The notes: generated from the letters alone by a model not told the origin. A stretch of 64,000 nt of DNA from Denitrovibrio acetiphilus DSM 12809 (GCF_000025725.1 NC_013943.1:558001-622000); one strand, 5' to 3'. Counted from the stretch's first letter, positions 1-64,000 are shown. Numbers and translations: made by a program.

Positions 1-194
1 AAGTTCAGTGCAAGACAAAGCTTAAGAAGCGACTCTAAAGAAATCTGTCCTGTTGATTCAAACTTCTTCAATGTGCCGAGGCTGACCCCAGATCGTTCGG
101 CAAGACCTTCCTGGGTGAGGTTTTTTTCCAGACGGGTGTTTCTCAATGAGTTTCTGATATATTCAGCCATCTCTTCTAAAGTTATAAAAGTCAT
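1..194 (-). CDS. XRE-family helix-turn-helix regulator, partial
   Basis: Reading leftwards from ATG at 192-194 gives an open frame that runs off the window edge (about 64 residues visible). It begins MTFITLEEMAEYIRNSLRN and contains a typical lambda-repressor-like helix-turn-helix (LTQEGLAERSGVSLGTLKKFE), so DNA binding is well supported. Proteins of this size and sequence often act as the antitoxin/regulator half of HipBA-like pairs, but the partner would lie outside the window, so that role is only inference. An imperfect palindrome lies in the upstream region and may be its operator. The gene is divergent from parM. Confidence 0.75.
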   Translation of the reverse strand, partial: MTFITLEEMAEYIRNSLRNTRLEKNLTQEGLAERSGVSLGTLKKFESTGQISLESLLKLCLALN

Positions 195-228
195 TATAGT
201 ATCCCTAAAAGGCAAAATATTCAACTTG

Positions 229-246
229 TAGATATTATAGTATCTA
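229..246. promoter_or_regulatory. Candidate operator of the XRE gene (palindrome)
   Basis: The sequence TAGATA-TTATAG-TATCTA is an inverted repeat with 6-bp perfect arms. Part of it (ATTATAGTATC) recurs at 193-203, overlapping the XRE start codon. Two related sites about 41 bp apart upstream of an XRE gene suggest autorepression. This is inferred from position and symmetry only. Confidence 0.45.
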
Positions 247-364
247 TTATTTGAAGTGTCAATTGTGATGACTATTTAGCCTGTAATTAATCAATGATAT
301 TTATTAAGAGTGTTTAATCACTGTTCGGACACTTATAAAAAAGTTAAAAAAAACTGATTAAACC

Positions 365-386
365 GTTTACCCCCTTATCCATTATC
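365..386 (+). promoter_or_regulatory. Transfer/partition regulon box, copy 1 (parM)
   Basis: GTTTACCCCC, five bases, then CATTATC. It lies 26 nt upstream of the parM start codon. The same arrangement occurs in sense orientation upstream of traA, traH and ssb. It is probably an activator site or an unusual promoter core shared by the backbone operons. Confidence 0.6.
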
Positions 387-412
387 AGAATAGAAAGCAA
401 AGGAGGTATTGC

Positions 413-1369
413 ATGATAGGGATAGATGTAGGGTATGGAGATGTGAAAGCCGTCTATATGGATGTCGGCGAACTGAAATATTTCAAGCTGCCGACGGCGG
501 TAGCTTATGCGCCGATGAACAGCATTGACATTGCTGACGAGGCTGAGGAGAGATACAGCTTTCAGGGACGGGAATACATAGTCGGCGAATCAGCCAGATT
601 CGGAGCTTTTTCAACGAGGAGCTTTGATTTCCTGAAAAAGTATGCTCCGCTTTTTATCCATCACACACTTAAAGTGCTTAGGCTTGTGCCGTCATACGTG
701 GCGACTGGCTTGCCGCTTGGTCTCTTCAACAGAAAAGATGAGATGACCAAAGAGCTGACAACTGCACAGGTGGACGGCAACACAATCAAGGCAGAATTCA
801 GTATGTTCCCGCAGGCAGTGGGCATCCTGCTCGATTACCGGATGGATGATGCAGGCAAAGTGAAAGCCGATACTGCCAAAAACGGCATCGTATCAGACAT
901 AGGGTTTAACACCATAGATGTACTTTGTTTTGAGAAGGGGACGGCTATAAGGTCGGACGCTAAAACGCTGGACAAGTTCGGCATATCTAAGATCGTGCTG
1001 GAACTGGTGGAACTGATTAACAGAGAACATGGTATACAGCTTTCTGATCAGGAAGCGAAAGATGTTTTCCTTGCAGGACGTATGAATGTTTACGGCAACA
1101 AAATAGACCTGACTGAGGCCATTAGGAACATCACAGAGATGTATTTTGACGAAGTGATGCATAATATCAGAAGCCTTTGGGACAAACGTCTCCAGAGGGC
1201 AGATTTACTGTTGCTCGCTGGCGGAGGCGCAGTTACTATTGCCAAATATGTTCCTTCTGAATATGCTAAGATTGTCAAAGTTCCCGAACGGTCAGAGTTT
1301 GCGAACGCCAGAGGCTATTTGAAGGCTTTAATGGCGAAGCAAGAACAGGCTTTAAAGGCGGATAAATAA
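413..1369 (+). CDS. parM: ParM/StbA-like actin-type plasmid segregation ATPase
   Basis: This 318-residue protein has the actin/Hsp70-fold signatures of plasmid ParM proteins. A phosphate-1 loop sits at the extreme N-terminus (IGIDVGYGDVKAV, residues 2-14), a phosphate-2 motif at about 161-167 (SDIGFNT), and an adenosine motif at about 265-272 (LLLLAGGG). ParM polymerises into filaments that push plasmid copies apart when ParR is bound at a centromere. The start is set by an AGGAGG ribosome site just before ATG 413. A small ParR-like gene follows after a strong hairpin terminator. Presence of par genes argues for an autonomously replicating phase, although some ICEs also carry them. Family assignment is secure; the exact ParM subfamily is not. 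Confidence 0.88.
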   Translation: MIGIDVGYGDVKAVYMDVGELKYFKLPTAVAYAPMNSIDIADEAEERYSFQGREYIVGESARFGAFSTRSFDFLKKYAPLFIHHTLKVLRLVPSYVATGLPLGLFNRKDEMTKELTTAQVDGNTIKAEFSMFPQAVGILLDYRMDDAGKVKADTAKNGIVSDIGFNTIDVLCFEKGTAIRSDAKTLDKFGISKIVLELVELINREHGIQLSDQEAKDVFLAGRMNVYGNKIDLTEAIRNITEMYFDEVMHNIRSLWDKRLQRADLLLLAGGGAVTIAKYVPSEYAKIVKVPERSEFANARGYLKALMAKQEQALKADK

Positions 1370-1387
1370 ATAACGTCAGAAGTTGGA

Positions 1388-1422
1388 AGAGGCTTTACAC
1401 TCCGCCTGTGAAGCCTCTTTTT
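1388..1422 (+). terminator. Hairpin terminator between parM and parR
   Basis: A 12-bp stem (AGAGGCTTTACA / TGTGAAGCCTCT, one G-U pair) with a short loop is followed by five T residues. It lies between parM and the ParR-like gene, so either it lowers parR expression by partial termination or parR has its own promoter. Confidence 0.8.
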
Positions 1423-1437
1423 AATTAAGAGGGGACT

Positions 1438-1674
1438 ATGAAAGCATATCGACTTCAAATCACAATCAAAAACGAAGAGCTTTTTAAAATGATAATGTCC
1501 ATTCCGAAAACCCAGCGAGGACAGTTTATCTCTATGGCTCTACAGAAATATATCAAAAGCTCCGAAGGGGCACAGCTCCTCAGCATGTTCGCCACCCACC
1601 AGCCGGATATAGCAATGTTACCGGATTTCGCTGAGGCAGATGGTCAACTTGACGATATAATGGGAGAATTCTAA
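1438..1674 (+). CDS. ParR-like small DNA-binding protein
   Basis: A 78-residue protein directly downstream of parM. Its N-terminal half (YRLQITIKNE, then an R-G-Q-F-I helix segment around residues 25-40) fits a ribbon-helix-helix DNA-binding fold like that of ParR/StbB centromere-binding adaptors. ParR binds centromere repeats and the ParM filament end. Position is the strongest argument: ParM operons normally end in such a gene. The C-terminus is acidic, as is common for ParM-contacting tails. The stop codon overlaps the start of the next gene (TAATGA). I see no obvious iteron array, so the centromere is not identified. Confidence 0.65.
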   Translation: MKAYRLQITIKNEELFKMIMSIPKTQRGQFISMALQKYIKSSEGAQLLSMFATHQPDIAMLPDFAEADGQLDDIMGEF

Positions 1675-1883
1675 TGATAGCAACAGGAGAAAAAACACTA
1701 GGCGAAATGCTCAGATATCACATAGAAGCAAAAGGATTCAAACAAGCCGACATCTGCCGAAAGACAGGACTTTCACCTAGTCGCCTCTGTAACTATCTTA
1801 AGGATGCCAGAGAACCCGACTGGAAAACACTCTGTAAGATAGTAGACGCTATCAGGATCACTCTGAATGATTTGCGAGATTGA
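1674..1883 (+). CDS. Small XRE-family helix-turn-helix protein
   Basis: A 69-residue protein with an XRE/Cro helix-turn-helix at about residues 20-45 (KQADICRKTGLSPSRLCNYL). Its start overlaps the stop of the ParR-like gene, so the two are translationally coupled. It probably regulates the partition operon or copy number, but its target is unknown. Confidence 0.75.
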   Translation: MIATGEKTLGEMLRYHIEAKGFKQADICRKTGLSPSRLCNYLKDAREPDWKTLCKIVDAIRITLNDLRD

Positions 1884-1932
1884 ATTTAGATCGTGAAAAT
1901 GTTATAATCTATAAGATGATTAAGAGGTGTAA

Positions 1933-2877
1933 ATGATAGAGCTTGATAAAAACATAACTGATTTAATTGATATCAAAGCAAAAGAGATGAATCCGAACGC
2001 TGAATATTGCTCAAATGAGGTCTCGACTTATATTAATCAACTGAATTCTTTCATAGATGGGGCTTTATATTTAGACAGTGTGCAGATTAAAAGTTTACTA
2101 GACCGCCTAGTCGGTTATTATACGATTACTCTAGAAATACCCATTGATCAAGGTTTAAAAATAGCACGTGCAGTTAAATATGATGTAATAAGCGACAAAC
2201 CATGTTTCGAAAACGTAAGCAGATTGTCGTATATCCCTAAAGATGCAGGTGTGAAACCTTCAATTGGCAGGCTTAATAAACATGGTGAATCAATTTACTA
2301 CGGGTGTATATACTTCAATGACACATTTGGTGGCATTAATGTTGTTTTCTCAGAAGTTGATGCTATTAAAAGTGAAAATATAAATGTTTTGAAATCAGAA
2401 AGTACTGAAGAACTAAAGGTTTATTATATTGGGATATATGACTATATAAGGAGAGATAGTAGACCTTATTTTCTAACTCATGAAACTTATGAGTATTTCA
2501 AATCCGTCTATGAATACGCAGAAAGTAAGCTGGATGAATTTGTTTTTATGGCATTCAAACTATGTGATGCTTTCTTTTCTGATATTTTACGAAGAAAGAA
2601 ATCAGATAAATTGTATATTGTAACCTCGATTCTCGGGGCACTCTTTTTGGAAAGCCCTAATATTGATGGGCTTATTTATAATTCTGTTGCGGTCGAAGGT
2701 TCGCCTGTGATTGCACTAAAACCTGAATCTGTTGATAAGAAAATTGTACACAAGACAGCAACGGCTTTTTTTATACAAGCAAGATATGGCTACGGAATGT
2801 TTAAAGCAAAGCGTGTTAACCAAGGAGTAGTAAACGGTGACAAGATAGATTGGGAGCCTGTCATATTAACTGTGTAA
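1933..2877 (+). CDS. Hypothetical protein, 3' end altered by IS256 insertion
   Basis: A 314-residue protein I do not recognise. It has a good ribosome site (GAGG, five bases before ATG) and is AT-richer than the par genes. No signal peptide, membrane segment or known motif stands out; the middle is acidic with many aromatic residues. The last codons lie inside the IS256 element: reading across one copy of the 8-bp target duplication, the ancestral gene would read Asp-Trp-Ile-stop, about 308 residues. The insertion therefore swaps the final Ile for an eight-residue tail encoded by the IS end, and the protein is probably still functional. Confidence 0.6.
   Translation: MIELDKNITDLIDIKAKEMNPNAEYCSNEVSTYINQLNSFIDGALYLDSVQIKSLLDRLVGYYTITLEIPIDQGLKIARAVKYDVISDKPCFENVSRLSYIPKDAGVKPSIGRLNKHGESIYYGCIYFNDTFGGINVVFSEVDAIKSENINVLKSESTEELKVYYIGIYDYIRRDSRPYFLTHETYEYFKSVYEYAESKLDEFVFMAFKLCDAFFSDILRRKKSDKLYIVTSILGALFLESPNIDGLIYNSVAVEGSPVIALKPESVDKKIVHKTATAFFIQARYGYGMFKAKRVNQGVVNGDKIDWEPVILTV
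2846..2853. repeat. Target-site duplication, left, of IS256-family element
   Basis: TAGATTGG immediately precedes the left inverted repeat. The identical 8 bp follows the right end at 4147-4154. An 8-bp duplication is usual for the IS256 family. Confidence 0.9.
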
Positions 2878-4146
2878 AGTCGTAATTCTATCTTCATAGT
2901 TTATATACAGCTGAGAGTATATTACACCCCAATCCCTGATTGGCATAGTCCACTTTTTTTCGATACCTAAAATAGCTAAATATAAGAGCTTTATAAGGGA
3001 GTCTTCCGTCGGGAAGGCTCCTTTGCTTTTGGTAGTTTTCCTGATAGCAGAATGAAAGCTCTCAACCGGATTCGTGGTATAAATCAGCCTCCTAAGCTCC
3101 TTAGAGTACTTGAAATAAGTGGAAAGTTCAGTCCAGTTGTTCCGCCATGATTTTGAAATATTAGGATATTTACTGTCCCACTTATCGGCGAAGGCATCCA
3201 GCTCAGCTCTGGCTTGTTCCTCTGTGGCTGCAGCATAGACTTTCTTGAGGTCAGCAGCTACAGTTTTACGCTCTTTCCAAGGCACAAAGCGGAGAGAATT
3301 ACGAATCTGATGGACTACGCATTTCTGTATCTCAGACTGCGGAAAAGCGGCTGTGATGGCTTCTGAGATGCCCTTAAGGTTATCTACGGCAAAGATGAGA
3401 ATATCCTGCACTCCACGGTTCTTCAGTTCATTCATGACTGTCAGCCAGTATTTAGCGGACTCTGTCTCGGCAAGATATAGCCCCAGACAGGATTTATGAC
3501 CTTCTAGGCTAATGCCGATCACAAAGTAGATCGTGACGTTACGGACGGCTCCATCCACACGCATCTTTAGAACCATACCGTCCATAAAGACGATGGCATA
3601 AATCTCTTCTAATGCTCTATTCTGCCACTCCTTAGCCTGTGGAAGAATCTTGTCTGTGATAACGCTTACTGTCTCTGGAGAGATTTCATGACCGTAAATT
3701 TCATAAATATGCTCTTTGATGTCACGATTGCTCATCCCTTTGGCATACATAGAGATTACCTTAGCCTCTATGCCTGATATATCGGTTTGGCGTTTCTTTA
3801 CTATTTCAGGTGAAAAGGTTGATAGGCGGTCTCTGGGGACTTCGAGCTCCATTTCACCTACGTGTGATTTGACTTTCTTGGATGAATGACCATTACGGTT
3901 ATTGCCTGATTCACTAGCATTCTGCTCGTGTTTCTTGTAGCCTAGGTGAGCTTCTAACTCCCCTTCGTATAGCGTTTCGATGACTTCTTTCATCATCTCA
4001 CGCATAAATACCTGTAGGTCTTCTGTTGTCTTTACATCGTTCTCGGCAAGGATATCTTTTAGCTTGTTCTTATCAAATACCATAGCAAACCTCGTATTAT
4101 GTTATTTTAACACATACGACGTTTACACACTTCTATTTACAGGCTC
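2854..4146. mobile_element. IS256-family insertion sequence
   Basis: A 1293-bp element with one transposase gene. Both ends start GAGCCTGT when read inward and continue with a shared TGTGTAAA and GTCGTA block, forming imperfect terminal inverted repeats of about 30 bp. It is flanked by the 8-bp direct repeat TAGATTGG (2846-2853 and 4147-4154). Intact ends, perfect duplication and an intact transposase indicate a fairly recent, probably active copy. Confidence 0.92.
2866..4083 (-). CDS. IS256-family (mutator type) transposase
   Basis: The 405-residue protein is full length for the family. It has the N-terminal region typical of IS256/mutator transposases (E-L-E-A-H-L-G-Y-K-K-H, then N-x-R-N-G-H) and catalytic-core signatures including FMDGMVLKM, the FAVDNLKG region and TTNPVESFHSAIR. 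It catalyses cut-and-paste or copy-out transposition of the surrounding element. There is no frameshift or internal stop. Its transcription is antiparallel to the host gene it landed in. Confidence 0.95.
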   Translation of the reverse strand: MVFDKNKLKDILAENDVKTTEDLQVFMREMMKEVIETLYEGELEAHLGYKKHEQNASESGNNRNGHSSKKVKSHVGEMELEVPRDRLSTFSPEIVKKRQTDISGIEAKVISMYAKGMSNRDIKEHIYEIYGHEISPETVSVITDKILPQAKEWQNRALEEIYAIVFMDGMVLKMRVDGAVRNVTIYFVIGISLEGHKSCLGLYLAETESAKYWLTVMNELKNRGVQDILIFAVDNLKGISEAITAAFPQSEIQKCVVHQIRNSLRFVPWKERKTVAADLKKVYAAATEEQARAELDAFADKWDSKYPNISKSWRNNWTELSTYFKYSKELRRLIYTTNPVESFHSAIRKTTKSKGAFPTEDSLIKLLYLAILGIEKKWTMPIRDWGVIYSQLYINYEDRITTLHS

Positions 4147-4154
4147 TAGATTGG
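4147..4154. repeat. Target-site duplication, right, of IS256-family element
   Basis: TAGATTGG, identical to 2846-2853, directly after the right inverted repeat. Confidence 0.9.
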
Positions 4155-4178
4155 ATTTAATGTCTAATTTCTCGGTGA

Positions 4179-4505
4179 CTAGTATCGCATTAATTTTAAG
4201 TTTAACATATCAACTTTTTCTACTATTTCAGTGAGTTTGTTCTCGTTTGACTCAATGCTGCCTTTCAAGTCATTAAGCTCATATGTGTAATTGTCTGTTT
4301 TACTAGCTATATCAAAGACTTTACTGTCTATATTTTCAATATCGCCTTTAACATTTTCTATTTCTTTATTTATAAAATAAAGATCTCTATCTATTCGATC
4401 GTCAAGCTCATTTATGATGCTTGCAATGTAAATAAGCATAAGTGAGATAAAAATTGGAAACAAGTTTGCTTTTATAAATGATAATAGTTTTTTTAATAGA
4501 GTCAT
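4179..4505 (-). CDS. Small membrane-anchored coiled-coil protein
   Basis: A 108-residue protein with one N-terminal membrane segment (about residues 12-30), then a charged region rich in E, K, N and D with heptad-like spacing to the end, predicting a coiled coil. It lies two bases downstream of the lipoprotein gene stop on the same strand, so the two are almost certainly cotranscribed. No family recognised. It may act with the lipoprotein at the cell envelope. Confidence 0.6.
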   Translation of the reverse strand: MTLLKKLLSFIKANLFPIFISLMLIYIASIINELDDRIDRDLYFINKEIENVKGDIENIDSKVFDIASKTDNYTYELNDLKGSIESNENKLTEIVEKVDMLNLKLMRY

Positions 4506-4506
4506 A

Positions 4507-5718
4507 TTACCAGCCCATTCTCATATAAAATAAATTATTGTTGAGTTGTTGCAGTTGATTGGCTGTATTCATGTTATCTAATGTGCTATTTAAGTTGGCT
4601 TCTTCTGCTGCTTGCGCTTGTCGTTGTGCCGCCACAGCTTGCATTTCTTGCGCTCTAGTTTGTCGTTCTTGTTTCAGTTGGACTCTTTTTTGTGCCTTTT
4701 GCTCATTAATTTTTGCTAATTCAGCGTCAAGTTTTTCTTTGATTTTGGATAAGTATTTGTCTTCATCACAAATTGCTTTATATTCTAAATTATCAATGAA
4801 TGTGACTTCAATGTTATCGTTGCATATTTTTTTCTTATATTGTTTTTTGACTATAAGGGCTTTTTGTTGTGCACCAAGGGCCTTATTTCCTGCATCCCTG
4901 ATTTCATTTAAAATAGTATTCACCTTATTATAATAACTGTCAGGAAGTTTAACTCGCTTTACTAACTGTCCATTAATGACTTCGGCGGCATTAGAATATC
5001 CTTGCTTTGTGTTTTCAATTCCGAAACCAGTTTCTTTTTCAGTTTTTCTATCAGTAATAAGAAATTTAAAATTTCTATCGTCGAACTCATTATTTCTGAA
5101 ATCTACGATAGTGTAGTAGAAATTTGGATACGTTTTGTGGTGAATGACAGTATCACTTAACGGAGAGCTGACGTTTAAAAGATTAGGTTCTTTATCTGAA
5201 AAGAATCCATACATATAGCTTAAATTAAAGTTAATCCCATTATCGTTAATAGTTGTTTCTACAAAGTATCCATTTTGTAAGTCACCTTCTAATATCTTGT
5301 CATTTAAGTTAAATTTTTGGTAGTAATATTCTGGTTCTTGCTCTTTGCCAGGATATATGGCTATTGCCTCCATATCGGTTAAGATGCCTTTTTCGAATTC
5401 TCTTCCAAGTCCATATGCGTAGCCGTTTTTACAATCTCCATCCCAAAATATTTTATAGTCAGGTTTTATTGTTCGATCATTTTCTTTTGAGGTACCCACA
5501 AATACTTTACACTCTTCTGATTTATTTGAAGGTTGAACCCATTTAACCAATGATTTAACCGATGTCTCACTTTTGATGCGCCCATATTCAGCTAAATAGA
5601 TATCCTCATATTTATTAACATCTGTTTCTGAAACTGAGGGTAAATAATTAACCCCTGCACAACCAAAAAATGAACTAATGATTATATATATTATTGAATA
5701 TGAAAAAAACTTGCGCAT
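4507..5718 (-). CDS. Putative lipoprotein with C-terminal coiled coil
   Basis: A 403-residue protein with a lipoprotein signal peptide ending in a lipobox (SSFFGC, Cys about residue 20), so it should be exported and lipid-anchored. The middle contains Tyr/Gly-rich stretches (for example KNGYAYGLGREFEKG) loosely reminiscent of MORN repeats. The last 80 residues are an Ala/Gln/Glu-rich coiled coil ending in a short aromatic tail. An AGGAG site precedes the ATG. It is divergent from the transfer operon starting with traA and AT-richer than it. A role in surface or entry exclusion is possible but is only a guess from location. Confidence 0.6.
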   Translation of the reverse strand: MRKFFSYSIIYIIISSFFGCAGVNYLPSVSETDVNKYEDIYLAEYGRIKSETSVKSLVKWVQPSNKSEECKVFVGTSKENDRTIKPDYKIFWDGDCKNGYAYGLGREFEKGILTDMEAIAIYPGKEQEPEYYYQKFNLNDKILEGDLQNGYFVETTINDNGINFNLSYMYGFFSDKEPNLLNVSSPLSDTVIHHKTYPNFYYTIVDFRNNEFDDRNFKFLITDRKTEKETGFGIENTKQGYSNAAEVINGQLVKRVKLPDSYYNKVNTILNEIRDAGNKALGAQQKALIVKKQYKKKICNDNIEVTFIDNLEYKAICDEDKYLSKIKEKLDAELAKINEQKAQKRVQLKQERQTRAQEMQAVAAQRQAQAAEEANLNSTLDNMNTANQLQQLNNNLFYMRMGW

Positions 5719-5815
5719 AGGTTGCTCCTATATATTTATAGAGAGAATTTTACAATTAACTAGGCCTGATTGCAACGCAAGTTTTAACATTGTGAATATT
5801 TTATTGTTCAACGAT

Positions 5816-5837
5816 GTTTACCCCCATGTTCATTATC
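5816..5837 (+). promoter_or_regulatory. Transfer/partition regulon box, copy 2 (traA)
   Basis: GTTTACCCCC, five bases, CATTATC, ending 29 nt before the traA start codon. Ten-base core and CATTATC block are identical to the parM copy. Confidence 0.65.
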
Positions 5838-5866
5838 TAATAACAATACACAGGGGGCAATTCCTA

Positions 5867-6166
5867 ATGAAGAGAAAACACATCCTTACATTCGCTGCGT
5901 TTGCGGCGGCGATCTTTTGCACATCTATGGCGCAGGCCGCCACAACACCCACAACGGGTGATCTCGCATATTCCTGGTATGACATAGCTATGAACAAAGT
6001 CATCGGCGGCCCGATAGGCTATACAATCGGAGCTGGCGGCGTTGGCTACGGCATAGTCACCGGTATGATCAGCTCAAACCTCAGAACACCTATAATAGCA
6101 ACATCACTATCAGCAGCATGGCTGGGGCTGAACGCTATAGTATCCACAATGGGTGCTATCTACTAA
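5867..6166 (+). CDS. traA: TraA-like conjugative pilin precursor
   Basis: A 99-residue protein with a signal peptide (positively charged start, hydrophobic core, cleavage near AQA-A at about residue 24) followed by two hydrophobic helices separated by a short loop, the layout of F-type/VirB2-like pilins. Mature pilin would be about 70 residues, as usual. The ATG at 5867 is preferred over an upstream in-frame start at 5678 because a GGGGG ribosome site lies about nine bases before it and the signal peptide starts there. It opens the transfer operon, directly before traL, as in F. Confidence 0.82.
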   Translation: MKRKHILTFAAFAAAIFCTSMAQAATTPTTGDLAYSWYDIAMNKVIGGPIGYTIGAGGVGYGIVTGMISSNLRTPIIATSLSAAWLGLNAIVSTMGAIY

Positions 6167-6435
6167 TGCGCTCATACGTCCCACAATATCTGCACAAACC
6201 CGTAAAAATCATGATGCTGGATTCTGATGAGTTCGTGATCCTTGCAAATGGGGTGCTTGTCGGTGTTTTACTTAAAAGCATCGTGCTCTTTATATTAGTG
6301 CTGGTCATATTCTTTATCTATAGAAAAGGTAAAGAAAAGCACCCCAGAGGCTTTTTCAGACACATCCCGCATATGCTGGGGTTGAAGCAGTTCAGGCATT
6401 TTCCAAATATCTTTATTCGCAATTTTATGGAGTAG
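6166..6435 (+). CDS. traL: TraL, F-type T4SS membrane protein
   Basis: An 89-residue protein beginning with the family pattern Y-V-P-Q-Y-L followed by a D-x-D-E box, then two hydrophobic segments (residues 25-50) and a basic, aromatic C-terminus. TraL is a small inner-membrane component needed for pilus assembly. The ATG overlaps the traA stop (TAATG), which fixes the start; a longer in-frame opening upstream only reflects overlap with traA. Confidence 0.85.
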   Translation: MRSYVPQYLHKPVKIMMLDSDEFVILANGVLVGVLLKSIVLFILVLVIFFIYRKGKEKHPRGFFRHIPHMLGLKQFRHFPNIFIRNFME

Positions 6436-6437
6436 CT

Positions 6438-6995
6438 ATGCGCTTTGATAAATATGTAAGCAGGGCATCTAATCTGTTTATGGAAAACAGACTGTGCAAG
6501 TTTATGACTATTGTTCTTGCCGCTGTTATCATCATACAGCTGTGGATGCTGAATAACTCTTTCAGAAACCAGAATGCATATCTCATTCCCACAGGGCTGA
6601 CCACAAAGGCTGCTGTCAGCGGGCATTTTCTGGATGCTAACTATGTCCAGGCGATGGGAGTTTATGTAAGCCAGCTTTTATACAATTTCACTCCGCAGAC
6701 AGTTGCGAACCAATACAAAGAACTTGCCTCACTGTTTTCCGCAGACTGCTATCAGGAGAATTCAAACAAGCTGATCAGCATGGCAAACGCTTATGCGGAT
6801 AATGAGATTTCGATGGTATTTCGGGTTATGGAGATCAAGTCTTTCACACAGCCGAATGTTATCGAGATATCCGGTGAAACCTCAAAGACAATCCTCGGAG
6901 AGAACGTCCAGTCGTTCAAGGCTTCGCTGCTGGTTTACTACGATGTTTTTAACGGGCTTTTCAGGATTACAGCCATAGAGGAGAAGCAATCATGA
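6438..6995 (+). CDS. traE: TraE, VirB5/VirB8-like T4SS assembly protein
   Basis: A 185-residue protein with a cytoplasmic start, one membrane helix (about residues 23-42) and a periplasmic domain of the VirB8-like type. This matches F TraE in size and topology, and it lies between traL and traK as in F. TraE is a bitopic inner-membrane subunit of the channel and pilus assembly machinery. Its 3' end overlaps traK by 4 bp. Confidence 0.87.
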   Translation: MRFDKYVSRASNLFMENRLCKFMTIVLAAVIIIQLWMLNNSFRNQNAYLIPTGLTTKAAVSGHFLDANYVQAMGVYVSQLLYNFTPQTVANQYKELASLFSADCYQENSNKLISMANAYADNEISMVFRVMEIKSFTQPNVIEISGETSKTILGENVQSFKASLLVYYDVFNGLFRITAIEEKQS

Positions 6996-7705
6996 GACTG
7001 CTACTGTTATTGTTTCTATTATTACCTGCTTATGTGCATTCAGCCACAACAGGCATAGAACCAGAGGTTGTAACTACTATCGAAATGTCCAGATCAGACA
7101 TGAATAGAATCGTTTGCCCTTATCCTATTACCGACTTTGCAACCTCCAAAGAAAACAATATGACCTACAAAATCTCCGGAAATAACCTGTTTATTAAATT
7201 TCCGGTTATTGCGGTTACAAAAGACGGGGAACTGATAGAAAAGAAGTATTTTAACGGCTATGCGGAAGTTCACCTTGTCTGTGGTGATGCGGTCTATTCA
7301 CTCATTCTGCAAGCGGAGCAGAAGAAGACAGAGACGGTTTATCTTTCGGATACAGCAGGGAAGATGAAAAAAGCAAACGAATATGTACGCTCTAAAAGCT
7401 ATGAAGACCTTATAACAGAGTTTATTCAGGCTCTGATAGAAAATAAGCCGCTTAATGATTTTTATATGGATGAATCTGACGAGAAGGAAACCTACAGGGG
7501 AATTGATATATCTGTATCAAGAGTAATGGTTGGCGGTGGATATGTTGTAAAAGAGCTCATTCTGGAATCAAAAGAGAAGGTAAGCCTGACAGATACTGAG
7601 CTTTTGAAGCTGAGGATGCTGAGCAATGTCAAGGCAGTCGCACTGTTATCTCCGACATTCGCAGGGATTACAAAAGCCTATGTGGTGCAGGGGAAGATCA
7701 AATGA
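6992..7705 (+). CDS. traK: TraK, secretin-like outer-membrane core protein
   Basis: A 237-residue protein with a cleavable signal peptide (cleavage about residue 18) followed by a beta-rich domain with the family-typical S-x-x-D-x-N-R-I-x-C-P start (RSDMNRIVCP). TraK is the VirB9-like periplasmic subunit that forms the outer-membrane core complex with TraV and TraB. Overlaps at both ends (ATGA-type) indicate tight translational coupling. Confidence 0.85.
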   Translation: MRLLLLLFLLLPAYVHSATTGIEPEVVTTIEMSRSDMNRIVCPYPITDFATSKENNMTYKISGNNLFIKFPVIAVTKDGELIEKKYFNGYAEVHLVCGDAVYSLILQAEQKKTETVYLSDTAGKMKKANEYVRSKSYEDLITEFIQALIENKPLNDFYMDESDEKETYRGIDISVSRVMVGGGYVVKELILESKEKVSLTDTELLKLRMLSNVKAVALLSPTFAGITKAYVVQGKIK

Positions 7706-8877
7706 ATTTCAGAGAGAAGTATGTGGCACTGGCTCCGGAAACAAAAAAGAAGCTGAACATAGCGATAGTTCTGTTTATTGGGGCGGTTATTCTGACGCTT
7801 ATGTACTATGCCTCCGGAGCTTCGAAAAAGAGGCCTGCCGCAGTGCAGAGGACTACTGTGAATGCAAAAAACTTCAGCGCAAAGGAAGACAGGAATACCA
7901 GCCTTCTGCTTGGTATTGATAAGAAGTTCGGTGATGTGCTGAAGCGTGTGGAAGAGCTTGAAAACCGGAAGGCTGACTTATCGTTCAATAATCAGCCGTA
8001 TCAGGCTCAGGAACCGGATAAGGTGATTGCCGCTGGAGAGACTGATTTTCAAAAATCTGTTAACTCAGGCGGCATGAGATATCCGCAGGAAGAGAACAAT
8101 CTTGAATTCGACAAACCAAAGGATAAAAAGAGCAGACCGACGGAAACAATAATTTCAGGGATAGACTATATTTCGATATCGGTTCCGCAGGAGACTGAAC
8201 AAAAAAAAAGTAATCCTGCAAAGGTAAATTATGTGCCGTCCAATTCCATTTTCAAAGCGGTTCTGCTTACGGGTGTTTATGCCAAAACATCTACACAGGG
8301 GAAGTCAAACCCGACTCCGGTAATATTTCGGCTGACAGACCTGTCATTCTTTCCTAATGAGGTGAGACGAAACCTTGCTGGCTGCTATGTCGGCGGCGAG
8401 GCACATGCTGAGCTCTCTGACGAACGGGTGCATACCAGACTAACAAGCTTTTCATGCATCACATCAGACAGAAGACAGGTTGTGGATATACCTGTAACTG
8501 GAAGAGTTCAGGGTGGTGACGGCTCTGTTGGTATCGCCGGAAAGGTTATTTCAAAACAGGAGGCCGCCCTGCTGCTTGCCGGCGTGTCCGGATTTATAGA
8601 GGGCGGAGCCGAAGGATTCAGTGCCGCAAACAGCACTCAGAATGTCAATGTGTTCGGGACATCTGAGCAGACATATACAGACGACCAGATAGCCCGAAAT
8701 GCAATTGGAAAAGGGGTTGGAAAGAGTGCAGGTGTACTGACTGACTTCTTCGAAGACCTTCTGCAGGAGATAAAACCTGTGATACATGCTCAGGGAGGGC
8801 AGGAAGTGGAGTTGATCATATCAAAGGGGTTTTCCCTTGAAATGGAGGAGTGGGAATGGACAGGTATAAAATATTAG
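7702..8877 (+). CDS. traB: TraB, VirB10-like T4SS scaffold protein
   Basis: A 391-residue protein with one N-terminal membrane helix (about residues 20-40), a linker with coiled-coil potential around residues 75-95, and a C-terminal VirB10-like beta-barrel domain from about residue 180 (VLLTGVYAKTS, then GCYVGGEAHAEL and a late Gly-rich stretch). TraB spans both membranes and links the energised inner complex to the TraK/TraV core. It overlaps traV by about 22 bp. Confidence 0.87.
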   Translation: MNFREKYVALAPETKKKLNIAIVLFIGAVILTLMYYASGASKKRPAAVQRTTVNAKNFSAKEDRNTSLLLGIDKKFGDVLKRVEELENRKADLSFNNQPYQAQEPDKVIAAGETDFQKSVNSGGMRYPQEENNLEFDKPKDKKSRPTETIISGIDYISISVPQETEQKKSNPAKVNYVPSNSIFKAVLLTGVYAKTSTQGKSNPTPVIFRLTDLSFFPNEVRRNLAGCYVGGEAHAELSDERVHTRLTSFSCITSDRRQVVDIPVTGRVQGGDGSVGIAGKVISKQEAALLLAGVSGFIEGGAEGFSAANSTQNVNVFGTSEQTYTDDQIARNAIGKGVGKSAGVLTDFFEDLLQEIKPVIHAQGGQEVELIISKGFSLEMEEWEWTGIKY

Positions 8878-9263
8878 TGATAATTCTGGCGGCCGTAGCT
8901 CTGAACGGCTGTATATATAATACTGAGCTTGGCTGTGATGGCTTCAAGGATGCCGGAAGGAGCTGCAAGCCTGTAACCAGTAATGTTGAATATGCCGTTG
9001 AGAAAGAGAAAGAAACAGAGATTGCGAAGACTGAAAAGGTTGAACAGGAAAAAGATGTTGATGACCTGATAAATTATAGCATTAACCTGGGAGAGGCTAA
9101 CCCGCTTACCACTAAAGCAAAAACACTGAAAGTTACGATATTGCCCTATGTGGATGACGCAGGCAGACTCCATATGCTCAGCAGTCTTTATATAATCATA
9201 CAGAAGCCCGACTGGATTATAGGCGATTATTTGATTCCTGCAGATAAGGGTGCTGTCCAATGA
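8856..9263 (+). CDS. traV: TraV, outer-membrane lipoprotein of the T4SS core
   Basis: A 135-residue lipoprotein: short signal peptide with lipobox LNGC, followed by two more conserved Cys residues (about 28 and 38), as in VirB7-like TraV. ATG 8856 is chosen because GGAGGAG lies five bases upstream; a GTG at 8850 is in frame but inside the ribosome site. The protein anchors the TraK/TraB ring to the outer membrane. The middle is a charged Glu/Lys-rich linker. Confidence 0.82.
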   Translation: MDRYKILVIILAAVALNGCIYNTELGCDGFKDAGRSCKPVTSNVEYAVEKEKETEIAKTEKVEQEKDVDDLINYSINLGEANPLTTKAKTLKVTILPYVDDAGRLHMLSSLYIIIQKPDWIIGDYLIPADKGAVQ

Positions 9264-12034
9264 TCTCTTGTCTGAAAAGAGCAGTTACAGGTGATAACGG
9301 CGGTCTGCTTAAATCTGATATTCAAATTAAAAGGGAGCAGTTCAGCTCGTTATTCCCATATGTCAGTTATGATGAAGAGACAGAGAGTTATTTCCTGCGT
9401 GACAATTCTGTCGGATGGATATGGGAATGCAGTCCGGTCCTTTTCGCTGATGACAATATATTCAATCAGATAGCTTCAGTTATAAGAGGTGCAGAAGCTC
9501 CGGACACCATCATACAGTATATGCTTTTTGCAGATCCTTTTATTGATCAAATTGCAGATGGGTATAAAAACCTTCGTGGGCGCAACAAAGAAATTCTGCC
9601 GATACATTCCCAGCTTATAGATGACTATTCAGAGTTTATCAGGAAGCATGGAAACCGTGGAATGTGGCAGCTGTCTGGCACTCCGCTGCGGCACTTCAGG
9701 CTGTTTATTTCCGTCAGGATTCCTGTTAAGGCGGATGCGTCCACAAACACAGGCAAATACAGAAAAGAAGTTGTCGGACATCTTGACTATATATCAAACG
9801 TCAAAGAATCTATGAAGCTTTTTAATCCTCTGTCTATGAAACCGGACAGGCTTATTACTATGCTCTATAGACTGGTGAATCCTGATCTGGAGCACAATAA
9901 AACGATAGAATGGGATGAGAATATCCCGATACATAAGCAGATTTTATATTCAGATACTGAGGTCGAGCGTGCTAAGAATTCTATAAGGTTTAACGGCAGG
10001 CGTGTTGGGATACTGACACCTAAGAAACTGCCCAGAGAGATAGATAACCTTTTTGCGAATGATCTGATAGGGTATGTCAGCAAAGGGATAACTGCGGCTG
10101 AGAATGATATCAATCAACTCCAGTGTCCTTTCATATACAGTGTCAACATTGTCATAAACAAGAATCTGAAATCAAAACTTCAGACCAAAGCTGTTCAGAA
10201 CTCAAAAGCCACTGAAAGTGCAAATAAAGATGGCAGGCATTTTGATGCCTTCGCCGCAGGAACAAACAACAGGAAACAAGAAAACTTTTATGTGGCTCAG
10301 AGATATGAGATGGGGGAAAGGTTCGTCCATGTAATACCTCAGCTGATGATATTAGCTGAGAGTGAGGACGAGCTTACATCAAAACTGAACAGGGCAAAAT
10401 CCATATGGAACACCTGTGGTGTTGAGTGCCAGACGGAGCGGGATTACCTCTTGCATGTGCTTTTCATCGCAGGGTTGCCATGTGGTATGTATCACAGCAA
10501 TTTTCAGGATTTGGATAGAGATTTTATCCTGGACAGCAAAGGGGCTTCTCTCTTTGCACCTGTTCAGGCTAGTTTTTCAGGGGTTGGCTCTCCGGTGCTG
10601 CTGTATATTGACCGAAGGGGTGAGCTTGTCAGTCTTGATATTCTGAATACTGGGAAAAACAAGAATGCTTATGTTACAGGTGGGACAGGAGCGGGGAAGT
10701 CGTTTTTTATGAACGGATTTGTGAACTCATATATGTCCATTGGTGCAAAGTTTCGGATTATTACCGTTTGCGATTCATACAGGAAAGCATGCTATATGAC
10801 CGACGGTCAGTATATTGAGCATGATGAAAGCGGAATGGTTCTGAATTTCTTTGAGGCGGCCGGAGTTGTCAAAGGGACTCTGATACAGTCCATAAACCAT
10901 AATGGAGTGACTTATCCTGCAAGGACAAAGGTAGAGATTCTTGAACAGGGCGGGTCGGAAATTAAGATACTTGTGGGCGATTCTGATGTTTTATATGTGC
11001 GCTCAGAAAATGTAGGCAGTTACTGCATTGAGATGGACGGTGACACGCTTATTATGCTCACGGGTATTCTAGCATCTATGGTGACTTCCCGTGCCGGTTC
11101 TGAGCTAGATGAAGACGAGCTGACCATTATAGAGAACGCAGTTTCATACATGTTCAGCGTGAAGGGCAGAGAGACAATGATAGACGATATCCACGATTAT
11201 CTGATGAATATATCGGAATATCACGCTCAGGATGACAGAAGCAAATATCACAGGGACACAGCCTATAGACTGGCATTAAGGCTTGGTAAATACTGCTCCG
11301 GCGGACAGTACGGGCACTTCTTTAATGGTAAAAGCACTGTCAGATTCAAAAGTGATCTCGTGGTTGCTGACCTTACAAAGACACCTGTTGATTTGCGGAA
11401 AGTTATAGTCCTTGCTTTTGCAAATATTATTGAACAGGAAATTTATAAAGGAGATAGAAAAACTCCGCAGTTTGTGGTGCTTGATGAAAGCTGGCAGACT
11501 CTTTCAGAGAATCCTTATGCGGCAAGGTTTGTTGAAGGGCTTTACCGTAAGGCCAGGAAATACAACGCTTCTGTAATTATCATTACACAGTCACTCCATG
11601 ACTTATCACCGGAGGGCAAGCTGAGCTATCTGGGCAATGTTATCCAGACTCAGTCCGACTTTGCTTTTAACCTTTATGATAAGACATTCAATTTCGCATA
11701 CGAGAACAAGATTCTCGATATAAGCGAGTTTGAGATGCAGATGCTGATAGACAAGATACCGAAAAACTCACTGCCAAAATATTCAGAGATATACCTTCAG
11801 ACCCCATACGGCAACACCGTTGTACGTTTTATCGTTGATGAAACCGGATACTTTATGAATACGTCAGACCCAGTTGATTATCTCTATATCAAGCAGATAG
11901 CTGACAAGTATCTTGCAGAAGGCATGTCAAAGCAGGAGGCGATGAGGCTGGCTGTAAGGGACTGTGTGTCTCTCGCAAAAGAACTTGGCGGCGTTGGCGA
12001 GTTTAAAAAATATCTGGCGGCGAAGGGGGCTTGA
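9260..12034 (+). CDS. traC: TraC, VirB4-like T4SS ATPase
   Basis: A 924-residue ATPase with Walker A (GGTGAGKSFF, about residues 474-483) and Walker B (FVVLDESWQ, about 738-746), followed by a conserved IITQSLHDL sensor. The N-terminal half is the TraC/VirB4 domain. It powers pilus assembly and substrate transfer at the inner-membrane base. It is slightly longer than F TraC (about 875). Its ATG overlaps the traV stop, and its own stop overlaps trbI. Confidence 0.95.
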   Translation: MISCLKRAVTGDNGGLLKSDIQIKREQFSSLFPYVSYDEETESYFLRDNSVGWIWECSPVLFADDNIFNQIASVIRGAEAPDTIIQYMLFADPFIDQIADGYKNLRGRNKEILPIHSQLIDDYSEFIRKHGNRGMWQLSGTPLRHFRLFISVRIPVKADASTNTGKYRKEVVGHLDYISNVKESMKLFNPLSMKPDRLITMLYRLVNPDLEHNKTIEWDENIPIHKQILYSDTEVERAKNSIRFNGRRVGILTPKKLPREIDNLFANDLIGYVSKGITAAENDINQLQCPFIYSVNIVINKNLKSKLQTKAVQNSKATESANKDGRHFDAFAAGTNNRKQENFYVAQRYEMGERFVHVIPQLMILAESEDELTSKLNRAKSIWNTCGVECQTERDYLLHVLFIAGLPCGMYHSNFQDLDRDFILDSKGASLFAPVQASFSGVGSPVLLYIDRRGELVSLDILNTGKNKNAYVTGGTGAGKSFFMNGFVNSYMSIGAKFRIITVCDSYRKACYMTDGQYIEHDESGMVLNFFEAAGVVKGTLIQSINHNGVTYPARTKVEILEQGGSEIKILVGDSDVLYVRSENVGSYCIEMDGDTLIMLTGILASMVTSRAGSELDEDELTIIENAVSYMFSVKGRETMIDDIHDYLMNISEYHAQDDRSKYHRDTAYRLALRLGKYCSGGQYGHFFNGKSTVRFKSDLVVADLTKTPVDLRKVIVLAFANIIEQEIYKGDRKTPQFVVLDESWQTLSENPYAARFVEGLYRKARKYNASVIIITQSLHDLSPEGKLSYLGNVIQTQSDFAFNLYDKTFNFAYENKILDISEFEMQMLIDKIPKNSLPKYSEIYLQTPYGNTVVRFIVDETGYFMNTSDPVDYLYIKQIADKYLAEGMSKQEAMRLAVRDCVSLAKELGGVGEFKKYLAAKGA

Positions 12035-12333
12035 TGAGGACACTTCTTATGGTGATGGCCATTCTGATTTCAATATCTGCATATCACCTGTTTGTGGTTG
12101 ATAGATATTATATCAAATATTCTTCAATAGCCGTTTTGGACGTTAACAGAGTACTCATGAAGCTTGAGGATGACCTCTATGCTGATAAGCTGACCACAGC
12201 TGAGTATAAGGAGAAAACTGAAATAATAAGAGACAGACTGGAAGGAGAAAATGGATTGGTGCTGAATTCATCCGGAGTGGTTAAAGGGACTTTCAGAGAC
12301 CTGACTCCAGAGTATATGCAGATGGTGAGATAA
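12034..12333 (+). CDS. trbI: TrbI-like F-type pilus-assembly protein
   Basis: A 99-residue protein with one N-terminal membrane helix and a helical periplasmic domain. The pattern V-A-V-L-D near residue 35 and a late V-x-G block before a short C-terminal helix resemble F TrbI, and the position between traC and traW is the same as in F. TrbI influences pilus outgrowth and retraction. ATG 12034 overlaps the traC stop (TGATG) with a good GAAGGGGG ribosome site; TTG 12031 is the alternative. Confidence 0.7.
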   Translation: MRTLLMVMAILISISAYHLFVVDRYYIKYSSIAVLDVNRVLMKLEDDLYADKLTTAEYKEKTEIIRDRLEGENGLVLNSSGVVKGTFRDLTPEYMQMVR

Positions 12334-12983
12334 TGAGGGTCTTTTTCATTATGATTGCTTTTGTGGTGCCTCTTTTTGCTAAAGACCTGGGGACATTCGG
12401 CACTACCTACGGAATAGCTGAAAAAGACATCATAACCGAGATAGAAAAGCGTGCCTCAGAGACTGACTGGCAGAGGAAATTTGAAGCAGAGAAAGACAGA
12501 CTGCGAAAAGAAGCAGGAATGGCAAGTATGTCGCTGCCGCCTGCAGACAAAGACCGCAGTTACTATGTTGATATGACATATACTCTCGATAAAGACATAC
12601 CTAAAGTAGATACAACCGGAAAAATCATAGGAGTTCTTTACAGCAAAGGCTTCACCTATAACCCTCTCGACTATGCTGACATCACTGAAACTTATGTGAT
12701 TCTGAACGGCAAAAGAGAAGCTGAGCTGCAGTGGTTCAGCAAATACTACAAAGACGATTACAGAGCATACCCGCTTATCACTGAGGGGGACGCTTTTGAA
12801 GTTGCTGAGAAACTTGGCAGAGGCGTGTTTAAGCTTGATTCTCAGTTTCGTGAGAGGTTTTCGATAGAGAATACAGTAAGCGTTATATACGAGGATTTCA
12901 GCCGCAAAATGATGCGTGTTGATGTGATAAAGGTCAAAGATGAAAAAAATTCTGATAATAATATTTCTGCTGTCAGCAAATAG
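12333..12983 (+). CDS. traW: TraW, periplasmic F-type T4SS protein
   Basis: A 216-residue protein with signal peptide (cleavage near LFAKDLG) and the TraW pattern: D-L-G-T-F-G-x-x-Y-x-I-x-E near the mature N-terminus, R-S-Y-Y-V-D in the middle, and P-L-x-Y beyond it. TraW works with TrbC and TraU in pilus assembly in the periplasm. It overlaps traU by 44 bp and trbI by 1 bp. Confidence 0.88.
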   Translation: MRVFFIMIAFVVPLFAKDLGTFGTTYGIAEKDIITEIEKRASETDWQRKFEAEKDRLRKEAGMASMSLPPADKDRSYYVDMTYTLDKDIPKVDTTGKIIGVLYSKGFTYNPLDYADITETYVILNGKREAELQWFSKYYKDDYRAYPLITEGDAFEVAEKLGRGVFKLDSQFRERFSIENTVSVIYEDFSRKMMRVDVIKVKDEKNSDNNISAVSK

Positions 12984-13941
12984 CGCATTTGCTCTTTGCG
13001 CAGGGCCAATGCTCGATCCGATCACGAGGGTGCGCTGGAACTGCTTTCTGCCTATAAGCATAGGCGGTATCCCTATCGGCACCAGCGGAAACCCTCTGGC
13101 GGATATGGCTGACAGGTCTATGGGTACACAGAGCCCAGTATGTCTCTGCATGGATCCTCTTCCACGCATAGGGATAACTCTTGGCTACAGAGAGCCGATC
13201 AGGATTATTGAATCAGTCAAAGACCCTTTCTGCTTTCCGACGCTCGGCTTCGGTATGAGCTCTTCCGCATGGGGGAGTGGCGTGAAAGGGCGCAACTCCA
13301 AACCGGCAAAAGATTTCACGAATACCCATATGTTTATCTTTCTGCCGTTCACTATGATGGAGATTTTTACAGACCTGATATGTATGCAGACGGACAGCAA
13401 ATATACTGGTGTCCTCGGCGGACTTTCTATTGCATATATGTCGGAGTTTGACATTACAAAAAGGTCAGATCAGGCGGCTCTCCTGCTTACTCCGGAAGTT
13501 GTCCTTTTTGCAAATCCACTGGCGATAATGGCTTGCCAGATTCCAGATTCGATAGCGTCGCTAGCTGAATATACGATACCACCGCTCTACTGGTGCGCAG
13601 GTAACCATTCTGTTTTCCCAACGTCGAACAATACAATGAGTATGTCCAATTTTACTGAGGCTTCTGAAGTGAATGCTTCGAAGCTCATATTCAGCATGCA
13701 CAGGACGCTGCAGTTATGGGGGAGTTTTGGAGCACAGGGACTCTGCAGTTACTACCCCATGCCCATATGGAACAAGATGCAGTACAGGCTGCAAACTGCT
13801 ATGCCGGTGCCGGACAATTTCTGCCGGAGACTCGGTCAGCCGTCTATAGTCTGGAACAGATTTCTGAATCCCCCTGGTGCTCCGAATAATGACAATATGG
13901 TGTTTATCTTATGGCGAAAAAGAGACTGCTGTGCTTTCTGA
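12940..13941 (+). CDS. traU: TraU, periplasmic F-type T4SS protein
   Basis: A 333-residue, Cys-rich exported protein with signal peptide ending near ALCAG, then the family hallmarks: F-L-P-I-S-I-G-G early and G-x-P-x-C-x-C-M-D-P (around residues 63-72). Members need DsbC-type folding for the disulphides and function in DNA transfer rather than pilus synthesis. It lies after traW as in F and overlaps traF by 31 bp. Confidence 0.92.
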   Translation: MKKILIIIFLLSANSAFALCAGPMLDPITRVRWNCFLPISIGGIPIGTSGNPLADMADRSMGTQSPVCLCMDPLPRIGITLGYREPIRIIESVKDPFCFPTLGFGMSSSAWGSGVKGRNSKPAKDFTNTHMFIFLPFTMMEIFTDLICMQTDSKYTGVLGGLSIAYMSEFDITKRSDQAALLLTPEVVLFANPLAIMACQIPDSIASLAEYTIPPLYWCAGNHSVFPTSNNTMSMSNFTEASEVNASKLIFSMHRTLQLWGSFGAQGLCSYYPMPIWNKMQYRLQTAMPVPDNFCRRLGQPSIVWNRFLNPPGAPNNDNMVFILWRKRDCCAF

Positions 13942-14645
13942 TTGTGCTTTTAGCACTGAATGGCTTTTGTCAGTCTGATAAGCCATTTTATAAGGATAAA
14001 GGGCACGGCTGGTATAACTATGAAGACCCTAAACCACAATCAGAGAAACAGTTGAAAGATGATTATAGAAAACCTGTAATTGACTGGAAGGCTGTGCAGA
14101 TCATGCATCCTGATCGTTTAAATAAGCTAATAGAGGATGTTAAGGACTACGCCCTTATGTTCCCTTCTCATGAGAATGTAAAGGACTATCTCAAACTTCA
14201 GGGTGTTGCCATTGACCGCTCAAGGGAATATATGGAAAGCTTTATGTATGTGGTTCAGACTAATCCGGAGCTTTCAAAGGAAAATGAGATTCCTACATCG
14301 AAATTTGGTCAGGACGAAAAGCACCGGATAAAGGTGGAGAAAATTGAACAGACTCTGGCTGAGAACAGAGACAAATTTGCTTTATTATATTTATATGCAC
14401 CCAACTGCGGATATTGCGCAAAGCAGCAGCCGGTTCTGGAATATTTTGTTAAAGATTCCGGCTGGCAGGTGAAACCAGTGAATATCCAGCAGGATCAGAA
14501 AGCGGCTCTGAATTTCAATATTGCCCAGACACCATCCATTGTGCTTATACGCCGTGATTCACCTGACTGGCTTCTTATCTCCAGCGGAATAATTGCAATG
14601 TCAGAACTGAAAGAAAGGATTGTCAGGGGTTTAGGATTAATTTAA
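13911..14645 (+). CDS. traF: TraF, thioredoxin-fold periplasmic T4SS protein
   Basis: A 244-residue protein with an N-terminal signal peptide, a helical region, and a C-terminal thioredoxin-like domain with an intact redox motif C-G-Y-C (about residues 164-167) and the cis-Pro loop QTPSIV. F TraF lacks the active pair, whereas relatives keep it, so this version could act as an oxidoreductase for the Cys-rich TraU and TraN proteins. It closes the traA-traF operon. Confidence 0.87.
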   Translation: MAKKRLLCFLIVLLALNGFCQSDKPFYKDKGHGWYNYEDPKPQSEKQLKDDYRKPVIDWKAVQIMHPDRLNKLIEDVKDYALMFPSHENVKDYLKLQGVAIDRSREYMESFMYVVQTNPELSKENEIPTSKFGQDEKHRIKVEKIEQTLAENRDKFALLYLYAPNCGYCAKQQPVLEYFVKDSGWQVKPVNIQQDQKAALNFNIAQTPSIVLIRRDSPDWLLISSGIIAMSELKERIVRGLGLI

Positions 14646-14726
14646 TGAACAAATGATTAAAAATTTTATGTTTTTTGTGGAATTTATAAAGATTAGGATA
14701 TAAATTGTATTAGGAGAGGTTTGTAT

Positions 14727-14942
14727 ATGCTTCCTATCATAGTAATTGTTCTTCCAGTGGCGGCTCTTTTTACCTGGTGGATTATCCTTGCGTATAGGAA
14801 TAGAAATATTCCTTCAGTAGCTGTTCATGCTGACTTTGAGTATATTGAGGATAACCACTTAGATGAAATCAGAAAAAGAAACCATGAATGTTATATCACT
14901 GATATAACCACCAATGCCTACGGCATTTATGGAGACGATTAG
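14727..14942 (+). CDS. Small single-span membrane protein
   Basis: A 71-residue protein with one hydrophobic N-terminal helix followed by a hydrophilic, acidic tail. An AGGAGAGG site seven to ten bases upstream supports ATG 14727 over TTG 14721. It lies about 80 bp after traF, in an AT-rich spacer that could hold its own promoter. No family recognised. The end overlaps the convergent gene at 14939. Confidence 0.5.
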   Translation: MLPIIVIVLPVAALFTWWIILAYRNRNIPSVAVHADFEYIEDNHLDEIRKRNHECYITDITTNAYGIYGDD

Positions 14943-15139
14943 TCCTGAATCTTTTGTTTGATGAAATCCTCCAGCATTTCAATATCGTTATAGAGTTCGT
15001 CAAGCAGGTATCCGGTTCCTTGCTTAATTGAAGGTGGCATTGTTGATTGATTCTCTCCGAACTCATTCATTACGTTCATAAGCATCCACACAACGCTTTT
15101 GTTTTTTTGGATAATCTTATTTGCGTCTTCTCTTGTCAT
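14939..15139 (-). CDS. Small helical protein downstream of traG
   Basis: A 66-residue, probably all-helical cytosolic protein. Its start overlaps the traG 3' end by 23 bp, so it is coupled to the traHG operon. No recognised family; it could be an accessory or regulatory factor of transfer. Confidence 0.5.
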   Translation of the reverse strand: MTREDANKIIQKNKSVVWMLMNVMNEFGENQSTMPPSIKQGTGYLLDELYNDIEMLEDFIKQKIQD

Positions 15140-18100
15140 TAAAAGTCTCCTTAGGGATTTCTTCCCTTAAATCGTTAATAGGGATATTAAATTCGGAATT
15201 ATTCAAAATATCTTTTGGGTTATTTTGAATAATTTGAATATTTTGATAGTTTGAAATGGGGTCATCTTTTTCGTTCAGAATTTTTTTAGATTCTTCAGTG
15301 TTCTGAGGCTTTTTTTCATCAGTTGGAATACTGTCCATTTGTTGCGGTTTAATATCATTCTTGCTGGTTATATCTTTTTGTGCATAACCCGCATTGCTAA
15401 TTTCATTTGACTCAGTTGCTAGATCATTTTGTGTTTGCGTGGAAACGTTGATATCTGTTTTATGTTCGTGAGATTCTAATGGTGATATACCGGCTGTTAT
15501 GTTTTCTGCACTGCTCTCTGATTTTATTTCAATGTCAGGTTTCTTATCATCGTTTTGGCGAATTGCAGTATTGAGGTCATTTTCTATAGAATCTTTATTG
15601 TCTGGTATTATGGTTGTAGGATTATTAAGAATATCTTTTACCTGATCGGTGGAAAGAGTATGCCAGGCTTCACCAAAAACAGCACTTGCACCGAATTGAA
15701 GTTTACTAGTGTTCTCAGATACATTGTTAAGCTTGGTGGCCATGTCGTTATACATGGTACCAAGTGTTTCGTTATAAAGTGTTTCATCTAATTTTCCGGT
15801 TTCACCAGTTGCAATAGTGTGAGCCTGCTTCTGCATGCCTTTTATAAGAGATATATTCAGATCGTATTCTTCTTTTTCGGTATTTTTTCGTTCAATCCCT
15901 ACGCTTGTATTTGCAGATACGCTACCTTTTACCCCGCTCCCTAAAAAGCTTAGTCCAAGAGAAGCCTGAGCGTTCATTAATCCACCAGTTCCAACATATG
16001 TTGTACCAGCGATAACTCCTTTAGATTTATATATTTCAGACATGTCTTTGGCGATAGCTCTGGCCTGAGCATCAGCCTCTTTGGCGTACTCGCCTGAGCC
16101 TGTTATCTGACCAGCCATTTCTGTCGCCGATTCTTTATCAAGAATAGCTGTGAACGCTCCGTCATATTTCCGTGATCTGTCATAAACGGTCTTGTCGACA
16201 TCTTCCACACGAGAACCCTTCTGTACGGTGTTCAGGTGATCAACGACAGACTTATATATGTTTTCAGATTTATCTATTGAAACCTTTGAGAACTCGGCAA
16301 GTCCAACGCCATCTTTCCCAATAGAGATATCGCCGATACCTTCCATGGTTACCTTGTTGCCATCTTTATCTGTTCCTCTGATTATCAGTCCATCATTTAT
16401 CGTTTCACTGGATACTCCGGAGAGAGTTGTGTGGCTGCCGTCTGGCTGAAGGATATTCATTTCGCCAAATGTCATTCGGGAAGTTGTTGCTCTTTCTTTG
16501 GACTGATTAGAGATGGCGGTGAACTCGGCAGATGCATCTCCGTTTTCACCTTCTCTGACCATACCCACACCGCTAATGCTTATTAAGTTGCCGTTCTCGT
16601 CAGTACCGGAAATATTAAGCTTATCTCCTTTGGCTTCAGCTGTTGCACCAATAAGAGTTCTGATGTTTCCATCGGAGTCTTTTACATCGATGCTTTCAAA
16701 GTTTTGCTGGCTATAATCACCGCTTCGCATATCTGTATAAGTGAATTTGCCTGAGTCATCCCAGCTGACAGAGTATTGACCGGCTCCTGCGAGGCCAAGT
16801 TTGTCTGCTTCAGAGTCATTAAGAGAAAGTTTTGCTGATCTGGTTGTTTTGTCAAAAAGTTCACTCATGTTCAAGCCGCCGTTTTCAGCGAGCTTTTTGA
16901 TATTCATGTACGATGCATGTTTTTCCAGCCCAGATTTCGTATTTATATCTTTTGATATAGTGTCGTAGTCCAGCCCAAGTGTGTCTGACATTTCTCTGGC
17001 TGCTTCAGAGCGACCTTTAGAATCAAGAGCACTGGTTTTTGATATCTCTTTGTAGTCATCAATTGAGACTTTGCTGTTATCCAGCAGTTCCGCTGTACCT
17101 GCCATTTCACCGTGGCGTTTCTGAGCAGTAGCACTGTGTGCCCCTTCGATGCTTACGCCTGTTGCTGATTCAGCAGACAGGGCTCCGGCACCGTGCCCGA
17201 TTTGTTCCATGTTCTTAGCGTAATCACCAGCCCCCATAGCTTGTGATGCTGAGGTTGAGTCGTTACTATATTTTTCCATTATACGGCTGCCAGATTCGAA
17301 ATGTTTTCCGACATCAGATGACCTATTGAACTGTGCCACTGCCAGATTATCCGGCGTTTTTAGTCCCGTCATAGAAGGAAGGTCTGAGGCTTTGTCAAAT
17401 AGCTTACTGTTGAAATCTGCCTGTCCGCCTGGTGTCCCCAGTTGACTTCCAACTCCGGCGGCACTGCTTCGGTATTGTTGCCCGAGTGCCGATGTCATAG
17501 ATGCAAATGCGGCTGAGCCACCCATCTTTATAATTCCAAAACTGATGACACTCGCTAAACTCATGCTTATCCATCTAGCGTTGCTGTACATGGCGAGCAC
17601 TTTCAGAGTGTCGCTTCCAGTGTAAAACATGGAGTTCAGACCAACACCTGTGCTGCGGATGTCCCTGAATACCTCATATGCGTGTGCTTGGACGTTTACA
17701 TTGAGTATGGCATCCACAACAAACCACATGATTACCCATATCCACATGCCAATGTACCACTTGAAAGCATCAACCGGAGCCATATAGACAAATAATGCGA
17801 CTATGATAAATGTTGCGATAAGGATGGTGATAATCATCCCCTGAAGCTTTGGTATATATTCATCGGCAACGCCGCCTGCGACGGTATTTGCTGCAGTTGC
17901 CATGCTCTTTGCAATATCAATAGCGTTCTGGGTTCCGGCGTTTACTCCCCCCATTAGGTACTGTCTGGCAATGAAGGCAGAGGCTACATAGTTTGAAAGT
18001 GTTATTGAGAATCCGATATCTGTGGCAAAGGAATCAACCAGACCAGTGAATTTGTCTTTGCATGCCTGATATTCGCTGGTATTGCTCACGTTGAATCCTG

Positions 18101-18848
18101 ATTGTGAGCAGAACTTGTACATGACGTTTTCGGTAAACGTCGGGCTCATAAGCCTTGTGGAGATATTTGTATATGCGTCAGCGCACTCATATAAAACGCC
18201 TTCGGGATTAGCGTTGTCGTATATGACCGAGCTGAATACCCTGTAGTTAAGACTGAATGACTCAAGCAGGTTATTTGAAGTCCATATGTCTTTGTCAGTA
18301 ATATCGCCGTTTGCATATGCCTGACGAAAGCATTTCTCAATATAGTCATAAACTGATTTTGCCAGAAAATGATCATTCATATTGCCGATCTGCCCCATGG
18401 CGGATGAAGCGGCTAAAAGCTCGAAGCCGTCACCGAATCCTATATCGTTTGCTGACATTATTGGGCTTCCGGCTGTTTCAATTATATCTGTGAGCTCTCT
18501 TGATGCTGATGAAGTTACTGATGCTATCATTCCTGCACCGAGTGGGACACCGCCGACAGCTTCATACCTGTTTTTTACAGGGTCATAAATATGCATAGTA
18601 ACCGTCGGCACCATGAAGATGCTGTATAATGCCATCCCCCAGAAGAGCCGTTTTATCCAGACTGAATCATTCATCTTTGCACCAAATGCACGTTCCATGT
18701 TCATATGGAATGCAAATGCCGCCGATGCGAAAATCATGAGGATTGTGATCCAGCTTTTATAAGAGTTGCTGGAAAAGATTCCGGCCACCATCTTGAAGGC
18801 GTTGACTATAGAAGTGAAGTCGCCGTATACATAGAAATCAAACTCCAT
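15117..18848 (-). CDS. traG: TraG, mating-pair stabilisation/pilus assembly protein
   Basis: A 1243-residue protein with several hydrophobic segments in the first 450 residues (TraG N-terminal domain, pilus assembly) followed by a long hydrophilic region of S/G/D-rich repeats and helical stretches. In F-like systems the C-terminal part acts in mating-pair stabilisation and in entry-exclusion recognition by contacting TraS in the recipient. It is longer than F TraG (about 938), mainly in the C-terminal repetitive half. Its ATG overlaps the traH stop (TGATG). Confidence 0.88.
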   Translation of the reverse strand: MEFDFYVYGDFTSIVNAFKMVAGIFSSNSYKSWITILMIFASAAFAFHMNMERAFGAKMNDSVWIKRLFWGMALYSIFMVPTVTMHIYDPVKNRYEAVGGVPLGAGMIASVTSSASRELTDIIETAGSPIMSANDIGFGDGFELLAASSAMGQIGNMNDHFLAKSVYDYIEKCFRQAYANGDITDKDIWTSNNLLESFSLNYRVFSSVIYDNANPEGVLYECADAYTNISTRLMSPTFTENVMYKFCSQSGFNVSNTSEYQACKDKFTGLVDSFATDIGFSITLSNYVASAFIARQYLMGGVNAGTQNAIDIAKSMATAANTVAGGVADEYIPKLQGMIITILIATFIIVALFVYMAPVDAFKWYIGMWIWVIMWFVVDAILNVNVQAHAYEVFRDIRSTGVGLNSMFYTGSDTLKVLAMYSNARWISMSLASVISFGIIKMGGSAAFASMTSALGQQYRSSAAGVGSQLGTPGGQADFNSKLFDKASDLPSMTGLKTPDNLAVAQFNRSSDVGKHFESGSRIMEKYSNDSTSASQAMGAGDYAKNMEQIGHGAGALSAESATGVSIEGAHSATAQKRHGEMAGTAELLDNSKVSIDDYKEISKTSALDSKGRSEAAREMSDTLGLDYDTISKDINTKSGLEKHASYMNIKKLAENGGLNMSELFDKTTRSAKLSLNDSEADKLGLAGAGQYSVSWDDSGKFTYTDMRSGDYSQQNFESIDVKDSDGNIRTLIGATAEAKGDKLNISGTDENGNLISISGVGMVREGENGDASAEFTAISNQSKERATTSRMTFGEMNILQPDGSHTTLSGVSSETINDGLIIRGTDKDGNKVTMEGIGDISIGKDGVGLAEFSKVSIDKSENIYKSVVDHLNTVQKGSRVEDVDKTVYDRSRKYDGAFTAILDKESATEMAGQITGSGEYAKEADAQARAIAKDMSEIYKSKGVIAGTTYVGTGGLMNAQASLGLSFLGSGVKGSVSANTSVGIERKNTEKEEYDLNISLIKGMQKQAHTIATGETGKLDETLYNETLGTMYNDMATKLNNVSENTSKLQFGASAVFGEAWHTLSTDQVKDILNNPTTIIPDNKDSIENDLNTAIRQNDDKKPDIEIKSESSAENITAGISPLESHEHKTDINVSTQTQNDLATESNEISNAGYAQKDITSKNDIKPQQMDSIPTDEKKPQNTEESKKILNEKDDPISNYQNIQIIQNNPKDILNNSEFNIPINDLREEIPKETFNDKRRRK

Positions 18849-20209
18849 CAGTCATTACTCCTGTTTACTGTGAAGCTGTTTTGCTGAAGGGTGTCGTCGA
18901 TGACTTGTTTCATGTTGCCGTATCGCTCAAGGATCGCAAGCAGGTTTTCGGTATCGCTGATTGTGGCAAGATAGCTTTCTCTCGCCTCGCTCCCTTTGTC
19001 CGCTGTTTTCTTAAGGAGTTCATCAAGAGCGGCCGAAAGCTGCTTTGTGAGTTTGCCGTCACCGGAATCTACCAAGGCTTTATATTCCTCTATAGATGTT
19101 TTTGAATTGACCAGAATATTGCTGAAAATCGCAAAAGCATATCCATGCAAAGTAGGTTGGAGCATTGTGTCTCTGATTACTGCGACCTGATTGTCTCCGT
19201 ATAATGATGCTGTGTTTAGTGTGCTTTTAACAGGGTATGGAGTGATTCCTACAAAGTTCTTTTCCTCAGCAGAGAGAGAGGTGTTTTTATTGGTGGTTAT
19301 TTTATCTGAGATGCTTTGAAGCAGATTCTGCACCTCATCCGTCAGGTTGCTTCCGGAAGATTCCGCACAACCGGATGAGTATGATGATTTCGAAAGAGGC
19401 TTCCCTTCGATAAGTTTCTTATATGTGGCTTCATCGCATCCAGGGTAGTAAAACGCATTGATAGCATTGTCTGTGAGATTAACCTGAACATCACCTATCA
19501 AGGCTCTTATTTGCCGTATTTGGGTGGTGTTCATTCCGACCTTTGAGCCGATACGGTCAAGTATTGAGCCTGACTTTTTAAGCTCTTCTTTAAGTTCTGC
19601 TGACATGCCGGAATTATCCACTGCCTTTTTGAAGTTTGCACCTGGTTTGTCTTCTACATCTTTTTTTGCATCAGTGAAGAGGGTGTCCAGACCCTGAACC
19701 ATATTCTTTTGAAGCACGTCTACAGCCTGGTCCTCACGGCCGTGGATAAGATGGTTGGCTGAGACCACAAGCCCTTTGGCCGCTTTGCATTCGTCTATCT
19801 GGAGCCCGTTGAGGGCGTTTATTATGTTCTCGGCTCTGTCTTTGATGGCTGAACATGATGTGCAGAATTCATTCAGTGCCAGGTCAAAAGCTACATAAGG
19901 AGCAGCACGCAGGATTCTTTCCGCCTTGTCCACGAGATAGTCAGGATTTAGGAAACTGAAACCGCCCATGAAGATATCTATTCCGCCGCAACCGACGGAA
20001 AGTTTTGGCGGCGCAACAGTCATCAAATAGTCACTTTTTGTTTTTAGCCTGCCCTGAAACGACCCCATTGTTGCAAAACCACGCTCCTGAGATATATATA
20101 CTGATGCATTGGCGGAGCTGTTTGCGTCAAACCAGTCATCCACCCAGTTCGCATGAGCCAATGGTGTCATTATCAAAGCTATAAGGAGCACATTTATTGT
20201 TCGGAACAT
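18848..20209 (-). CDS. traH: TraH, F-type T4SS pilus assembly protein
   Basis: A 453-residue exported protein: signal peptide (cleavage near AHA-N), then conserved TraH features including the S-V-G-C-G-G-I-D block around residues 72-79 with G-G-F-S-F after it, and a C-terminal coiled-coil region. It assists pilus assembly in the outer-membrane/periplasm subassembly with TraF, TraU, TraW and TrbC. It starts an operon with traG and carries the shared regulon box upstream. Confidence 0.92.
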   Translation of the reverse strand: MFRTINVLLIALIMTPLAHANWVDDWFDANSSANASVYISQERGFATMGSFQGRLKTKSDYLMTVAPPKLSVGCGGIDIFMGGFSFLNPDYLVDKAERILRAAPYVAFDLALNEFCTSCSAIKDRAENIINALNGLQIDECKAAKGLVVSANHLIHGREDQAVDVLQKNMVQGLDTLFTDAKKDVEDKPGANFKKAVDNSGMSAELKEELKKSGSILDRIGSKVGMNTTQIRQIRALIGDVQVNLTDNAINAFYYPGCDEATYKKLIEGKPLSKSSYSSGCAESSGSNLTDEVQNLLQSISDKITTNKNTSLSAEEKNFVGITPYPVKSTLNTASLYGDNQVAVIRDTMLQPTLHGYAFAIFSNILVNSKTSIEEYKALVDSGDGKLTKQLSAALDELLKKTADKGSEARESYLATISDTENLLAILERYGNMKQVIDDTLQQNSFTVNRSND

Positions 20210-20236
20210 TTTTCATCCTGTTTGTGATCTCATATG

Positions 20237-20258
20237 GAAAATGCAGAAGGGGGTAAAC
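20237..20258 (-). promoter_or_regulatory. Transfer/partition regulon box, copy 3 (traH)
   Basis: On the minus strand: GTTTACCCCC, five bases, CATTTTC, ending 27 nt before the traH start. Same core and spacing as the parM and traA copies. Confidence 0.65.
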
Positions 20259-20314
20259 GACGGAATAGATAATCGTTTAAATACACGGCTCATTCTGCTA
20301 ATATTATTTATCTC

Positions 20315-20359
20315 TATGGGAGTTTTTTTATGCTGCATTTTAATCTGGCTAAGCAAATG
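20315..20359 (+). repeat. Direct repeat, left, flanking the RhuM cassette
   Basis: About 45 bp, from TATGGGAG through an ATG to GCAAATG, is repeated imperfectly at 21550-21592. The right copy is the true 5' end (ribosome site, start codon, first codons MLHFNL-KQM) of the gene at 21563. The left copy is a duplicate that now heads a short fusion ORF. Confidence 0.75.
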
Positions 20360-20467
20360 ATAAATATTAACAAACTAAATGAAGAGATAAAAACCACTGT
20401 CGCAAAGAAAGACCAGCTCCGTGCGGACATTGACGCTATTGTTACAGAGATTGAGGGGGGCGAGTGA
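20330..20467 (+). pseudogene. Fusion remnant: duplicated gene start joined to hsdM-like 3' end
   Basis: A 45-residue ORF. The first ten residues ([10 protein letters not shown]) match the start of the gene at 21563. The rest, a charged helix ending in I-V-T-E-I-E-G-G-E, resembles the C-terminal tail of type I restriction-modification methylase subunits (HsdM), which often precede RhuM genes. It stops at TGATG overlapping the RhuM start, the usual coupling in intact R-M operons. This looks like a cut-off scrap carried in with RhuM. The HsdM assignment is by resemblance only. Confidence 0.55.
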
Positions 20468-21513
20468 TGGGCGAAAAGAAAAAGCAGTTTCCTGCAATTC
20501 GCTCTTCAGCAGCCGAATATCTCACCTTTGTTGCTGCCAGTGGCGAAGGGGGCGTTGAAGCTGTCTATGCTGATGAAAATGTATGGTTAACACAGAAAAT
20601 GATGGGAGTGCTATACGATGTAGAGACTCACACAGTAAATTATCACCTGAAAAAAATATTCTCTGATAGCGAGCTGGAAGAGGCTTCAGTTATTCGAAAT
20701 TTTCGAATAACTGCCGCAGACGGAAAAAACTACAACACAAACCATTATAATCTATCGGCCATAATTGCCGTTGGCTACAAGGTTAATTCGGAGCGGGCGG
20801 TTCAGTTCCGCAAATGGGCAACAGGCATAATCAAAGAATACACCATTAAAGCCTATGTAATGGATGACGAACGTCTTAAAAATGACGGCACCATTCTGGG
20901 TAAAGATTATTTTGAAGAGCAGTTGGAGCGTATTCGTGAAATACGGCTCAGCGAACGTAAATTTTACCAAAAGATAACAGACATATATGCCACAGCTCTG
21001 GATTATGATGTAACAGCGTCAGTTACCAAGCGTTTCTTTGCAACCGTGCAAAATAAACTACACTGGGCTATTCACGGTCAAACCGCCGCCGAAGTGGTTT
21101 ACACCCGTGCAGACGCCGAAAAGACACACATGGGCTTAACCTCATGGAAAGATGCCCCAGATGGCAAAATTCAGAAGTTTGATGTTGTCATCGCTAAAAA
21201 TTATCTAAACGATAGTGAGCTTGTTCAGCTCCAAAGGCTGGTCAACGCCTATCTGGATGTGGCCGAAGATATGGCACAACGCCGGATTCCAATGACCATG
21301 GCAGACTGGGAAGAACGCCTTAACCGCTTTATAGCCGCAACTGACAGAGAGATTTTGCAGGACGCAGGCAAGGTCAGCGCAGAGATAGCCAAAGCACATG
21401 CCGAAAGTGAGTTTGAAAAATATCGAATTGTTCAGGATCGTCTCTTTGAAAGCGATTTTGATAGGGTGGTGAAACAGATTGAAGCCTCTGAGAAAAATGG
21501 CGGTAAGTCATGA
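20467..21513 (+). CDS. RhuM-family protein (restriction-modification associated)
   Basis: A 348-residue protein with RhuM (virulence RhuM/Bro-N-like) family features: Y-L-x-F-V-A-A-S-G-E-G-G-V-E near residue 20, W-L-T-Q-K-M-M, then H-Y-N-L-S-A-I-I-A-V-G-Y-K-V-N-S and R-A-x-Q-F-R-x-W-A. These proteins commonly sit inside type I R-M operons, between methylase and specificity genes; their biochemical role is not established. ATG 20467 overlaps the preceding stop with a GGGG ribosome site. The gene looks intact, but its R-M neighbours are missing, so it is an orphan. Confidence 0.85.
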   Translation: MGEKKKQFPAIRSSAAEYLTFVAASGEGGVEAVYADENVWLTQKMMGVLYDVETHTVNYHLKKIFSDSELEEASVIRNFRITAADGKNYNTNHYNLSAIIAVGYKVNSERAVQFRKWATGIIKEYTIKAYVMDDERLKNDGTILGKDYFEEQLERIREIRLSERKFYQKITDIYATALDYDVTASVTKRFFATVQNKLHWAIHGQTAAEVVYTRADAEKTHMGLTSWKDAPDGKIQKFDVVIAKNYLNDSELVQLQRLVNAYLDVAEDMAQRRIPMTMADWEERLNRFIAATDREILQDAGKVSAEIAKAHAESEFEKYRIVQDRLFESDFDRVVKQIEASEKNGGKS

Positions 21514-21549
21514 AAAAAAGTAACAACACCATTGAAGTCCTCAGAACAA
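21510..21549 (+). pseudogene. 5' stub of a gene following RhuM, cut at the cassette edge
   Basis: An ATG overlapping the rhuM stop (CATGA) opens a frame MKKSNNTIEVLRTIW that runs into the direct repeat and soon stops at 21581. This is the expected start of the next gene of the source R-M operon, truncated at the junction. Confidence 0.45.
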
Positions 21550-21592
21550 TATGGAGACGTTTATGTTGCATTTTAATCTGACAAAGCAAATG
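21550..21592 (+). repeat. Direct repeat, right, flanking the RhuM cassette
   Basis: Partner of 20315-20359. It contains the GGAG ribosome site and ATG 21563 of the downstream gene. Confidence 0.75.
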
Positions 21593-22153
21593 TATGAGAA
21601 GCTTATCTGGGCTGGGACTGATATGTCCGCAGACAAAATAGAAAACTGCTGGCACTGGCATATGAAAATTATAACTTTCGGGCGGATGAACTGTGTGCTG
21701 GCAGTTGAAGAAGAAACTCGATACGCAATTGTAATTCTTGACTTAAAAAAGGCTGAACTGAAAGACTTTCAGAAGTATTTTATGATTGAAATGGATAATC
21801 ATTTAAGCACTATGTTCATGTATTCTGACAAAATCGTGCTGGATAAACTGAGGGCTTTTATGACCGACCTTTGGGATGATATTTCGTATTCAAAGCCGAT
21901 AAGCCGGAGTGTAAGTGCACACATGACACAAATGGAGTATGAGATAGATAGTTTCTGTCACAGAAAGCTTGGCGACTATTTACCTGCTTCTAATATTGAG
22001 TTACAGACCATGTGCCATTATCTGAATGAGCGTCTTCGCTCTTTGGGCAAGAAACATGATTATCACATACCTATGGACAGATTCAGAAATAAAGTTCTGG
22101 AACTAATAGGTGTCGAATTTGACAATGTAGTCCAGATGGATGACTTTAGATAA
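21563..22153 (+). CDS. Hypothetical protein, possibly DUF6933-like
   Basis: A 196-residue protein. The N-terminal half (M-L-x-F-N-L-T-K followed by a W-H-W-H region near residue 30, then C-V-L-A-V-E-E-E-T-R-Y) resembles small proteins annotated as DUF6933, of unknown function; this is recall-level similarity. The C-terminal half has no recognised motif. GGAG lies six bases before ATG 21563; an in-frame ATG at 21551 has no ribosome site. Its own 5' end is one copy of the duplication flanking RhuM. Confidence 0.55.
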   Translation: MLHFNLTKQMYEKLIWAGTDMSADKIENCWHWHMKIITFGRMNCVLAVEEETRYAIVILDLKKAELKDFQKYFMIEMDNHLSTMFMYSDKIVLDKLRAFMTDLWDDISYSKPISRSVSAHMTQMEYEIDSFCHRKLGDYLPASNIELQTMCHYLNERLRSLGKKHDYHIPMDRFRNKVLELIGVEFDNVVQMDDFR

Positions 22154-22166
22154 AATAATCGAGATC

Positions 22167-22184
22167 GGGCAGCGATAGCCGCCC
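22167..22184. terminator. Possible bidirectional hairpin between convergent genes
   Basis: GGGCAGC-GATA-GCCGCCC forms a stem of six pairs with one mismatch, between the converging genes at 21563 and 22189. T-tracts are poor on both strands, so efficiency is uncertain. Confidence 0.35.
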
Positions 22185-22188
22185 ATAT

Positions 22189-22683
22189 TCATAGTGTTTT
22201 CGAGTGGATTTTAGCAATAACTTCACACGCCTTAATTGTGCTGTCAGATCCATGGTGCGGCACTTTCAGATAGTTTGATATTTCATCAAGGCTTTTGCCT
22301 GTAGGAATAGTTTCTTTTGTTCCTGTACGTACAGCGTTAATAACTTTGTGGTTGAATATCAGTCCGCATTTGGAGTAAGCATCCTTCAGAAAGGTAAGGT
22401 CATATTCTGGAACAAATGACACTATCTCACACCCAGTTACGAACATATCAAATCTGGCGATTGCATCTTCTATAGATACACCATGCTCATCCAGCATCTC
22501 TTTGCTGATGCCTTCGATCTCAGTGAAAATCTCAGAGATATCTGAGTTGATTTTGATATATGCGTGAAACATCTCGTATGTCATAAGGTCAACGTCTGGC
22601 TTCAGGGCGCATATTTCTATAATCTCGCCTTTGCTTGGTGATATGCCGCTAGTCTTCATGTCAATATATACTTTCTGTGCCAT
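22189..22683 (-). CDS. DnaQ-like 3'-5' exonuclease fold protein, probably catalytically altered
   Basis: A 164-residue DEDDh-type exonuclease domain. Exo I reads Y-I-D-M-K-T-S-G where active enzymes have D-x-E-T-T-G, so the second catalytic acidic residue is replaced by Lys. Exo II keeps an Asp (V-P-E-Y-D-L-T-F-L) and Exo III keeps His and Asp (H-H-G-S-D). It may therefore be a non-cleaving nucleic-acid binder or weak enzyme. ATG 22683 is chosen because AAGGAGG lies five bases upstream. A palindrome like the one in the BREX promoter is 36 bp upstream, suggesting joint control by the WYL protein. Confidence 0.7.
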   Translation of the reverse strand: MAQKVYIDMKTSGISPSKGEIIEICALKPDVDLMTYEMFHAYIKINSDISEIFTEIEGISKEMLDEHGVSIEDAIARFDMFVTGCEIVSFVPEYDLTFLKDAYSKCGLIFNHKVINAVRTGTKETIPTGKSLDEISNYLKVPHHGSDSTIKACEVIAKIHSKTL

Positions 22684-22719
22684 CAGAGCCTCCTTGTTTC
22701 TGAATAATGGCATGCCTAA

Positions 22720-22736
22720 GCGTCAGTTGCTGTCGC
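22720..22736. promoter_or_regulatory. WYL-regulator palindrome, copy 1
   Basis: GCGTCAGTTGCTGTCGC, a near-palindrome abutting the WYL stop codon and upstream of the DnaQ-like gene. It matches GCGACAGTAGTTGTCGC at 23690-23706 in arm sequence and spacing. Confidence 0.55.
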
Positions 22737-23656
22737 TATTTCTCTTGTAAATCCAGAGAATTTCTCAGCAAGTCGGCAAAATAATTTTTCACAGCCTCTG
22801 GTGAGTTAATTTTTATGTACGGTAGCCATTGGAGGCAAAGCTTTGCAGATTCTATTAGTGAACCAGCTTGAAATTCAATTGTAATATCGCCATTGTCGTT
22901 CTCTTCTAATATCTGTTGAAAAGGAAAAAATTCTTTTCGTTTAATATATCCGGCCATAGGAGATTTGAGCAGGCATTTTACTTTTATTTTTTTATGGGGA
23001 TCAAAGAATATATTGTTTGCTTGAGATATTTCAGCATCAATCACGTCCGTTGCTATTTCAAATGTTTCGTTTGAAGACTTAATATTTTCCATAAGATCAA
23101 GCCCAAACTTCCTAAGAGAGTCTTGCTTATTGAGTGCTGCCAGATACCAAAAACCGTCGTTATAGATTAATCTGTAAGGTTTAACCTCGTAAGTTTTGTC
23201 ATTTTTGAGGTAATCGAATGTGATTACCTGCTTTTTAAGAATATAATTTTCCAATAATGTAAAGTTCTCGGCGACTTTATCAAAACCAACTGAGTCTGCT
23301 TTCATGAACTGGATGATATTCTGTCTGTTTGATGCGGAGATGATCTTTTTGCGAAGCTTAGTAAGCATTCCGGAGTATTCGTCCTGCAGGATGTTTTCCG
23401 CATAATCGAATAACCCTGACAGCACCGCTAGCTCATCTTGCTTTAAGTAGCTTTCATGTAGACCGTAATGTTCTGTCAGATACCATTGATGCTTTTCATC
23501 ACTGTAGCACACTCCTGGAAGATAGCTCATGTCAGAGAGATATCTTTGAGCTGTGCGTAGGCTTACTCCTAGTTCGTCAGCAACCATTGTTGATGTTACA
23601 TATCTGTTCTCATTGAGCAATTTTATCAGTTTAAGGGCTATGTATAACTTATTCAT
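22736..23656 (-). CDS. WYL-domain transcriptional regulator (BrxR-like role)
   Basis: A 306-residue regulator: N-terminal winged helix-turn-helix (about residues 5-60, with ADELGVSLRTAQRYL) and a central WYL domain (K-P-Y-R-L-I-Y-N-D-G-F-W-Y-L-A-A, about residues 150-165, then L-R-K-F-G-L-D) plus C-terminal extension. WYL proteins sense nucleic-acid ligands and repress phage-defence operons; BrxR/CapW regulators of BREX and CBASS have this architecture. It is divergent from the BREX operon with a palindromic site between. GAGG five bases before ATG 23656 sets the start; GTG 23662 is the alternative. Confidence 0.85.
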   Translation of the reverse strand: MNKLYIALKLIKLLNENRYVTSTMVADELGVSLRTAQRYLSDMSYLPGVCYSDEKHQWYLTEHYGLHESYLKQDELAVLSGLFDYAENILQDEYSGMLTKLRKKIISASNRQNIIQFMKADSVGFDKVAENFTLLENYILKKQVITFDYLKNDKTYEVKPYRLIYNDGFWYLAALNKQDSLRKFGLDLMENIKSSNETFEIATDVIDAEISQANNIFFDPHKKIKVKCLLKSPMAGYIKRKEFFPFQQILEENDNGDITIEFQAGSLIESAKLCLQWLPYIKINSPEAVKNYFADLLRNSLDLQEK

Positions 23657-23689
23657 TTTCACCTCACAGAACTAGAATAATTTTACCAT

Positions 23690-23706
23690 GCGACAGTAGT
23701 TGTCGC
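23690..23706. promoter_or_regulatory. WYL-regulator palindrome, copy 2 (BREX divergent promoter)
   Basis: GCGACA-GTAGT-TGTCGC, perfect 6-bp arms, 34 bp upstream of the WYL start and about 200 bp upstream of the first BREX operon gene. It is the probable operator for autoregulation. A TATAAT-like -10 for the BREX operon lies at 23848-23853 with no good -35, suggesting activator dependence or weak expression. Confidence 0.6.
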
Positions 23707-23904
23707 TTTGTTGTTTTATTTTGCCTTAAGAAGAGATGGTGGTACTATCAATAAAAGTACTATTTCAGCTTCGTAAATTCACTAGAGGCTTAATATGTAT
23801 ACTAGATTGACGAAGCGTTGCAAAAAGTGATATGTTAATTTTGGTTATATAATTATAGAAAAGGTTCGTAGTGTAAATAGCTAACGCGTGAGATAGGTAT
23901 TCAA

Positions 23905-25452
23905 ATGATTAATCTGAAAAATAAATATTATATAAAGTGCCCACACTGTGGTCTTAACATATTGAAAAAAGAGCTACTGAATCATCTAAATTATAACCAT
24001 CTTGAAATTAACAAGCTTCCATCAACACATAATCCGCACCAAGAGAAAGTCTATTCAAAAAATCTGGTTCAATCTGACTTGCAAGCATCGATAGAAACAA
24101 CACTTCTTTCTCATTTTAAAAATGGTTTTAGGGTCGAGTCTCCTATTGAATTGGCTAGACTTCGTCGTTTCGCTAACGAAGAATGTGGTTTAACATTAGA
24201 TTTGACAGATGACGAATTGAAAAATGTTATTAAAACCTTGGGAACTCTGTTTGAAGGGAAGGTTTATATCATTTCAGCAGAAACAGTAAAAAAAATTAAA
24301 TCTATTGTGGAGAAAACATTTTCTAATGGAACCGGCTTAATATTTTATAAACAGTTTTATGAATTAAATGAAAAGTGGTTATTTGATGGAAGTATTGTTT
24401 CATGCGATATGTTGAGAAGTGCTCTAGAAAATCAGTTCCCTAGATATTCTCATAGAAAGAACTACTTTACCAATAGTGATGCAAGTAAACCTGAACTTGA
24501 ATGGACTCTTAATGAAATTTCTAGGGTTTGGGGAGATGCAATATTACTTAACTATAATCAAATAGCTGAACGTTTACCATATATCCCAATAGAAAAAATT
24601 AAGTTTGCTTTGAGTCAGTCTAATGTTTTCATATGGAACAGTGTTGAAACTTATGCCCATTTAAATAAAATTACAATTAGCAAAAATGAGCGAACTCAAA
24701 TTTTTGAATATGTGAGTAAAGCTTGTTCAGATAATGGTTATGTGTCTATCAGTGATGTGCCACTAGCTGAAATCATAGTAAATAATGATGAACTATCTAT
24801 TACTGCAATCCACAATGCTATATACAATAGTTGTCTTATAAATGAATTTGATAGAAATGGAAAAATTATCGTATACAAAGGAGATACTGTTGACGCATTA
24901 CAAATAATTAAAGAATATTGTGAAGGGGTAGATAAGTGTTCTCTGGATGATTTAATTGGCTTTGAAAAAGAATTAACTGGTGAAGTTCATCGTTGGATTC
25001 CCATGGAAGCTGGTTACTCGATATTAGTAAGGGTAGAAAAAAATAACTTTGTTGCTGAAAAGTACGTTAATTTTGATTTGGCAGCCATAGATAATGCAAT
25101 CGATTTTTTCATAAAAGGTGACTACCTTCCGATTAGAGCATTTACCACATTTTCTTTGTTCCCTGACTGTGGGTACTCTTGGAACTTATTCCTTCTTGAG
25201 AGTTATTGCCGTCGCTTTAGCAAAAAATTTAGATTTGATGCTCTGTCAGTAAACAGTCGCAATGCTGGAGTAGTAATACGTAAATGTAATGGCTTAACTT
25301 ATGAAGAAATATTAGTTGATGCCGTTGTTAAATCAGATATTATACTTGAAAAGAATGCTATTGAAGAATTTTTATGTACCAACGGTTACATAGGTAGGCG
25401 TTCCTATTCGCAAATTGAGGAACTCATTCAGAAAGTACGATCAGTTCGTTAA
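23905..25452 (+). CDS. Zinc-finger protein of unknown function, first gene of the BREX-4 operon
   Basis: A 515-residue protein I do not recognise as a named family. Residues 9-33 form a C2H2-like zinc finger (C-P-H-C-G, then H-L-N-Y-N-H). The rest is mainly helical with alternating short beta pairs, suggesting repeated winged-helix units (about residues 80-350), and a mixed C-terminal domain after about 370. It lies on the same strand, six bases before brxP, with the same AT-rich base use, so it belongs to the BREX operon. It could help recognise DNA or a phage product, or substitute for missing BrxA/BrxB. That role is inferred only from position. Confidence 0.65.
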   Translation: MINLKNKYYIKCPHCGLNILKKELLNHLNYNHLEINKLPSTHNPHQEKVYSKNLVQSDLQASIETTLLSHFKNGFRVESPIELARLRRFANEECGLTLDLTDDELKNVIKTLGTLFEGKVYIISAETVKKIKSIVEKTFSNGTGLIFYKQFYELNEKWLFDGSIVSCDMLRSALENQFPRYSHRKNYFTNSDASKPELEWTLNEISRVWGDAILLNYNQIAERLPYIPIEKIKFALSQSNVFIWNSVETYAHLNKITISKNERTQIFEYVSKACSDNGYVSISDVPLAEIIVNNDELSITAIHNAIYNSCLINEFDRNGKIIVYKGDTVDALQIIKEYCEGVDKCSLDDLIGFEKELTGEVHRWIPMEAGYSILVRVEKNNFVAEKYVNFDLAAIDNAIDFFIKGDYLPIRAFTTFSLFPDCGYSWNLFLLESYCRRFSKKFRFDALSVNSRNAGVVIRKCNGLTYEEILVDAVVKSDIILEKNAIEEFLCTNGYIGRRSYSQIEELIQKVRSVR

Positions 25453-25457
25453 AGGAG

Positions 25458-27761
25458 ATGTTTAATTTGTATTCATATACATATAGTCAAAAAACGGGTG
25501 GAATCTTACTGAACTCTACTCCAACGGGGTTTTCCAAAGAACCTCGACCGGTTTATGCTGCCGAGCTAGACTTGTTAGGTTTTGATAAATTTTGGGAATA
25601 CGATAAACAGAACGATATCCCATACATGTGGGCAGAAGCTAATGCTTATTGGTATCGTGGTGTTTGTGTTGCTAAACTAAAAGGTGGAAATCTCTTTAAT
25701 GCTCCAGAAATAATAATCCCAGTAAATGACAATGGTGAGTCCATATTACCTGAGCCAAATGGTAAAGCACTTCAAGTGGTTGATGTTAATGCGATGGTAG
25801 AGTCAAACAGAGAAATGCTCGATATTATTGAGCAGTCCACGGTAAAAAAAATTATTTCAGTTTATACTAAATACAAAGACAAGCTAGATTTATTCCATGT
25901 TGCCTTTTCAGGAGGAAAAGATAGTGCTGTTTTGCTTGATTTGGTTAAAAAAGCTCTACCGTTAGGAAGCTTTGTTGTCGTGTTTGGCGATACTGGGATG
26001 GAATTTCCTGACACTTACGATGTTATAGACAAGACACGACAAATGTGTGAAGCAGATGGCATTCCTTTTTATATAGCCAAATCAAGCCTTGAGCCACAAG
26101 AGTCATGGGTGCTATTTGGTCCACCTTCAAGGGCACTTAGGTGGTGTTGTGGTGTACATAAAAGTGCTCCGCAAACATTGAAGCTAAGAGCGGTTACAGG
26201 GAAAAACGATTATACTGGCTTAGCATTTGTTGGAGTCCGTTCAGAAGAGAGCGCTAAACGCGCTGAGTATGATTACGAAAACTATAGTAAAAAACAAAGA
26301 GGGCAGTACAGTCACAACTCTATTCTAGAGTGGACTTCAGCAGAAGTGTGGTTATACTTATATGCAAATAATATCATGATAAACGAAGCCTATAAAAAAG
26401 GAAATGCTCGTGCTGGTTGTTTATTTTGCCCAATGTCTGTTAAAAAAGCAGACTTTGTTAAACAGCAAATCTATCCTAGAGAGATAAAGACCTACTTAGA
26501 TATAATCAAAAAATCAAATGGTAGGGATTTTGGTGGAAATTCATATCTCGCTGATGGCGGTTGGGTTTCACGACGCAGTGGTCGCGATTTAATAGACAAT
26601 GTGATGAATTGTTCAGAAACATTAAAGGATGGAATGTTGACAATAAAAGTTACTTCTCCTAGAAGTGACTGGCGTGAATGGATTAAAACTTTAGGTAATT
26701 TCGAAGATATACCTTTTACTATTGAGCAACAAAGTAATAATTATTTGGTTAAATTACCTGAATCGTACATAAATAAAAATCCCACATTTAGAAAACTATT
26801 CAAACAAGTTTTTCGAAAATCTGCATATTGTGTTAAATGTGGAGTGTGCGAATCAAATTGTAATTCAGGTCGCATAACTTTCGACAATGAGTTAAAAATA
26901 ACTAATTGCGAACACTGTCTTAAGTGTCACGATATAGTAGATGGCTGCCTTGCCTATAACTCATTGAGAATACCAACAGAGGAGAAAGCAATGTCAATAA
27001 ATTGTTTTGATTCAGTATTGCCAAAAAATGATTGGTTTAACCGTTTTTTTAATGAAAAGAACGATTTTTGGAATGATCATGGGTTGGGACCTAATCAATT
27101 AAAGACCTTTAAGCGCTTTCTTAAAGATGCAGGCTTGACTGAAAAAAATAATTATACAGCTTTAGCTGAACAAATAGCCGCATTAGGCTGGGAAACTAAT
27201 ACCGCTTGGGGCATTCTATTAATTAATCTGGCCACAGATAATCCGCAAATACGCTGGTATATATCAAACCTTGAAATAGGAATGAATTATCCTCGTGAAA
27301 CTGTAATATCAATGTTGCTAGAATCTAACAGCAGTAATAATGTTGTTAAATTTGTTTATAGTGCGTTTGGGAAACTTATGGAATTACCGCTTGGTGCTAC
27401 TCTTCGGTTTGGCTATGTAACAAATGAGGGAAATATTGCCCGCACTAAATGCTCTATTTCAGACTTGAGAGTAATTCTGTATGGGCTGTTTAAGTTTGCA
27501 GAAAAATGTAATAACTATAAAGAGTTTACGTTAGCTTCTCTTATCAGTAACGGTATAGATCGCGATGGTATAAGCCCAACAAGAATTTTTGGACTTGATC
27601 GAGAAGACGTAACACCAATGTTACTTGGTCTTTCAACAAAATACCCAGAATTTATTACTGTAAGCTTTACTCATGACTTAGAAAAAATAACTCTCGCTGA
27701 TTATAAAACGTCTGCAGATGTAATTGAACTTTTTAGTGAGGATAGCGGAAATGAGCAATAA
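25458..27761 (+). CDS. brxP: BrxP, PAPS-reductase-like protein of type 4 BREX
   Basis: A 767-residue protein. A PAPS-reductase/ATP-pyrophosphatase domain has the P-loop S-G-G-K-D-S (151-156) and a conserved R-W-C-C-G-V-H-K (228-235), with Cys pairs at 321/324. Next is a ferredoxin-like cluster with eight Cys in two groups (458, 461, 464, 468 and 484, 487, 490, 497). The C-terminal 260 residues resemble DUF4007. DndC uses such a domain to install phosphorothioate sulphur in DNA, so BrxP may replace the usual PglX methylase. The ATG at 25458 directly abuts AAAGGAG; TTG 25467, nine bases on, is probably the real start. Followed by brxC with overlap. Confidence 0.9.
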   Translation: MFNLYSYTYSQKTGGILLNSTPTGFSKEPRPVYAAELDLLGFDKFWEYDKQNDIPYMWAEANAYWYRGVCVAKLKGGNLFNAPEIIIPVNDNGESILPEPNGKALQVVDVNAMVESNREMLDIIEQSTVKKIISVYTKYKDKLDLFHVAFSGGKDSAVLLDLVKKALPLGSFVVVFGDTGMEFPDTYDVIDKTRQMCEADGIPFYIAKSSLEPQESWVLFGPPSRALRWCCGVHKSAPQTLKLRAVTGKNDYTGLAFVGVRSEESAKRAEYDYENYSKKQRGQYSHNSILEWTSAEVWLYLYANNIMINEAYKKGNARAGCLFCPMSVKKADFVKQQIYPREIKTYLDIIKKSNGRDFGGNSYLADGGWVSRRSGRDLIDNVMNCSETLKDGMLTIKVTSPRSDWREWIKTLGNFEDIPFTIEQQSNNYLVKLPESYINKNPTFRKLFKQVFRKSAYCVKCGVCESNCNSGRITFDNELKITNCEHCLKCHDIVDGCLAYNSLRIPTEEKAMSINCFDSVLPKNDWFNRFFNEKNDFWNDHGLGPNQLKTFKRFLKDAGLTEKNNYTALAEQIAALGWETNTAWGILLINLATDNPQIRWYISNLEIGMNYPRETVISMLLESNSSNNVVKFVYSAFGKLMELPLGATLRFGYVTNEGNIARTKCSISDLRVILYGLFKFAEKCNNYKEFTLASLISNGIDRDGISPTRIFGLDREDVTPMLLGLSTKYPEFITVSFTHDLEKITLADYKTSADVIELFSEDSGNEQ

Positions 27762-30700
27762 ATATTTTGAATATTTCGAAATTGATGAAGACTATTTTCC
27801 GCAAGTCAATGATTCAACAATTCAAGAGAAACCTGATTGTTGGAAAAAGACTTTTCCTCATCAAACATTCATAGACATGCTAAAAAACATGGAGCGTTGT
27901 CTAGCAAGACAAGAAAAACGCTCCCTTTGGATAGAAGGAGCATACGGAACGGGTAAATCTCAGTGTGCATATACTTTAAAAAAGCTCCTTGAAGTTCCGG
28001 AAGATGATTTTAGGAAATATTGGAACGGATTTAAGGCTCTTGAAAACCAAAAGGATTTGATGGAAAAGCTGATTGGGCATAAGCATAATGGCATAGTTAC
28101 TGCTTACAAATATGCTTCTGGCGGCATCAACTCACCTCGTGACTTGTTTTTGGCAATCCAAGAAGAGGTAAAGAATGCTTTAGTTGCAAATAAACTTCAC
28201 ACTGGAGAAAATACCCTTAAAGAAAGTGTTATTGCATGGATAGAAGAACCATCTCATAAAAGGATTTTCGATATTCTACTAGAAAAACCTGAATGGAAAG
28301 CTACGTTCACGCAATCATCTGCCGATGATGTTTTGGATGCGCTTTGTAAAAACAGTGAAGTAAAGCAGCTTATGGAGAATATATTCCGACTGGCAGACAA
28401 AGAAGGCATTACAGCATTGAACATTGATGCAAACAGGCTCATTGCTTGGTTATCAGATGTAATGGATAAAAATAATGTGAAAATTGTTCTAATATGGGAT
28501 GAATTTTCGGATTATTTTAAAAATAATCGTGATAGTCTTTCAGAATTCCAGAAAATTGCAGAACTAGTTAATTCTAAACCATTCTTTTTTGTTGTTGTGA
28601 CGCACGAATCGGGTCAGCTTTTTACTACTGCTGATACGACATGGACAAAAGTTCGTGACCGCTTTGTATCTTCCCAAATCTCTTTACCGGACAACATTGC
28701 ATTTGAGCTCATTGGTCATGCTTTAAATGTTAAAAATGCAGCTAAAGAACCTTGGGCTAAATTGGCTGATGACTTGAATGGTCGTGTCAGCTCATCACGT
28801 TCAGCGGTTATGAAAGTTACAAAAATATCAGAACCTCATGTAATGAAAGACATTATGCCTCTTCATCCAATGGCTGCATTGCTTCTAAAAAATATTGCTT
28901 CAGCGTTTAAATCAAACCAAAGAAGTATGTTTGACTTTATAAAATCATCCAACATAGATGATGTTAAAGCTTTTCAATGGTTCATTCAAAACACAGGTCC
29001 TTACGATGATCATCCACTTCTTACTGTAGATATGCTTTGGAACTTCTTTTATGAGAAAGGCCGTAATTCCCTCAGTTCTGATATACGAGTTATATTAGAC
29101 TCGTTTCAGCATCAACAAGATTTGCGAGATGATGAAAAGACTGTTTTAAAAGCAGTACTCATAATGCAAGCGATTGACCAGCGGTTAGGAGGTACAATTG
29201 ATCTTTTTAAAGCTACGGAACAAAATATAAGCTACATATTTGAAGGCATTGACTCAGGACTTGATGTGGCATGCAAGAATATCGCTAAACAACTTGTTTC
29301 AAAGGGCATTTTAGTCAATACCCCTATTTCTGGTGGAAGATATGTTTATTCTGCGGCCGTACTAGCAGGTGACCAGGTAAAAATTGATGATTATAAGAAG
29401 GACATACGTAAAGGGACAAATACTGCCAAGCTTGTTACAGAAGGAGGGCTTGCTTCAGTACTTTCATTAACTCCAGCATTAAAGTTGCGTTACGAGATTG
29501 AACCTGGTTCAGGGAAGATTACTCCTGTTACCATAAATGATTTTACTCGAACGGTAAATATACTACGTGATAAAACAAGCAATTGGAAATTTCACGCAGT
29601 TATAGCGTTCGCTAAAGATGACTCTGAGGCTGCAAGTTTTCGTAAACAAATTAAAGATGTTATCTCTGACAAGCAATATGAAAATATTGTTTTTATAGAT
29701 GCACTTTCGACTCCTTTAGGTTTGGAAAGTTTTGACCAGTACGTGGATTATTCTGCTATGGCGATGTATTATAACGGGAATAACAACTCTGAATCTAAGG
29801 AAAATACCGACAAGGCAAAAAGAGTATTAGACCAAGATTGGAAGAACCGCATTTATAATGGACAATTCATAGTGTACACATACTCTAATCAAGAGGGTGA
29901 AAAATTTGGTAATGCTCAAGGTGTTGCAAGTATTCTTCAGTCTATTGTTACTAGACGTTTTCCATTTGCTTTTGACTTCATCAAAGGGCTAACTGAAAAT
30001 CAACTTAAACTGACTCCAGCTATAAAACAAAGTGCAAAGTCTGGTATTACTGAAAATACGAGCGGAGTTGTTGTTGGAATAGAAAAGCACATTTTGCCTA
30101 CCGTTTGGAAAACTGAGAAATACTGGGATGTTCAGACCTCTCTTCCAATTTCTAAGATTAAAGTAGAAACTGACAAATTGATAAATAAGGCTTTCGATAG
30201 AGATGGCCAGGTACCCATTGGTGAAATATATGATTTTTTAGAAAGCCAGTATGGTTTTGCCCAATGTAATTTGTCTGCATTTATAGCAGGCTTCTTGTTA
30301 AAAGAGTACAGTATTGAACCATTCCGGTATAGTGATTCTACTGGCAGTCATGAAACAATGACGCATGATAAACTTGCTGAGATGATAGGGAATTATGTTG
30401 GTAAATTACCGAAGCCAACATATGTTGTGAAAATGACCCCTGAAGAAATGGCTTTTTATGAGTTGACTGAGAAAGCTTGGAATATTCCATCCAACACATG
30501 TTCTTCCTCTGGACAAGCAGTACGTATGTTAAGCTCTAGGATGAAAGCCTTACAGTTGCCAGTATGGTGCTTATCTGAGGTTGATGAAAATGGAATATTT
30601 AATGTTGTCCAAAAGTATATTGATTTTGTGCAAAAAGAAGGCAACGAAGCCCACAAATTAGCTATTGAAATAGGGAAATTCTCGATAAGTAATAAAAATC

Positions 30701-31881
30701 TTGCTGAACAATTGTCTATACTTATCACTAGCGAAAATTGTCAAAAGGGTATGCGAAAGTTTCTCGCTTCATTTGAAAGTGGGAAAATTTTAGCCCTAGC
30801 AAAAGAGATAATTGTGGATGAAAATGTTGTTCTTGCAGATATTCGTGAGTTATTTGATGTAAAACATTCTTGCCTTTGGGATCAAGGGACTGGTGAATAT
30901 GAAATCCGCAAGTTGCTAATTGATTATAGTATTGTCAAAGAAACAAACACTATACTTAATAGTAACGCTCATTCACTGTCTGAAGCATACAAAGAGTGGC
31001 GTGATAAGTTAAGGTTTATTGGTATTTCTTATGAAATCTTAAAATCAAAATTCCCTTCAATTACACATATTTTGGATGTTTTGCTAAAGATATGTCAACA
31101 AACTGAATTATTGACAGAACAACGCAAAACATTTTATTCAGAGATCAAGGCACATGGTGCAGAAATCCGTGAATTGTTAAATAACGACAAAAAGATATTT
31201 GCTGAGGTCTATTTACCGTACCTTGAAGATTTAAGTGATAACGATATCAGTGAAATAAAGAGTAAATTAACAACAGGAATGTACGAGTTACCAAAAACTG
31301 ATTGTAACACTAAAGTTAAATCTGTAGCAGAAGAATTTCGTAAAGGACAACTCAAGACTAAGCTTCATAATCTATGGAAAGCTAAAACTGAAACTAAAGA
31401 TCCCTACGAGTGGTCTTACCGTTATAAAGTACCAATTTTATGTATGGTTGAAGAAAAAGAGTTTGGAACTGCAAAAAAAGCATTCGAAACTATAAGAAGA
31501 AGTTCTCCTAGTGATATTGAAATTAAAGATTCTCTAGACTTTCTTGAATCAACGAATCTTTTTAAGGTTTTGTCAGACGAAAAATCAAGGCAAGAAGTAT
31601 TTGAGAGAGAAATTATTGGTGAGTATATTAGCCTTCTTTCCAGTGAGAGAGTATTAGGGGCTCTTGAACGCATGTCTATTGAGCCATATGATTGGTATAT
31701 TAATCCTTCAGTAAAGAACACAATCAGAAATCTTGCTGAGGCGGAATATAATGCAGGCGGAAGTGACAAGGCCTTAAGCAAGATTGATAGTATGGACGAT
31801 GCGCAGTTAAAACAATATCTTAAACGACTAGTCAAAGACAATATGACTGTGGGAGTTGAGATTATTGCAAGCGAGGGTTAA
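27751..31881 (+). CDS. brxC: BrxC/PglY-like large P-loop ATPase
   Basis: A 1376-residue ATPase of the BREX BrxC/PglY family. Walker A is G-A-Y-G-T-G-K-S (63-70), Walker B around residue 248 (V-L-I-W-D-E-F-S-D). The rest is a long helical region. All BREX types carry such an ATPase; it assembles with the modification and PglZ components and is required for defence and modification. ATG 27751 overlaps the brxP stop by 11 bp and begins M-S-N-K-Y-F-E-Y-F; the frame is open further upstream but inside brxP. Confidence 0.92.
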   Translation: MSNKYFEYFEIDEDYFPQVNDSTIQEKPDCWKKTFPHQTFIDMLKNMERCLARQEKRSLWIEGAYGTGKSQCAYTLKKLLEVPEDDFRKYWNGFKALENQKDLMEKLIGHKHNGIVTAYKYASGGINSPRDLFLAIQEEVKNALVANKLHTGENTLKESVIAWIEEPSHKRIFDILLEKPEWKATFTQSSADDVLDALCKNSEVKQLMENIFRLADKEGITALNIDANRLIAWLSDVMDKNNVKIVLIWDEFSDYFKNNRDSLSEFQKIAELVNSKPFFFVVVTHESGQLFTTADTTWTKVRDRFVSSQISLPDNIAFELIGHALNVKNAAKEPWAKLADDLNGRVSSSRSAVMKVTKISEPHVMKDIMPLHPMAALLLKNIASAFKSNQRSMFDFIKSSNIDDVKAFQWFIQNTGPYDDHPLLTVDMLWNFFYEKGRNSLSSDIRVILDSFQHQQDLRDDEKTVLKAVLIMQAIDQRLGGTIDLFKATEQNISYIFEGIDSGLDVACKNIAKQLVSKGILVNTPISGGRYVYSAAVLAGDQVKIDDYKKDIRKGTNTAKLVTEGGLASVLSLTPALKLRYEIEPGSGKITPVTINDFTRTVNILRDKTSNWKFHAVIAFAKDDSEAASFRKQIKDVISDKQYENIVFIDALSTPLGLESFDQYVDYSAMAMYYNGNNNSESKENTDKAKRVLDQDWKNRIYNGQFIVYTYSNQEGEKFGNAQGVASILQSIVTRRFPFAFDFIKGLTENQLKLTPAIKQSAKSGITENTSGVVVGIEKHILPTVWKTEKYWDVQTSLPISKIKVETDKLINKAFDRDGQVPIGEIYDFLESQYGFAQCNLSAFIAGFLLKEYSIEPFRYSDSTGSHETMTHDKLAEMIGNYVGKLPKPTYVVKMTPEEMAFYELTEKAWNIPSNTCSSSGQAVRMLSSRMKALQLPVWCLSEVDENGIFNVVQKYIDFVQKEGNEAHKLAIEIGKFSISNKNLAEQLSILITSENCQKGMRKFLASFESGKILALAKEIIVDENVVLADIRELFDVKHSCLWDQGTGEYEIRKLLIDYSIVKETNTILNSNAHSLSEAYKEWRDKLRFIGISYEILKSKFPSITHILDVLLKICQQTELLTEQRKTFYSEIKAHGAEIRELLNNDKKIFAEVYLPYLEDLSDNDISEIKSKLTTGMYELPKTDCNTKVKSVAEEFRKGQLKTKLHNLWKAKTETKDPYEWSYRYKVPILCMVEEKEFGTAKKAFETIRRSSPSDIEIKDSLDFLESTNLFKVLSDEKSRQEVFEREIIGEYISLLSSERVLGALERMSIEPYDWYINPSVKNTIRNLAEAEYNAGGSDKALSKIDSMDDAQLKQYLKRLVKDNMTVGVEIIASEG

Positions 31882-31888
31882 TTTTTAT

Positions 31889-34138
31889 ATGTTAAGTAGA
31901 GCTGTCGGTAGATTCTTAAAGTCTACAACATATTATCCTTTTTTTATCACAGTTGGTGATGAAAACTATTGTGACATTAAAAACAAACTATCAAATCTTG
32001 GATTACATTTTATTAAATTAAGTGACTATTGCAAAGAAGATGATAAGTTACCGGATTTAGATGCTCTATACGAACAGCTTAAAACTACCAATAAAATGTT
32101 AGGTGTTAATACAATTGCTATTCTTGGGCTTGGGGAGTATTTAGCTCTTTGCGGAAAAAGTGAAGTAAATAGAGTTTTGACACATTTACAAGCAATGAAT
32201 ACATCTAAAACAAAAGTTGTATTGCTACTACGTGGTGTATCCTCGTATGTAAATAACTTGTGTTCAGATATCCGCTTTGATAGCAGTAGATTTTTTTGTG
32301 CGGGTAGCACTGATTGTAATTTATCTATAACAGTGAGTAAGCTTTCTACTTCTTATGGAGTCTTGAAAGGATTCAAGGCTTTGCTTAATGAATTAGAAAA
32401 TGGGAAACGTGAAAATATTATAGTCAATACAAACATTGATTTAAGTCAGTCGCTTTTTACTAAGCGTGAGAGATCAAATGCTTATGACGAAATTCTGTTT
32501 ATTCTGGAAAACTTCAGTTTAGCAGAGACTTGTGGGACTAATGAATATTGGTCTGAGCTTTTAAAGGTATTGACAGCGAACGACAATTCCCTTGAGGCTG
32601 TTCTTGAAAAATACGGTTTAACTGTTGATCTTGAATTGAACATACATGATAAAATATTTGGTAGAGAATATCGAAATTGGTTGTTTTTTATTGCTCTAAA
32701 AATCAATATAGATAGATTGTCGAACAGTTATTTGAGACTTGTGTTAGAGAATACTCATGACTACAAAAATCTAAAACTGAATTTACTTAATTATATTATT
32801 AATATATCACATACTGATAAAAAACATAATACTCTCTATTTAGAGAGAAAAGACCTTATTAGAGACTTCCCAGAGCCCGATATTGCTGAATTCATTATAA
32901 GAAACCGCAAGAATCTTTCAGAAAGTATTTACAAATTGACGGATAATACCATAGTTGAGCGTGAAGAGATAATAGCTTGGGTATCACAAAATGGTATTAT
33001 TGAAGAAATCGCTGAAATATATCCCGTGCTTAATACCTATTTGAAAAAGTTTGTATTTAATTGTGGAGATTTATCTGATTTGCTTACGAATTATTTCAGT
33101 AATTACAAAGAGCAAAAAGTCTCTAACAAGCTAAATAAAGAGTTTATTGATCAAATTGAGGTGCTTGCTGAAAATCGAATTTATAATCGTTTACCTACGC
33201 GCAACGAAATAATTGATAAGTTAGAGAAATCTGACTCACATCTATATTGGCTTGATGCACTTGGCGTGGAGTATCTTTCATTTTTTTCAGAAATGGCGAG
33301 AGAATATGGACTTTACATATCTATAAAAATTGCACGTGCTGAACTTCCGACAATAACTTCGATAAATAGAAATTTTTTCGACGACTGGCAAGGAAATAGC
33401 AAAGAAAAAGACAACAAACTAGATGATATCAAACATAGCGATGAAGGTGGTTATAATTACGATAACAACGTTTTACCAATACATCTTGCAAAAGAATTAG
33501 AAATAATTGAGACGGTTATCAAAAAAGCAGCGACAGCACTAAAGCTTAGAAAATTCAAACGTTTTTTAGTAGTTAGTGATCATGGTGCTTCTCGCCTAGC
33601 TGTATTAATGAAGAAAGAAGAAAAGTACGAAACTAATACAAAAGGGGAACATTCAGGGCGTTGTTGCAAGTTATTTGAACCTTACGATCTACCTTTTGCT
33701 GCCGAAGAAAACGGCTATCTTGTGCTTGCGGATTACGGAAGATTCAAAGGTAGCAGAGCTGCAAATGTTGAAGTGCATGGCGGTGCTGCACTAGAAGAAG
33801 TGATTGTCCCTATTATTGAATTAACACTAAAAGATGATAGCGGTGTGGTAGTAGAATTAGATGACAGCAAACTTATAACTGTAGACTATAGAACTGGTAC
33901 AGAAATAATCTTATTCATAAACTATTCACAGGACGAGGTATCTGTGATATTTAACAACAAAAGATACTTTGCGGAACAGATTGATAATAATCACTATAAG
34001 GTTGAGCTCACAGATATGAAACGTGCTGGTGAATATCTTGTTGATGTTTACAGTAAAGATAATTTGATTGCTACTATAAGCTTTAAAGCACATGGTAAAA
34101 GTGGCAAAATTATTGACGAATTTAATGACTTATTTTAA
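31889..34138 (+). CDS. pglZ: PglZ, alkaline-phosphatase-superfamily BREX protein
   Basis: A 749-residue protein whose C-terminal half carries the PglZ domain: metal-site motif around residue 454 (Y-W-L-D-A-L-G), S-D-H-G at about 564, and the strongly conserved H-G-G-A-A-L-E-E-V-I-V-P near 629. PglZ is the hallmark gene of BREX; it is a predicted metallo-phosphodiesterase/nuclease. The start at ATG 31889 has GAGGG upstream and lies seven bases after brxC. The last 120 residues form a beta-rich C-terminal domain. Confidence 0.93.
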   Translation: MLSRAVGRFLKSTTYYPFFITVGDENYCDIKNKLSNLGLHFIKLSDYCKEDDKLPDLDALYEQLKTTNKMLGVNTIAILGLGEYLALCGKSEVNRVLTHLQAMNTSKTKVVLLLRGVSSYVNNLCSDIRFDSSRFFCAGSTDCNLSITVSKLSTSYGVLKGFKALLNELENGKRENIIVNTNIDLSQSLFTKRERSNAYDEILFILENFSLAETCGTNEYWSELLKVLTANDNSLEAVLEKYGLTVDLELNIHDKIFGREYRNWLFFIALKINIDRLSNSYLRLVLENTHDYKNLKLNLLNYIINISHTDKKHNTLYLERKDLIRDFPEPDIAEFIIRNRKNLSESIYKLTDNTIVEREEIIAWVSQNGIIEEIAEIYPVLNTYLKKFVFNCGDLSDLLTNYFSNYKEQKVSNKLNKEFIDQIEVLAENRIYNRLPTRNEIIDKLEKSDSHLYWLDALGVEYLSFFSEMAREYGLYISIKIARAELPTITSINRNFFDDWQGNSKEKDNKLDDIKHSDEGGYNYDNNVLPIHLAKELEIIETVIKKAATALKLRKFKRFLVVSDHGASRLAVLMKKEEKYETNTKGEHSGRCCKLFEPYDLPFAAEENGYLVLADYGRFKGSRAANVEVHGGAALEEVIVPIIELTLKDDSGVVVELDDSKLITVDYRTGTEIILFINYSQDEVSVIFNNKRYFAEQIDNNHYKVELTDMKRAGEYLVDVYSKDNLIATISFKAHGKSGKIIDEFNDLF

Positions 34139-34149
34139 AGGAAAGATTA

Positions 34150-35592
34150 ATGACTGATAAACTTAGAAATTGTTTCGACGAAATGGTCGTATTCAAAGAC
34201 CTTAAAAAGAATAATTTTTTTTCATCTCTTAATCTGCCTTCTTTTATGCGAGACTGGTTACTTAAAAAATTTGAGGATGATAATGGGCAGTTTGAAACAG
34301 AAGAACTGATTCGGTTTGTTCGCACATACCTTCCAGGTAAAGATGGTTGGACAGCAATTAAGGACCGTATAATTAAAGAAAATGAAAGAGTCAAATTTCT
34401 TGCAAAAATATCATCGGACATTGCCATTAAAACTGGCGAAGTTTCATTCTCTCTTCCTGATTTTGGTTTGACAAGTAAAGATACTATTATAGAAGATAAT
34501 GTTTGGAATGACTGTAAAAATGAATTAGTTCGCGGTCGAGAAACGTGGGGAATGGTTGAACTAGGATACCGAATGGCTGAACCAGAATTAAAACTAACAG
34601 GTAAAATCAAGCTGACAAGTTTTAAGTCTTTTTGCCCCTATACTATAGATCTCGAATACTATAAAGATGCACGCCGAGAGTTTGAAACATCCGAATGGTT
34701 AGATGTCCTTCTCGGTGCTGTGGATTATAATGCGAGTGGGTACCTTGGAGATGAAGAGCAGAAACTGACAATGCTGACCCGTCTTCTTCCTTTTGTTGAG
34801 AAACGTTTGAATCTTATAGAACTTGCACCAAAAGGGACAGGTAAATCATATCTCTTTGGTCGTGTGAGCCGTTTTGGATGGTTATCTTCTGGTGGAGTAA
34901 TGAGCCGTGCAAAGATGTTTTACGATCAAAATAAACGAACAGAAGGTTTAGTTTCTGGGAACGATTTTGTTGTTCTAGATGAAGTTCAGACTATTTCGTT
35001 TACTGATGTTGACGAAATGAGAGCAGCTTTAAAAGGCTATCTTGAATCAGGTGTTTTCACCGTTGGTAACTATGAAGGCAAAGCAGATTCCGGAGTCATC
35101 CTTTGTGGAAATATCAAAAAAGAAACTATGGATAGCGATGGTTTTAGTAGCATGTTTGAAGAATTACCGGCAATCTTTCACGAATCAGCACTCATTGAAA
35201 GATTCCATGGGTTCATAAAAGGATGGAATATTCCTAGAATGAATGATGATCTCAAAATATCAGGTTGGGCCTTAAACTCAGAATATTTTTGTTCAATATT
35301 ACACGAATTACGTGAAGATTTAAGCTACCGTGCTATAGTTGATGAACTTATTCATGTGTCTGAAGCTGCTGACACCCGTGATACTGAAGCTGTAAAGCGT
35401 ATTGCAACTGCATATTTGAAGTTACTTTTTCCTCATGTCCGTGATGCATCTGATATATCAGCAAGTGAGTTTAAAAGGTACTGCCTTGATAGAGCACGTA
35501 AAATGCGTGATACTATTAAATATCAGCTCGGACTATTAGATATTGAATACAGAGGTAAAGACATTCCTACATTTAGTGTTAGAGGAGATTAA
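34150..35592 (+). CDS. brxL: BrxL-like AAA+ protein lacking the Lon protease domain
   Basis: A 480-residue AAA+ ATPase matching the N-terminal and central part of BrxL: Walker A A-P-K-G-T-G-K-S (about 226-233), Walker B F-V-V-L-D-E-V-Q (about 273-280), and downstream ring residues. Type 1 BrxL is about 680 residues with a C-terminal Lon-like domain; here the protein ends soon after the ATPase lid, as described for the shorter BrxL of type 4 systems. It probably forms a DNA-threading ring. An AAAGGAAAGA site precedes the ATG; pglZ ends 11 bp earlier. Confidence 0.9.
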   Translation: MTDKLRNCFDEMVVFKDLKKNNFFSSLNLPSFMRDWLLKKFEDDNGQFETEELIRFVRTYLPGKDGWTAIKDRIIKENERVKFLAKISSDIAIKTGEVSFSLPDFGLTSKDTIIEDNVWNDCKNELVRGRETWGMVELGYRMAEPELKLTGKIKLTSFKSFCPYTIDLEYYKDARREFETSEWLDVLLGAVDYNASGYLGDEEQKLTMLTRLLPFVEKRLNLIELAPKGTGKSYLFGRVSRFGWLSSGGVMSRAKMFYDQNKRTEGLVSGNDFVVLDEVQTISFTDVDEMRAALKGYLESGVFTVGNYEGKADSGVILCGNIKKETMDSDGFSSMFEELPAIFHESALIERFHGFIKGWNIPRMNDDLKISGWALNSEYFCSILHELREDLSYRAIVDELIHVSEAADTRDTEAVKRIATAYLKLLFPHVRDASDISASEFKRYCLDRARKMRDTIKYQLGLLDIEYRGKDIPTFSVRGD

Positions 35593-35596
35593 GAAC

Positions 35597-35797
35597 GTGG
35601 AAGACAAAACATGTTATGTGTGCTCAAAAACAATAAATGAAAAAGATGAAATAGGAGTGAATAAAAAGCTTTTGGGAAGAAATGTGGTGAGGTTTTATTG
35701 TTATGACTGTTTGGCTGAAAATTTTGAAATTACCACAGAAGAACTTTATGCTAAGATTGAGGAATATAAGTCTCAAGGCTGTAGTCTTTTTGGCTGA
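35597..35797 (+). CDS. Small CxxC zinc protein at the end of the BREX-4 operon
   Basis: A 66-residue protein starting at GTG 35597, with AGGAG at 35583-35587, four bases after the brxL stop. It has two Cys pairs (C-Y-V-C near residue 6 and C-Y-D-C near 40) forming a probable zinc ribbon, followed by an acidic helix. An ATG-initiated reading from 35543 overlaps brxL and lacks a ribosome site. Unknown function; position suggests a BREX accessory factor. Confidence 0.6.
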   Translation: MEDKTCYVCSKTINEKDEIGVNKKLLGRNVVRFYCYDCLAENFEITTEELYAKIEEYKSQGCSLFG

Positions 35798-35906
35798 CTT
35801 AAGTAACTTCTTATACTTAAATACGATTCTGAATGTATTATCGTAAATACTATGATAAAATCAGTATTCAATTTATATGTGGGAGCATATTTCATTTTAT
35901 TAGTAT

Positions 35907-35933
35907 AAAGCCCCACCAAAATGGCAGGGCTTT
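35907..35933. terminator. Hairpin at the boundary of BREX island and backbone
   Basis: AAAGCCC and GGGCTTT arms around an inner CCA/TGG pair form a terminator-like stem between the converging BREX operon and the minus-strand maintenance operon. T-tracts are weak, so it probably works in both directions with moderate strength. Confidence 0.5.
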
Positions 35934-35966
35934 GAAGAACGTGTAAACAATTAAGCAATATCGAAC

Positions 35967-36386
35967 CTAGTCCTCATTTGGGTACATTATGGTGATGACG
36001 GGGTTAGCGTCGTCGCCAGGGCCGATTACAGAAACCAGCTCATGCACACGCTGGGTGCCGCTGTCATGTTTTCCGGCGATATCCCGAACGCTCACTTTGA
36101 AGCGGACACCGGCGGCCTGCTTGTTCCTTTCGGCTGCCATCCGCATGCAGAATAAAATATCCCACAAGCGGCCAGTAATATCATCCAACCCTTCATACTC
36201 TTCCGGCAGTGCGACACAGCTGTCGTAAACAGCCCTCGTCAGCGCAACCGGAATCTTGAACCCTGCCTGTCTGACAAGCGTCACATGCTCACCTTCTGGC
36301 GTATAGTCTGTTACGTCCACAAGAACGCCATCAGCGATAGCGTCAGAGCGGGTATATGAGAAGACAATGTCATCTTTACCAAACAT
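35967..36386 (-). CDS. DUF6573-like plasmid protein
   Basis: A 139-residue protein resembling small plasmid proteins annotated DUF6573 (I-F-x-Y-x-R-x-x-A-I-x-D-G near the N-terminus, here V-F-S-Y-T-R-S-D-A-I-A-D-G, and a central R-x-W-D-I-L). Function unknown; relatives often sit with antirestriction and SSB genes on conjugative plasmids, as here. ATG 36386 has GGAGGAG five bases upstream and overlaps the preceding gene by 11 bp. Confidence 0.65.
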   Translation of the reverse strand: MFGKDDIVFSYTRSDAIADGVLVDVTDYTPEGEHVTLVRQAGFKIPVALTRAVYDSCVALPEEYEGLDDITGRLWDILFCMRMAAERNKQAAGVRFKVSVRDIAGKHDSGTQRVHELVSVIGPGDDANPVITIMYPNED

Positions 36387-36747
36387 ATCTGCTCCTCCCG
36401 CAAAGTGTTGCGTGAGAGATTTGCTCAGTCTCGTAACAGCTTTTAATGTCATCCAGATAAGAGCTGAAAGTTACGCAGTATTTGTCTACAAATATCTGCT
36501 CATATTCAGATCGATACCTGCGGCCTGAATTATCAAGGTAAGTAATGTCAGGAATGAACCATGAAAGATTAAGCTCGCCAAAAAGCTGACCGGATTCTGT
36601 GATTGTCCTTAACGCCTGCTTAATCTGCCTGATGTTATTTTCAGTCAGATTTACAAACGCTTTGACAGTTACGCCTTTGAATAATTCCGGATCGGTCAGA
36701 ACAGTAAGGATGAGGGTTTTAATGATCGGCTGTTTGTCTGAGCTCAT
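36376..36747 (-). CDS. Hypothetical plasmid protein, paralogue A of a tandem pair
   Basis: A 123-residue protein that aligns along most of its length with the next gene upstream: both have V-K-A-x-V-x-L-T, then W-F-x-x-x-I-T-Y-x-D-N and F-x-S-Y-L. It therefore arose by tandem duplication and has diverged strongly. No known domain. Its ATG overlaps the preceding stop by 4 bp. Confidence 0.6.
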   Translation of the reverse strand: MSSDKQPIIKTLILTVLTDPELFKGVTVKAFVNLTENNIRQIKQALRTITESGQLFGELNLSWFIPDITYLDNSGRRYRSEYEQIFVDKYCVTFSSYLDDIKSCYETEQISHATLCGRSRYVW

Positions 36748-37121
36748 GACAGCCCCCTTACGAGATTGTCAGCGGACTCGTCATCCATAAAGAGCTCTTT
36801 GTGCGTGATGTCCATAGTCTCAAAGCTGACGTTGCAGCCAGATAAGTATGAGTAGAATGACACCCCATGCTTATCAACACAGACATGATCACCTTCAGAA
36901 CTGCATTCTTCGCCTTCGTTATCGAAATAAGTGATATTGGCTCCGAACCATACAAGCGTGAGGCCGATAAATTCGGAACCGGATTTTTCGATAATTTCAC
37001 GACCTTTGCGTATAAGTTCCAGATGTTCAGGTGTTAGGCTGACGATAGCTTTGACAGGAGCTTCCATCCATAAATCATGCTCGGTTTCGACTGATAGCTC
37101 GAAAGTTTTAGCATTATCCAT
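36744..37121 (-). CDS. Hypothetical plasmid protein, paralogue B of a tandem pair
   Basis: A 125-residue acidic protein, paralogous to the gene at 36376 (shared I-T-Y-F-D-N and V-C-V-D-K-H-G-V-S-F-x-S-Y-L region). Cytosolic, no membrane segment. It is encoded just after the ArdC-like gene. The small, acidic nature would fit a DNA-mimic or antirestriction role, but this is speculation. Confidence 0.6.
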   Translation of the reverse strand: MDNAKTFELSVETEHDLWMEAPVKAIVSLTPEHLELIRKGREIIEKSGSEFIGLTLVWFGANITYFDNEGEECSSEGDHVCVDKHGVSFYSYLSGCNVSFETMDITHKELFMDDESADNLVRGLS

Positions 37122-37131
37122 GACAGCCTCC

Positions 37132-37956
37132 TTATGACGCTATCAGGTCTTTGCTGGCTTCCAGCTCAACCGATTCAATGATCTCTTTGGAAACCTTATA
37201 CGCCACGTCCACAGACTCCATGATCTGGTCGATGTCGCCTTTGCCCCATCCGAAGAGGTAGCCAAAGGAATATTCGCCGGAATCAATGCCGAAGTGTTCC
37301 GCCACGATAAAGGCCGTCATCTCCGCCTCGATCTCTTTAACGCTTTTCAGCTTCTCTTCGTTGCCGACGTGGTTAAGGACGCAGTGAGCAACCTCATGGA
37401 TGAGGGTTTTCAGTTTCTGCTCCTCGCTTTTGATCTCATTGAGAACAATGGCGCAGCCGTCGGTATAGCCTCCCAGCGGTGCAGTGAGCTTCTGCTGGGA
37501 TATGCTGTAAGTTCTACCGAATACACTCATAAACCTTTCAAAGAGCTCTGTGTGCCCTCCGAAGTCACTTACGAGCGACGGCACCTTATCCCCATCAGTC
37601 TGGCTAATGTCGAATACAGGGACAGATACAAAGCCTGACAGGCGTTCCTGCTGAACGTCAACCTCCAGGCCGGTTTCCTCGTCAATTTCTTTGGATTTGT
37701 TTTTCCTGAAGCGTGGCGCAAATATCATAATCGCCTTTTCGCCTTTCCGGACAAACCTTCCGAGCTCATTCCATTTCCGCATTCCGGCAACGTGCGTTGC
37801 ATATGGGTTATGCTGGTATATGAGCAGTGTATTGACGAAAGAATAGTTTCGGAGCTTGGCCAGAAAGGAGAGATAGTCCTGCAGCATGCCGCTGTTGACG
37901 ATGTTTTCTATCCCGTCCCTGATCATTTCCCTGAGTTCCATTTTGTTCTTAAACAT
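37132..37956 (-). CDS. ArdC-like antirestriction protein with zincin motif
   Basis: A 274-residue protein: N-terminal ArdC-type ssDNA-binding domain (S-F-V-N-T-L-L-I-Y-x-H-N-P near residues 40-52, then W-x-x-x-G-R-x-V-R-K-G-E-K-A-I), and a C-terminal IrrE/ImmA-like metallopeptidase region with the zinc motif H-E-V-A-H. ArdC proteins coat and protect incoming single-stranded plasmid DNA during conjugation. ATG 37956 has GGAGG six bases upstream. It follows an OB-fold gene, consistent with a leading-region-like establishment operon. Confidence 0.85.
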   Translation of the reverse strand: MFKNKMELREMIRDGIENIVNSGMLQDYLSFLAKLRNYSFVNTLLIYQHNPYATHVAGMRKWNELGRFVRKGEKAIMIFAPRFRKNKSKEIDEETGLEVDVQQERLSGFVSVPVFDISQTDGDKVPSLVSDFGGHTELFERFMSVFGRTYSISQQKLTAPLGGYTDGCAIVLNEIKSEEQKLKTLIHEVAHCVLNHVGNEEKLKSVKEIEAEMTAFIVAEHFGIDSGEYSFGYLFGWGKGDIDQIMESVDVAYKVSKEIIESVELEASKDLIAS

Positions 37957-38052
37957 TGTGTGCCTCCACATGGTTTTTGTGACGGGGCACACTGATAGCC
38001 CATGACGGGTGTAGTGTCCCCGTCTGGGTTAAACGATAAACAATTTGATGTC

Positions 38053-38622
38053 TTAAGCGGTCTTTTGCATTTCGCTCGCTGGCAGTATCTCGTTGAGATA
38101 TCTTTTGCCGTTTTCGCTGGTGTAAACAACAGCGTTTACAGTCTGCTGCACGTCGAGAAGTACAGTATTTTTTGTCCTCTGTGTGATGACAAAAGGCTCC
38201 TGAAATCCTGCAAACATTATTCCGTTGCCGTCTTTTTTTATGATGACAAGATTCTCCATAGTGGAAATATTCCTGTCCGGTTTAGACGATGATGAAGATG
38301 TCTGGGCGGATTCGGTCTGCTGAGAGTTTTCAGCATTTGCGGAAACTGGCTGTACCTGATGATCGTGCACGATTATTCTGAGATATCCTCTGGAGTCTGA
38401 TTCAACAAGGCTGTTGTCTTTAACATCAAACCTTCTTGTGGTCAGCCTGCCTGTGATGGATATGAAGTCTCCGGACTGCGCACTGATTTCAGTAAAAGAG
38501 ATCAGATAGGCTGCGCTGGAGTCCCCGAATATTTCGACACACAGTGCTGAAGCCGCTTTGCCTTGATAAGACACGCTTTGACATGATTTAACGATACCTG
38601 TGAGATTAACCTGATTAAACAT
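38053..38622 (-). CDS. OB-fold single-stranded DNA-binding protein-like
   Basis: A 189-residue protein whose first 100 residues read like an SSB/OB fold (M-F-N-Q-V-N-L-T-G-I-V-K, a G-D-F-I-S-I-T-G-R-L strand, then a late hydrophobic strand), followed by a Ser/Gln/Thr-rich linker and a second short beta domain. It lacks the acidic D-x-P-F tip of bacterial SSB. It is a likely second SSB-like protein of the element, heading the operon with ArdC. GGAGG six bases upstream of ATG 38622 sets the start. Confidence 0.6.
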   Translation of the reverse strand: MFNQVNLTGIVKSCQSVSYQGKAASALCVEIFGDSSAAYLISFTEISAQSGDFISITGRLTTRRFDVKDNSLVESDSRGYLRIIVHDHQVQPVSANAENSQQTESAQTSSSSSKPDRNISTMENLVIIKKDGNGIMFAGFQEPFVITQRTKNTVLLDVQQTVNAVVYTSENGKRYLNEILPASEMQKTA

Positions 38623-38999
38623 AATATACCTCCGTAGTGTAATGATTTGACTGTACACAGGCATATTTCTGTCCCGCTGCAGGGTTAGAAAATGCCCTGC
38701 ACAGGGTAGGTTAATTCGATACAAGAGAAACAAATGATCGGTGGTGTTCCGACTTGTCCACAAAAAGCGGATCATCCAAAAGGATGTAAATATGTTTAAA
38801 GGATATATTAGGTAAGTTTTTATGCAATAAAGCAGTTTGCAATTAAAGGTATAATATTAATAGTAAAAAATAATAAGTTTAAATATTGTTTGCCTTAGGT
38901 TAGACTATATAACTGTTTACATATAGCAAATATGGATTTCTTATTCTGAAGTGTAAGTTTATTAATCAACTGTCAAGTATTTGTTTGTGAGGATTTTTT
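38623..38999. other. Intergenic region between backbone and DUF4062 module
   Basis: This 377-bp stretch holds no convincing gene. The left part (to about 38770) has backbone-like composition and contains a hairpin with 7-bp arms TGCAGGG/CCCTGCA (38678-38701) in the leader of the SSB-like operon. The right part is much AT-richer and looks like the imported edge of the next module. TATATAAC at about 38907-38914 could be the -10 of the gene at 39000, which has a GTGAGGA ribosome site. Confidence 0.5.
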
Positions 39000-41225
39000 A
39001 TGAAATGGATAGATTCTTCAGATATTAAAAACTGGGCAAATAAAAGAGATGCACAAGATCTGTTGCCGCTACTTATTAGGAAACTGATACATGCCTCAGT
39101 GGATGTTGAATCTATTGATATTCCTGCTGGCAGCTCAGTTTCTACTGGTGGTTGGGATGGTATTGTTAAAACAAATGGACAACACGCTTACGTCCCCTCT
39201 GGAGATTCGGTATGGGAATTTGGTGTAGACCAACAGGCAATTAAAAAGGCTGAGAGTGATTACGTAAAAAGAGTCAAAGACCCGCTCACTGAAACTCCAG
39301 CAGATACTCATTATGTCTTTGCTTCACCAAGAGCGTTCACGAAGAATAGGACGTGGGCCAAAGATAAATCACAAGACAATGTATGGAAGACAGTTAGAGC
39401 TTATAACGCTAGTGATTTAGAGGCATGGTTGAATATTTGCCCATCAGTTTCTAAATGGTTCTCAGCTCAAATTGGTCTTCACTCTGCTGATAAAGTGGAG
39501 TCATTAGAGATTTGGTGGGATGAGTGGAGTTCTGTCACCAAGCCGGTAACTTCTACAGAGCTTCTTTTAAATGATAGACAAGAAACTCTTGAGTCTTTTA
39601 AGGACTTAATTGCCCAAAGTCGATTTATGTTTTCGATAGAATCAGACTCTCTGGATGAGAGTATTGCTTTTATATATTGTGCAGCGAATTCTCTTGAGCA
39701 AACGTTAAGAGACAATTTCTTATCTAAAGCAATTATTATAAGATCAAAAGCTGACTATGACAGTATTGTTAACAACAGCGATAATTGTATTATAATTCCT
39801 GTTTTCCCAGAATTTGAAGGCGGTCGCTATGCTCTAGATAAAGGTCATTCATTAATAGTTCCTGTTGGTCAATCAAAAAGTTTTAAAGGAAGTTCTATAA
39901 CTTTAGAAAGATTAAGTAAAAGTGCTTTTACAAAAGCATTGGAAACGATGGGGCTCATACACCAAAAAGCGTGGCAGATTGCTGCGGATACAAAGAGGTC
40001 ACTTACTGTATTTCGTCGAATTAATACCGATGGCAAACTTATAAAACCATATTGGTCTTCAGCAGATGTAAAGTTATTAGTTCCTATGTTATTAATTGGA
40101 ACATTTGACTCAAACAATGAGTCTGATAAGCAAATGGCATCCATGCTATTTGATGCAGACTACGACGAAATAGATAAATTCCTTCAAAATCTATCACTAG
40201 GCGAAGATCCTTTTGTACGTAAGATAAGAGGGGTTTGGGAACTCATATCTTTTAGAGACGCTTGGTATTTCCTTTCAAACGAGATAGATGATGCTGTAAA
40301 AGAAAGATATCGGAAATGTTTTTTAACTGTATACAGTGATGAAAATACAAGATTTCTTAAAGAGTTAGAAGAGCGTTATTTAGTTCCGACTAATGAGCAA
40401 TATGAGTTTTCTGTTTATATGAGAAGATCTTTAAAGAATACTTTTGCTTTATTAGCACTTGAATCTGATAACCAATCTGATAACCAATCTTATGTCGATT
40501 CATTATTAGGTGAGATTTTAAACGAAAGTACAACGTGGAACCTTTGGGCGTCTCTCAGAGATGAGTTATCGATCTTTGCTGAAGCAGCACCAGCTTCATA
40601 TTTATGTGGTATTTCATATCTCGTTACTCAAAAAGAAAAGGTTTCTGAACTCTATCGGTCATCATCAAATGCTTTGTTTGGAGGACATTCTCTTACTGGT
40701 ATCTTATGGGGACTTGAGAATATTGTTTGGTCTGAAGATTATGGCGAGAAGGCAGTTATCTTAATAGCAAAACTAGCTTTACTCGACCCTGAGCCAAAAA
40801 GCAATTATGTAAATCGTCCAATTAATAGTCTAAAAGAAATATTTAAATACTGGCACCCTCAAGGAAATTTTAGCTCTGATACACGTATAGAGCTTATTGA
40901 ACAGATACACTCATTAAACAATGAACTCGGTTGGAATATCATCGATAGTGCATTGCCCTATAGAGGTGGTGGTACCGCTAGTGGGATTTCTAAACCAATG
41001 TGGAGAGAATTTAGAGAAATAGAGAAAGTGACTTATGGTGATATAAATTGTTTTGCAAACAATCTATATAAAAAAGCTATTGAGTTAATTAATTCGAGCA
41101 GAAGTATAATTATTATGCTCAAGCGTGGAGACAAAATAAATGATGATAATTTTGATTTACTAGGGGCTGTTCACATTTATTTTAACCATATGATTACAGC
41201 CACCAATGTTACCATTGCCTCATAG
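39000..41225 (+). pseudogene. 5' part of a large nuclease-like defence protein, interrupted by IS5-family element
   Basis: Codons up to 41162 are native (about 721 residues); the last 21 codons to the stop at 41225 belong to the IS. The N-terminal domain (residues 1-160) has G-G-W-D-G (about 49-53), S-V-W-E-F-G (about 70-75) and later Y-V-F-A-S-P-R; spacing resembles a PD-(D/E)xK-type nuclease, as in a known uncharacterised family of 1200-1300-residue proteins. The rest is helical with no intact P-loop. Joining at the 2-bp target repeat restores one open frame (...DLL-VSEL...) to 43554. The gene was recently inactivated or reduced to fragments. Confidence 0.75.
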
Positions 41226-41989
41226 TTTCTTGCAAGTTTTTCATATCTTGTGGCAATTCGCCGGAATTCTTTCATTCGCTGAAAGAGCCTTTCAACCAGA
41301 TTGCGCTCTTTATACAAATGCTTGTCATATTTCCGTTGTTCTAATCTATTACATTTAGGCGGGATAACTGCAACAGCACCAGCCTGTATTATTGAAGACA
41401 CAAAAGCATTGGAATCGTACCCTCTGTCAGCAATCACATAAGCAGGTGAAAATCCTGCGATGAGATTATCTGCCTGAGCGTATTCCGACTCCTGTCCTCC
41501 CGTAAGGATAAACCTTACAGGGTTGCCATGTGAATCCACAGATGCATGAATCTTAGTACTCAGACCGCCTCTGGAACGCCCTTGGCATTCTTGGTTTTGG
41601 CAGTTTTTTTTGATGCACCATGTTGATGAACCCTTACAATACTGCCGTCTACCATAAGGTACTCAAGGTCTGCATCTCCAGACAGCTCTGCAAATACTTT
41701 CTGCCAAACATCCTTTTTAGCCCATCTGTCATAACGTACGTATACACTATGCCATTTGCCAAAGCAGGGGTGCATGTCACGCCAAGGACTACCTGTTCTG
41801 GCTATCCATAAGACTGCTTCTACAAAAAGACGGTTATCTTTAGCTGTTACTCCGCTGTCGCTCTTTTTTCCGGGGAGCATATCTTTGATGCGTTCCCATT
41901 GTTCATCTGATAATTGAGCTCTATACATAAAATACTCCAATTATTTCATTGGAATATATATCGGCATTAATTTAAATGTGAACAGCCCC
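41163..41989. mobile_element. IS5-family (IS427/IS1031-like group) insertion sequence
   Basis: An 827-bp element bounded by inverted repeats GGGGCTGTTCACATTTA (17 bp identical, then partly matching). It is flanked by direct TA (41161-41162 and 41990-41991), or CTAG if the palindromic target is counted as duplicated. It encodes one transposase in two frames. It splits the gene beginning at 39000. Confidence 0.93.
41177..41940 (-). CDS. IS5-family DDE transposase expressed through a -1 frameshift
   Basis: Two ORFs make one protein. The first (41940 leftwards, beginning M-E-Y-F-M-Y-R-A) has the IS4/IS5 helix-turn-helix region and the first catalytic Asp (M-V-D-G-S). The second, in the -1 frame, supplies A-D-R-G-Y-D (second Asp) and the Y-K-E-R-N-L-V-E-R block with catalytic Glu. 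Frames meet at a run of eight A residues (complement of 41604-41611), a slippery site; slipping back one base yields the family sequence R-S-R-G-G-L-S-T-K-I-H. This is programmed frameshifting typical of this IS group rather than decay. Confidence 0.9.
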
Positions 41990-41991
41990 TA

Positions 41992-43554
41992 GTGTCTGAA
42001 TTGGAGAATGTTGAACAATATAATTTAGAAATGTCAGAGAAGAAAACAATTTGGGAGCAATTAGAAGGATTAATATCAAGCTGCGAAAAGCAAGAACGTA
42101 GCAACATAATACAACGTGCAAATGTTTTTAGAGAGCTAGCAAACACATATAAACCTGATGATATAATTCAAACAAACATTTCGTGGTTTTCATATGACTA
42201 TCAGGTTATTAGAAAAAAATATCCAGAAGCAGAAGATTATAAAGAATATATTGAAGTACTTGATGTTGATAGATTTAAGATTTTGAAAGATATTTTTGAA
42301 CAAAAGGGTGTTGATGGATTAATACAAATAGCAAAACTTTCTGAGGATTCCAGATCTGTCGGTCGAGTTATTGGTGCTAATTCATATTTTTATGATGAAG
42401 TTGACCGTTATTTATTATCAAATTCAGAACATTTAGATAGTGCTCAAAATATTTTATATGAATCATATATAACAAGAAGAGTAAAAGAGGATAGACAATA
42501 TTTAGATTACATAATTGAACAACGATGTTTCACTGATAAATTCAAGGCTAAAGTTCTTGTATGGTGTGTTGGAGCAATTAATACTTTATTCGACTATTTA
42601 GAAAACTTTGATGAGTCAGAGAGAGAATTTTTTTGGGAAAATGCTTACTCTTATCACCTGCACGAGGATCTTGACTCAACTCATATTATTGAAAATTATC
42701 TGAGATATGATAATCCAATATCAGCTTTAGAGTTTTCAGTTGGAGCTAGAAAGAAAGAGCAAATACCTCCTGCAATTTTGCAAAATGTTCTTTGGGCTTT
42801 AGCAAAACATTCACCTAAAAGACAAATTGGTAATATGGACACATATTATATTGAGCTAGCTTTCGAGAGGCTTTGGGATTCCGAAGAAGTAAATGATACA
42901 GAAATTCTAAAGCTAGAATGGGCATTTCTGAAATTATGGGATGGATATGATGGTAAGTACCCAAAATATATTAATAAACAGATAGCTTCTGACCCCTCAT
43001 TTTTTGTTGAGTTATTGTCTTTTGCATTTAAACCCAAGAATTCTGAAAAAAATGACCAAAATATTTCCAAATTACAAGCCGAAAATGCTTATCACGCACT
43101 AGATTTGTGGAATATAGTGCCGGGACAAAGTGAAGATGGAGAAATAGATTTAGCTAGTCTAAAAAAGTGGATAAGCGAGGTTCGGCATAAGTCTGAAGAA
43201 AATGATAGAATTGATATTTGTGATCAATATATAGGTCAAATATTGGCAAAAAACCCAAAAGTTAAGTCTTATGAGGTTCCTGATAAAGCTATACTCGAAA
43301 TTCTTAATGAAGGTATAAGTGAGCATGTAAAAACTGGGTTTGCTGTCCAGTTTAGCAATAATAGAGGTGTACACAGTATTGATGTGAAAGATCCTGGGAA
43401 AGGTGCAAGAGATTTAGCAGCATCTTGTCGTAGTATTTCTCAAGTATTACTAATTTCGTATCCGAAAGTGTCTGAAATATATACTTCTATAGCAAATAAT
43501 TATGAATATGAATCAAAATGGCAAAACGATCAATCAGAGCTGGAAGGGTATTAA
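41992..43554 (+). pseudogene. 3' part of the interrupted large nuclease-like defence protein
   Basis: About 520 codons in frame with the 5' part once the IS and one target copy are removed. It is all helical, with a conserved-looking C-terminal block (G-F-A-V-Q-F-S-N-N-R-G-V-H, then A-R-D-L-A-A and a Y-E-Y-E-S tail) that I recall at the C-terminus of full-length relatives. The GTG at 41992 has no ribosome site and should not be an authentic start. The frame is otherwise undamaged, so the insertion is recent. Confidence 0.72.
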
Positions 43555-43556
43555 TT

Positions 43557-44414
43557 ATGTGGAAGTTGCACCAAATATTTTTAAGTTCAACCTTCAGCGA
43601 TCTTGTTGATGCAAGGTCTAGAGTAATTGAAGGGTTACTTAATGGTGGATTTTATCCGAGAGGTATGGAGCATTTTCCAGCGACTGGTTGTGAACAAGAA
43701 AAATATATAGAAAAAGCTATCGATAGAAGCAGTTTAGTGGTTTTATTATTGAACAATAGATACGGCAATGAAATTGACCGACTTGATAAAAAATCATACA
43801 CTCATTTTGAATATGAGTATGCTAGGAAAAAGAACAAACCCATTTTAAGTTTCATTAACGATAAAATTAAGCACGATAAAAAAGAAAGTATAGAGCAACA
43901 AAGAAAACTTGAAGAATTAAAAACGCAGGCCAAGAAAAATTCAATTTGTCATTTTTTTGATAATAAAGATAAAAAATATTCAGCATTAAGAGAAAAAATT
44001 ATATCTTCTGTTTACCAGAATGTAAATGATTGCGCTGTATTTTGGATTAATAACACAGAATTAGATTCTATGATAGATTCTATTAAAATTCAATCTGTGG
44101 ACAAAGCCACTGGAAATTATAATGAAATGGAAGAAATTGAAGTACAGCGTATTATGAAGATATTAAAGTCCTATCCTAGATTTACTTTTGAAAATTTTAA
44201 AAAGCAACTTGGACAAGAGATTAATTTGGCATCAACGAGCACATTTGCTAATAATGGAGTTTTGGATTTAATTTCTAGGCTATTATTAAATAATTATATC
44301 AAGCTTGATCTATCTGATAATAAAGGGGATATCGTGTTTAAAGTTACTAATAGGGTATTTCAAAATAAAGAAAGTAATCTTAAAGAAGAGACAGGTTTTA
44401 CTAACTATTATTAA
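43557..44414 (+). CDS. DUF4062-domain protein, candidate defence effector or sensor
   Basis: A 285-residue protein with an N-terminal DUF4062 domain: F-L-S-S-T-F-S-D-L at residues 8-16, then L-x-x-G-x-x-P-x-G-M-E, a catalytic-looking R-S-S-L-V-V-L-L-L-x-x-R-Y-G and S-Y-T-H-F-E-Y-E-Y-A. DUF4062 resembles TIR-like NAD-binding folds and appears in phage-defence proteins. The C-terminal 120 residues look like a winged-helix pair. ATG 43557 lies two bases after the upstream gene, so both formed one operon before the IS insertion. Confidence 0.78.
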   Translation: MWKLHQIFLSSTFSDLVDARSRVIEGLLNGGFYPRGMEHFPATGCEQEKYIEKAIDRSSLVVLLLNNRYGNEIDRLDKKSYTHFEYEYARKKNKPILSFINDKIKHDKKESIEQQRKLEELKTQAKKNSICHFFDNKDKKYSALREKIISSVYQNVNDCAVFWINNTELDSMIDSIKIQSVDKATGNYNEMEEIEVQRIMKILKSYPRFTFENFKKQLGQEINLASTSTFANNGVLDLISRLLLNNYIKLDLSDNKGDIVFKVTNRVFQNKESNLKEETGFTNYY

Positions 44415-44420
44415 ATTTAT

Positions 44421-44726
44421 TTATTGCTTTGACACTAATTCCTTTGCCTTCTTATACTTATATCCGCACTTGGAGCTGATCTTCTCAACTGTGGATTCGA
44501 GGGCACGGCAGTTCGCGTAGAATTCGTTCAAAAGAGCTTGAACTTCCTCGACGGAAAAGCCGTCCTGAAGCAGGTTACGTTTCAAGGTACTGATGCCGAT
44601 GTCGGCCTGTGAGAGGATTAGGACGAGCATGTGGCTCTCTGGTGTTCTAGTGAAGACAACCTTTGTGTCTGGTCTTTTGGCGAGCTCTATCTTCTTTTCC
44701 ACGATACTTTTCTTACCTGCGGCCAT
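44421..44726 (-). CDS. Small helical protein, last gene of the second transfer cluster
   Basis: A 101-residue cytosolic protein (starts M-A-A-G-K-K-S-I), rich in charged helices. GGAGAAGA precedes ATG 44726, and it overlaps the gene before it by 14 bp. No recognised family. Possibly relaxosome or regulatory accessory. Confidence 0.5.
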   Translation of the reverse strand: MAAGKKSIVEKKIELAKRPDTKVVFTRTPESHMLVLILSQADIGISTLKRNLLQDGFSVEEVQALLNEFYANCRALESTVEKISSKCGYKYKKAKELVSKQ

Positions 44727-45417
44727 ATGGTCTTCTCCTGTCATTTTTTCTGTTTTCAGAGGCGATGTAACTGCCCCAGCAGAGCAATATAAAAATCAGA
44801 GCCGTGAGCAGCATCATCCATGAACTGCTCAGTAGCACAGGGCGGATATCTCGCACCCAGTAGTAGATTTCCTTCCGGAAAACTGAGCTGACTCTGGTCA
44901 TTTTATTCAGTACGCTGTAGAGGTTCGCATCTGTTATAACCACATAATAGACAAAGTGGTAAAAGGCGGCACTGGAGACAGCCTTTATAAAGCTCCCTGT
45001 AGTCGCTCCCCAAAATAGATTATTCAGCATCAGTTTTGTGACTCTGCCTGCGTTAAACCTTGCGGCATATGTGAAAAACAGTGCATAAACCAGACTGAAC
45101 GAGATGGTCATAACAAACACATATCCCCTGTCGAAGAGCGTCGGAACCCTATGCCCGAAAACCGGAATCTTTGCCTGTATAACCCCCACAAAAAGAGGCA
45201 TCAGAAGCATCATCAAAAAACCGCCGTGTATGACGGTCTTCATACCGAGCCAGAAATATTCCATCCGCATGTCTATAGTGTAGTAATCCTCCGGAATGAC
45301 AGAGCCGCCGGACTCTGCGACGGAATATCTCTGAATCTCTCCGATAACCTCAAGCAGCCCCGCAGGCTTATGCCTCTCCTGCGCCGTTTCTATTGGTATA
45401 ACATCTGTTTCAGCCAT
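44713..45417 (-). CDS. Polytopic inner-membrane protein of the transfer cluster
   Basis: A 234-residue protein with four to five membrane segments (about residues 58-80, 95-115, 125-150, 205-225) and a short hydrophilic N-terminus. No family recognised. Coupled by overlap to its neighbours on both sides, so it is part of the transfer operon. Confidence 0.55.
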   Translation of the reverse strand: MAETDVIPIETAQERHKPAGLLEVIGEIQRYSVAESGGSVIPEDYYTIDMRMEYFWLGMKTVIHGGFLMMLLMPLFVGVIQAKIPVFGHRVPTLFDRGYVFVMTISFSLVYALFFTYAARFNAGRVTKLMLNNLFWGATTGSFIKAVSSAAFYHFVYYVVITDANLYSVLNKMTRVSSVFRKEIYYWVRDIRPVLLSSSWMMLLTALIFILLCWGSYIASENRKNDRRRPYGRR

Positions 45418-45625
45418 AAATGAGCCTCATAATAATTATTCTGATACCTGTGCCGTATGCCATGCATGCCGCAATGATGATGCATACTGTTCCGGCGATT
45501 ACGTTCCGCCTTTTGAAGGAGAACCAGAGCGCAAAAAAGATGAAAACTACCCCGATAATCTGCGCCCAGTGCCCCTTGATAATGCCGTTGTAAATCATTT
45601 CGACAAACGAATTATACTGTTCCAT
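45410..45625 (-). CDS. Small two-span membrane protein of the transfer cluster
   Basis: A 71-residue protein with two hydrophobic helices (about 22-38 and 42-68) connected by a short basic turn. GGAGAATGT before ATG 45625 supports the start. It lacks a signal peptide, so it is not a second pilin. Confidence 0.5.
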   Translation of the reverse strand: MEQYNSFVEMIYNGIIKGHWAQIIGVVFIFFALWFSFKRRNVIAGTVCIIIAACMAYGTGIRIIIMRLIYG

Positions 45626-45633
45626 ACATTCTC

Positions 45634-47802
45634 CTAATCCTGACTGCAGATCATATCTTTTGCCGCTTCGTACAGCGCACCGAAGGTAGTCACAACCTCG
45701 CTGAAATGGTCTGTGCAGGAGCAGTTTTCTATCATAGTTTCATTTGAAGCATCGTAAGGACAGCTTCGCTCCATGGTGTTTTTGTCCACACCGCACGGAC
45801 GCTCTTCTATTACTGGCGTATTCACATCAGGCCTTGTCTGCTGATCCGGAAAAACCTCAGTATCAGTATTGCCTGTCTGGACAACGCAGCTGTATGTGCA
45901 GTTGTCAAAACTGTCAGTTTCGATGGCTATATTACCTGCCGCTGTTTCGCCGTCGTTAAGGTATGTGAAGTCGCCAGTCTCCCTATCGAGTGTGGAGCCG
46001 ATCATATCCGCCTGAGCTTTAGCGTCGGTGAAGTCATATTCGCTGTCAGTACTGCATATGTATGTGCGGTTGATTTTATAACGCTCAAGTCCGTCGTTTC
46101 TGGCTGAGATGGTTGTTACTGTGTTGTCGGGGATTACCTGTGTTCCGGTGACAGAGGGGACATAAAGCAGGGAAGAAGTGATATCGAACCTGTCGCCGTA
46201 GTCGCAAATAATATATCTTCCGGCAGAGCCTGAATACTCATCACACACGGTGGCTGGCAATATGCCTGTGGCGTTATAGTTCAGGTAGGTGTCATAGTCG
46301 TCATTTACAGTTTCTTCGTATAGTTGGCATGAATCATCATCGGAATATAAAGCGCAACCGTCTGTCCTTTGGACGCCGATTTCATCTTTGCCGGCGATTA
46401 CACCTGTAAGATAAGCGTAGCCTTCGCCGCCGCCAGCAACAATAACGTCAACTCTTGCCGTGTTAAGTCCGTTTACGATATACGGCTTCACATCTACATC
46501 AACGCTATAGTTCCAGCTTCTGCCAAGCTCACACGAACCAGAGCTTGTCTCTGTGTAATAGACTCGGTTATCAATAACATCAAGCCTGTCGCCGCCTTTA
46601 GGACCAACATAAACTGTGTGGCCGTTTATAGTTATTTTTATCCAGTCGTCGAATATCACTCTAGTGAGTTTCAGCTCAGAGACATCTTCCAGATTTTCAA
46701 TATAAAACTCTGTCGTCTCAGAATATTCAGCGCAATAGCCGCTCCAATAGTTGTTTCCCTCTCTGCCAACGACAATTCTGAGGATTTCAGCTGGTGTGGA
46801 CGTTATAACCGGAGTATTAGTGATGGAGCATTCATTTGTTTCTGTCGGGGTGTTGTTTTGTGACATGACAGTGTTATACATGCTGTCCGAGTCTGACATC
46901 TGGTTTAGAAGTTCGCTGTCATAGTTGATGTCGCCTGTCTGATAAGATGCTTTGAGGTTGTTTATGTTTTCATTACTATCTGTACAGGAGGAAGGATCCA
47001 CCGCCATATATTTTACAGACATTGTGCCCATGTCAAATTTTGTATCGCTTACCGCTATGTCCAGCTCGTTCATAAGGTGTCCGGAAATTCCTCCTCCGAA
47101 ATATCCCAGTGCTTCATTAAATGCTGAGTTGAATGATGAGCCGCAGGAAGCGTTTGAGCAGAAACATCCGCCGACATGGCGCATCTGCAGGTAACTCCGC
47201 TCAACTGCTCTTACACGGTCTTCTGCTGGCTGGCAGGCTCCGCTACAAGCCTCGTTGCATTCTCTATAAGTGTTATAGGTTGTGCTGCCGCATTTATGCT
47301 TTATCCCAAACTCAAAATATTTACAGTTTGCCCAGGAACCGGAAGGTGAACAGCTCACATATCCGTTTGTACAAAATCCTGATACTGGGAGGGTGGTAAA
47401 GTTAGAATCTGATGTACCGTCGAGGTTAGCGTCGTAGCTGACACGGAGCTGGACTTCGCCGCCGGATACAAAATTGACAGGGCTAATTGATAATACTTCT
47501 GATTGAGAATTACACTGGAGTTCTATGTCGAAACTATTTGCCACACATGCCTGAGAGCAGTTATTAACGCATTCATCAGTGGATGTATAGACTGTGTTTG
47601 TTGAAGAGCACTTCCATGAGTCTGAAAGTGTGGACATCTTTTCACTGGTCATCATCGGGTTAAAGAGTGTCTGCTTTGCGCTGTCTGCGCTTCCGTGCAG
47701 TTCAACCATCTCCTTGCCAAGATTATTCCCGTCTGTCTTGCCTTGCTCAGCAAAAGACAACAGCGGAATCATAAGTATTAACAGAATAAGCCTACTTATC
47801 AT
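45634..47802 (-). CDS. Cys-rich exported protein related to the middle of TraN
   Basis: A 722-residue protein with signal peptide (cleavage about residue 18) and more than thirty Cys. One region (V-S-E-L-K-L-T-R-V-I-F-D-D-W-I-K-I-T-I-N-G, about residues 370-390, then N-T-A-R-V-D-V-I-V-A-G-G-G-E-G) matches the beta-sandwich block seen in many F-type TraN proteins. It lacks the diagnostic TraN C-terminus, which is found in the gene at 48923. The two may form one mating-pair stabilisation complex in the outer membrane. It follows trbC, the usual traN position. Confidence 0.6.
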   Translation of the reverse strand: MISRLILLILMIPLLSFAEQGKTDGNNLGKEMVELHGSADSAKQTLFNPMMTSEKMSTLSDSWKCSSTNTVYTSTDECVNNCSQACVANSFDIELQCNSQSEVLSISPVNFVSGGEVQLRVSYDANLDGTSDSNFTTLPVSGFCTNGYVSCSPSGSWANCKYFEFGIKHKCGSTTYNTYRECNEACSGACQPAEDRVRAVERSYLQMRHVGGCFCSNASCGSSFNSAFNEALGYFGGGISGHLMNELDIAVSDTKFDMGTMSVKYMAVDPSSCTDSNENINNLKASYQTGDINYDSELLNQMSDSDSMYNTVMSQNNTPTETNECSITNTPVITSTPAEILRIVVGREGNNYWSGYCAEYSETTEFYIENLEDVSELKLTRVIFDDWIKITINGHTVYVGPKGGDRLDVIDNRVYYTETSSGSCELGRSWNYSVDVDVKPYIVNGLNTARVDVIVAGGGEGYAYLTGVIAGKDEIGVQRTDGCALYSDDDSCQLYEETVNDDYDTYLNYNATGILPATVCDEYSGSAGRYIICDYGDRFDITSSLLYVPSVTGTQVIPDNTVTTISARNDGLERYKINRTYICSTDSEYDFTDAKAQADMIGSTLDRETGDFTYLNDGETAAGNIAIETDSFDNCTYSCVVQTGNTDTEVFPDQQTRPDVNTPVIEERPCGVDKNTMERSCPYDASNETMIENCSCTDHFSEVVTTFGALYEAAKDMICSQD

Positions 47803-48526
47803 AAAAGCCCTGTTTCAGTTTTTGGAGCATAGTTTTTGCAACGGTGATTCCGCTGTCACTGAATTTCTCCAGAGCATATTGGACAGATACATCACCATAG
47901 ATTTTAGTATAACTGTCTTCGGATATCGGCTCGCCAAGCGTCACCTTTTGCATGACTTCGGAGTAGGGGAGTGATGAGTGCACAAAGGCCGGAACAGACT
48001 TTATATTGAAAGCTCGGAAGAGGTATGGGTTGATGTCTACCTTTGCCATATCGCATGTTGTGTCTTCTGTTAAATCAGCAAGACCCTTTCCGCAGGAGAT
48101 GCGTGCCACAAAATCAACAGTAGGCATTATCTGTTCGATACTGCCGATAACGCCGTTTATAACCAGAAGCGAGCCCTCAAGGTCTCTTGCTGTTGCTGAA
48201 TAATTCTGTAATGTTTTTTCCGGCATAGATGAGCTGATGAAAATATAGAGGCTCTTGTCTGGAAGCTCAGAGTGACAGGTTTCGTCCTTGTCGATCTCAT
48301 ACCCGTTGCTCTCTGCTATCTGTTTTTTGTACTCGGATACTTTGTTCATGAGGGCATCATATCCGGTATCAATAAAGGCTTTTGCCTTTTCCCGCATCTC
48401 CTGATTATCAGGCAGAGAGATATCAGGTTTAGCAGACTTCTTAATGTCGTCTATCGTTTCTTTAAGTGTCTCTGCGCTGACGAAGCTAGAACAGAGGGTA
48501 AACAGTGCCAATAATATTACTTTCAT
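47792..48526 (-). CDS. trbC: TrbC, F-type periplasmic pilus assembly protein
   Basis: A 244-residue exported protein: signal peptide (cleavage after VSAE region), helical segment, then the TrbC thioredoxin-like domain (Y-I-F-I-S-S-S-M-P, near residues 93-101, then V-P-A-F-V near 205). F TrbC interacts with TraW and is needed for pilus assembly; here it is in the second cluster, away from traW. Overlaps both neighbours. Confidence 0.87.
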   Translation of the reverse strand: MKVILLALFTLCSSFVSAETLKETIDDIKKSAKPDISLPDNQEMREKAKAFIDTGYDALMNKVSEYKKQIAESNGYEIDKDETCHSELPDKSLYIFISSSMPEKTLQNYSATARDLEGSLLVINGVIGSIEQIMPTVDFVARISCGKGLADLTEDTTCDMAKVDINPYLFRAFNIKSVPAFVHSSLPYSEVMQKVTLGEPISEDSYTKIYGDVSVQYALEKFSDSGITVAKTMLQKLKQGFYDK

Positions 48527-48923
48527 CTAACAATCCCCATATGCGGCTGTCATAAGAGCGCTCATGAGAGCCGAGTACAAATAGTTTTCCTTTAGGTATT
48601 TTCCCGGTGAATGTGAATTTCATCCTTTCAGGGTCTTTTCTGATGGCGATGTATTCGCCGTCGCATATAAACGCCATATTAGTGGCAACGAGTTCCATTC
48701 CTGATAGACAGGCGGCCTTTTTAACCAGTTTTGCGTTTTCCGGCAGGATGCCAAGTGGGTCTTTAACAGCACGGAAGATTACATAATCATCTTTACTCAC
48801 ATCATGAGTCCTCGAATATAAGTACCAAGTGAAACCGACAGACTCTGTTGTATTTCTCCCTATGTGCATGCAGGCTGTAATGGTCACGACCACAATCATT
48901 AATAAAAGCAGTAGCCTTTTCAT
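48486..48923 (-). CDS. TraF/TrhF-type S26 signal-peptidase-like protein
   Basis: A 145-residue protein with an N-terminal membrane anchor and the S26 conjugative-peptidase pattern: T-E-S-V-G-F-T-W-Y-L-Y (candidate nucleophile Ser), K-L-V-K-K-A-A-C-L-S-G (candidate Lys), K-G-K-L-F-V-L-G and Y-D-S-R-I-W-G. Such peptidases process or circularise pilin, or activate transfer proteins. Its stop overlaps trbC, and its start overlaps the upstream gene's stop (TAATG). Confidence 0.8.
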   Translation of the reverse strand: MKRLLLLLMIVVVTITACMHIGRNTTESVGFTWYLYSRTHDVSKDDYVIFRAVKDPLGILPENAKLVKKAACLSGMELVATNMAFICDGEYIAIRKDPERMKFTFTGKIPKGKLFVLGSHERSYDSRIWGLLDESNIIGTVYPLF

Positions 48924-51900
48924 TATTTGATCTCCGGAATCTGGATATTCTCAAAGGTGTTGATTATAGTCCCTTCCACATTTGGCATCATCTCAGGCTT
49001 CACATATGTATCCAGCCACTCGCTGAAATCTATCTTGCTGAAATCCAGTTTTTGGAACTCTTCCGGATTGAAGCCTCTACAGTTTGGACTCTTTGCTGTG
49101 CCGAAATTAAACCCGAGCTGACTGCGCCCCTGTTCTGCAACAATCCTTCCCAGTGGGCTACCGAAACAGCAATAGGTCTTTTTCTTCTGAACGCAGACAC
49201 AGGCAGGGCATATCCCCCATTTTTCAGCGCAGTATTCACCCACATAGTGACATTGACCGTCCAGCTCTCCCCAATCCCGAAGGGTGGATAACGCTTGTTC
49301 CCCCGGAGAGCATTCGCCTAGACCGAACCATGTTTCATCCTTTTTACAGCAGTCTGAAAACCCTGTCTGAGTTCCAGGTTTACGGCAACGCCTGTCGCCT
49401 CCGTTAAAGATATATATCTGGTCTAAGCATTGGCCACTGTCGTCTTTGTCTCCGTCATTCAGTTTGTCGTTTGCGCCTTCCTGTGTGTCTTCGCTGGTGT
49501 CCAGATATGATGGGTCACTAGGGTCTAGGCACTGATGAGGGGAGCATTTATAGTCCGGCGAACCTGTTATGGTTGATAAGTTGATGCATTCATTGCCGCT
49601 GTATGGGCAGCTGCCGGAATGACATTTGTTCATTTCAGGGTTATAAATACTGTCCGTACATATAGGCACGGCTTCGCATTTTCGGTTAATTGGAGAATAT
49701 GAGTAACTATTACCGCAGTCATGTTCTGGTTCATAAACACATGAGTTAAGCTGTGTAGAGTAGACTGTGCCGGAAGGGCAGGCAATATTTTGCTCACACC
49801 TGTCTTCAGCCGGATTAAAAGTATAGCCGGAAGGGCAAAGAGTGCTTGCTGAGAGCGTACACTCATTCAGGGTGGAGTTGTATATGCCCGAAGAGCACAC
49901 CGGAGCAGAGTAGCAGATATTTCCATCCTGAGTGTAGCCGGATGGGCATGATTTGCTGACGGTCAGGGTGCATTTGTCAGTAGCAGTATTGAGTATGCCT
50001 GAGCTGCTGCAAGATGGGTCAGCGACACACTTTCCCAGTGCCGCATCATATGTTGAGCCAGCAGGGCAGCTGTTGTCCAGAGGAATGACGCATTTATCAG
50101 TGGTGCTGTTGAAAGTTCCACCATTAGGACATGTGGGGTTAGCAATGCAAAGGCTTCCAGAGGATATTGTGCCGGAAGGGCAGGAACCTGTGGAGCAAGA
50201 GCCATTTTGGATGCATGTTGTTCCAGACAGAATATATCCATCAGGGCAAGAGAGTGCAGCATTCGGATTTGGGTAAACATCTGATCTTGCTATCCAGCCA
50301 TCTTTTTGTGATGCGTGTCTGACTGCTCCACAAGAAATAGCGTATGGGTTTAAAGCTGTTCCTTCTCCGCAGTAACCAAAAAACTGTGTGCCATTATAGT
50401 AATAGTTGCCATCGTATTTATCGCACTTATAGTAACCCCAAGAGTTTGAGGAACTGTACGTTTTGTACATTGTGTCATTATTACAGGCAAACATGCCGAC
50501 AATGCGTGGCTTTAAAAGGTCAATCCATCCTGAATTCTGATAATAACCACCTATTTCTGCACCGTATTGATCATATGTACGTATTTCATAATCAATTTTA
50601 ATTTTATAGTTGTCAGTGTACAAAGCAGCTTTGATTCTTCCGGAGCCTCCGAAAAAACTCTGGTAAGTTTGATCCAGTATTTCAGAATGCACGCCGCTTA
50701 ACGGTAGCCAGTTTGAAAAAAAGTTACTTATATATATACTACTGAAATTTAATCTCACATATTCTGAACCAGCGAATTGAATTTGATTAGTACTTGTGGT
50801 TTCTAATGTAGGCTCTGTTTCACCTCCGGAGCAGGCATTTTCACATGAGCTTAGTGATGAATAACTGCTGGAATTTATAGAGCATATATAAGAACTACTT
50901 GCCTCGCATCTATTTGTGGAAGTGTTAAAGGTTGTTCCTGAAGGGCATGTTGGTGATGCAATGCATTGTCCGTTTGATAGCGTATATCCTGTCGGGCAGC
51001 TTTTAGTCGCAGTTTTTAAGCATTTATTTGAAGTTGTGCTGTATGTAAAACCAGTCGGACAGTCCGGTGCGTCTTCGCATTTACCAGTAGAACTGTTATA
51101 AACATAGCCAGTGGGGCACGTATAGGTCACTGAGAACTCACATCTATCGTTTGCCTGAACATATGTTCCCGCTGTACATTCAGGAGTTTTTACACAGCTG
51201 TTGTTGAGAGAGTCATAAGTGTATCCTACCGGACAGGAGCCATCGGTAATGACGACCTCACACCTGTCTGTCTGAGGATTTAACACTCCGCCGTTGGGGC
51301 AATCCGGCGGATCATAGCATCTGTCGGATGCAAAGTCATATGTGAAACCGTTTTCGCAGGTAACAATGGGTTCTTTCTGGCACATATCAGTCAGATCGTT
51401 TAAGATACCTCCGTCAGGACATAAAGGATCATTGTATACCGAGTCACACAACACCATGTCGTTGGGGCAGATATAGCCTCCGCTGCCAGCGGCAAGGCAT
51501 TGTGAAACATTATTTCCAGCTATGCAAAGCATGCAGTTATTTGTGTTTTCTGAGCAGTAAGTGTTTATGATTTCATTCGGGTTCGTCTGTTCATTCACTG
51601 GCAAACCGGCAACACATCCAAGCATTCCGCTGAATTGACCTATGCTGTTGTGTCTGGGCTGGTAATCCTCTCCGTATGATGTGTGCTGTCCATCATCATA
51701 CCATTTGCCATCTGTGTCGACGTATGCCCAGTGCTCGCCATATATTGTGACTGTACCTATATCTGAACCATCAATTCTGTTATCCGGTTGCCCGTCAGCA
51801 AAATTATCATAAGTGAGCATTGAGCCGTCTATCCATACATAATTGGATTTATTAACTGTGCCGTAGGATGTGCTCATATTCCTGTCATAAAGACCAAGCC

Positions 51901-52228
51901 AGACAGACTTTCCTGATAAACCGGCAAGCACATTTGCAATTTCAGCTTTATGCTGGTTATCTGCGATAAACTGCTGATTTGCACTCCAGATATTTTGATT
52001 TACTGAAACGCCATATGTTAATCCGGTCTGCCTGTCATAAACAAAGCTTGAGTAATCTGCGGGGCATGTTCCTGTGCCTGCGGAATATGAAAGTTCTGTG
52101 CATGTGTCATCGCAGTTAGAAGAACATGCAGTAAGAGACTCAAACTGAAGGTCATTTGTGCCGCAGTAGTATGCGGCATTAGCGACTCCTGAGATGATAA
52201 TGAATATTAAGCAGATCAGATTTTTCAT
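48923..52228 (-). CDS. traN: TraN-like outer-membrane adhesin with C-type lectin-like domain and Cys repeats
   Basis: A 1101-residue exported protein. After the signal peptide there is a C-type-lectin-like domain (about 50-205: V-W-L-G-L-Y-D, N-Y-V-W-I-D-G-S, F-A-D-G-Q-P-D-N). Then come many C-P-x-G-Y-x-Y-x-x-x-x-x-x-C repeats in two blocks (about 250-450 and 700-880), separated by a beta domain. The last 170 residues are diagnostic of TraN: F-S-D-C-C-K-K, then Y-C-C-F-G-S-P-L-G-R-I and E-Q-G-R-S-Q-L-G, and C-R-G-F-N-P-E-E-F. TraN bridges donor to recipient outer membrane; the lectin-like head suggests glycan recognition. Much longer than F TraN (about 600). Confidence 0.85.
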   Translation of the reverse strand: MKNLICLIFIIISGVANAAYYCGTNDLQFESLTACSSNCDDTCTELSYSAGTGTCPADYSSFVYDRQTGLTYGVSVNQNIWSANQQFIADNQHKAEIANVLAGLSGKSVWLGLYDRNMSTSYGTVNKSNYVWIDGSMLTYDNFADGQPDNRIDGSDIGTVTIYGEHWAYVDTDGKWYDDGQHTSYGEDYQPRHNSIGQFSGMLGCVAGLPVNEQTNPNEIINTYCSENTNNCMLCIAGNNVSQCLAAGSGGYICPNDMVLCDSVYNDPLCPDGGILNDLTDMCQKEPIVTCENGFTYDFASDRCYDPPDCPNGGVLNPQTDRCEVVITDGSCPVGYTYDSLNNSCVKTPECTAGTYVQANDRCEFSVTYTCPTGYVYNSSTGKCEDAPDCPTGFTYSTTSNKCLKTATKSCPTGYTLSNGQCIASPTCPSGTTFNTSTNRCEASSSYICSINSSSYSSLSSCENACSGGETEPTLETTSTNQIQFAGSEYVRLNFSSIYISNFFSNWLPLSGVHSEILDQTYQSFFGGSGRIKAALYTDNYKIKIDYEIRTYDQYGAEIGGYYQNSGWIDLLKPRIVGMFACNNDTMYKTYSSSNSWGYYKCDKYDGNYYYNGTQFFGYCGEGTALNPYAISCGAVRHASQKDGWIARSDVYPNPNAALSCPDGYILSGTTCIQNGSCSTGSCPSGTISSGSLCIANPTCPNGGTFNSTTDKCVIPLDNSCPAGSTYDAALGKCVADPSCSSSGILNTATDKCTLTVSKSCPSGYTQDGNICYSAPVCSSGIYNSTLNECTLSASTLCPSGYTFNPAEDRCEQNIACPSGTVYSTQLNSCVYEPEHDCGNSYSYSPINRKCEAVPICTDSIYNPEMNKCHSGSCPYSGNECINLSTITGSPDYKCSPHQCLDPSDPSYLDTSEDTQEGANDKLNDGDKDDSGQCLDQIYIFNGGDRRCRKPGTQTGFSDCCKKDETWFGLGECSPGEQALSTLRDWGELDGQCHYVGEYCAEKWGICPACVCVQKKKTYCCFGSPLGRIVAEQGRSQLGFNFGTAKSPNCRGFNPEEFQKLDFSKIDFSEWLDTYVKPEMMPNVEGTIINTFENIQIPEIK

Positions 52229-53874
52229 TGATTATCTCCATATTTTGGAGCAACTGTTTCTATCTCCATCAAGATGCCGCTTTTACGGCTCTCCAGCTCT
52301 GAAATATCTCCAAAAGCTCCAGACATCATCGGTGTATAGTAAGCTTTGTTTGTGCTCTTGCCGTCTTTATAGGTAACTGTGAAAGGTGCGGTGAAATGCT
52401 CCTGTCTAATTATACCGTCAGCTATCAGACGCTTTTCTCTGAGCATTTCTGTGATTGTGTTGATATAGTTTCTCCTCTGCTGTTGGTCAGAATCGGCAAG
52501 TAGTATCTCGTCATGTTCACGCCTGCGAGCGAGCATCTTTATGACCTTCCAGAACACTTCTGTCTGAAAGTAAACACAGCCGTCCTTCATGCTGAAAGCC
52601 TCGAAACGGCTGCCATTCAGAACATTGATACGTTTGTCCAGTTCTGTAAGAAACTCTGTGATATTGAGCCATTCAAGGTCTGATGGTTTTTCTTTTACTT
52701 CATTGGAATTGTGTGTTTCAGAAGCGTCTTCATCAACTCGAACAAGGTTATCAGCAAGCTCTTTTTGACGGGCGTTCCTGTTTGCTTCACGAAGCTTTTC
52801 CGCCAGATCACCGCCGCCCGTGCGGTGATGGGACAGTATCGCATTTTCAATATCTGCCTTGTATTTCAGGTCGTCAAACCCTTCAAAGCTGTTCAGCACC
52901 ACAACGCTTATTTTGGGATGGTCTCCCATGCTGTATGCGAACTTATCAAGGCTCTCTATCTTGCCAAGATCATGCCCAAGTGCCGTCATGATAAGTTGTG
53001 CGGCGTACGCCCCAGGCTTATCAAAGAGTTTCAGAATCTCTTCAGCCACATGCAGGCTGTGCAGGTACAACGGAACTTTTGCCAGTGCGGTAAAAGTATT
53101 TGGCTCCTCATAAAAGTTTATCTCGCCGCTGCGCTTCACCACTGACGGCGTATCACCTTTCTCATCAAGCATCGTCATTATCAGCCTTATTACGTTCTTT
53201 GCAGACTCCGGCAGATTGGCTACATGCTTGTTATAAAAGTCCATAAGCTCAGGCTTTGCAAACACAGTGGTATCTTCTGATTGCTTTATAATTTCTGCTG
53301 TCACTGTTTTTTGACCTGTCCAGAGTGGCGCAAGCTCAGAGAGATGTATATTTATCGGTTCTTTTTTTTCCTGATGTACCGTCCTGTCTGCTCCCGAAAA
53401 GAGCGATACTGGCAGCACCACGGCAATAAAAAACCACACCGGATATGGAAAGAGTAAACCTAAAGCGATAAGCGTAAGGACTATCAAAAAAAGCGTAAGA
53501 TACTCCGCTGGCGAACCAATATTAAAAAGTCTGAAACCGTGTCCAGCTTTGAAAGGATTTATGAATGGCACGCCCGAACGGGTGAATGAATCACAAAATA
53601 TATGCAGCAACCCGCCTATCAAAAAGTAATAAAACGCATATCCACCGATATCAGAGAAGAGTATTGCGGCAAGCGGGAGAGTATACAGAACCCACCAGTG
53701 GCTTATTTTTCGGTGAATCTTCCTATAAAACTTTTCACTGCCGAAACCAAAAATTGAGTCAACAATATCTGGAAAGATCGATCCCGCACCAATAGCTGCC
53801 ACCGCCGCAGGCTCAAAAGCTCCGGTGGCGAGAACATACCCCATTCCCGCTATTACATGGCTCCTGAGCTTCAT
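52225..53874 (-). CDS. DUF457 membrane hydrolase fused to HD domain; MOBH-like relaxase candidate
   Basis: A 549-residue protein. Residues 1-160 match YdjM/DUF457 membrane-bound metal-dependent hydrolases (I-F-P-D at 34-37, H-R-K-I-S-H at 54-59, L-L-H-I-F-C-D at 89-95, several membrane spans). Residues 250-360 hold an HD phosphohydrolase core: H-S-L-H-V-A (272-277), H-D-L-G-K (301-305), H319 and H-H (349-350). TraI relaxases of the MOBH class use an HD domain and neighbour traD, exactly the position here. No MOBF or MOBP relaxase is visible. The relaxase assignment is an inference. Confidence 0.55.
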   Translation of the reverse strand: MKLRSHVIAGMGYVLATGAFEPAAVAAIGAGSIFPDIVDSIFGFGSEKFYRKIHRKISHWWVLYTLPLAAILFSDIGGYAFYYFLIGGLLHIFCDSFTRSGVPFINPFKAGHGFRLFNIGSPAEYLTLFLIVLTLIALGLLFPYPVWFFIAVVLPVSLFSGADRTVHQEKKEPINIHLSELAPLWTGQKTVTAEIIKQSEDTTVFAKPELMDFYNKHVANLPESAKNVIRLIMTMLDEKGDTPSVVKRSGEINFYEEPNTFTALAKVPLYLHSLHVAEEILKLFDKPGAYAAQLIMTALGHDLGKIESLDKFAYSMGDHPKISVVVLNSFEGFDDLKYKADIENAILSHHRTGGGDLAEKLREANRNARQKELADNLVRVDEDASETHNSNEVKEKPSDLEWLNITEFLTELDKRINVLNGSRFEAFSMKDGCVYFQTEVFWKVIKMLARRREHDEILLADSDQQQRRNYINTITEMLREKRLIADGIIRQEHFTAPFTVTYKDGKSTNKAYYTPMMSGAFGDISELESRKSGILMEIETVAPKYGDNQ

Positions 53875-55175
53875 ACTGTAGCCCTCGGATATTCGATATT
53901 TATATATGCCTCGCTGGTGTCCAATGTGCTTCCGAAGAATCCGCCGTCATAGTTCATCATGAAAAATTCACGTTTCTTCAGCCCCAGAACATCTTCAGGC
54001 TTGAGTATGTCGTCTTCGTTCTCACGGACATTTATAATCCCAGCGGAGCTCATCATGGAGAGCATCTGCTTATGTGTTCCGAAGTGCCTGCAAACATAGC
54101 TTGCAGTCTCTTCGTCCGGCACTTTCATGAACAGCTTGTTGTTGATGTTGTCCAGTGTGCTGTTCCCGTAGTCCCTGCCTATCATTGCGTATATCTGATT
54201 TACTGACTGACTGAGTCCGTGCAAATGAACATTTGCGCCGCCTGCTTTTGCAAAGAAGTCATCAATCCCGTAGTAAAGCACGTTCTGTGCCTCGTCTATG
54301 AATATCTCCAGCGGAGGGTCAACTTTCATTCCGCTGCTGAATATCCGCCCTACATAAGACTGAAACATGGATAAAAGAACTTTCCCCACGGTGAACGCCG
54401 CCTTACGTGTCATCAGGGAGCCGACCTGTGCAACCAGTATCACGGATTTACCGTTTTCCAGCTTTTCGATGACGGGATTTCCACGGGCTTTGCCGAGAAT
54501 TTCGCCAATGTTGCCTGACGTCAGCTCCATCAGTGCAACACGTAATGAGCTTGAAACTTTATTGTAGTAATCCTGACCTGAGTCCACGATTTTTTGCAGG
54601 TCATTTGCAAGCTGGATGACATCATTGTTATCACTACTGAGGCTTGCAACGTTCCTTTGAAGTGTTGTCAGGTCAGTGTGGGAGACAACGTCTTTGACAT
54701 CGTTAAAATTGAATCGTTTGCCGTATGCTTTCTCTGTGAGCAGCATAAAAGCCTGAACGATCATAAGGCTGGTTTCATATGCCACATTATAAAAAAACGG
54801 CTCAGAACCAACCTCAATGCCGGATATTAGGTGTCCAACAAGCTCCTCCGGCATGTAGTAGTATTCCAGCGGATTGAGCTTTATGGAGTACTCGGGAAAG
54901 ATTGGTGTGATGAGCATCAGGTCATCCTCTCGACCTGCCTCTTTCGCCGCCTGATATATCTTGCTGAAAAGAGGGATATCCCCCTTCGGGTCTATCACAA
55001 CCACGCTGTTGCCTTTGCGGATGTCCTGTTCCAGCATGTTTTCCAGCAGGCGTGTCTTGCCGACTCTGGTAGTGCCGAAGCACCAGAAATGCCCCGACCG
55101 GTCAGCATCATTCATGTATATTTCCTGCTGCCTCCCGCCACGGATATTCATTCCAGTTCCGAGGATAGTTTTCAT
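53871..55175 (-). CDS. traD: TraD/TraG-like type IV coupling protein (short form)
   Basis: A 434-residue P-loop ATPase with Walker A F-G-T-T-R-V-G-K-T (about residues 33-41) and Walker B E-I-F-I-D-E-A-Q-N. It lacks the N-terminal membrane segments of most coupling proteins. It should bring relaxosome DNA to the channel at the inner membrane; the following DUF457/HD gene, which is membrane bound, could supply the anchor. Start is uncertain: ATG 55175 preferred, GTG 55205 possible. The gene lies downstream of a palindrome shared with higBA. Confidence 0.82.
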   Translation of the reverse strand: MKTILGTGMNIRGGRQQEIYMNDADRSGHFWCFGTTRVGKTRLLENMLEQDIRKGNSVVVIDPKGDIPLFSKIYQAAKEAGREDDLMLITPIFPEYSIKLNPLEYYYMPEELVGHLISGIEVGSEPFFYNVAYETSLMIVQAFMLLTEKAYGKRFNFNDVKDVVSHTDLTTLQRNVASLSSDNNDVIQLANDLQKIVDSGQDYYNKVSSSLRVALMELTSGNIGEILGKARGNPVIEKLENGKSVILVAQVGSLMTRKAAFTVGKVLLSMFQSYVGRIFSSGMKVDPPLEIFIDEAQNVLYYGIDDFFAKAGGANVHLHGLSQSVNQIYAMIGRDYGNSTLDNINNKLFMKVPDEETASYVCRHFGTHKQMLSMMSSAGIINVRENEDDILKPEDVLGLKKREFFMMNYDGGFFGSTLDTSEAYINIEYPRATV

Positions 55176-55191
55176 GATGACACTGCTCTTG

Positions 55192-55216
55192 ATATATAAC
55201 CACACTGGTTATATAT
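55192..55216. promoter_or_regulatory. HigA operator candidate in the higBA/traD divergent region
   Basis: ATATATAACC-ACACT-GGTTATATAT, perfect 10-bp arms. It lies seven bases upstream of the higB start and 16 bases upstream of the traD start, so the HigA repressor could also affect the coupling protein. Confidence 0.65.
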
Positions 55217-55222
55217 TGAGTT

Positions 55223-55504
55223 ATGATAATTAACTTCGCTGATAAAGAGACCGAAAAACTGTTTTTGACTGGCTCCAACAGAAAGCTCCTTCAGAGCATT
55301 ATCAAGAGAGCATGTCAAATGCTTGATATTCTTGATAAGACTATTAAGGTGGAATACCCGATGTCGCCACCCAGTTACAGGCTCCACAGCCTCAGCGGAG
55401 ACCTTCAGGGTTTCTGGAGCATCAGCATAAACATGCAATGGCGTATCATCTTCCGTTTTAAAGATGTAGATGCCTACGATGTTAAAATTACAGACTACCA
55501 TTAG
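55223..55504 (+). CDS. higB: HigB-family RelE-like toxin
   Basis: A 93-residue protein of the HigB/RelE superfamily: G-S-N-R-K-L near residue 18, then Y-R-L-H-S-L-S-G-D-L-Q-G-F-W-S-I-S-I, R-I-I-F-R-F and Y-D-V-K-I-T-D-Y-H at the end. It is a ribosome-dependent mRNA endonuclease. Full length, followed after 12 bp by the antitoxin gene. Confidence 0.92.
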   Translation: MIINFADKETEKLFLTGSNRKLLQSIIKRACQMLDILDKTIKVEYPMSPPSYRLHSLSGDLQGFWSISINMQWRIIFRFKDVDAYDVKITDYH

Positions 55505-55516
55505 GAGGCATTTACT

Positions 55517-55819
55517 GTGTTTGATAGAAGCAAAATAACAAGAGAATTGAGCCACCCCGGGGAAATACTTAAAGATATTTATATAGCCGACACCCCCGGA
55601 CTCACACAGCAGAAGCTTGCTTACGCTCTCGGTGTATCTTTTCGTACTATTAATCAGATTTGTAATAAGCACAGAGGTGTGACACCAGAGGTTGCTGTCA
55701 GGCTGGCAAAATATTTTAACACTAGCCCAGAACTCTGGCTTAACCTGCAGATGTCCTACGATCTTCAGAAAGCAGAGCGCACAGTTGATGTTAGCAATAT
55801 AAAACCTATGGCGGTGTGA
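55517..55819 (+). CDS. higA: HigA-family XRE antitoxin
   Basis: A 100-residue antitoxin: S-H-P-G-E-I-L-K-D near residue 12, helix-turn-helix L-T-Q-Q-K-L-A-Y-A-L-G-V-S-F-R-T-I-N, and R-L-A-K-Y-F-N-T-S-P-E-L-W-L-N-L-Q, all typical for HigA/VapI. GTG 55517 is the start, with AGGAGG eight bases before. HigA neutralises HigB and binds the upstream operator. Confidence 0.92.
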   Translation: MFDRSKITRELSHPGEILKDIYIADTPGLTQQKLAYALGVSFRTINQICNKHRGVTPEVAVRLAKYFNTSPELWLNLQMSYDLQKAERTVDVSNIKPMAV

Positions 55820-55827
55820 TTCTACGC

Positions 55828-56511
55828 TCATGCTATCACCTCAATAATAATTCGCTCCGAAAGCTCATCTGAGAGGCTTTTAATGGTGCCTCTTGGTATG
55901 TGATTGGTAGACTGGATAATGGAGCGTCCGCCAACTATTCTGTGGACACAGCGGACAGAGTAACCCTGTTCTTCAAAGAGTTTTTCTACTAGTTTGCGGC
56001 TGGTGAGGCTCAGAGTAAAAACCACATCATCAGCTAATTTTTCAGTGCCGATGACAAGACTCCTGATCTCTTGCCCAATCTGGAAAGTGCCCCTCATCTT
56101 CGGCGTGATATGCATCTTATGAAGAACACCTGTAACCCTGTAATTCACTCCCAGATAGACATTCAGCAGAACGTTCTCGGCGGAGACCTCCCGAACCTCA
56201 CCTTTTACGAGTGAGTTCATAAATGACTTTAGATAGATTTCTTTACGGTGATTCCCGAAATTGAAATATTCAGTATTCAAAATGGAGGCAAGTGTGGTTA
56301 CATCATGCTTTTTGAGAACTATCTCACGCTCGATACCGTCTGCTCTGTACTGCCTCAGATTCAGACCTTCGTCAGATATCGAACACACAGTGGGCGAGCC
56401 GTATTTTTCGCTGTAATATCCTTCCAGCACAGAGCATATGATCTGCCTAACTTCTTCTGCGGTTATCCCGTGAATGCCGGATATATCCGAAATATAGCTC
56501 TCTAACCACAT
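55828..56511 (-). CDS. NusA-like RNA-binding protein (tentative)
   Basis: A 227-residue protein with a pattern recalling the NusA N-terminal/S1/KH region: I-C-S-V-L-E-x-Y-Y-S-E-K-Y-G early; V-T-G-V-L-H-K-M in a beta segment; G-Q-E-I-R-S-L-V-I-G; F-T-L-S-L-T-S-R-K-L-V-E-K-L-F-E-E-Q followed by a G-G-R-S-I-I-Q-S. In NusA the matching stretch reads L-S-R-T-x-x-x-x-L-x-x-L-F. An element-borne NusA-like protein could act as an antitermination factor for long transfer operons. Tentative, by resemblance only. Confidence 0.4.
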   Translation of the reverse strand: MWLESYISDISGIHGITAEEVRQIICSVLEGYYSEKYGSPTVCSISDEGLNLRQYRADGIEREIVLKKHDVTTLASILNTEYFNFGNHRKEIYLKSFMNSLVKGEVREVSAENVLLNVYLGVNYRVTGVLHKMHITPKMRGTFQIGQEIRSLVIGTEKLADDVVFTLSLTSRKLVEKLFEEQGYSVRCVHRIVGGRSIIQSTNHIPRGTIKSLSDELSERIIIEVIA

Positions 56512-56696
56512 CTTTCAGACCCTCGGTGTATCCTGAGGCTCGACACAACAATGGCGGTGATTTCCTCATAAGCTGGCTTAACATCCCCTTTGTTGATCTG
56601 CTGAGAAATCACCACGGCGCAAACAGAATCAAAAGTCTCTTTCAGATCATCATATTTTTCCTGAAGGTTCAGGAAAGCATCTTGAAAATCAGACAT
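56502..56696 (-). CDS. Small helical protein between ssb and the NusA-like gene
   Basis: A 64-residue protein of two predicted helices. Its end overlaps the next gene by 10 bp, implying coupling. The ribosome site is weak (AGAGAAC). Unknown family. Confidence 0.45.
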   Translation of the reverse strand: MSDFQDAFLNLQEKYDDLKETFDSVCAVVISQQINKGDVKPAYEEITAIVVSSLRIHRGSERCG

Positions 56697-56762
56697 CTGT
56701 AGTTCTCTTGTTTTTTCGTTTTTTAAGCACGTCAGTTTTTTCGCCTTTGTTTTTTATGTTTT

Positions 56763-57104
56763 TTATTCTGGCGAATCGCCGTCTGTGTCACCTTTCGGTG
56801 TCAGAAACTGGACGTTATGTCCGACTAAAGTTACTTTTGAATGAAAGCCTTTGTCGTCTTCCCATGAGCTGTAATCAAGCTCTCCTGTGACAAGTACGAG
56901 CTTACCCTTGGAAAGGTATTCATTACAGCTTTCCGCTGTTTTGCCAAAGACTGTAACGTCATAAAAGTCTGCTTTCTCTTTGGCAGGTTTGTTTACCGCT
57001 ACTGTGAATTTGCTGGTGATAGTGCCGTTTTTAGTCTCACCGGCTTCGGGTGACTTTGTAAGATTGCCGAGTATTGCAGCATATGAATAATATGGACTGG
57101 ACAT
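56763..57104 (-). CDS. ssb: Single-stranded DNA-binding protein
   Basis: A 113-residue OB-fold SSB: Y-A-A-I-L-G-N-L-T-K-S-P-E, T-S-K-F-T-V-A-V-N-K-P, D-F-Y-D-V-T-V-F-G-K-T-A-E and K-G-K-L-V-L-V-T-G-E-L. Short for the family, with an acidic C-terminal tail lacking the F tip. Plasmid SSBs protect single strands in transfer and can suppress SOS. AGGAGG five bases before ATG 57104 sets the start. The regulon box lies just upstream. Confidence 0.9.
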   Translation of the reverse strand: MSSPYYSYAAILGNLTKSPEAGETKNGTITSKFTVAVNKPAKEKADFYDVTVFGKTAESCNEYLSKGKLVLVTGELDYSSWEDDKGFHSKVTLVGHNVQFLTPKGDTDGDSPE

Positions 57105-57121
57105 ATCCACCTCCTTGCACT

Positions 57122-57143
57122 GTTAATAGGGTAGGGGGTAAAT
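57122..57143 (-). promoter_or_regulatory. Transfer/partition regulon box, copy 4 (ssb)
   Basis: On the minus strand: ATTTACCCCC, five bases, TATTAAC, ending 17 nt before the ssb start. It differs from the other copies at the first base and in the second block, but spacing is preserved. Confidence 0.5.
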
Positions 57144-57243
57144 CAAGAAGGGATATTTTTTTCATATTTATTTTTTGAAGCGTCAAGAGTTGTCGTTTGG
57201 TTAATTTATGATCTTCACATAATAAAGTGTGGAGGTTGCATTT

Positions 57244-59292
57244 ATGCACAACAAAATAATTCTTGCTTTTACAATGTTGATAATGCTCTTGGTCTTGGTC
57301 GCATGCGGCGGTGGAGGCGGTGGCAGCAGCAGTACAGCTCCTGTTGTTGATGACAACCAGGCAGATACTGCTCAGGTAACTTATGACGGAACAGCTGTCG
57401 CAGAAGCCTCAACTGGAACTGATGGCAGAACAGTAATCACTTCCGGTACATCCGGCAATTCATATGATATTGCTATTGAGGACAATTCAGGAAATCCTGT
57501 TGGTGATATCGACGTTTCTTTTTATGAGGATGGCGATAACGCTGTCATCTATGTTTCTGATCCTATGGGAGTGTATTCTGACTCGCTGCTTATAGGCACA
57601 CCAGCCGAACTGGCAACTGCATCAGGCAGATTTGCCCGTGCGGCCAGCAATGTGCAGCTTGGGGTAACTTTAACTCAGCGCACAGCATCAACAGTCGGCT
57701 TTACTAACAATGCTTATGATCTGTCTGACGTTTACATGGGCACTCTGTCTGAAGCTTCCAGTGTCGAATCAGGATGCTATACACCATCAGAGATTGCTGC
57801 AACCATAGAAGATTTATATACATCTTCAATGATAGGCAGCAGCTCTATTCTGATCTTTTCAGACAGCTCCACGAGCTCTGTAGCCGGAGCGGTCAAAATC
57901 AGTTCCAGCACACTGAGCAGCAGTATATCTGATGCTTTAACTGCAAAAATGGAGCACGAGAATTCGGTAACTGCGGGAGCTTTAGATTCAGAAATATTTA
58001 GACTGACATGTTATGTCCCTGATAACCATAATTTGTTTGGTGTAGTGTGTGAGGTCAAAAGAGCATCTTCTATTTGCGAGGGGACTAACAGCGCACCAGT
58101 AATAACCGGTACACCAGCTACAGCGGTCACTGCAGGTTCAGCTTATAGCTTTATCCCGGCAGCATCAGATGAAGATGGAGATACGCTGACCTTCAGCATA
58201 GTGAATAAGCCTTCATGGGCATCATTCAGCACTTCCACAGGAGAACTCTCAGGAACACCCGCAGTGAGCGATGCTGGGGCATATTCAGGGATAGTGATCA
58301 GTGCTACAGATGGTACAGATAATACTTCGCTTTCACAGTTCAGTATTACAGTTGCAGCCGGAAACTCTGCTCCTGTTATAAACGGCACTCCTGCAGCAGA
58401 AATTACAGCAGGCAATGCATACAGTTTCACTCCTACAGCTTCTGATGTGGATGATGATACTCTTACATTCAGCATAGAAAATAAGCCATCATGGGCTACT
58501 TTCAACGCTGCTACTGGTGCTTTAACAGGAACTCCAGCCACTTCGGATGAAGGGGCATATACAGGCATCGTAATATCTGTGTCTGATGGTTCAGAGACAG
58601 CATCTCTTAGCAGTTTTACTATAACTGTCAGCGTTCTGAATTCTGTTCCGACAATTTCTGGAACTCCAGAAACTACTTTGGCAGAAGGAGCTGCTTACAG
58701 CTTCACACCGACTGCGAATGATGCTGATGGCGATACCCTTACATTCAGTATAGAAAACATACCATCATGGGCATCTTTTGATACAGCTACAGGTGCACTT
58801 ACGGGCACACCAAGCTCTTCTGATGCGGGCACATACAGCTCTATTCAGATAAGTGTAGTCGATGGTAATGGCGGGGAAGCATCTCTGACGGCATTTATTA
58901 TAACAGTCACAGAACCGGCAATAACATTGTATAGGGCTGGAACAACATTTCTTGACCCTGACTTCATAGCTGTTAGCTGGCCTTACAGTGTAAGCAGCAC
59001 AGTCTCTGCGACTATATTGGGAGTCAGTTATTATACGGTAGGCACTTTTAAACTGTCAGCAGCCGGTGACAACTTTACAATCAGTTCTCTTTCTGCGGTA
59101 GATTTGAATTCTCATGTGGTTCCGTATTTTCAGAGTCTGACTGATGGGCAGGTAATAGAGCCTGGGACAGATGTTACATTCAAGCTGCTTTCACCTTTAA
59201 CAGGCGGCAGTCAGTCAAACCTGAGGTTCTATTTCACAATTCAGGAGACTGGAGAGACATTCACTTATAACGTTATTCTTCAGACTAACTAA
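57244..59292 (+). CDS. Surface lipoprotein with three Ig-like (He_PIG/cadherin-type) repeats
   Basis: A 682-residue lipoprotein: signal peptide with lipobox VACGG (Cys about residue 20), a Gly/Ser tether, an N-terminal domain to about residue 270, then three tandem repeats of about 95 residues, each with G-T-P, D-x-D-x-D-T-L-T-F-S-I-x-N and P-S-W-A-x-F. A fourth, different beta domain ends the protein. Such putative-Ig domains bind calcium and mediate adhesion. A GGAGG eight bases before ATG 57244 sets the start. Its location beside transfer genes suggests a mating aggregation or exclusion role, unproven. Confidence 0.8.
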   Translation: MHNKIILAFTMLIMLLVLVACGGGGGGSSSTAPVVDDNQADTAQVTYDGTAVAEASTGTDGRTVITSGTSGNSYDIAIEDNSGNPVGDIDVSFYEDGDNAVIYVSDPMGVYSDSLLIGTPAELATASGRFARAASNVQLGVTLTQRTASTVGFTNNAYDLSDVYMGTLSEASSVESGCYTPSEIAATIEDLYTSSMIGSSSILIFSDSSTSSVAGAVKISSSTLSSSISDALTAKMEHENSVTAGALDSEIFRLTCYVPDNHNLFGVVCEVKRASSICEGTNSAPVITGTPATAVTAGSAYSFIPAASDEDGDTLTFSIVNKPSWASFSTSTGELSGTPAVSDAGAYSGIVISATDGTDNTSLSQFSITVAAGNSAPVINGTPAAEITAGNAYSFTPTASDVDDDTLTFSIENKPSWATFNAATGALTGTPATSDEGAYTGIVISVSDGSETASLSSFTITVSVLNSVPTISGTPETTLAEGAAYSFTPTANDADGDTLTFSIENIPSWASFDTATGALTGTPSSSDAGTYSSIQISVVDGNGGEASLTAFIITVTEPAITLYRAGTTFLDPDFIAVSWPYSVSSTVSATILGVSYYTVGTFKLSAAGDNFTISSLSAVDLNSHVVPYFQSLTDGQVIEPGTDVTFKLLSPLTGGSQSNLRFYFTIQETGETFTYNVILQTN

Positions 59293-59300
59293 TTAAAATC

Positions 59301-59329
59301 TGCCCCTGATGTTTAAAATGTCAGGGGCA
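59301..59329 (+). terminator. Terminator after the Ig-repeat lipoprotein
   Basis: TGCCCCTGA and TCAGGGGCA form a perfect 9-bp stem with an 11-base loop, followed by a T-rich tail (ATCTTATT). Confidence 0.75.
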
Positions 59330-59434
59330 ATCTTATTAATCTACAAAACTATGGCAAAAATTGTCATGCTGACTTTTCGTTAAAATTGAATCATAATAAA
59401 CTGACTGAAAACTTGCACATTTGGGAGCTTGCTT

Positions 59435-60820
59435 ATGATTGATTACATTAAATTGAGCAAAACAGGAAATTTTAAATTTGGGAATAGTTTAAATGCGGTT
59501 GGTGAATTGTATTTAAATTTAGAAAATACAAAATTAACATTATATCCTGACAAAAGTTATTCTCATCAAAATATTTCAGATGTTACAGGTGTTCTTCACG
59601 ATGGTAAAAAGGTGTCTTTGATTGATTGTTTTACTCAAGGTTCTGGCACAAAAAGCATATTGATGGATGATGCTGTGCCTCCAAAGTATGAAAATCATCA
59701 TTTTATAGATATTTTTTCTAAATATATGACTTTCGGTAATCGTCATATTTGTTCATCTGAAAAAGTAATACATGAAGTTTCATTTAGTATTGATGATGCT
59801 CATAACATCTTCTATGATTTTGATGCTTATGGAGAAATTCGAAGCTCAGCCCAAGATAAAAAGGATATTATAAAAAAAGAAGAAGAAAGATTAGGAAGAA
59901 AAATTGAGTTGGGCAATGAGCCTTGGATATTTTATTACACTGGGAAATATGAGATTTTCAATGTTAATACTAAATTAGGTGTAATATCTGCTACACACAA
60001 TCCGAATATCAAGTTTCCCGGCGTACACGGTATAAGTATTATAGACTCAATAAAGCTAAACATTAGGTTTGAAACTCAAAAAACAATAAGTGACGCCATT
60101 GATAGCATATATGATTTATTAAGATTTATTGAAATAATAGCTGGCAGAAAACAAAACGTATCTGATTTAACTTTCAACTTATCAAATGATGAAGAAAAGC
60201 CAGTGCCTCTTTCGGTGTATTGGTGTATACCACCTAAAAGAAATGATGACAATGGTTCGTACATCCCTCATCCCTCAGATATTCCCATAGAGGGAGCTAC
60301 AGATTCTGAAGCTTTTGGTGCAGTACTTTCAAATTGGCTTAATAATAATGAAGATATGCGGAATGCAAGAGCTAGGTATTCTAATGTCATTTCAAAAGGT
60401 AAAAGATATGATATTGATCGTTTGGTTGGTGCTGCAAATATGTTTGATATTCTAATAAAATCAAAATCTCCACGTGAAAAAAACCTTGAAACTAAAATTA
60501 ATATAAGAGCTAAATTAATAAAAGATAAAGTAGGAAATTATTTTGAAGATTTAGATCTTGTGGTGGAACATGCTGTTAAATGCCGAAAATACTATGTGCA
60601 TGGTACAAAAACAGAAATTGATTATAACAAGAATCCAGATATGACATTATTTTTTACTGATGCCTTAGAATTTATTTTTGCTGCATCTGATTTGATTGAG
60701 TCTGGCTGGAATATGGGTAAATGGATCAAAGAAGCAAGGTCTTCAGGGCATCCTTTTGGAATGTTTCGATTTAATTATTCTTTTAATCTTGAAAAGCTAA
60801 AAAAAATAATACCTAAATAA
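59435..60820 (+). CDS. ApeA-like HEPN-domain abortive infection protein
   Basis: A 461-residue protein. Residues 1-300 resemble the ApeA N-terminal domain (beta-rich start, F-K-F-G, then D-V-T-G-V-L-H-D-G-K-K-V-S-L-I-D-C). The C-terminal part is a helical HEPN domain with the R-x4-H ribonuclease motif (R-K-Y-Y-V-H, near residues 383-388). ApeA is a single-gene anti-phage system thought to kill or halt the infected cell by RNA cleavage. ATG 59435 is chosen because GGAG lies eight bases before; TTG 59429 is inside that spacing. It is AT-rich compared with its surroundings, so probably imported. Confidence 0.72.
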   Translation: MIDYIKLSKTGNFKFGNSLNAVGELYLNLENTKLTLYPDKSYSHQNISDVTGVLHDGKKVSLIDCFTQGSGTKSILMDDAVPPKYENHHFIDIFSKYMTFGNRHICSSEKVIHEVSFSIDDAHNIFYDFDAYGEIRSSAQDKKDIIKKEEERLGRKIELGNEPWIFYYTGKYEIFNVNTKLGVISATHNPNIKFPGVHGISIIDSIKLNIRFETQKTISDAIDSIYDLLRFIEIIAGRKQNVSDLTFNLSNDEEKPVPLSVYWCIPPKRNDDNGSYIPHPSDIPIEGATDSEAFGAVLSNWLNNNEDMRNARARYSNVISKGKRYDIDRLVGAANMFDILIKSKSPREKNLETKINIRAKLIKDKVGNYFEDLDLVVEHAVKCRKYYVHGTKTEIDYNKNPDMTLFFTDALEFIFAASDLIESGWNMGKWIKEARSSGHPFGMFRFNYSFNLEKLKKIIPK

Positions 60821-60871
60821 AATTTATGACATCGTAGTTATTTCTTTGCATGAAAGGATAAAAGCGTGTAT

Positions 60872-60897
60872 ATTTATCCTTGCAGGAGAGGATAAAT
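60872..60897 (+). promoter_or_regulatory. Inverted repeat over the ribosome site of the AAA/DUF4143 gene
   Basis: ATTTATCCT and AGGATAAAT, perfect 9-bp arms, with the GGAG Shine-Dalgarno in the 8-base loop, ending at the base before ATG 60898. It could be an operator or an RNA hairpin exposing or hiding the ribosome site. A further AGGATAAA half-site lies at about 60855-60862. Confidence 0.5.
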
Positions 60898-62187
60898 ATG
60901 AGAGAGACATTTAAAACATTAATCACGGATTTTCAGGAGAGGAAGTTAAACGGCATCGTTCCCAGAGAATATAATATTCCAGTGGATAGTGACAAGATAA
61001 TATCTCTGATAGGTGTCAGGCGTTGCGGTAAGACATATATACTCTTTGACATTATCAACAAGCTCAGAGAAACCATTCAACCTGAAAATATAATCTACAT
61101 AAACTTTGAAGATGACCGTCTTTTTCCGATAGTGTCAAAAGACCTTGATGCGTTGCTGGAAGGGTACTATGAAATGTATCCTGCTAAACGTGATGAACTG
61201 GTTTATGTATTCCTTGATGAAGTCCAGAACATCCCTGAATGGGAAAGATACGTCCGCAGGATATACGACACTTTAAATGTCAGAATATTTGTCACTGGCT
61301 CGTCTTCAAAGCTTCTCAGTAAAGAGATAGCAACCTCTCTGCGTGGCAGAACTCTAACTTATGAGATATTTCCTTACTCTTTTGCTGACTTCCTGAAGGC
61401 AAAAGATATAAAAGTGAATGTTAATAGTTCCTCATCTGTGAGTCATATAAAGCATGCTCTTAATGAATTTCTCACAGACGGCAGTTTCCCAGAAACCTTG
61501 TCGCAGACACCGGATATAAAGAGACGGATACTCAGGGACTATCTAGACCTTATAGTATACAAAGATATTGTCGAAAGATATGGCGTTAAAAACAACAGCC
61601 TCCTGAAGCACATAATAAAATACAGCTTCTGCAACATTGGAACTCTGGTTAGTCTCAACAAGCTATATAATGAATTTAAGTCGCAGGGCTATAAAGTCGG
61701 TAAAGATACTGTTTTCGACTATTATTCCTACCTTGAAGATGCTTATGCTGTCTTCAGTACGCCTATATTTAGAAATAACATCAGGGAAGAGAACCGCAAC
61801 CCGAGAAAGATATACGCTGTAGATAATGGCTTTAAAGGCGTGTATGACGCATTTGTAACCAATGACTATAGCAAGCTTTATGAGAATGCCGTATTCCTGC
61901 ATCTTAGACGGCAGACACCAGAAGTTTATTATTACAGCGGTAAGCAGGAAGTTGATTTCTATTGCCGGATAGACGGCAGACAGCTTTTGGTTAATGTCAG
62001 CTACAGAATAGACAGTCACAGCACAAGAGAACGTGAAATTAACGGTCTTGTTGAAGCTATGGAATATTTCAAAATGAAAGAAGCCTATCTGATAACTGAA
62101 GATCGTGAAGAAACTATAGCCACTGGCGATAATAATATATTCGTTTTGCCTCTTTGGAAATGGCTGCTGCAATATGCTAACAACTAA
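60898..62187 (+). CDS. AAA ATPase with DUF4143 domain
   Basis: A 429-residue protein: Walker A G-V-R-R-C-G-K-T (about residues 38-45), Walker B V-F-L-D-E-V-Q-N (about 103-112), an AAA_14 domain to about 170, and C-terminal DUF4143 with Y-Y-S-G-K-Q-E-V-D-F, a nuclease-like E-V-D-F motif. The family is widespread; its function is unclear, and it often lies near TA or defence genes. The ATG 60898 is used because a GGAG site precedes it; a shorter upstream frame start at 60880 lies inside the hairpin. Confidence 0.85.
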   Translation: MRETFKTLITDFQERKLNGIVPREYNIPVDSDKIISLIGVRRCGKTYILFDIINKLRETIQPENIIYINFEDDRLFPIVSKDLDALLEGYYEMYPAKRDELVYVFLDEVQNIPEWERYVRRIYDTLNVRIFVTGSSSKLLSKEIATSLRGRTLTYEIFPYSFADFLKAKDIKVNVNSSSSVSHIKHALNEFLTDGSFPETLSQTPDIKRRILRDYLDLIVYKDIVERYGVKNNSLLKHIIKYSFCNIGTLVSLNKLYNEFKSQGYKVGKDTVFDYYSYLEDAYAVFSTPIFRNNIREENRNPRKIYAVDNGFKGVYDAFVTNDYSKLYENAVFLHLRRQTPEVYYYSGKQEVDFYCRIDGRQLLVNVSYRIDSHSTREREINGLVEAMEYFKMKEAYLITEDREETIATGDNNIFVLPLWKWLLQYANN

Positions 62188-62248
62188 TTTATAGATACTG
62201 GTGTTGGTGAATACTAGAGTTCGTTCTCAGTATTAGTCGTTTAAGGTT

Positions 62249-63118
62249 CTATGTGCAATCCACAATATTGTCGACTATACTTCTGAAAAAGTCAGGAGAC
62301 CATATTTCCAGTGCTTCAGGGTTATTAAGGAAAGGTGTGGCATCTTTTTTGGCCTGCTCAATATCTGTTTCATTAAGCTTCTCATAAAAGATATTTTTTA
62401 AATCTTCGATATGGAAACTTTTATCTTTAGTCCAGTCACCTGTCTGCACCATTCTAGCTTTCAGATGAGTCAAATTAATATTAGGGTGATTTGATACATA
62501 CCACACAAAGTCATACCAATCTCTCCCCTTGACTCTGTTTTTCCATCTGCGAAAAAGCAATGCATGCATTTTGCCAGCAAAGAGAGAAGGTAGGTCAAAA
62601 GTTTTAACACTGAATGGTGTCGGCTGGAGCAGGTATTTTGTCTCGGTGTTAAATTTACCTGGCGGGTCGGTATCGACTTCTATTTTTATCTTTATTCTCT
62701 GGCCTGATGGGATACTTCTAACAATATCTTCAGAGGCTTCTATAGTGATAAGCTCTCCTGCCGTATCGGCCTTTAGAAAAGCAGATTTTACAGCAGTATC
62801 TACAATCTTTTCTTTTAACTCTACAGAGACTTTGAAGCCGTATGATGAAAGTTCTTTCTCAAGAAAGGTACTGTATTTTTTCAGTTCAAAGTTATCATCA
62901 GGGTTTAATAGTGAGAAATCTAGGTCTTCGGAGAATCTATCTAACCCATAAAATATACGAAGAGCTGTACCTCCATAAAATGCAGCATGTTCAAAAAACT
63001 TACCACGGTAAAGGCCTAAAAGTGCGATCTCCTGCATTATCTCACGGAGTGCCTGTATATGGTCATCTGTGGTAACGCATTGATATTTATTCAGCATCTT
63101 TTCTATAGCTTTATTCAC
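62249..63118 (-). CDS. abiEii: AbiEii-family nucleotidyltransferase toxin
   Basis: A 289-residue protein of the AbiEii/DUF1814 nucleotidyltransferase family: F-Y-G-G-T-A-L-R-I-F-Y-G (about 47-58), S-E-D-L-D-F-S-L (about 63-70) and a later K-M-H-A-L-L-F-R-R motif followed by R-D-W-Y-D-F-V-W-Y. It is the toxin of type IV toxin-antitoxin systems and blocks growth by adding nucleotides to RNA. Overlaps its cognate antitoxin by 8 bp. Full length. Confidence 0.9.
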   Translation of the reverse strand: MNKAIEKMLNKYQCVTTDDHIQALREIMQEIALLGLYRGKFFEHAAFYGGTALRIFYGLDRFSEDLDFSLLNPDDNFELKKYSTFLEKELSSYGFKVSVELKEKIVDTAVKSAFLKADTAGELITIEASEDIVRSIPSGQRIKIKIEVDTDPPGKFNTETKYLLQPTPFSVKTFDLPSLFAGKMHALLFRRWKNRVKGRDWYDFVWYVSNHPNINLTHLKARMVQTGDWTKDKSFHIEDLKNIFYEKLNETDIEQAKKDATPFLNNPEALEIWSPDFFRSIVDNIVDCT

Positions 63119-63749
63119 TTATAATTCTCCTCAAGGCTGTCGAAAGATATTGAAGCCTCTTGATTCCATAAACTGCGCAAAACTCATCTATCTGCGATAT
63201 ATCCAGATTTGCAGCTTCTGTCGCATCTATGCGCATATTATCTATTAAATGAGAATACATTCCAGTTATGTTGTTTATTTTTAATCCTCTTGTCAGAGCG
63301 ATTTTGTCTGTTAATGCTTTTTCCAGTGTTGCTATCAGGTAACAACCTGAGTTTGTTTCAAAAATGTCCATCCCTTTGGAGTAGGCGATCTGAGGTATCA
63401 TTTCATAAGTGTATCGTCCGACAGGCGTATCAAATTTTCTGCTTCTACCTATCGTGACGGAGGAAACCACTGAAACTTTTTCAGGTATGAGACCATATAG
63501 CGACAGTGCATAATCTGATGAAATATACGAGGGACCATATAACATCCCTGCTATAACCTCTTTTACTACAGGATGTCTGCGTAGTGTCTCACTGAACATA
63601 TATAGACCTTGTCGCAAAGGTATGATGTGACCGAGCTTGATCAGACTGCTGATTTTATCTCTCGGCTTGGAGTAATTGCCAAGAACGCTCACCAGTATCT
63701 GATAGTCAAAAATATCTGTCTCAATGGTTTGTCTGATTTCATTTATCAT
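63111..63749 (-). CDS. abiEi: AbiEi-family antitoxin and transcriptional regulator
   Basis: A 212-residue protein matching AbiEi: an N-terminal winged helix (D-K-I-S-S-L-I-K-L-G-H-I-I-P-L-R-Q-G-L-Y, residues 30-50), then P-S-Y-I-S-S-D-Y-A-L-S-L-Y-G-L-I-P and A-T-L-E-K-A-L-T-D-K. It counteracts AbiEii and represses the operon. ATG 63749 is favoured because the homologous region starts shortly after; the ribosome site is weak, and ATG starts further upstream are possible. Confidence 0.82.
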   Translation of the reverse strand: MINEIRQTIETDIFDYQILVSVLGNYSKPRDKISSLIKLGHIIPLRQGLYMFSETLRRHPVVKEVIAGMLYGPSYISSDYALSLYGLIPEKVSVVSSVTIGRSRKFDTPVGRYTYEMIPQIAYSKGMDIFETNSGCYLIATLEKALTDKIALTRGLKINNITGMYSHLIDNMRIDATEAANLDISQIDEFCAVYGIKRLQYLSTALRRIISE

Positions 63750-63776
63750 GATTAAAAATAGCACATTACGCAGGCT

Positions 63777-63797
63777 ATGTCCACAAATACTGGACAT
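63777..63797. promoter_or_regulatory. Inverted repeat 1 in the abiE promoter
   Basis: ATGTCCA-CAAATAC-TGGACAT, perfect 7-bp arms, upstream of the abiEi start. AbiEi is known to bind inverted repeats in its own promoter. Confidence 0.5.
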
Positions 63798-63810
63798 GAT
63801 ATGCATAAAG

Positions 63811-63825
63811 TACCTTTTGAAGGTA
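63811..63825. promoter_or_regulatory. Inverted repeat 2 in the abiE promoter
   Basis: TACCTT-TTG-AAGGTA, perfect 6-bp arms, upstream of repeat 1, between the abiE operon and the divergent Phd gene. Confidence 0.45.
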
Positions 63826-63861
63826 TGAGTGTTTAAAACATTTCTGTTGAAAAGCTATATA

Positions 63862-63885
63862 TTTAGCTCTATATTAAGAGCTAAA
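63862..63885. promoter_or_regulatory. Phd/YefM operator candidate
   Basis: TTTAGCTCT-ATATTA-AGAGCTAAA, perfect 9-bp arms, ending just before the AGGAGG-like ribosome site of the antitoxin gene. Such palindromes are the usual autoregulatory site of Phd/YefM antitoxins. Confidence 0.65.
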
Positions 63886-63896
63886 AGGAGGCTCGC

Positions 63897-64000
63897 ATGG
63901 ATACTATATTTGCAGATTTTTCTGTCAGCATGTCTGAATTTAAAAAGAATCCCGCAGAGGTACTTCGTAACGCAGGGGAAAAGCCAGTGGCAGTGCTGAA
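63897..64000 (+). CDS. Phd/YefM-family antitoxin, partial
   Basis: The frame from ATG 63897 begins M-D-T-I-F-A-D-F-S-V-S-M-S-E-F-K-K-N-P and continues A-E-V-L-R-N-A-G-E-K-P-V-A-V-L, the typical N-terminal DNA-binding part of Phd/YefM antitoxins. It runs off the window. A toxin (RelE, Doc or PIN family) would be expected downstream. Confidence 0.85.
   Translation, partial: MDTIFADFSVSMSEFKKNPAEVLRNAGEKPVAVL

What the first reader, a model, noticed from the sequence alone, without database searches (positions are those of the whole stretch)
22189..35797. Complete type 4 BREX system on a conjugative element, with PAPS-reductase chemistry in place of a methylase
The order brxP-brxC-pglZ-brxL on one strand, all intact with overlaps or short gaps, is the defining set of the rare type 4 BREX class. 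BrxP joins a PAPS-reductase/ATP-pyrophosphatase domain (S-G-G-K-D-S), an eight-Cys ferredoxin-like cluster and a DUF4007-like C-terminal domain. Related DndC proteins install sulphur in DNA, so the host genome may carry phosphorothioate marks made by a BREX system rather than the usual N6-methyladenine. Type 4 is the least studied BREX class, and this one carries extra operon genes at both ends.
Basis: partly seen in the sequence, partly recalled or inferred. Interest (0 to 1): 0.9.

Follow-up and report, generated by a model that had tools for sequence, protein, structure and literature searches.

The report
Phage-defence operon with unnamed DNA-binding partner
A mobile element in the bacterium Denitrovibrio acetiphilus carries a complete known phage-defence operon (type 4 BREX, a class reported to mark its own DNA with sulphur instead of methyl groups), and its first gene encodes a conserved DNA-binding-type protein that no searched family library describes and that also turns up, distantly, in another sulphur-linked defence system.

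Summary
A co-directional run brxP-brxC-pglZ-brxL (25458-35592) gives full-length matches to type 4 BREX profiles, with catalytic motifs intact. It lies inside a 76.6-kb element bounded by 23-bp repeats at a tRNA-Pro gene, next to an integrase and with F-type conjugation genes.

PT was not tested in this host.

What looks new is the first operon gene (23905-25452, 515 aa). It has no Pfam, NCBIfam or PADLOC hit. Its ~450-residue core sits upstream of brxP in all 14 brxP-bearing loci found (13 directly, one with one gene between), codiverges with the BREX core (Mantel r 0.96), and carries swappable N-terminal heads (C2H2 finger, Cro-type HTH, integrase-SAM-like, sigma-70 region 4). A winged helix is modelled at residues 190-257. 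A distant homologous family (hhalign 99.5%, E 4.8e-23) heads 5 of 16 PbeABCD-type operons. I read it as a DNA-recognition or regulatory subunit (inferred). Only 7 of 13 readable type 4 loci in one Bacillota sample carry it: a lineage-specific variant.

The parts
22189..22713 (-). DEDD-type 3'-5' exonuclease, 174 aa, second gene of the divergent pair
   Evidence: Pfam RNase_T 48.7 bits; PADLOC DEDDh. Link to BREX is by neighbourhood only.
22736..23662 (-). HTH-WYL-WCX regulator, 308 aa, BrxR-like architecture, divergent from the operon
   Evidence: Pfam WYL and WCX above cut-off, HTH_11 below cut-off; a 43% identical WYL gene lies beside a broken orf515 remnant in a genome of the same family (L047)
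23690..23706 (.). Candidate operator: perfect palindrome GCGACA-N5-TGTCGC 28 bp 5' of the WYL start
   Evidence: a palindrome of the same 6-5-6 form (different sequence) lies 22 bp 5' of the WYL start in L047. Suggestive only.
23905..25452 (+). orf515: first operon gene, N-terminal C2H2 finger (residues 12-32) plus conserved ~450-residue core with at least one winged helix; unnamed family
   Evidence: no Pfam, NCBIfam or PADLOC hit at E <= 1e-3; upstream of brxP in 13 further loci; codivergence r 0.96; model and fold searches
25458..27761 (+). brxP: PAPS-reductase/ATP-pyrophosphatase, eight-Cys Fe-S-like region, DUF4007/SspB-like C-terminus
27754..31881 (+). brxC: AAA+ ATPase (SspC-like); start refined from TTG 27724 to ATG 27754
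   Evidence: PDLC02485 3317 bits; weaker SspC matches
31889..34138 (+). pglZ: BREX-4 PglZ; start refined from TTG 31856
   Evidence: NF033445 612.8 bits
34150..35592 (+). brxL: AAA+ ATPase of the short (480 aa) form
35597..35797 (+). Small CxxC...CxxC putative zinc-finger protein, 66 aa
   Evidence: homologues 3' of brxL in L052, L054, L055, L077, L080 and L136, and between brxP and brxC in L074
41159..41993 (-). IS (IS4/5-type transposase in two ORFs, 27-bp inverted ends) splitting a neighbouring gene, not part of BREX
6992..20209 (.). Conjugation genes left of BREX: TrbI/TraB-like, TraC, TraU (+ strand), TraG, TraH (- strand)
47792..55205 (-). Conjugation genes right of BREX: TrbC F-type, TraN, TraD-type coupling protein

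Best explanation
A complete type 4 BREX operon carried as cargo on an integrative conjugative-type element. SHOWN by sequence: the six-gene order orf515-brxP-brxC-pglZ-brxL-small zinc finger, intact motifs, element ends. INFERRED from published relatives: a housekeeping cysteine desulfurase supplies sulphur; BrxP (PAPS-reductase fold, Fe-S-like region) with its DUF4007 DNA-binding end and the BrxC ATPase put phosphorothioates at chosen sites; PglZ (a nuclease in type 1 BREX) and BrxL act on unmarked phage DNA. INFERRED here: orf515 is a lineage-specific non-enzymatic DNA-binding subunit whose constant core docks with the BREX machine while its exchangeable head helps choose or sense DNA. The WYL protein is a BrxR-like regulator of the divergent promoters.
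For: Profile matches and motifs. PT synthesis by brxPCZL stated in PMC11931770 and PMC12839542. Three DndA-profile cysteine desulfurases elsewhere in the genome, none in the operon. orf515: 14 loci with the core upstream of brxP, 13 directly adjacent and one with a single gene between; distance correlation with BrxP, BrxC and PglZ 0.96-0.97, the same as core against core; differing N-terminal heads by Pfam and a head shared at 40-46% identity with a protein of different C-terminus in the same slot of another type 4 locus (L080); residues 190-257 modelled as a winged helix (Z 9.4 to a Z-alpha domain, rmsd 1.9 over 60); homologous family heading PbeA/PbeC operons. Element: 23-bp repeat at the tRNA-Pro end and at 622,646, adjacent integrases.
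Against: No modification or phage data for this host. Six of 13 readable type 4 loci in the Bacillota sample lack orf515, so it cannot be needed for PT in general. The orf515 model is of middling quality (mean pLDDT 65, pTM 0.31) and its C-terminal half is unresolved (mean 48). N-terminal HTH and sigma-4 heads could equally mean a transcription regulator. No relaxase was identified and none of the TrwC family occurs in the genome, so transfer is not shown.
Confidence: 0.7

Rival explanations
1. orf515 is only a transcription regulator of the operon, its varied HTH, sigma-4 or finger heads reading the local promoter; it takes no part in marking or restriction.
For: First gene of the operon; heads are typical of DNA-binding regulators; in L077 the same slot holds a full sigma-70-like protein.
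Against: A divergent WYL regulator is already present here; proteins of 500-1200 residues with long conserved cores are large for an autoregulator; the core codiverges with BrxP, BrxC and PglZ, as a complex subunit would, though any stable operon gene could do the same.
Confidence: 0.35
2. The system is a type 4 BREX that does not make phosphorothioates in this host (silent, or BrxP does other chemistry).
For: No modification data; no cysteine desulfurase in the operon, whereas the relative L052 has an SspA/DndA-type one at its end.
Against: All motifs intact; desulfurase is absent from 44% of known type 4 taxa and thought to be replaced by housekeeping enzymes (PMC12839542); three candidates in the genome.
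Confidence: 0.15
3. The similarity between orf515 and the PbeA-linked proteins is a shallow likeness of repeated winged helices, not common descent of one functional unit.
For: Winged helices are common and repeats inflate scores; in L099 and L100 single-sequence matches are partial and repeated.
Against: hhalign gives one alignment of 428 columns, 99.5%, E 4.8e-23; L097 alone aligns over profile positions 31-451; both groups share a sigma-70 region 4 upstream of the core and sit in first position of a defence operon.
Confidence: 0.2

Closest known systems
Type 4 BREX (brxPCZL), PADLOC/NCBIfam definitions and PMC12839542
   Same: Gene set, order, BrxP fusion of PAPS-reductase, Fe-S-like region and DUF4007, BREX-4 PglZ, short BrxL, small zinc-finger gene after brxL
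   Different: A conserved upstream gene (orf515) not listed among the type 4 components in the main text of PMC12839542; no operon-borne cysteine desulfurase
SspBCD phosphorothioation system
   Same: BrxC matches SspC profiles, BrxP matches SspD and carries the SspB-like DUF4007 (PMC12839542)
   Different: Has PglZ and BrxL instead of SspE or SspFGH
DndCDEA-PbeABCD (CxC ABC-ATPase systems)
   Same: Some PbeA/PbeC operons are headed by a distant homologue of orf515
   Different: Different ATPase (DndD/CxC type) and effector (HKD nuclease-helicase); these loci are not BREX
BrxR (HTH-WYL-WCX) regulators of type 1 BREX, PMC9122589
   Same: Domain order and position upstream of BREX genes, also known from ICE-borne BREX
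   Different: Here divergent from a type 4 operon, followed by a DEDD exonuclease; binding not tested

Membership tests
Type 4 BREX | brxP, brxC, pglZ (type 4) and brxL present, intact and co-directional | tested here: met
Type 4 BREX | No BrxX/PglX methyltransferase in the operon | tested here: met
   none of the operon proteins has its main match to a methyltransferase family; BrxP has only a marginal MTase_II hit (16.9 bits)
Type 4 BREX | PglZ above curated BREX_PglZ_4 cut-off | tested here: met
   612.8 bits against 140
DNA phosphorothioation systems | PAPS-reductase-type sulfurtransferase with intact SGGKDS P-loop | tested here: met
DNA phosphorothioation systems | Sulphur present in host DNA backbone | not testable with these tools
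   needs LC-MS or PT-seq
DNA phosphorothioation systems | Cysteine desulfurase available | tested here: met
   three DndA-profile matches in the genome, outside the operon
Integrative conjugative element | Integrase and flanking direct repeats at a tRNA gene | tested here: met
   tRNA-Pro 545,965-546,038; 23-bp repeats at 546,017 and 622,646; integrases at 546,172 and 622,789
Integrative conjugative element | Type IV secretion genes and coupling protein | tested here: met
Integrative conjugative element | Relaxase | tested here: inconclusive
   no TrwC-family relaxase in the genome; other relaxase families not searched across the element
Tandem winged-helix DNA-binding proteins (orf515) | Repeated winged-helix folds along the core | tested here: inconclusive
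   one domain (190-257) well matched; SelB tandem winged helices only weakly over 57-314 (Z 7.4, rmsd 13); C-terminal half low confidence
BrxR-type WYL regulator | HTH-WYL-WCX architecture upstream of BREX | tested here: met
   (HTH_11 below its cut-off); DNA binding not tested

The most novel reading that the evidence does not exclude
orf515 belongs to an unrecognised superfamily of exchangeable-head DNA-recognition subunits shared by type 4 BREX and CxC/PbeABCD defence systems. In each, the core plugs into the machine and the swappable head (finger, HTH, integrase-SAM-like, sigma-4) sets which DNA is marked or attacked, so that target choice changes by head exchange.
Probability: 0.3. Interest if true: 0.75.

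Novelty: new variant of a known kind. Interest (0 to 1): 0.5.

Why it matters
How type 4 BREX chooses its DNA sites is, as far as I could find, unknown. A conserved, unannotated first gene with interchangeable DNA-binding heads gives a direct candidate for that role. Its distant relatives in PbeABCD-type operons suggest that two separately described sulphur-linked defence systems share a component. The host is a cultured type strain with a finished genome, so PT marks and the role of orf515 can be tested there or after moving the operon to a laboratory strain.

Tried and rejected
Reading the primary BREX-4 phosphorothioate paper (not held), so I cannot exclude that it shows orf515 in a figure or supplement; supplements of PMC12839542 were not readable here. 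PDB sequence search with the orf515 profile: only a de novo design (E 0.005) and one E 0.9 hit, both discounted. DNA similarity of the operon region and protein search of orf515 in plasmids: no match. PADLOC BrxP as a genome-wide marker: rejected because it rings on ferredoxin and PAPS-reductase families; BREX_PglZ_4 used instead. Separate model of the orf515 C-terminal half: mean pLDDT 48, not interpretable. Considered and rejected: the WYL and exonuclease genes as operon members (opposite strand); orf515 as an obligate type 4 component (6 of 13 readable loci in the sample lack it); orf515 as an enzyme (no catalytic motif seen by eye; only ten columns, and no catalytic-looking set, invariant across the deep alignment).

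Full report
What was checked. The window is G000:C1:558001-622000 of a single 3,222,077-bp contig. That is the published size of the one-chromosome genome of Denitrovibrio acetiphilus N2460T (PMC3035293), an obligately anaerobic nitrate reducer of the Deferribacterota. The claimed genes are present and intact.

The BREX core. BrxP (25458-27761) matches PADLOC BrxP over nearly its whole length (1069.9 bits), Pfam PAPS_reduct, and the separate PADLOC model of the BrxP C-terminus at 523-758. It keeps SGGKDS and an eight-cysteine ferredoxin-like motif, both conserved in six homologues. BrxC gives 3317 bits to PADLOC BrxC and weaker matches to SspC; PglZ gives 612.8 bits to NCBIfam BREX_PglZ_4 (cut-off 140); BrxL is the short form. 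Genes overlap or are a few bases apart, after moving the BrxC start to 27754, PglZ to 31889 and the last small gene to 35597. This is type 4 BREX by every feature that could be tested.

What the class does. Nothing here measures PT in this host. The operon has no cysteine desulfurase, although one relative carries an SspA/DndA-type enzyme after its zinc-finger gene (L052). PMC12839542 finds desulfurase in only 56% of type 4 taxa and invokes housekeeping enzymes. The host has three DndA-profile matches elsewhere.

The mobile element. F-type conjugation genes flank BREX on both sides. A tRNA-Pro gene at 545,965-546,038 is followed by an integrase gene. The 23-bp sequence GGTTCAAATCCTTTCACCCCGAT, the tRNA 3' end plus one base, recurs at 622,646 and, as 22 bp, at 645,888, with a second integrase just past 622,646. 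So the window lies wholly inside a 76.6-kb integrated element, with a second shorter element in tandem. No TrwC-type relaxase was found, so present mobility is open. BREX on ICEs is well known for other BREX types (PMC9122589, PMC11580459).

The unexpected part: orf515. The first gene of the operon (23905-25452, 5 nt from brxP) has no hit in Pfam, NCBIfam or PADLOC at E <= 1e-3. A scan of GTDB genomes returned five relatives, each immediately before brxP. A viral-contig relative, relatives from a 398-genome Bacillota sample down to 16% identity and a faecal 'bacteriophage' scaffold sit the same way: 14 loci in all, 13 adjacent to brxP and one with a single gene between (L054). Copies without brxP are a broken remnant in a genome of the same family (L047), a truncated orphan (L096) and the PbeA-linked relatives described below. 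Across 11 loci, distances of the orf515 core correlate with those of BrxP, BrxC and PglZ at 0.96-0.97 (Mantel p 0.0005), as tightly as the core genes correlate with each other (0.95-0.97). It is therefore a stable operon component, not a chance neighbour.

Its spread is limited. In the same Bacillota sample BREX_PglZ_4 occurs in 14 genomes. Of 13 loci with readable upstream DNA, 7 carry the orf515 core (two of these seeded the search). One has a HARE-HTH protein in that slot (L080), one a sigma-70-like protein (L077) and four have neither. It marks a lineage-specific form of type 4 BREX.

Architecture. Only the ~450-residue C-terminal core is constant. N-termini differ: C2H2 finger (window), Cro-type HTH (L002), integrase SAM-like (L053 by Pfam; a related 73-residue stretch links it to L031, which in turn resembles the heads of L003-L006 and L050), sigma-70 region 4 (L051, L054, L055). 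L080 shares the L003-type head at 40-46% identity although the rest of the protein differs, which indicates head exchange. The AlphaFold2 model (mean pLDDT 65) is dominated by helix-turn-helix-like units. Residues 190-257 match winged helices well (Z 9.4, rmsd 1.9 over 60 residues to a Z-alpha domain), and tandem winged-helix proteins such as SelB rank high but weakly. The C-terminal half is unresolved.

A link to another system. A broader profile finds distant relatives (L097-L100) that head operons whose next genes are PADLOC PbeA and PbeC (scanned on L097; PbeA also placed next to them in G187 and G229). Profile-profile comparison gives 99.5% probability, E 4.8e-23 over 428 columns, and both groups can carry a sigma-70 region 4 before the core. 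Five of 16 full-length PbeA loci inspected have such a protein (L097-L100 and L131); because four of these were found through orf515 itself, the fraction is an upper estimate. PbeABCD was described as a PT-dependent defence (PMC6459918) and later as a CxC ABC-ATPase system that also occurs without PT genes (PMC10853773). In the passages read, the main text of neither PMC12839542 nor PMC10853773 describes this protein.

Mechanism. Shown: gene content, order, motifs, conservation, element ends. Inferred from relatives: BrxP, BrxC and the DUF4007 end write PT, and PglZ and BrxL restrict. Inferred here: orf515 provides extra DNA recognition through its head and docks by its core. The main rival is a transcription regulator. 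The divergent WYL gene, with a palindrome 28 bp before its start that has a counterpart of the same form in L047, is the better candidate for that job.

Verdict. The finding is real and correctly classed; its claimed novelty (PT in place of methylation) is already in the literature. The new element is the conserved head gene and its relation to PbeABCD-linked proteins.

Noticed in passing
window 39000-43554: A gene of unknown family is split by an IS4/5-type insertion sequence (41159-41993, 27-bp inverted ends, likely CTAG target duplication); the reading frames on the two sides are in register.
   Followed up: partly
window 37132-63118: Further defence or counter-defence genes on the same element: ArdC-like antirestriction protein (37132-37992), ApeA HEPN protein (59429-60820), AbiEii nucleotidyltransferase toxin (62249-63118), AAA_14/DUF4143 ATPase (60880-62187).
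   Followed up: no
G000:C1:622646-645909 (L049, L056): A second integrated element with its own integrase lies in tandem right after the first, ended by a third copy of the tRNA-Pro 3' repeat.
   Followed up: partly
L047 (G023:C1:1303000-1322000): A genome of the same family keeps a WYL gene, an ADP-ribosylglycohydrolase gene and an interrupted orf515 remnant with a transposase-like ORF beside it, but no brxP: traces of a lost or decayed BREX-4 locus.
   Followed up: partly
L127, L128, L130, L134: PbeA/PbeC operons directly follow genes that look by eye like Ssp parts (DUF4007-like, large ATPase, desulfurase or PAPS-type genes), suggesting Ssp-Pbe hybrids.
   Followed up: no
L031 and L136: BREX-4 operons with orf515 relatives lie on contigs classed as viral (IMG/VR) or deposited as 'Bacteriophage sp.' (MT835511.1); whether these are true phages was not checked.
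   Followed up: no
L077:12627-14108 and L075:18301-19317: Type 4 loci without orf515 have sigma-70-like proteins beside the BREX genes (full sigma-70 domains in L077; only a weak region 1.1-like match in L075).
   Followed up: partly
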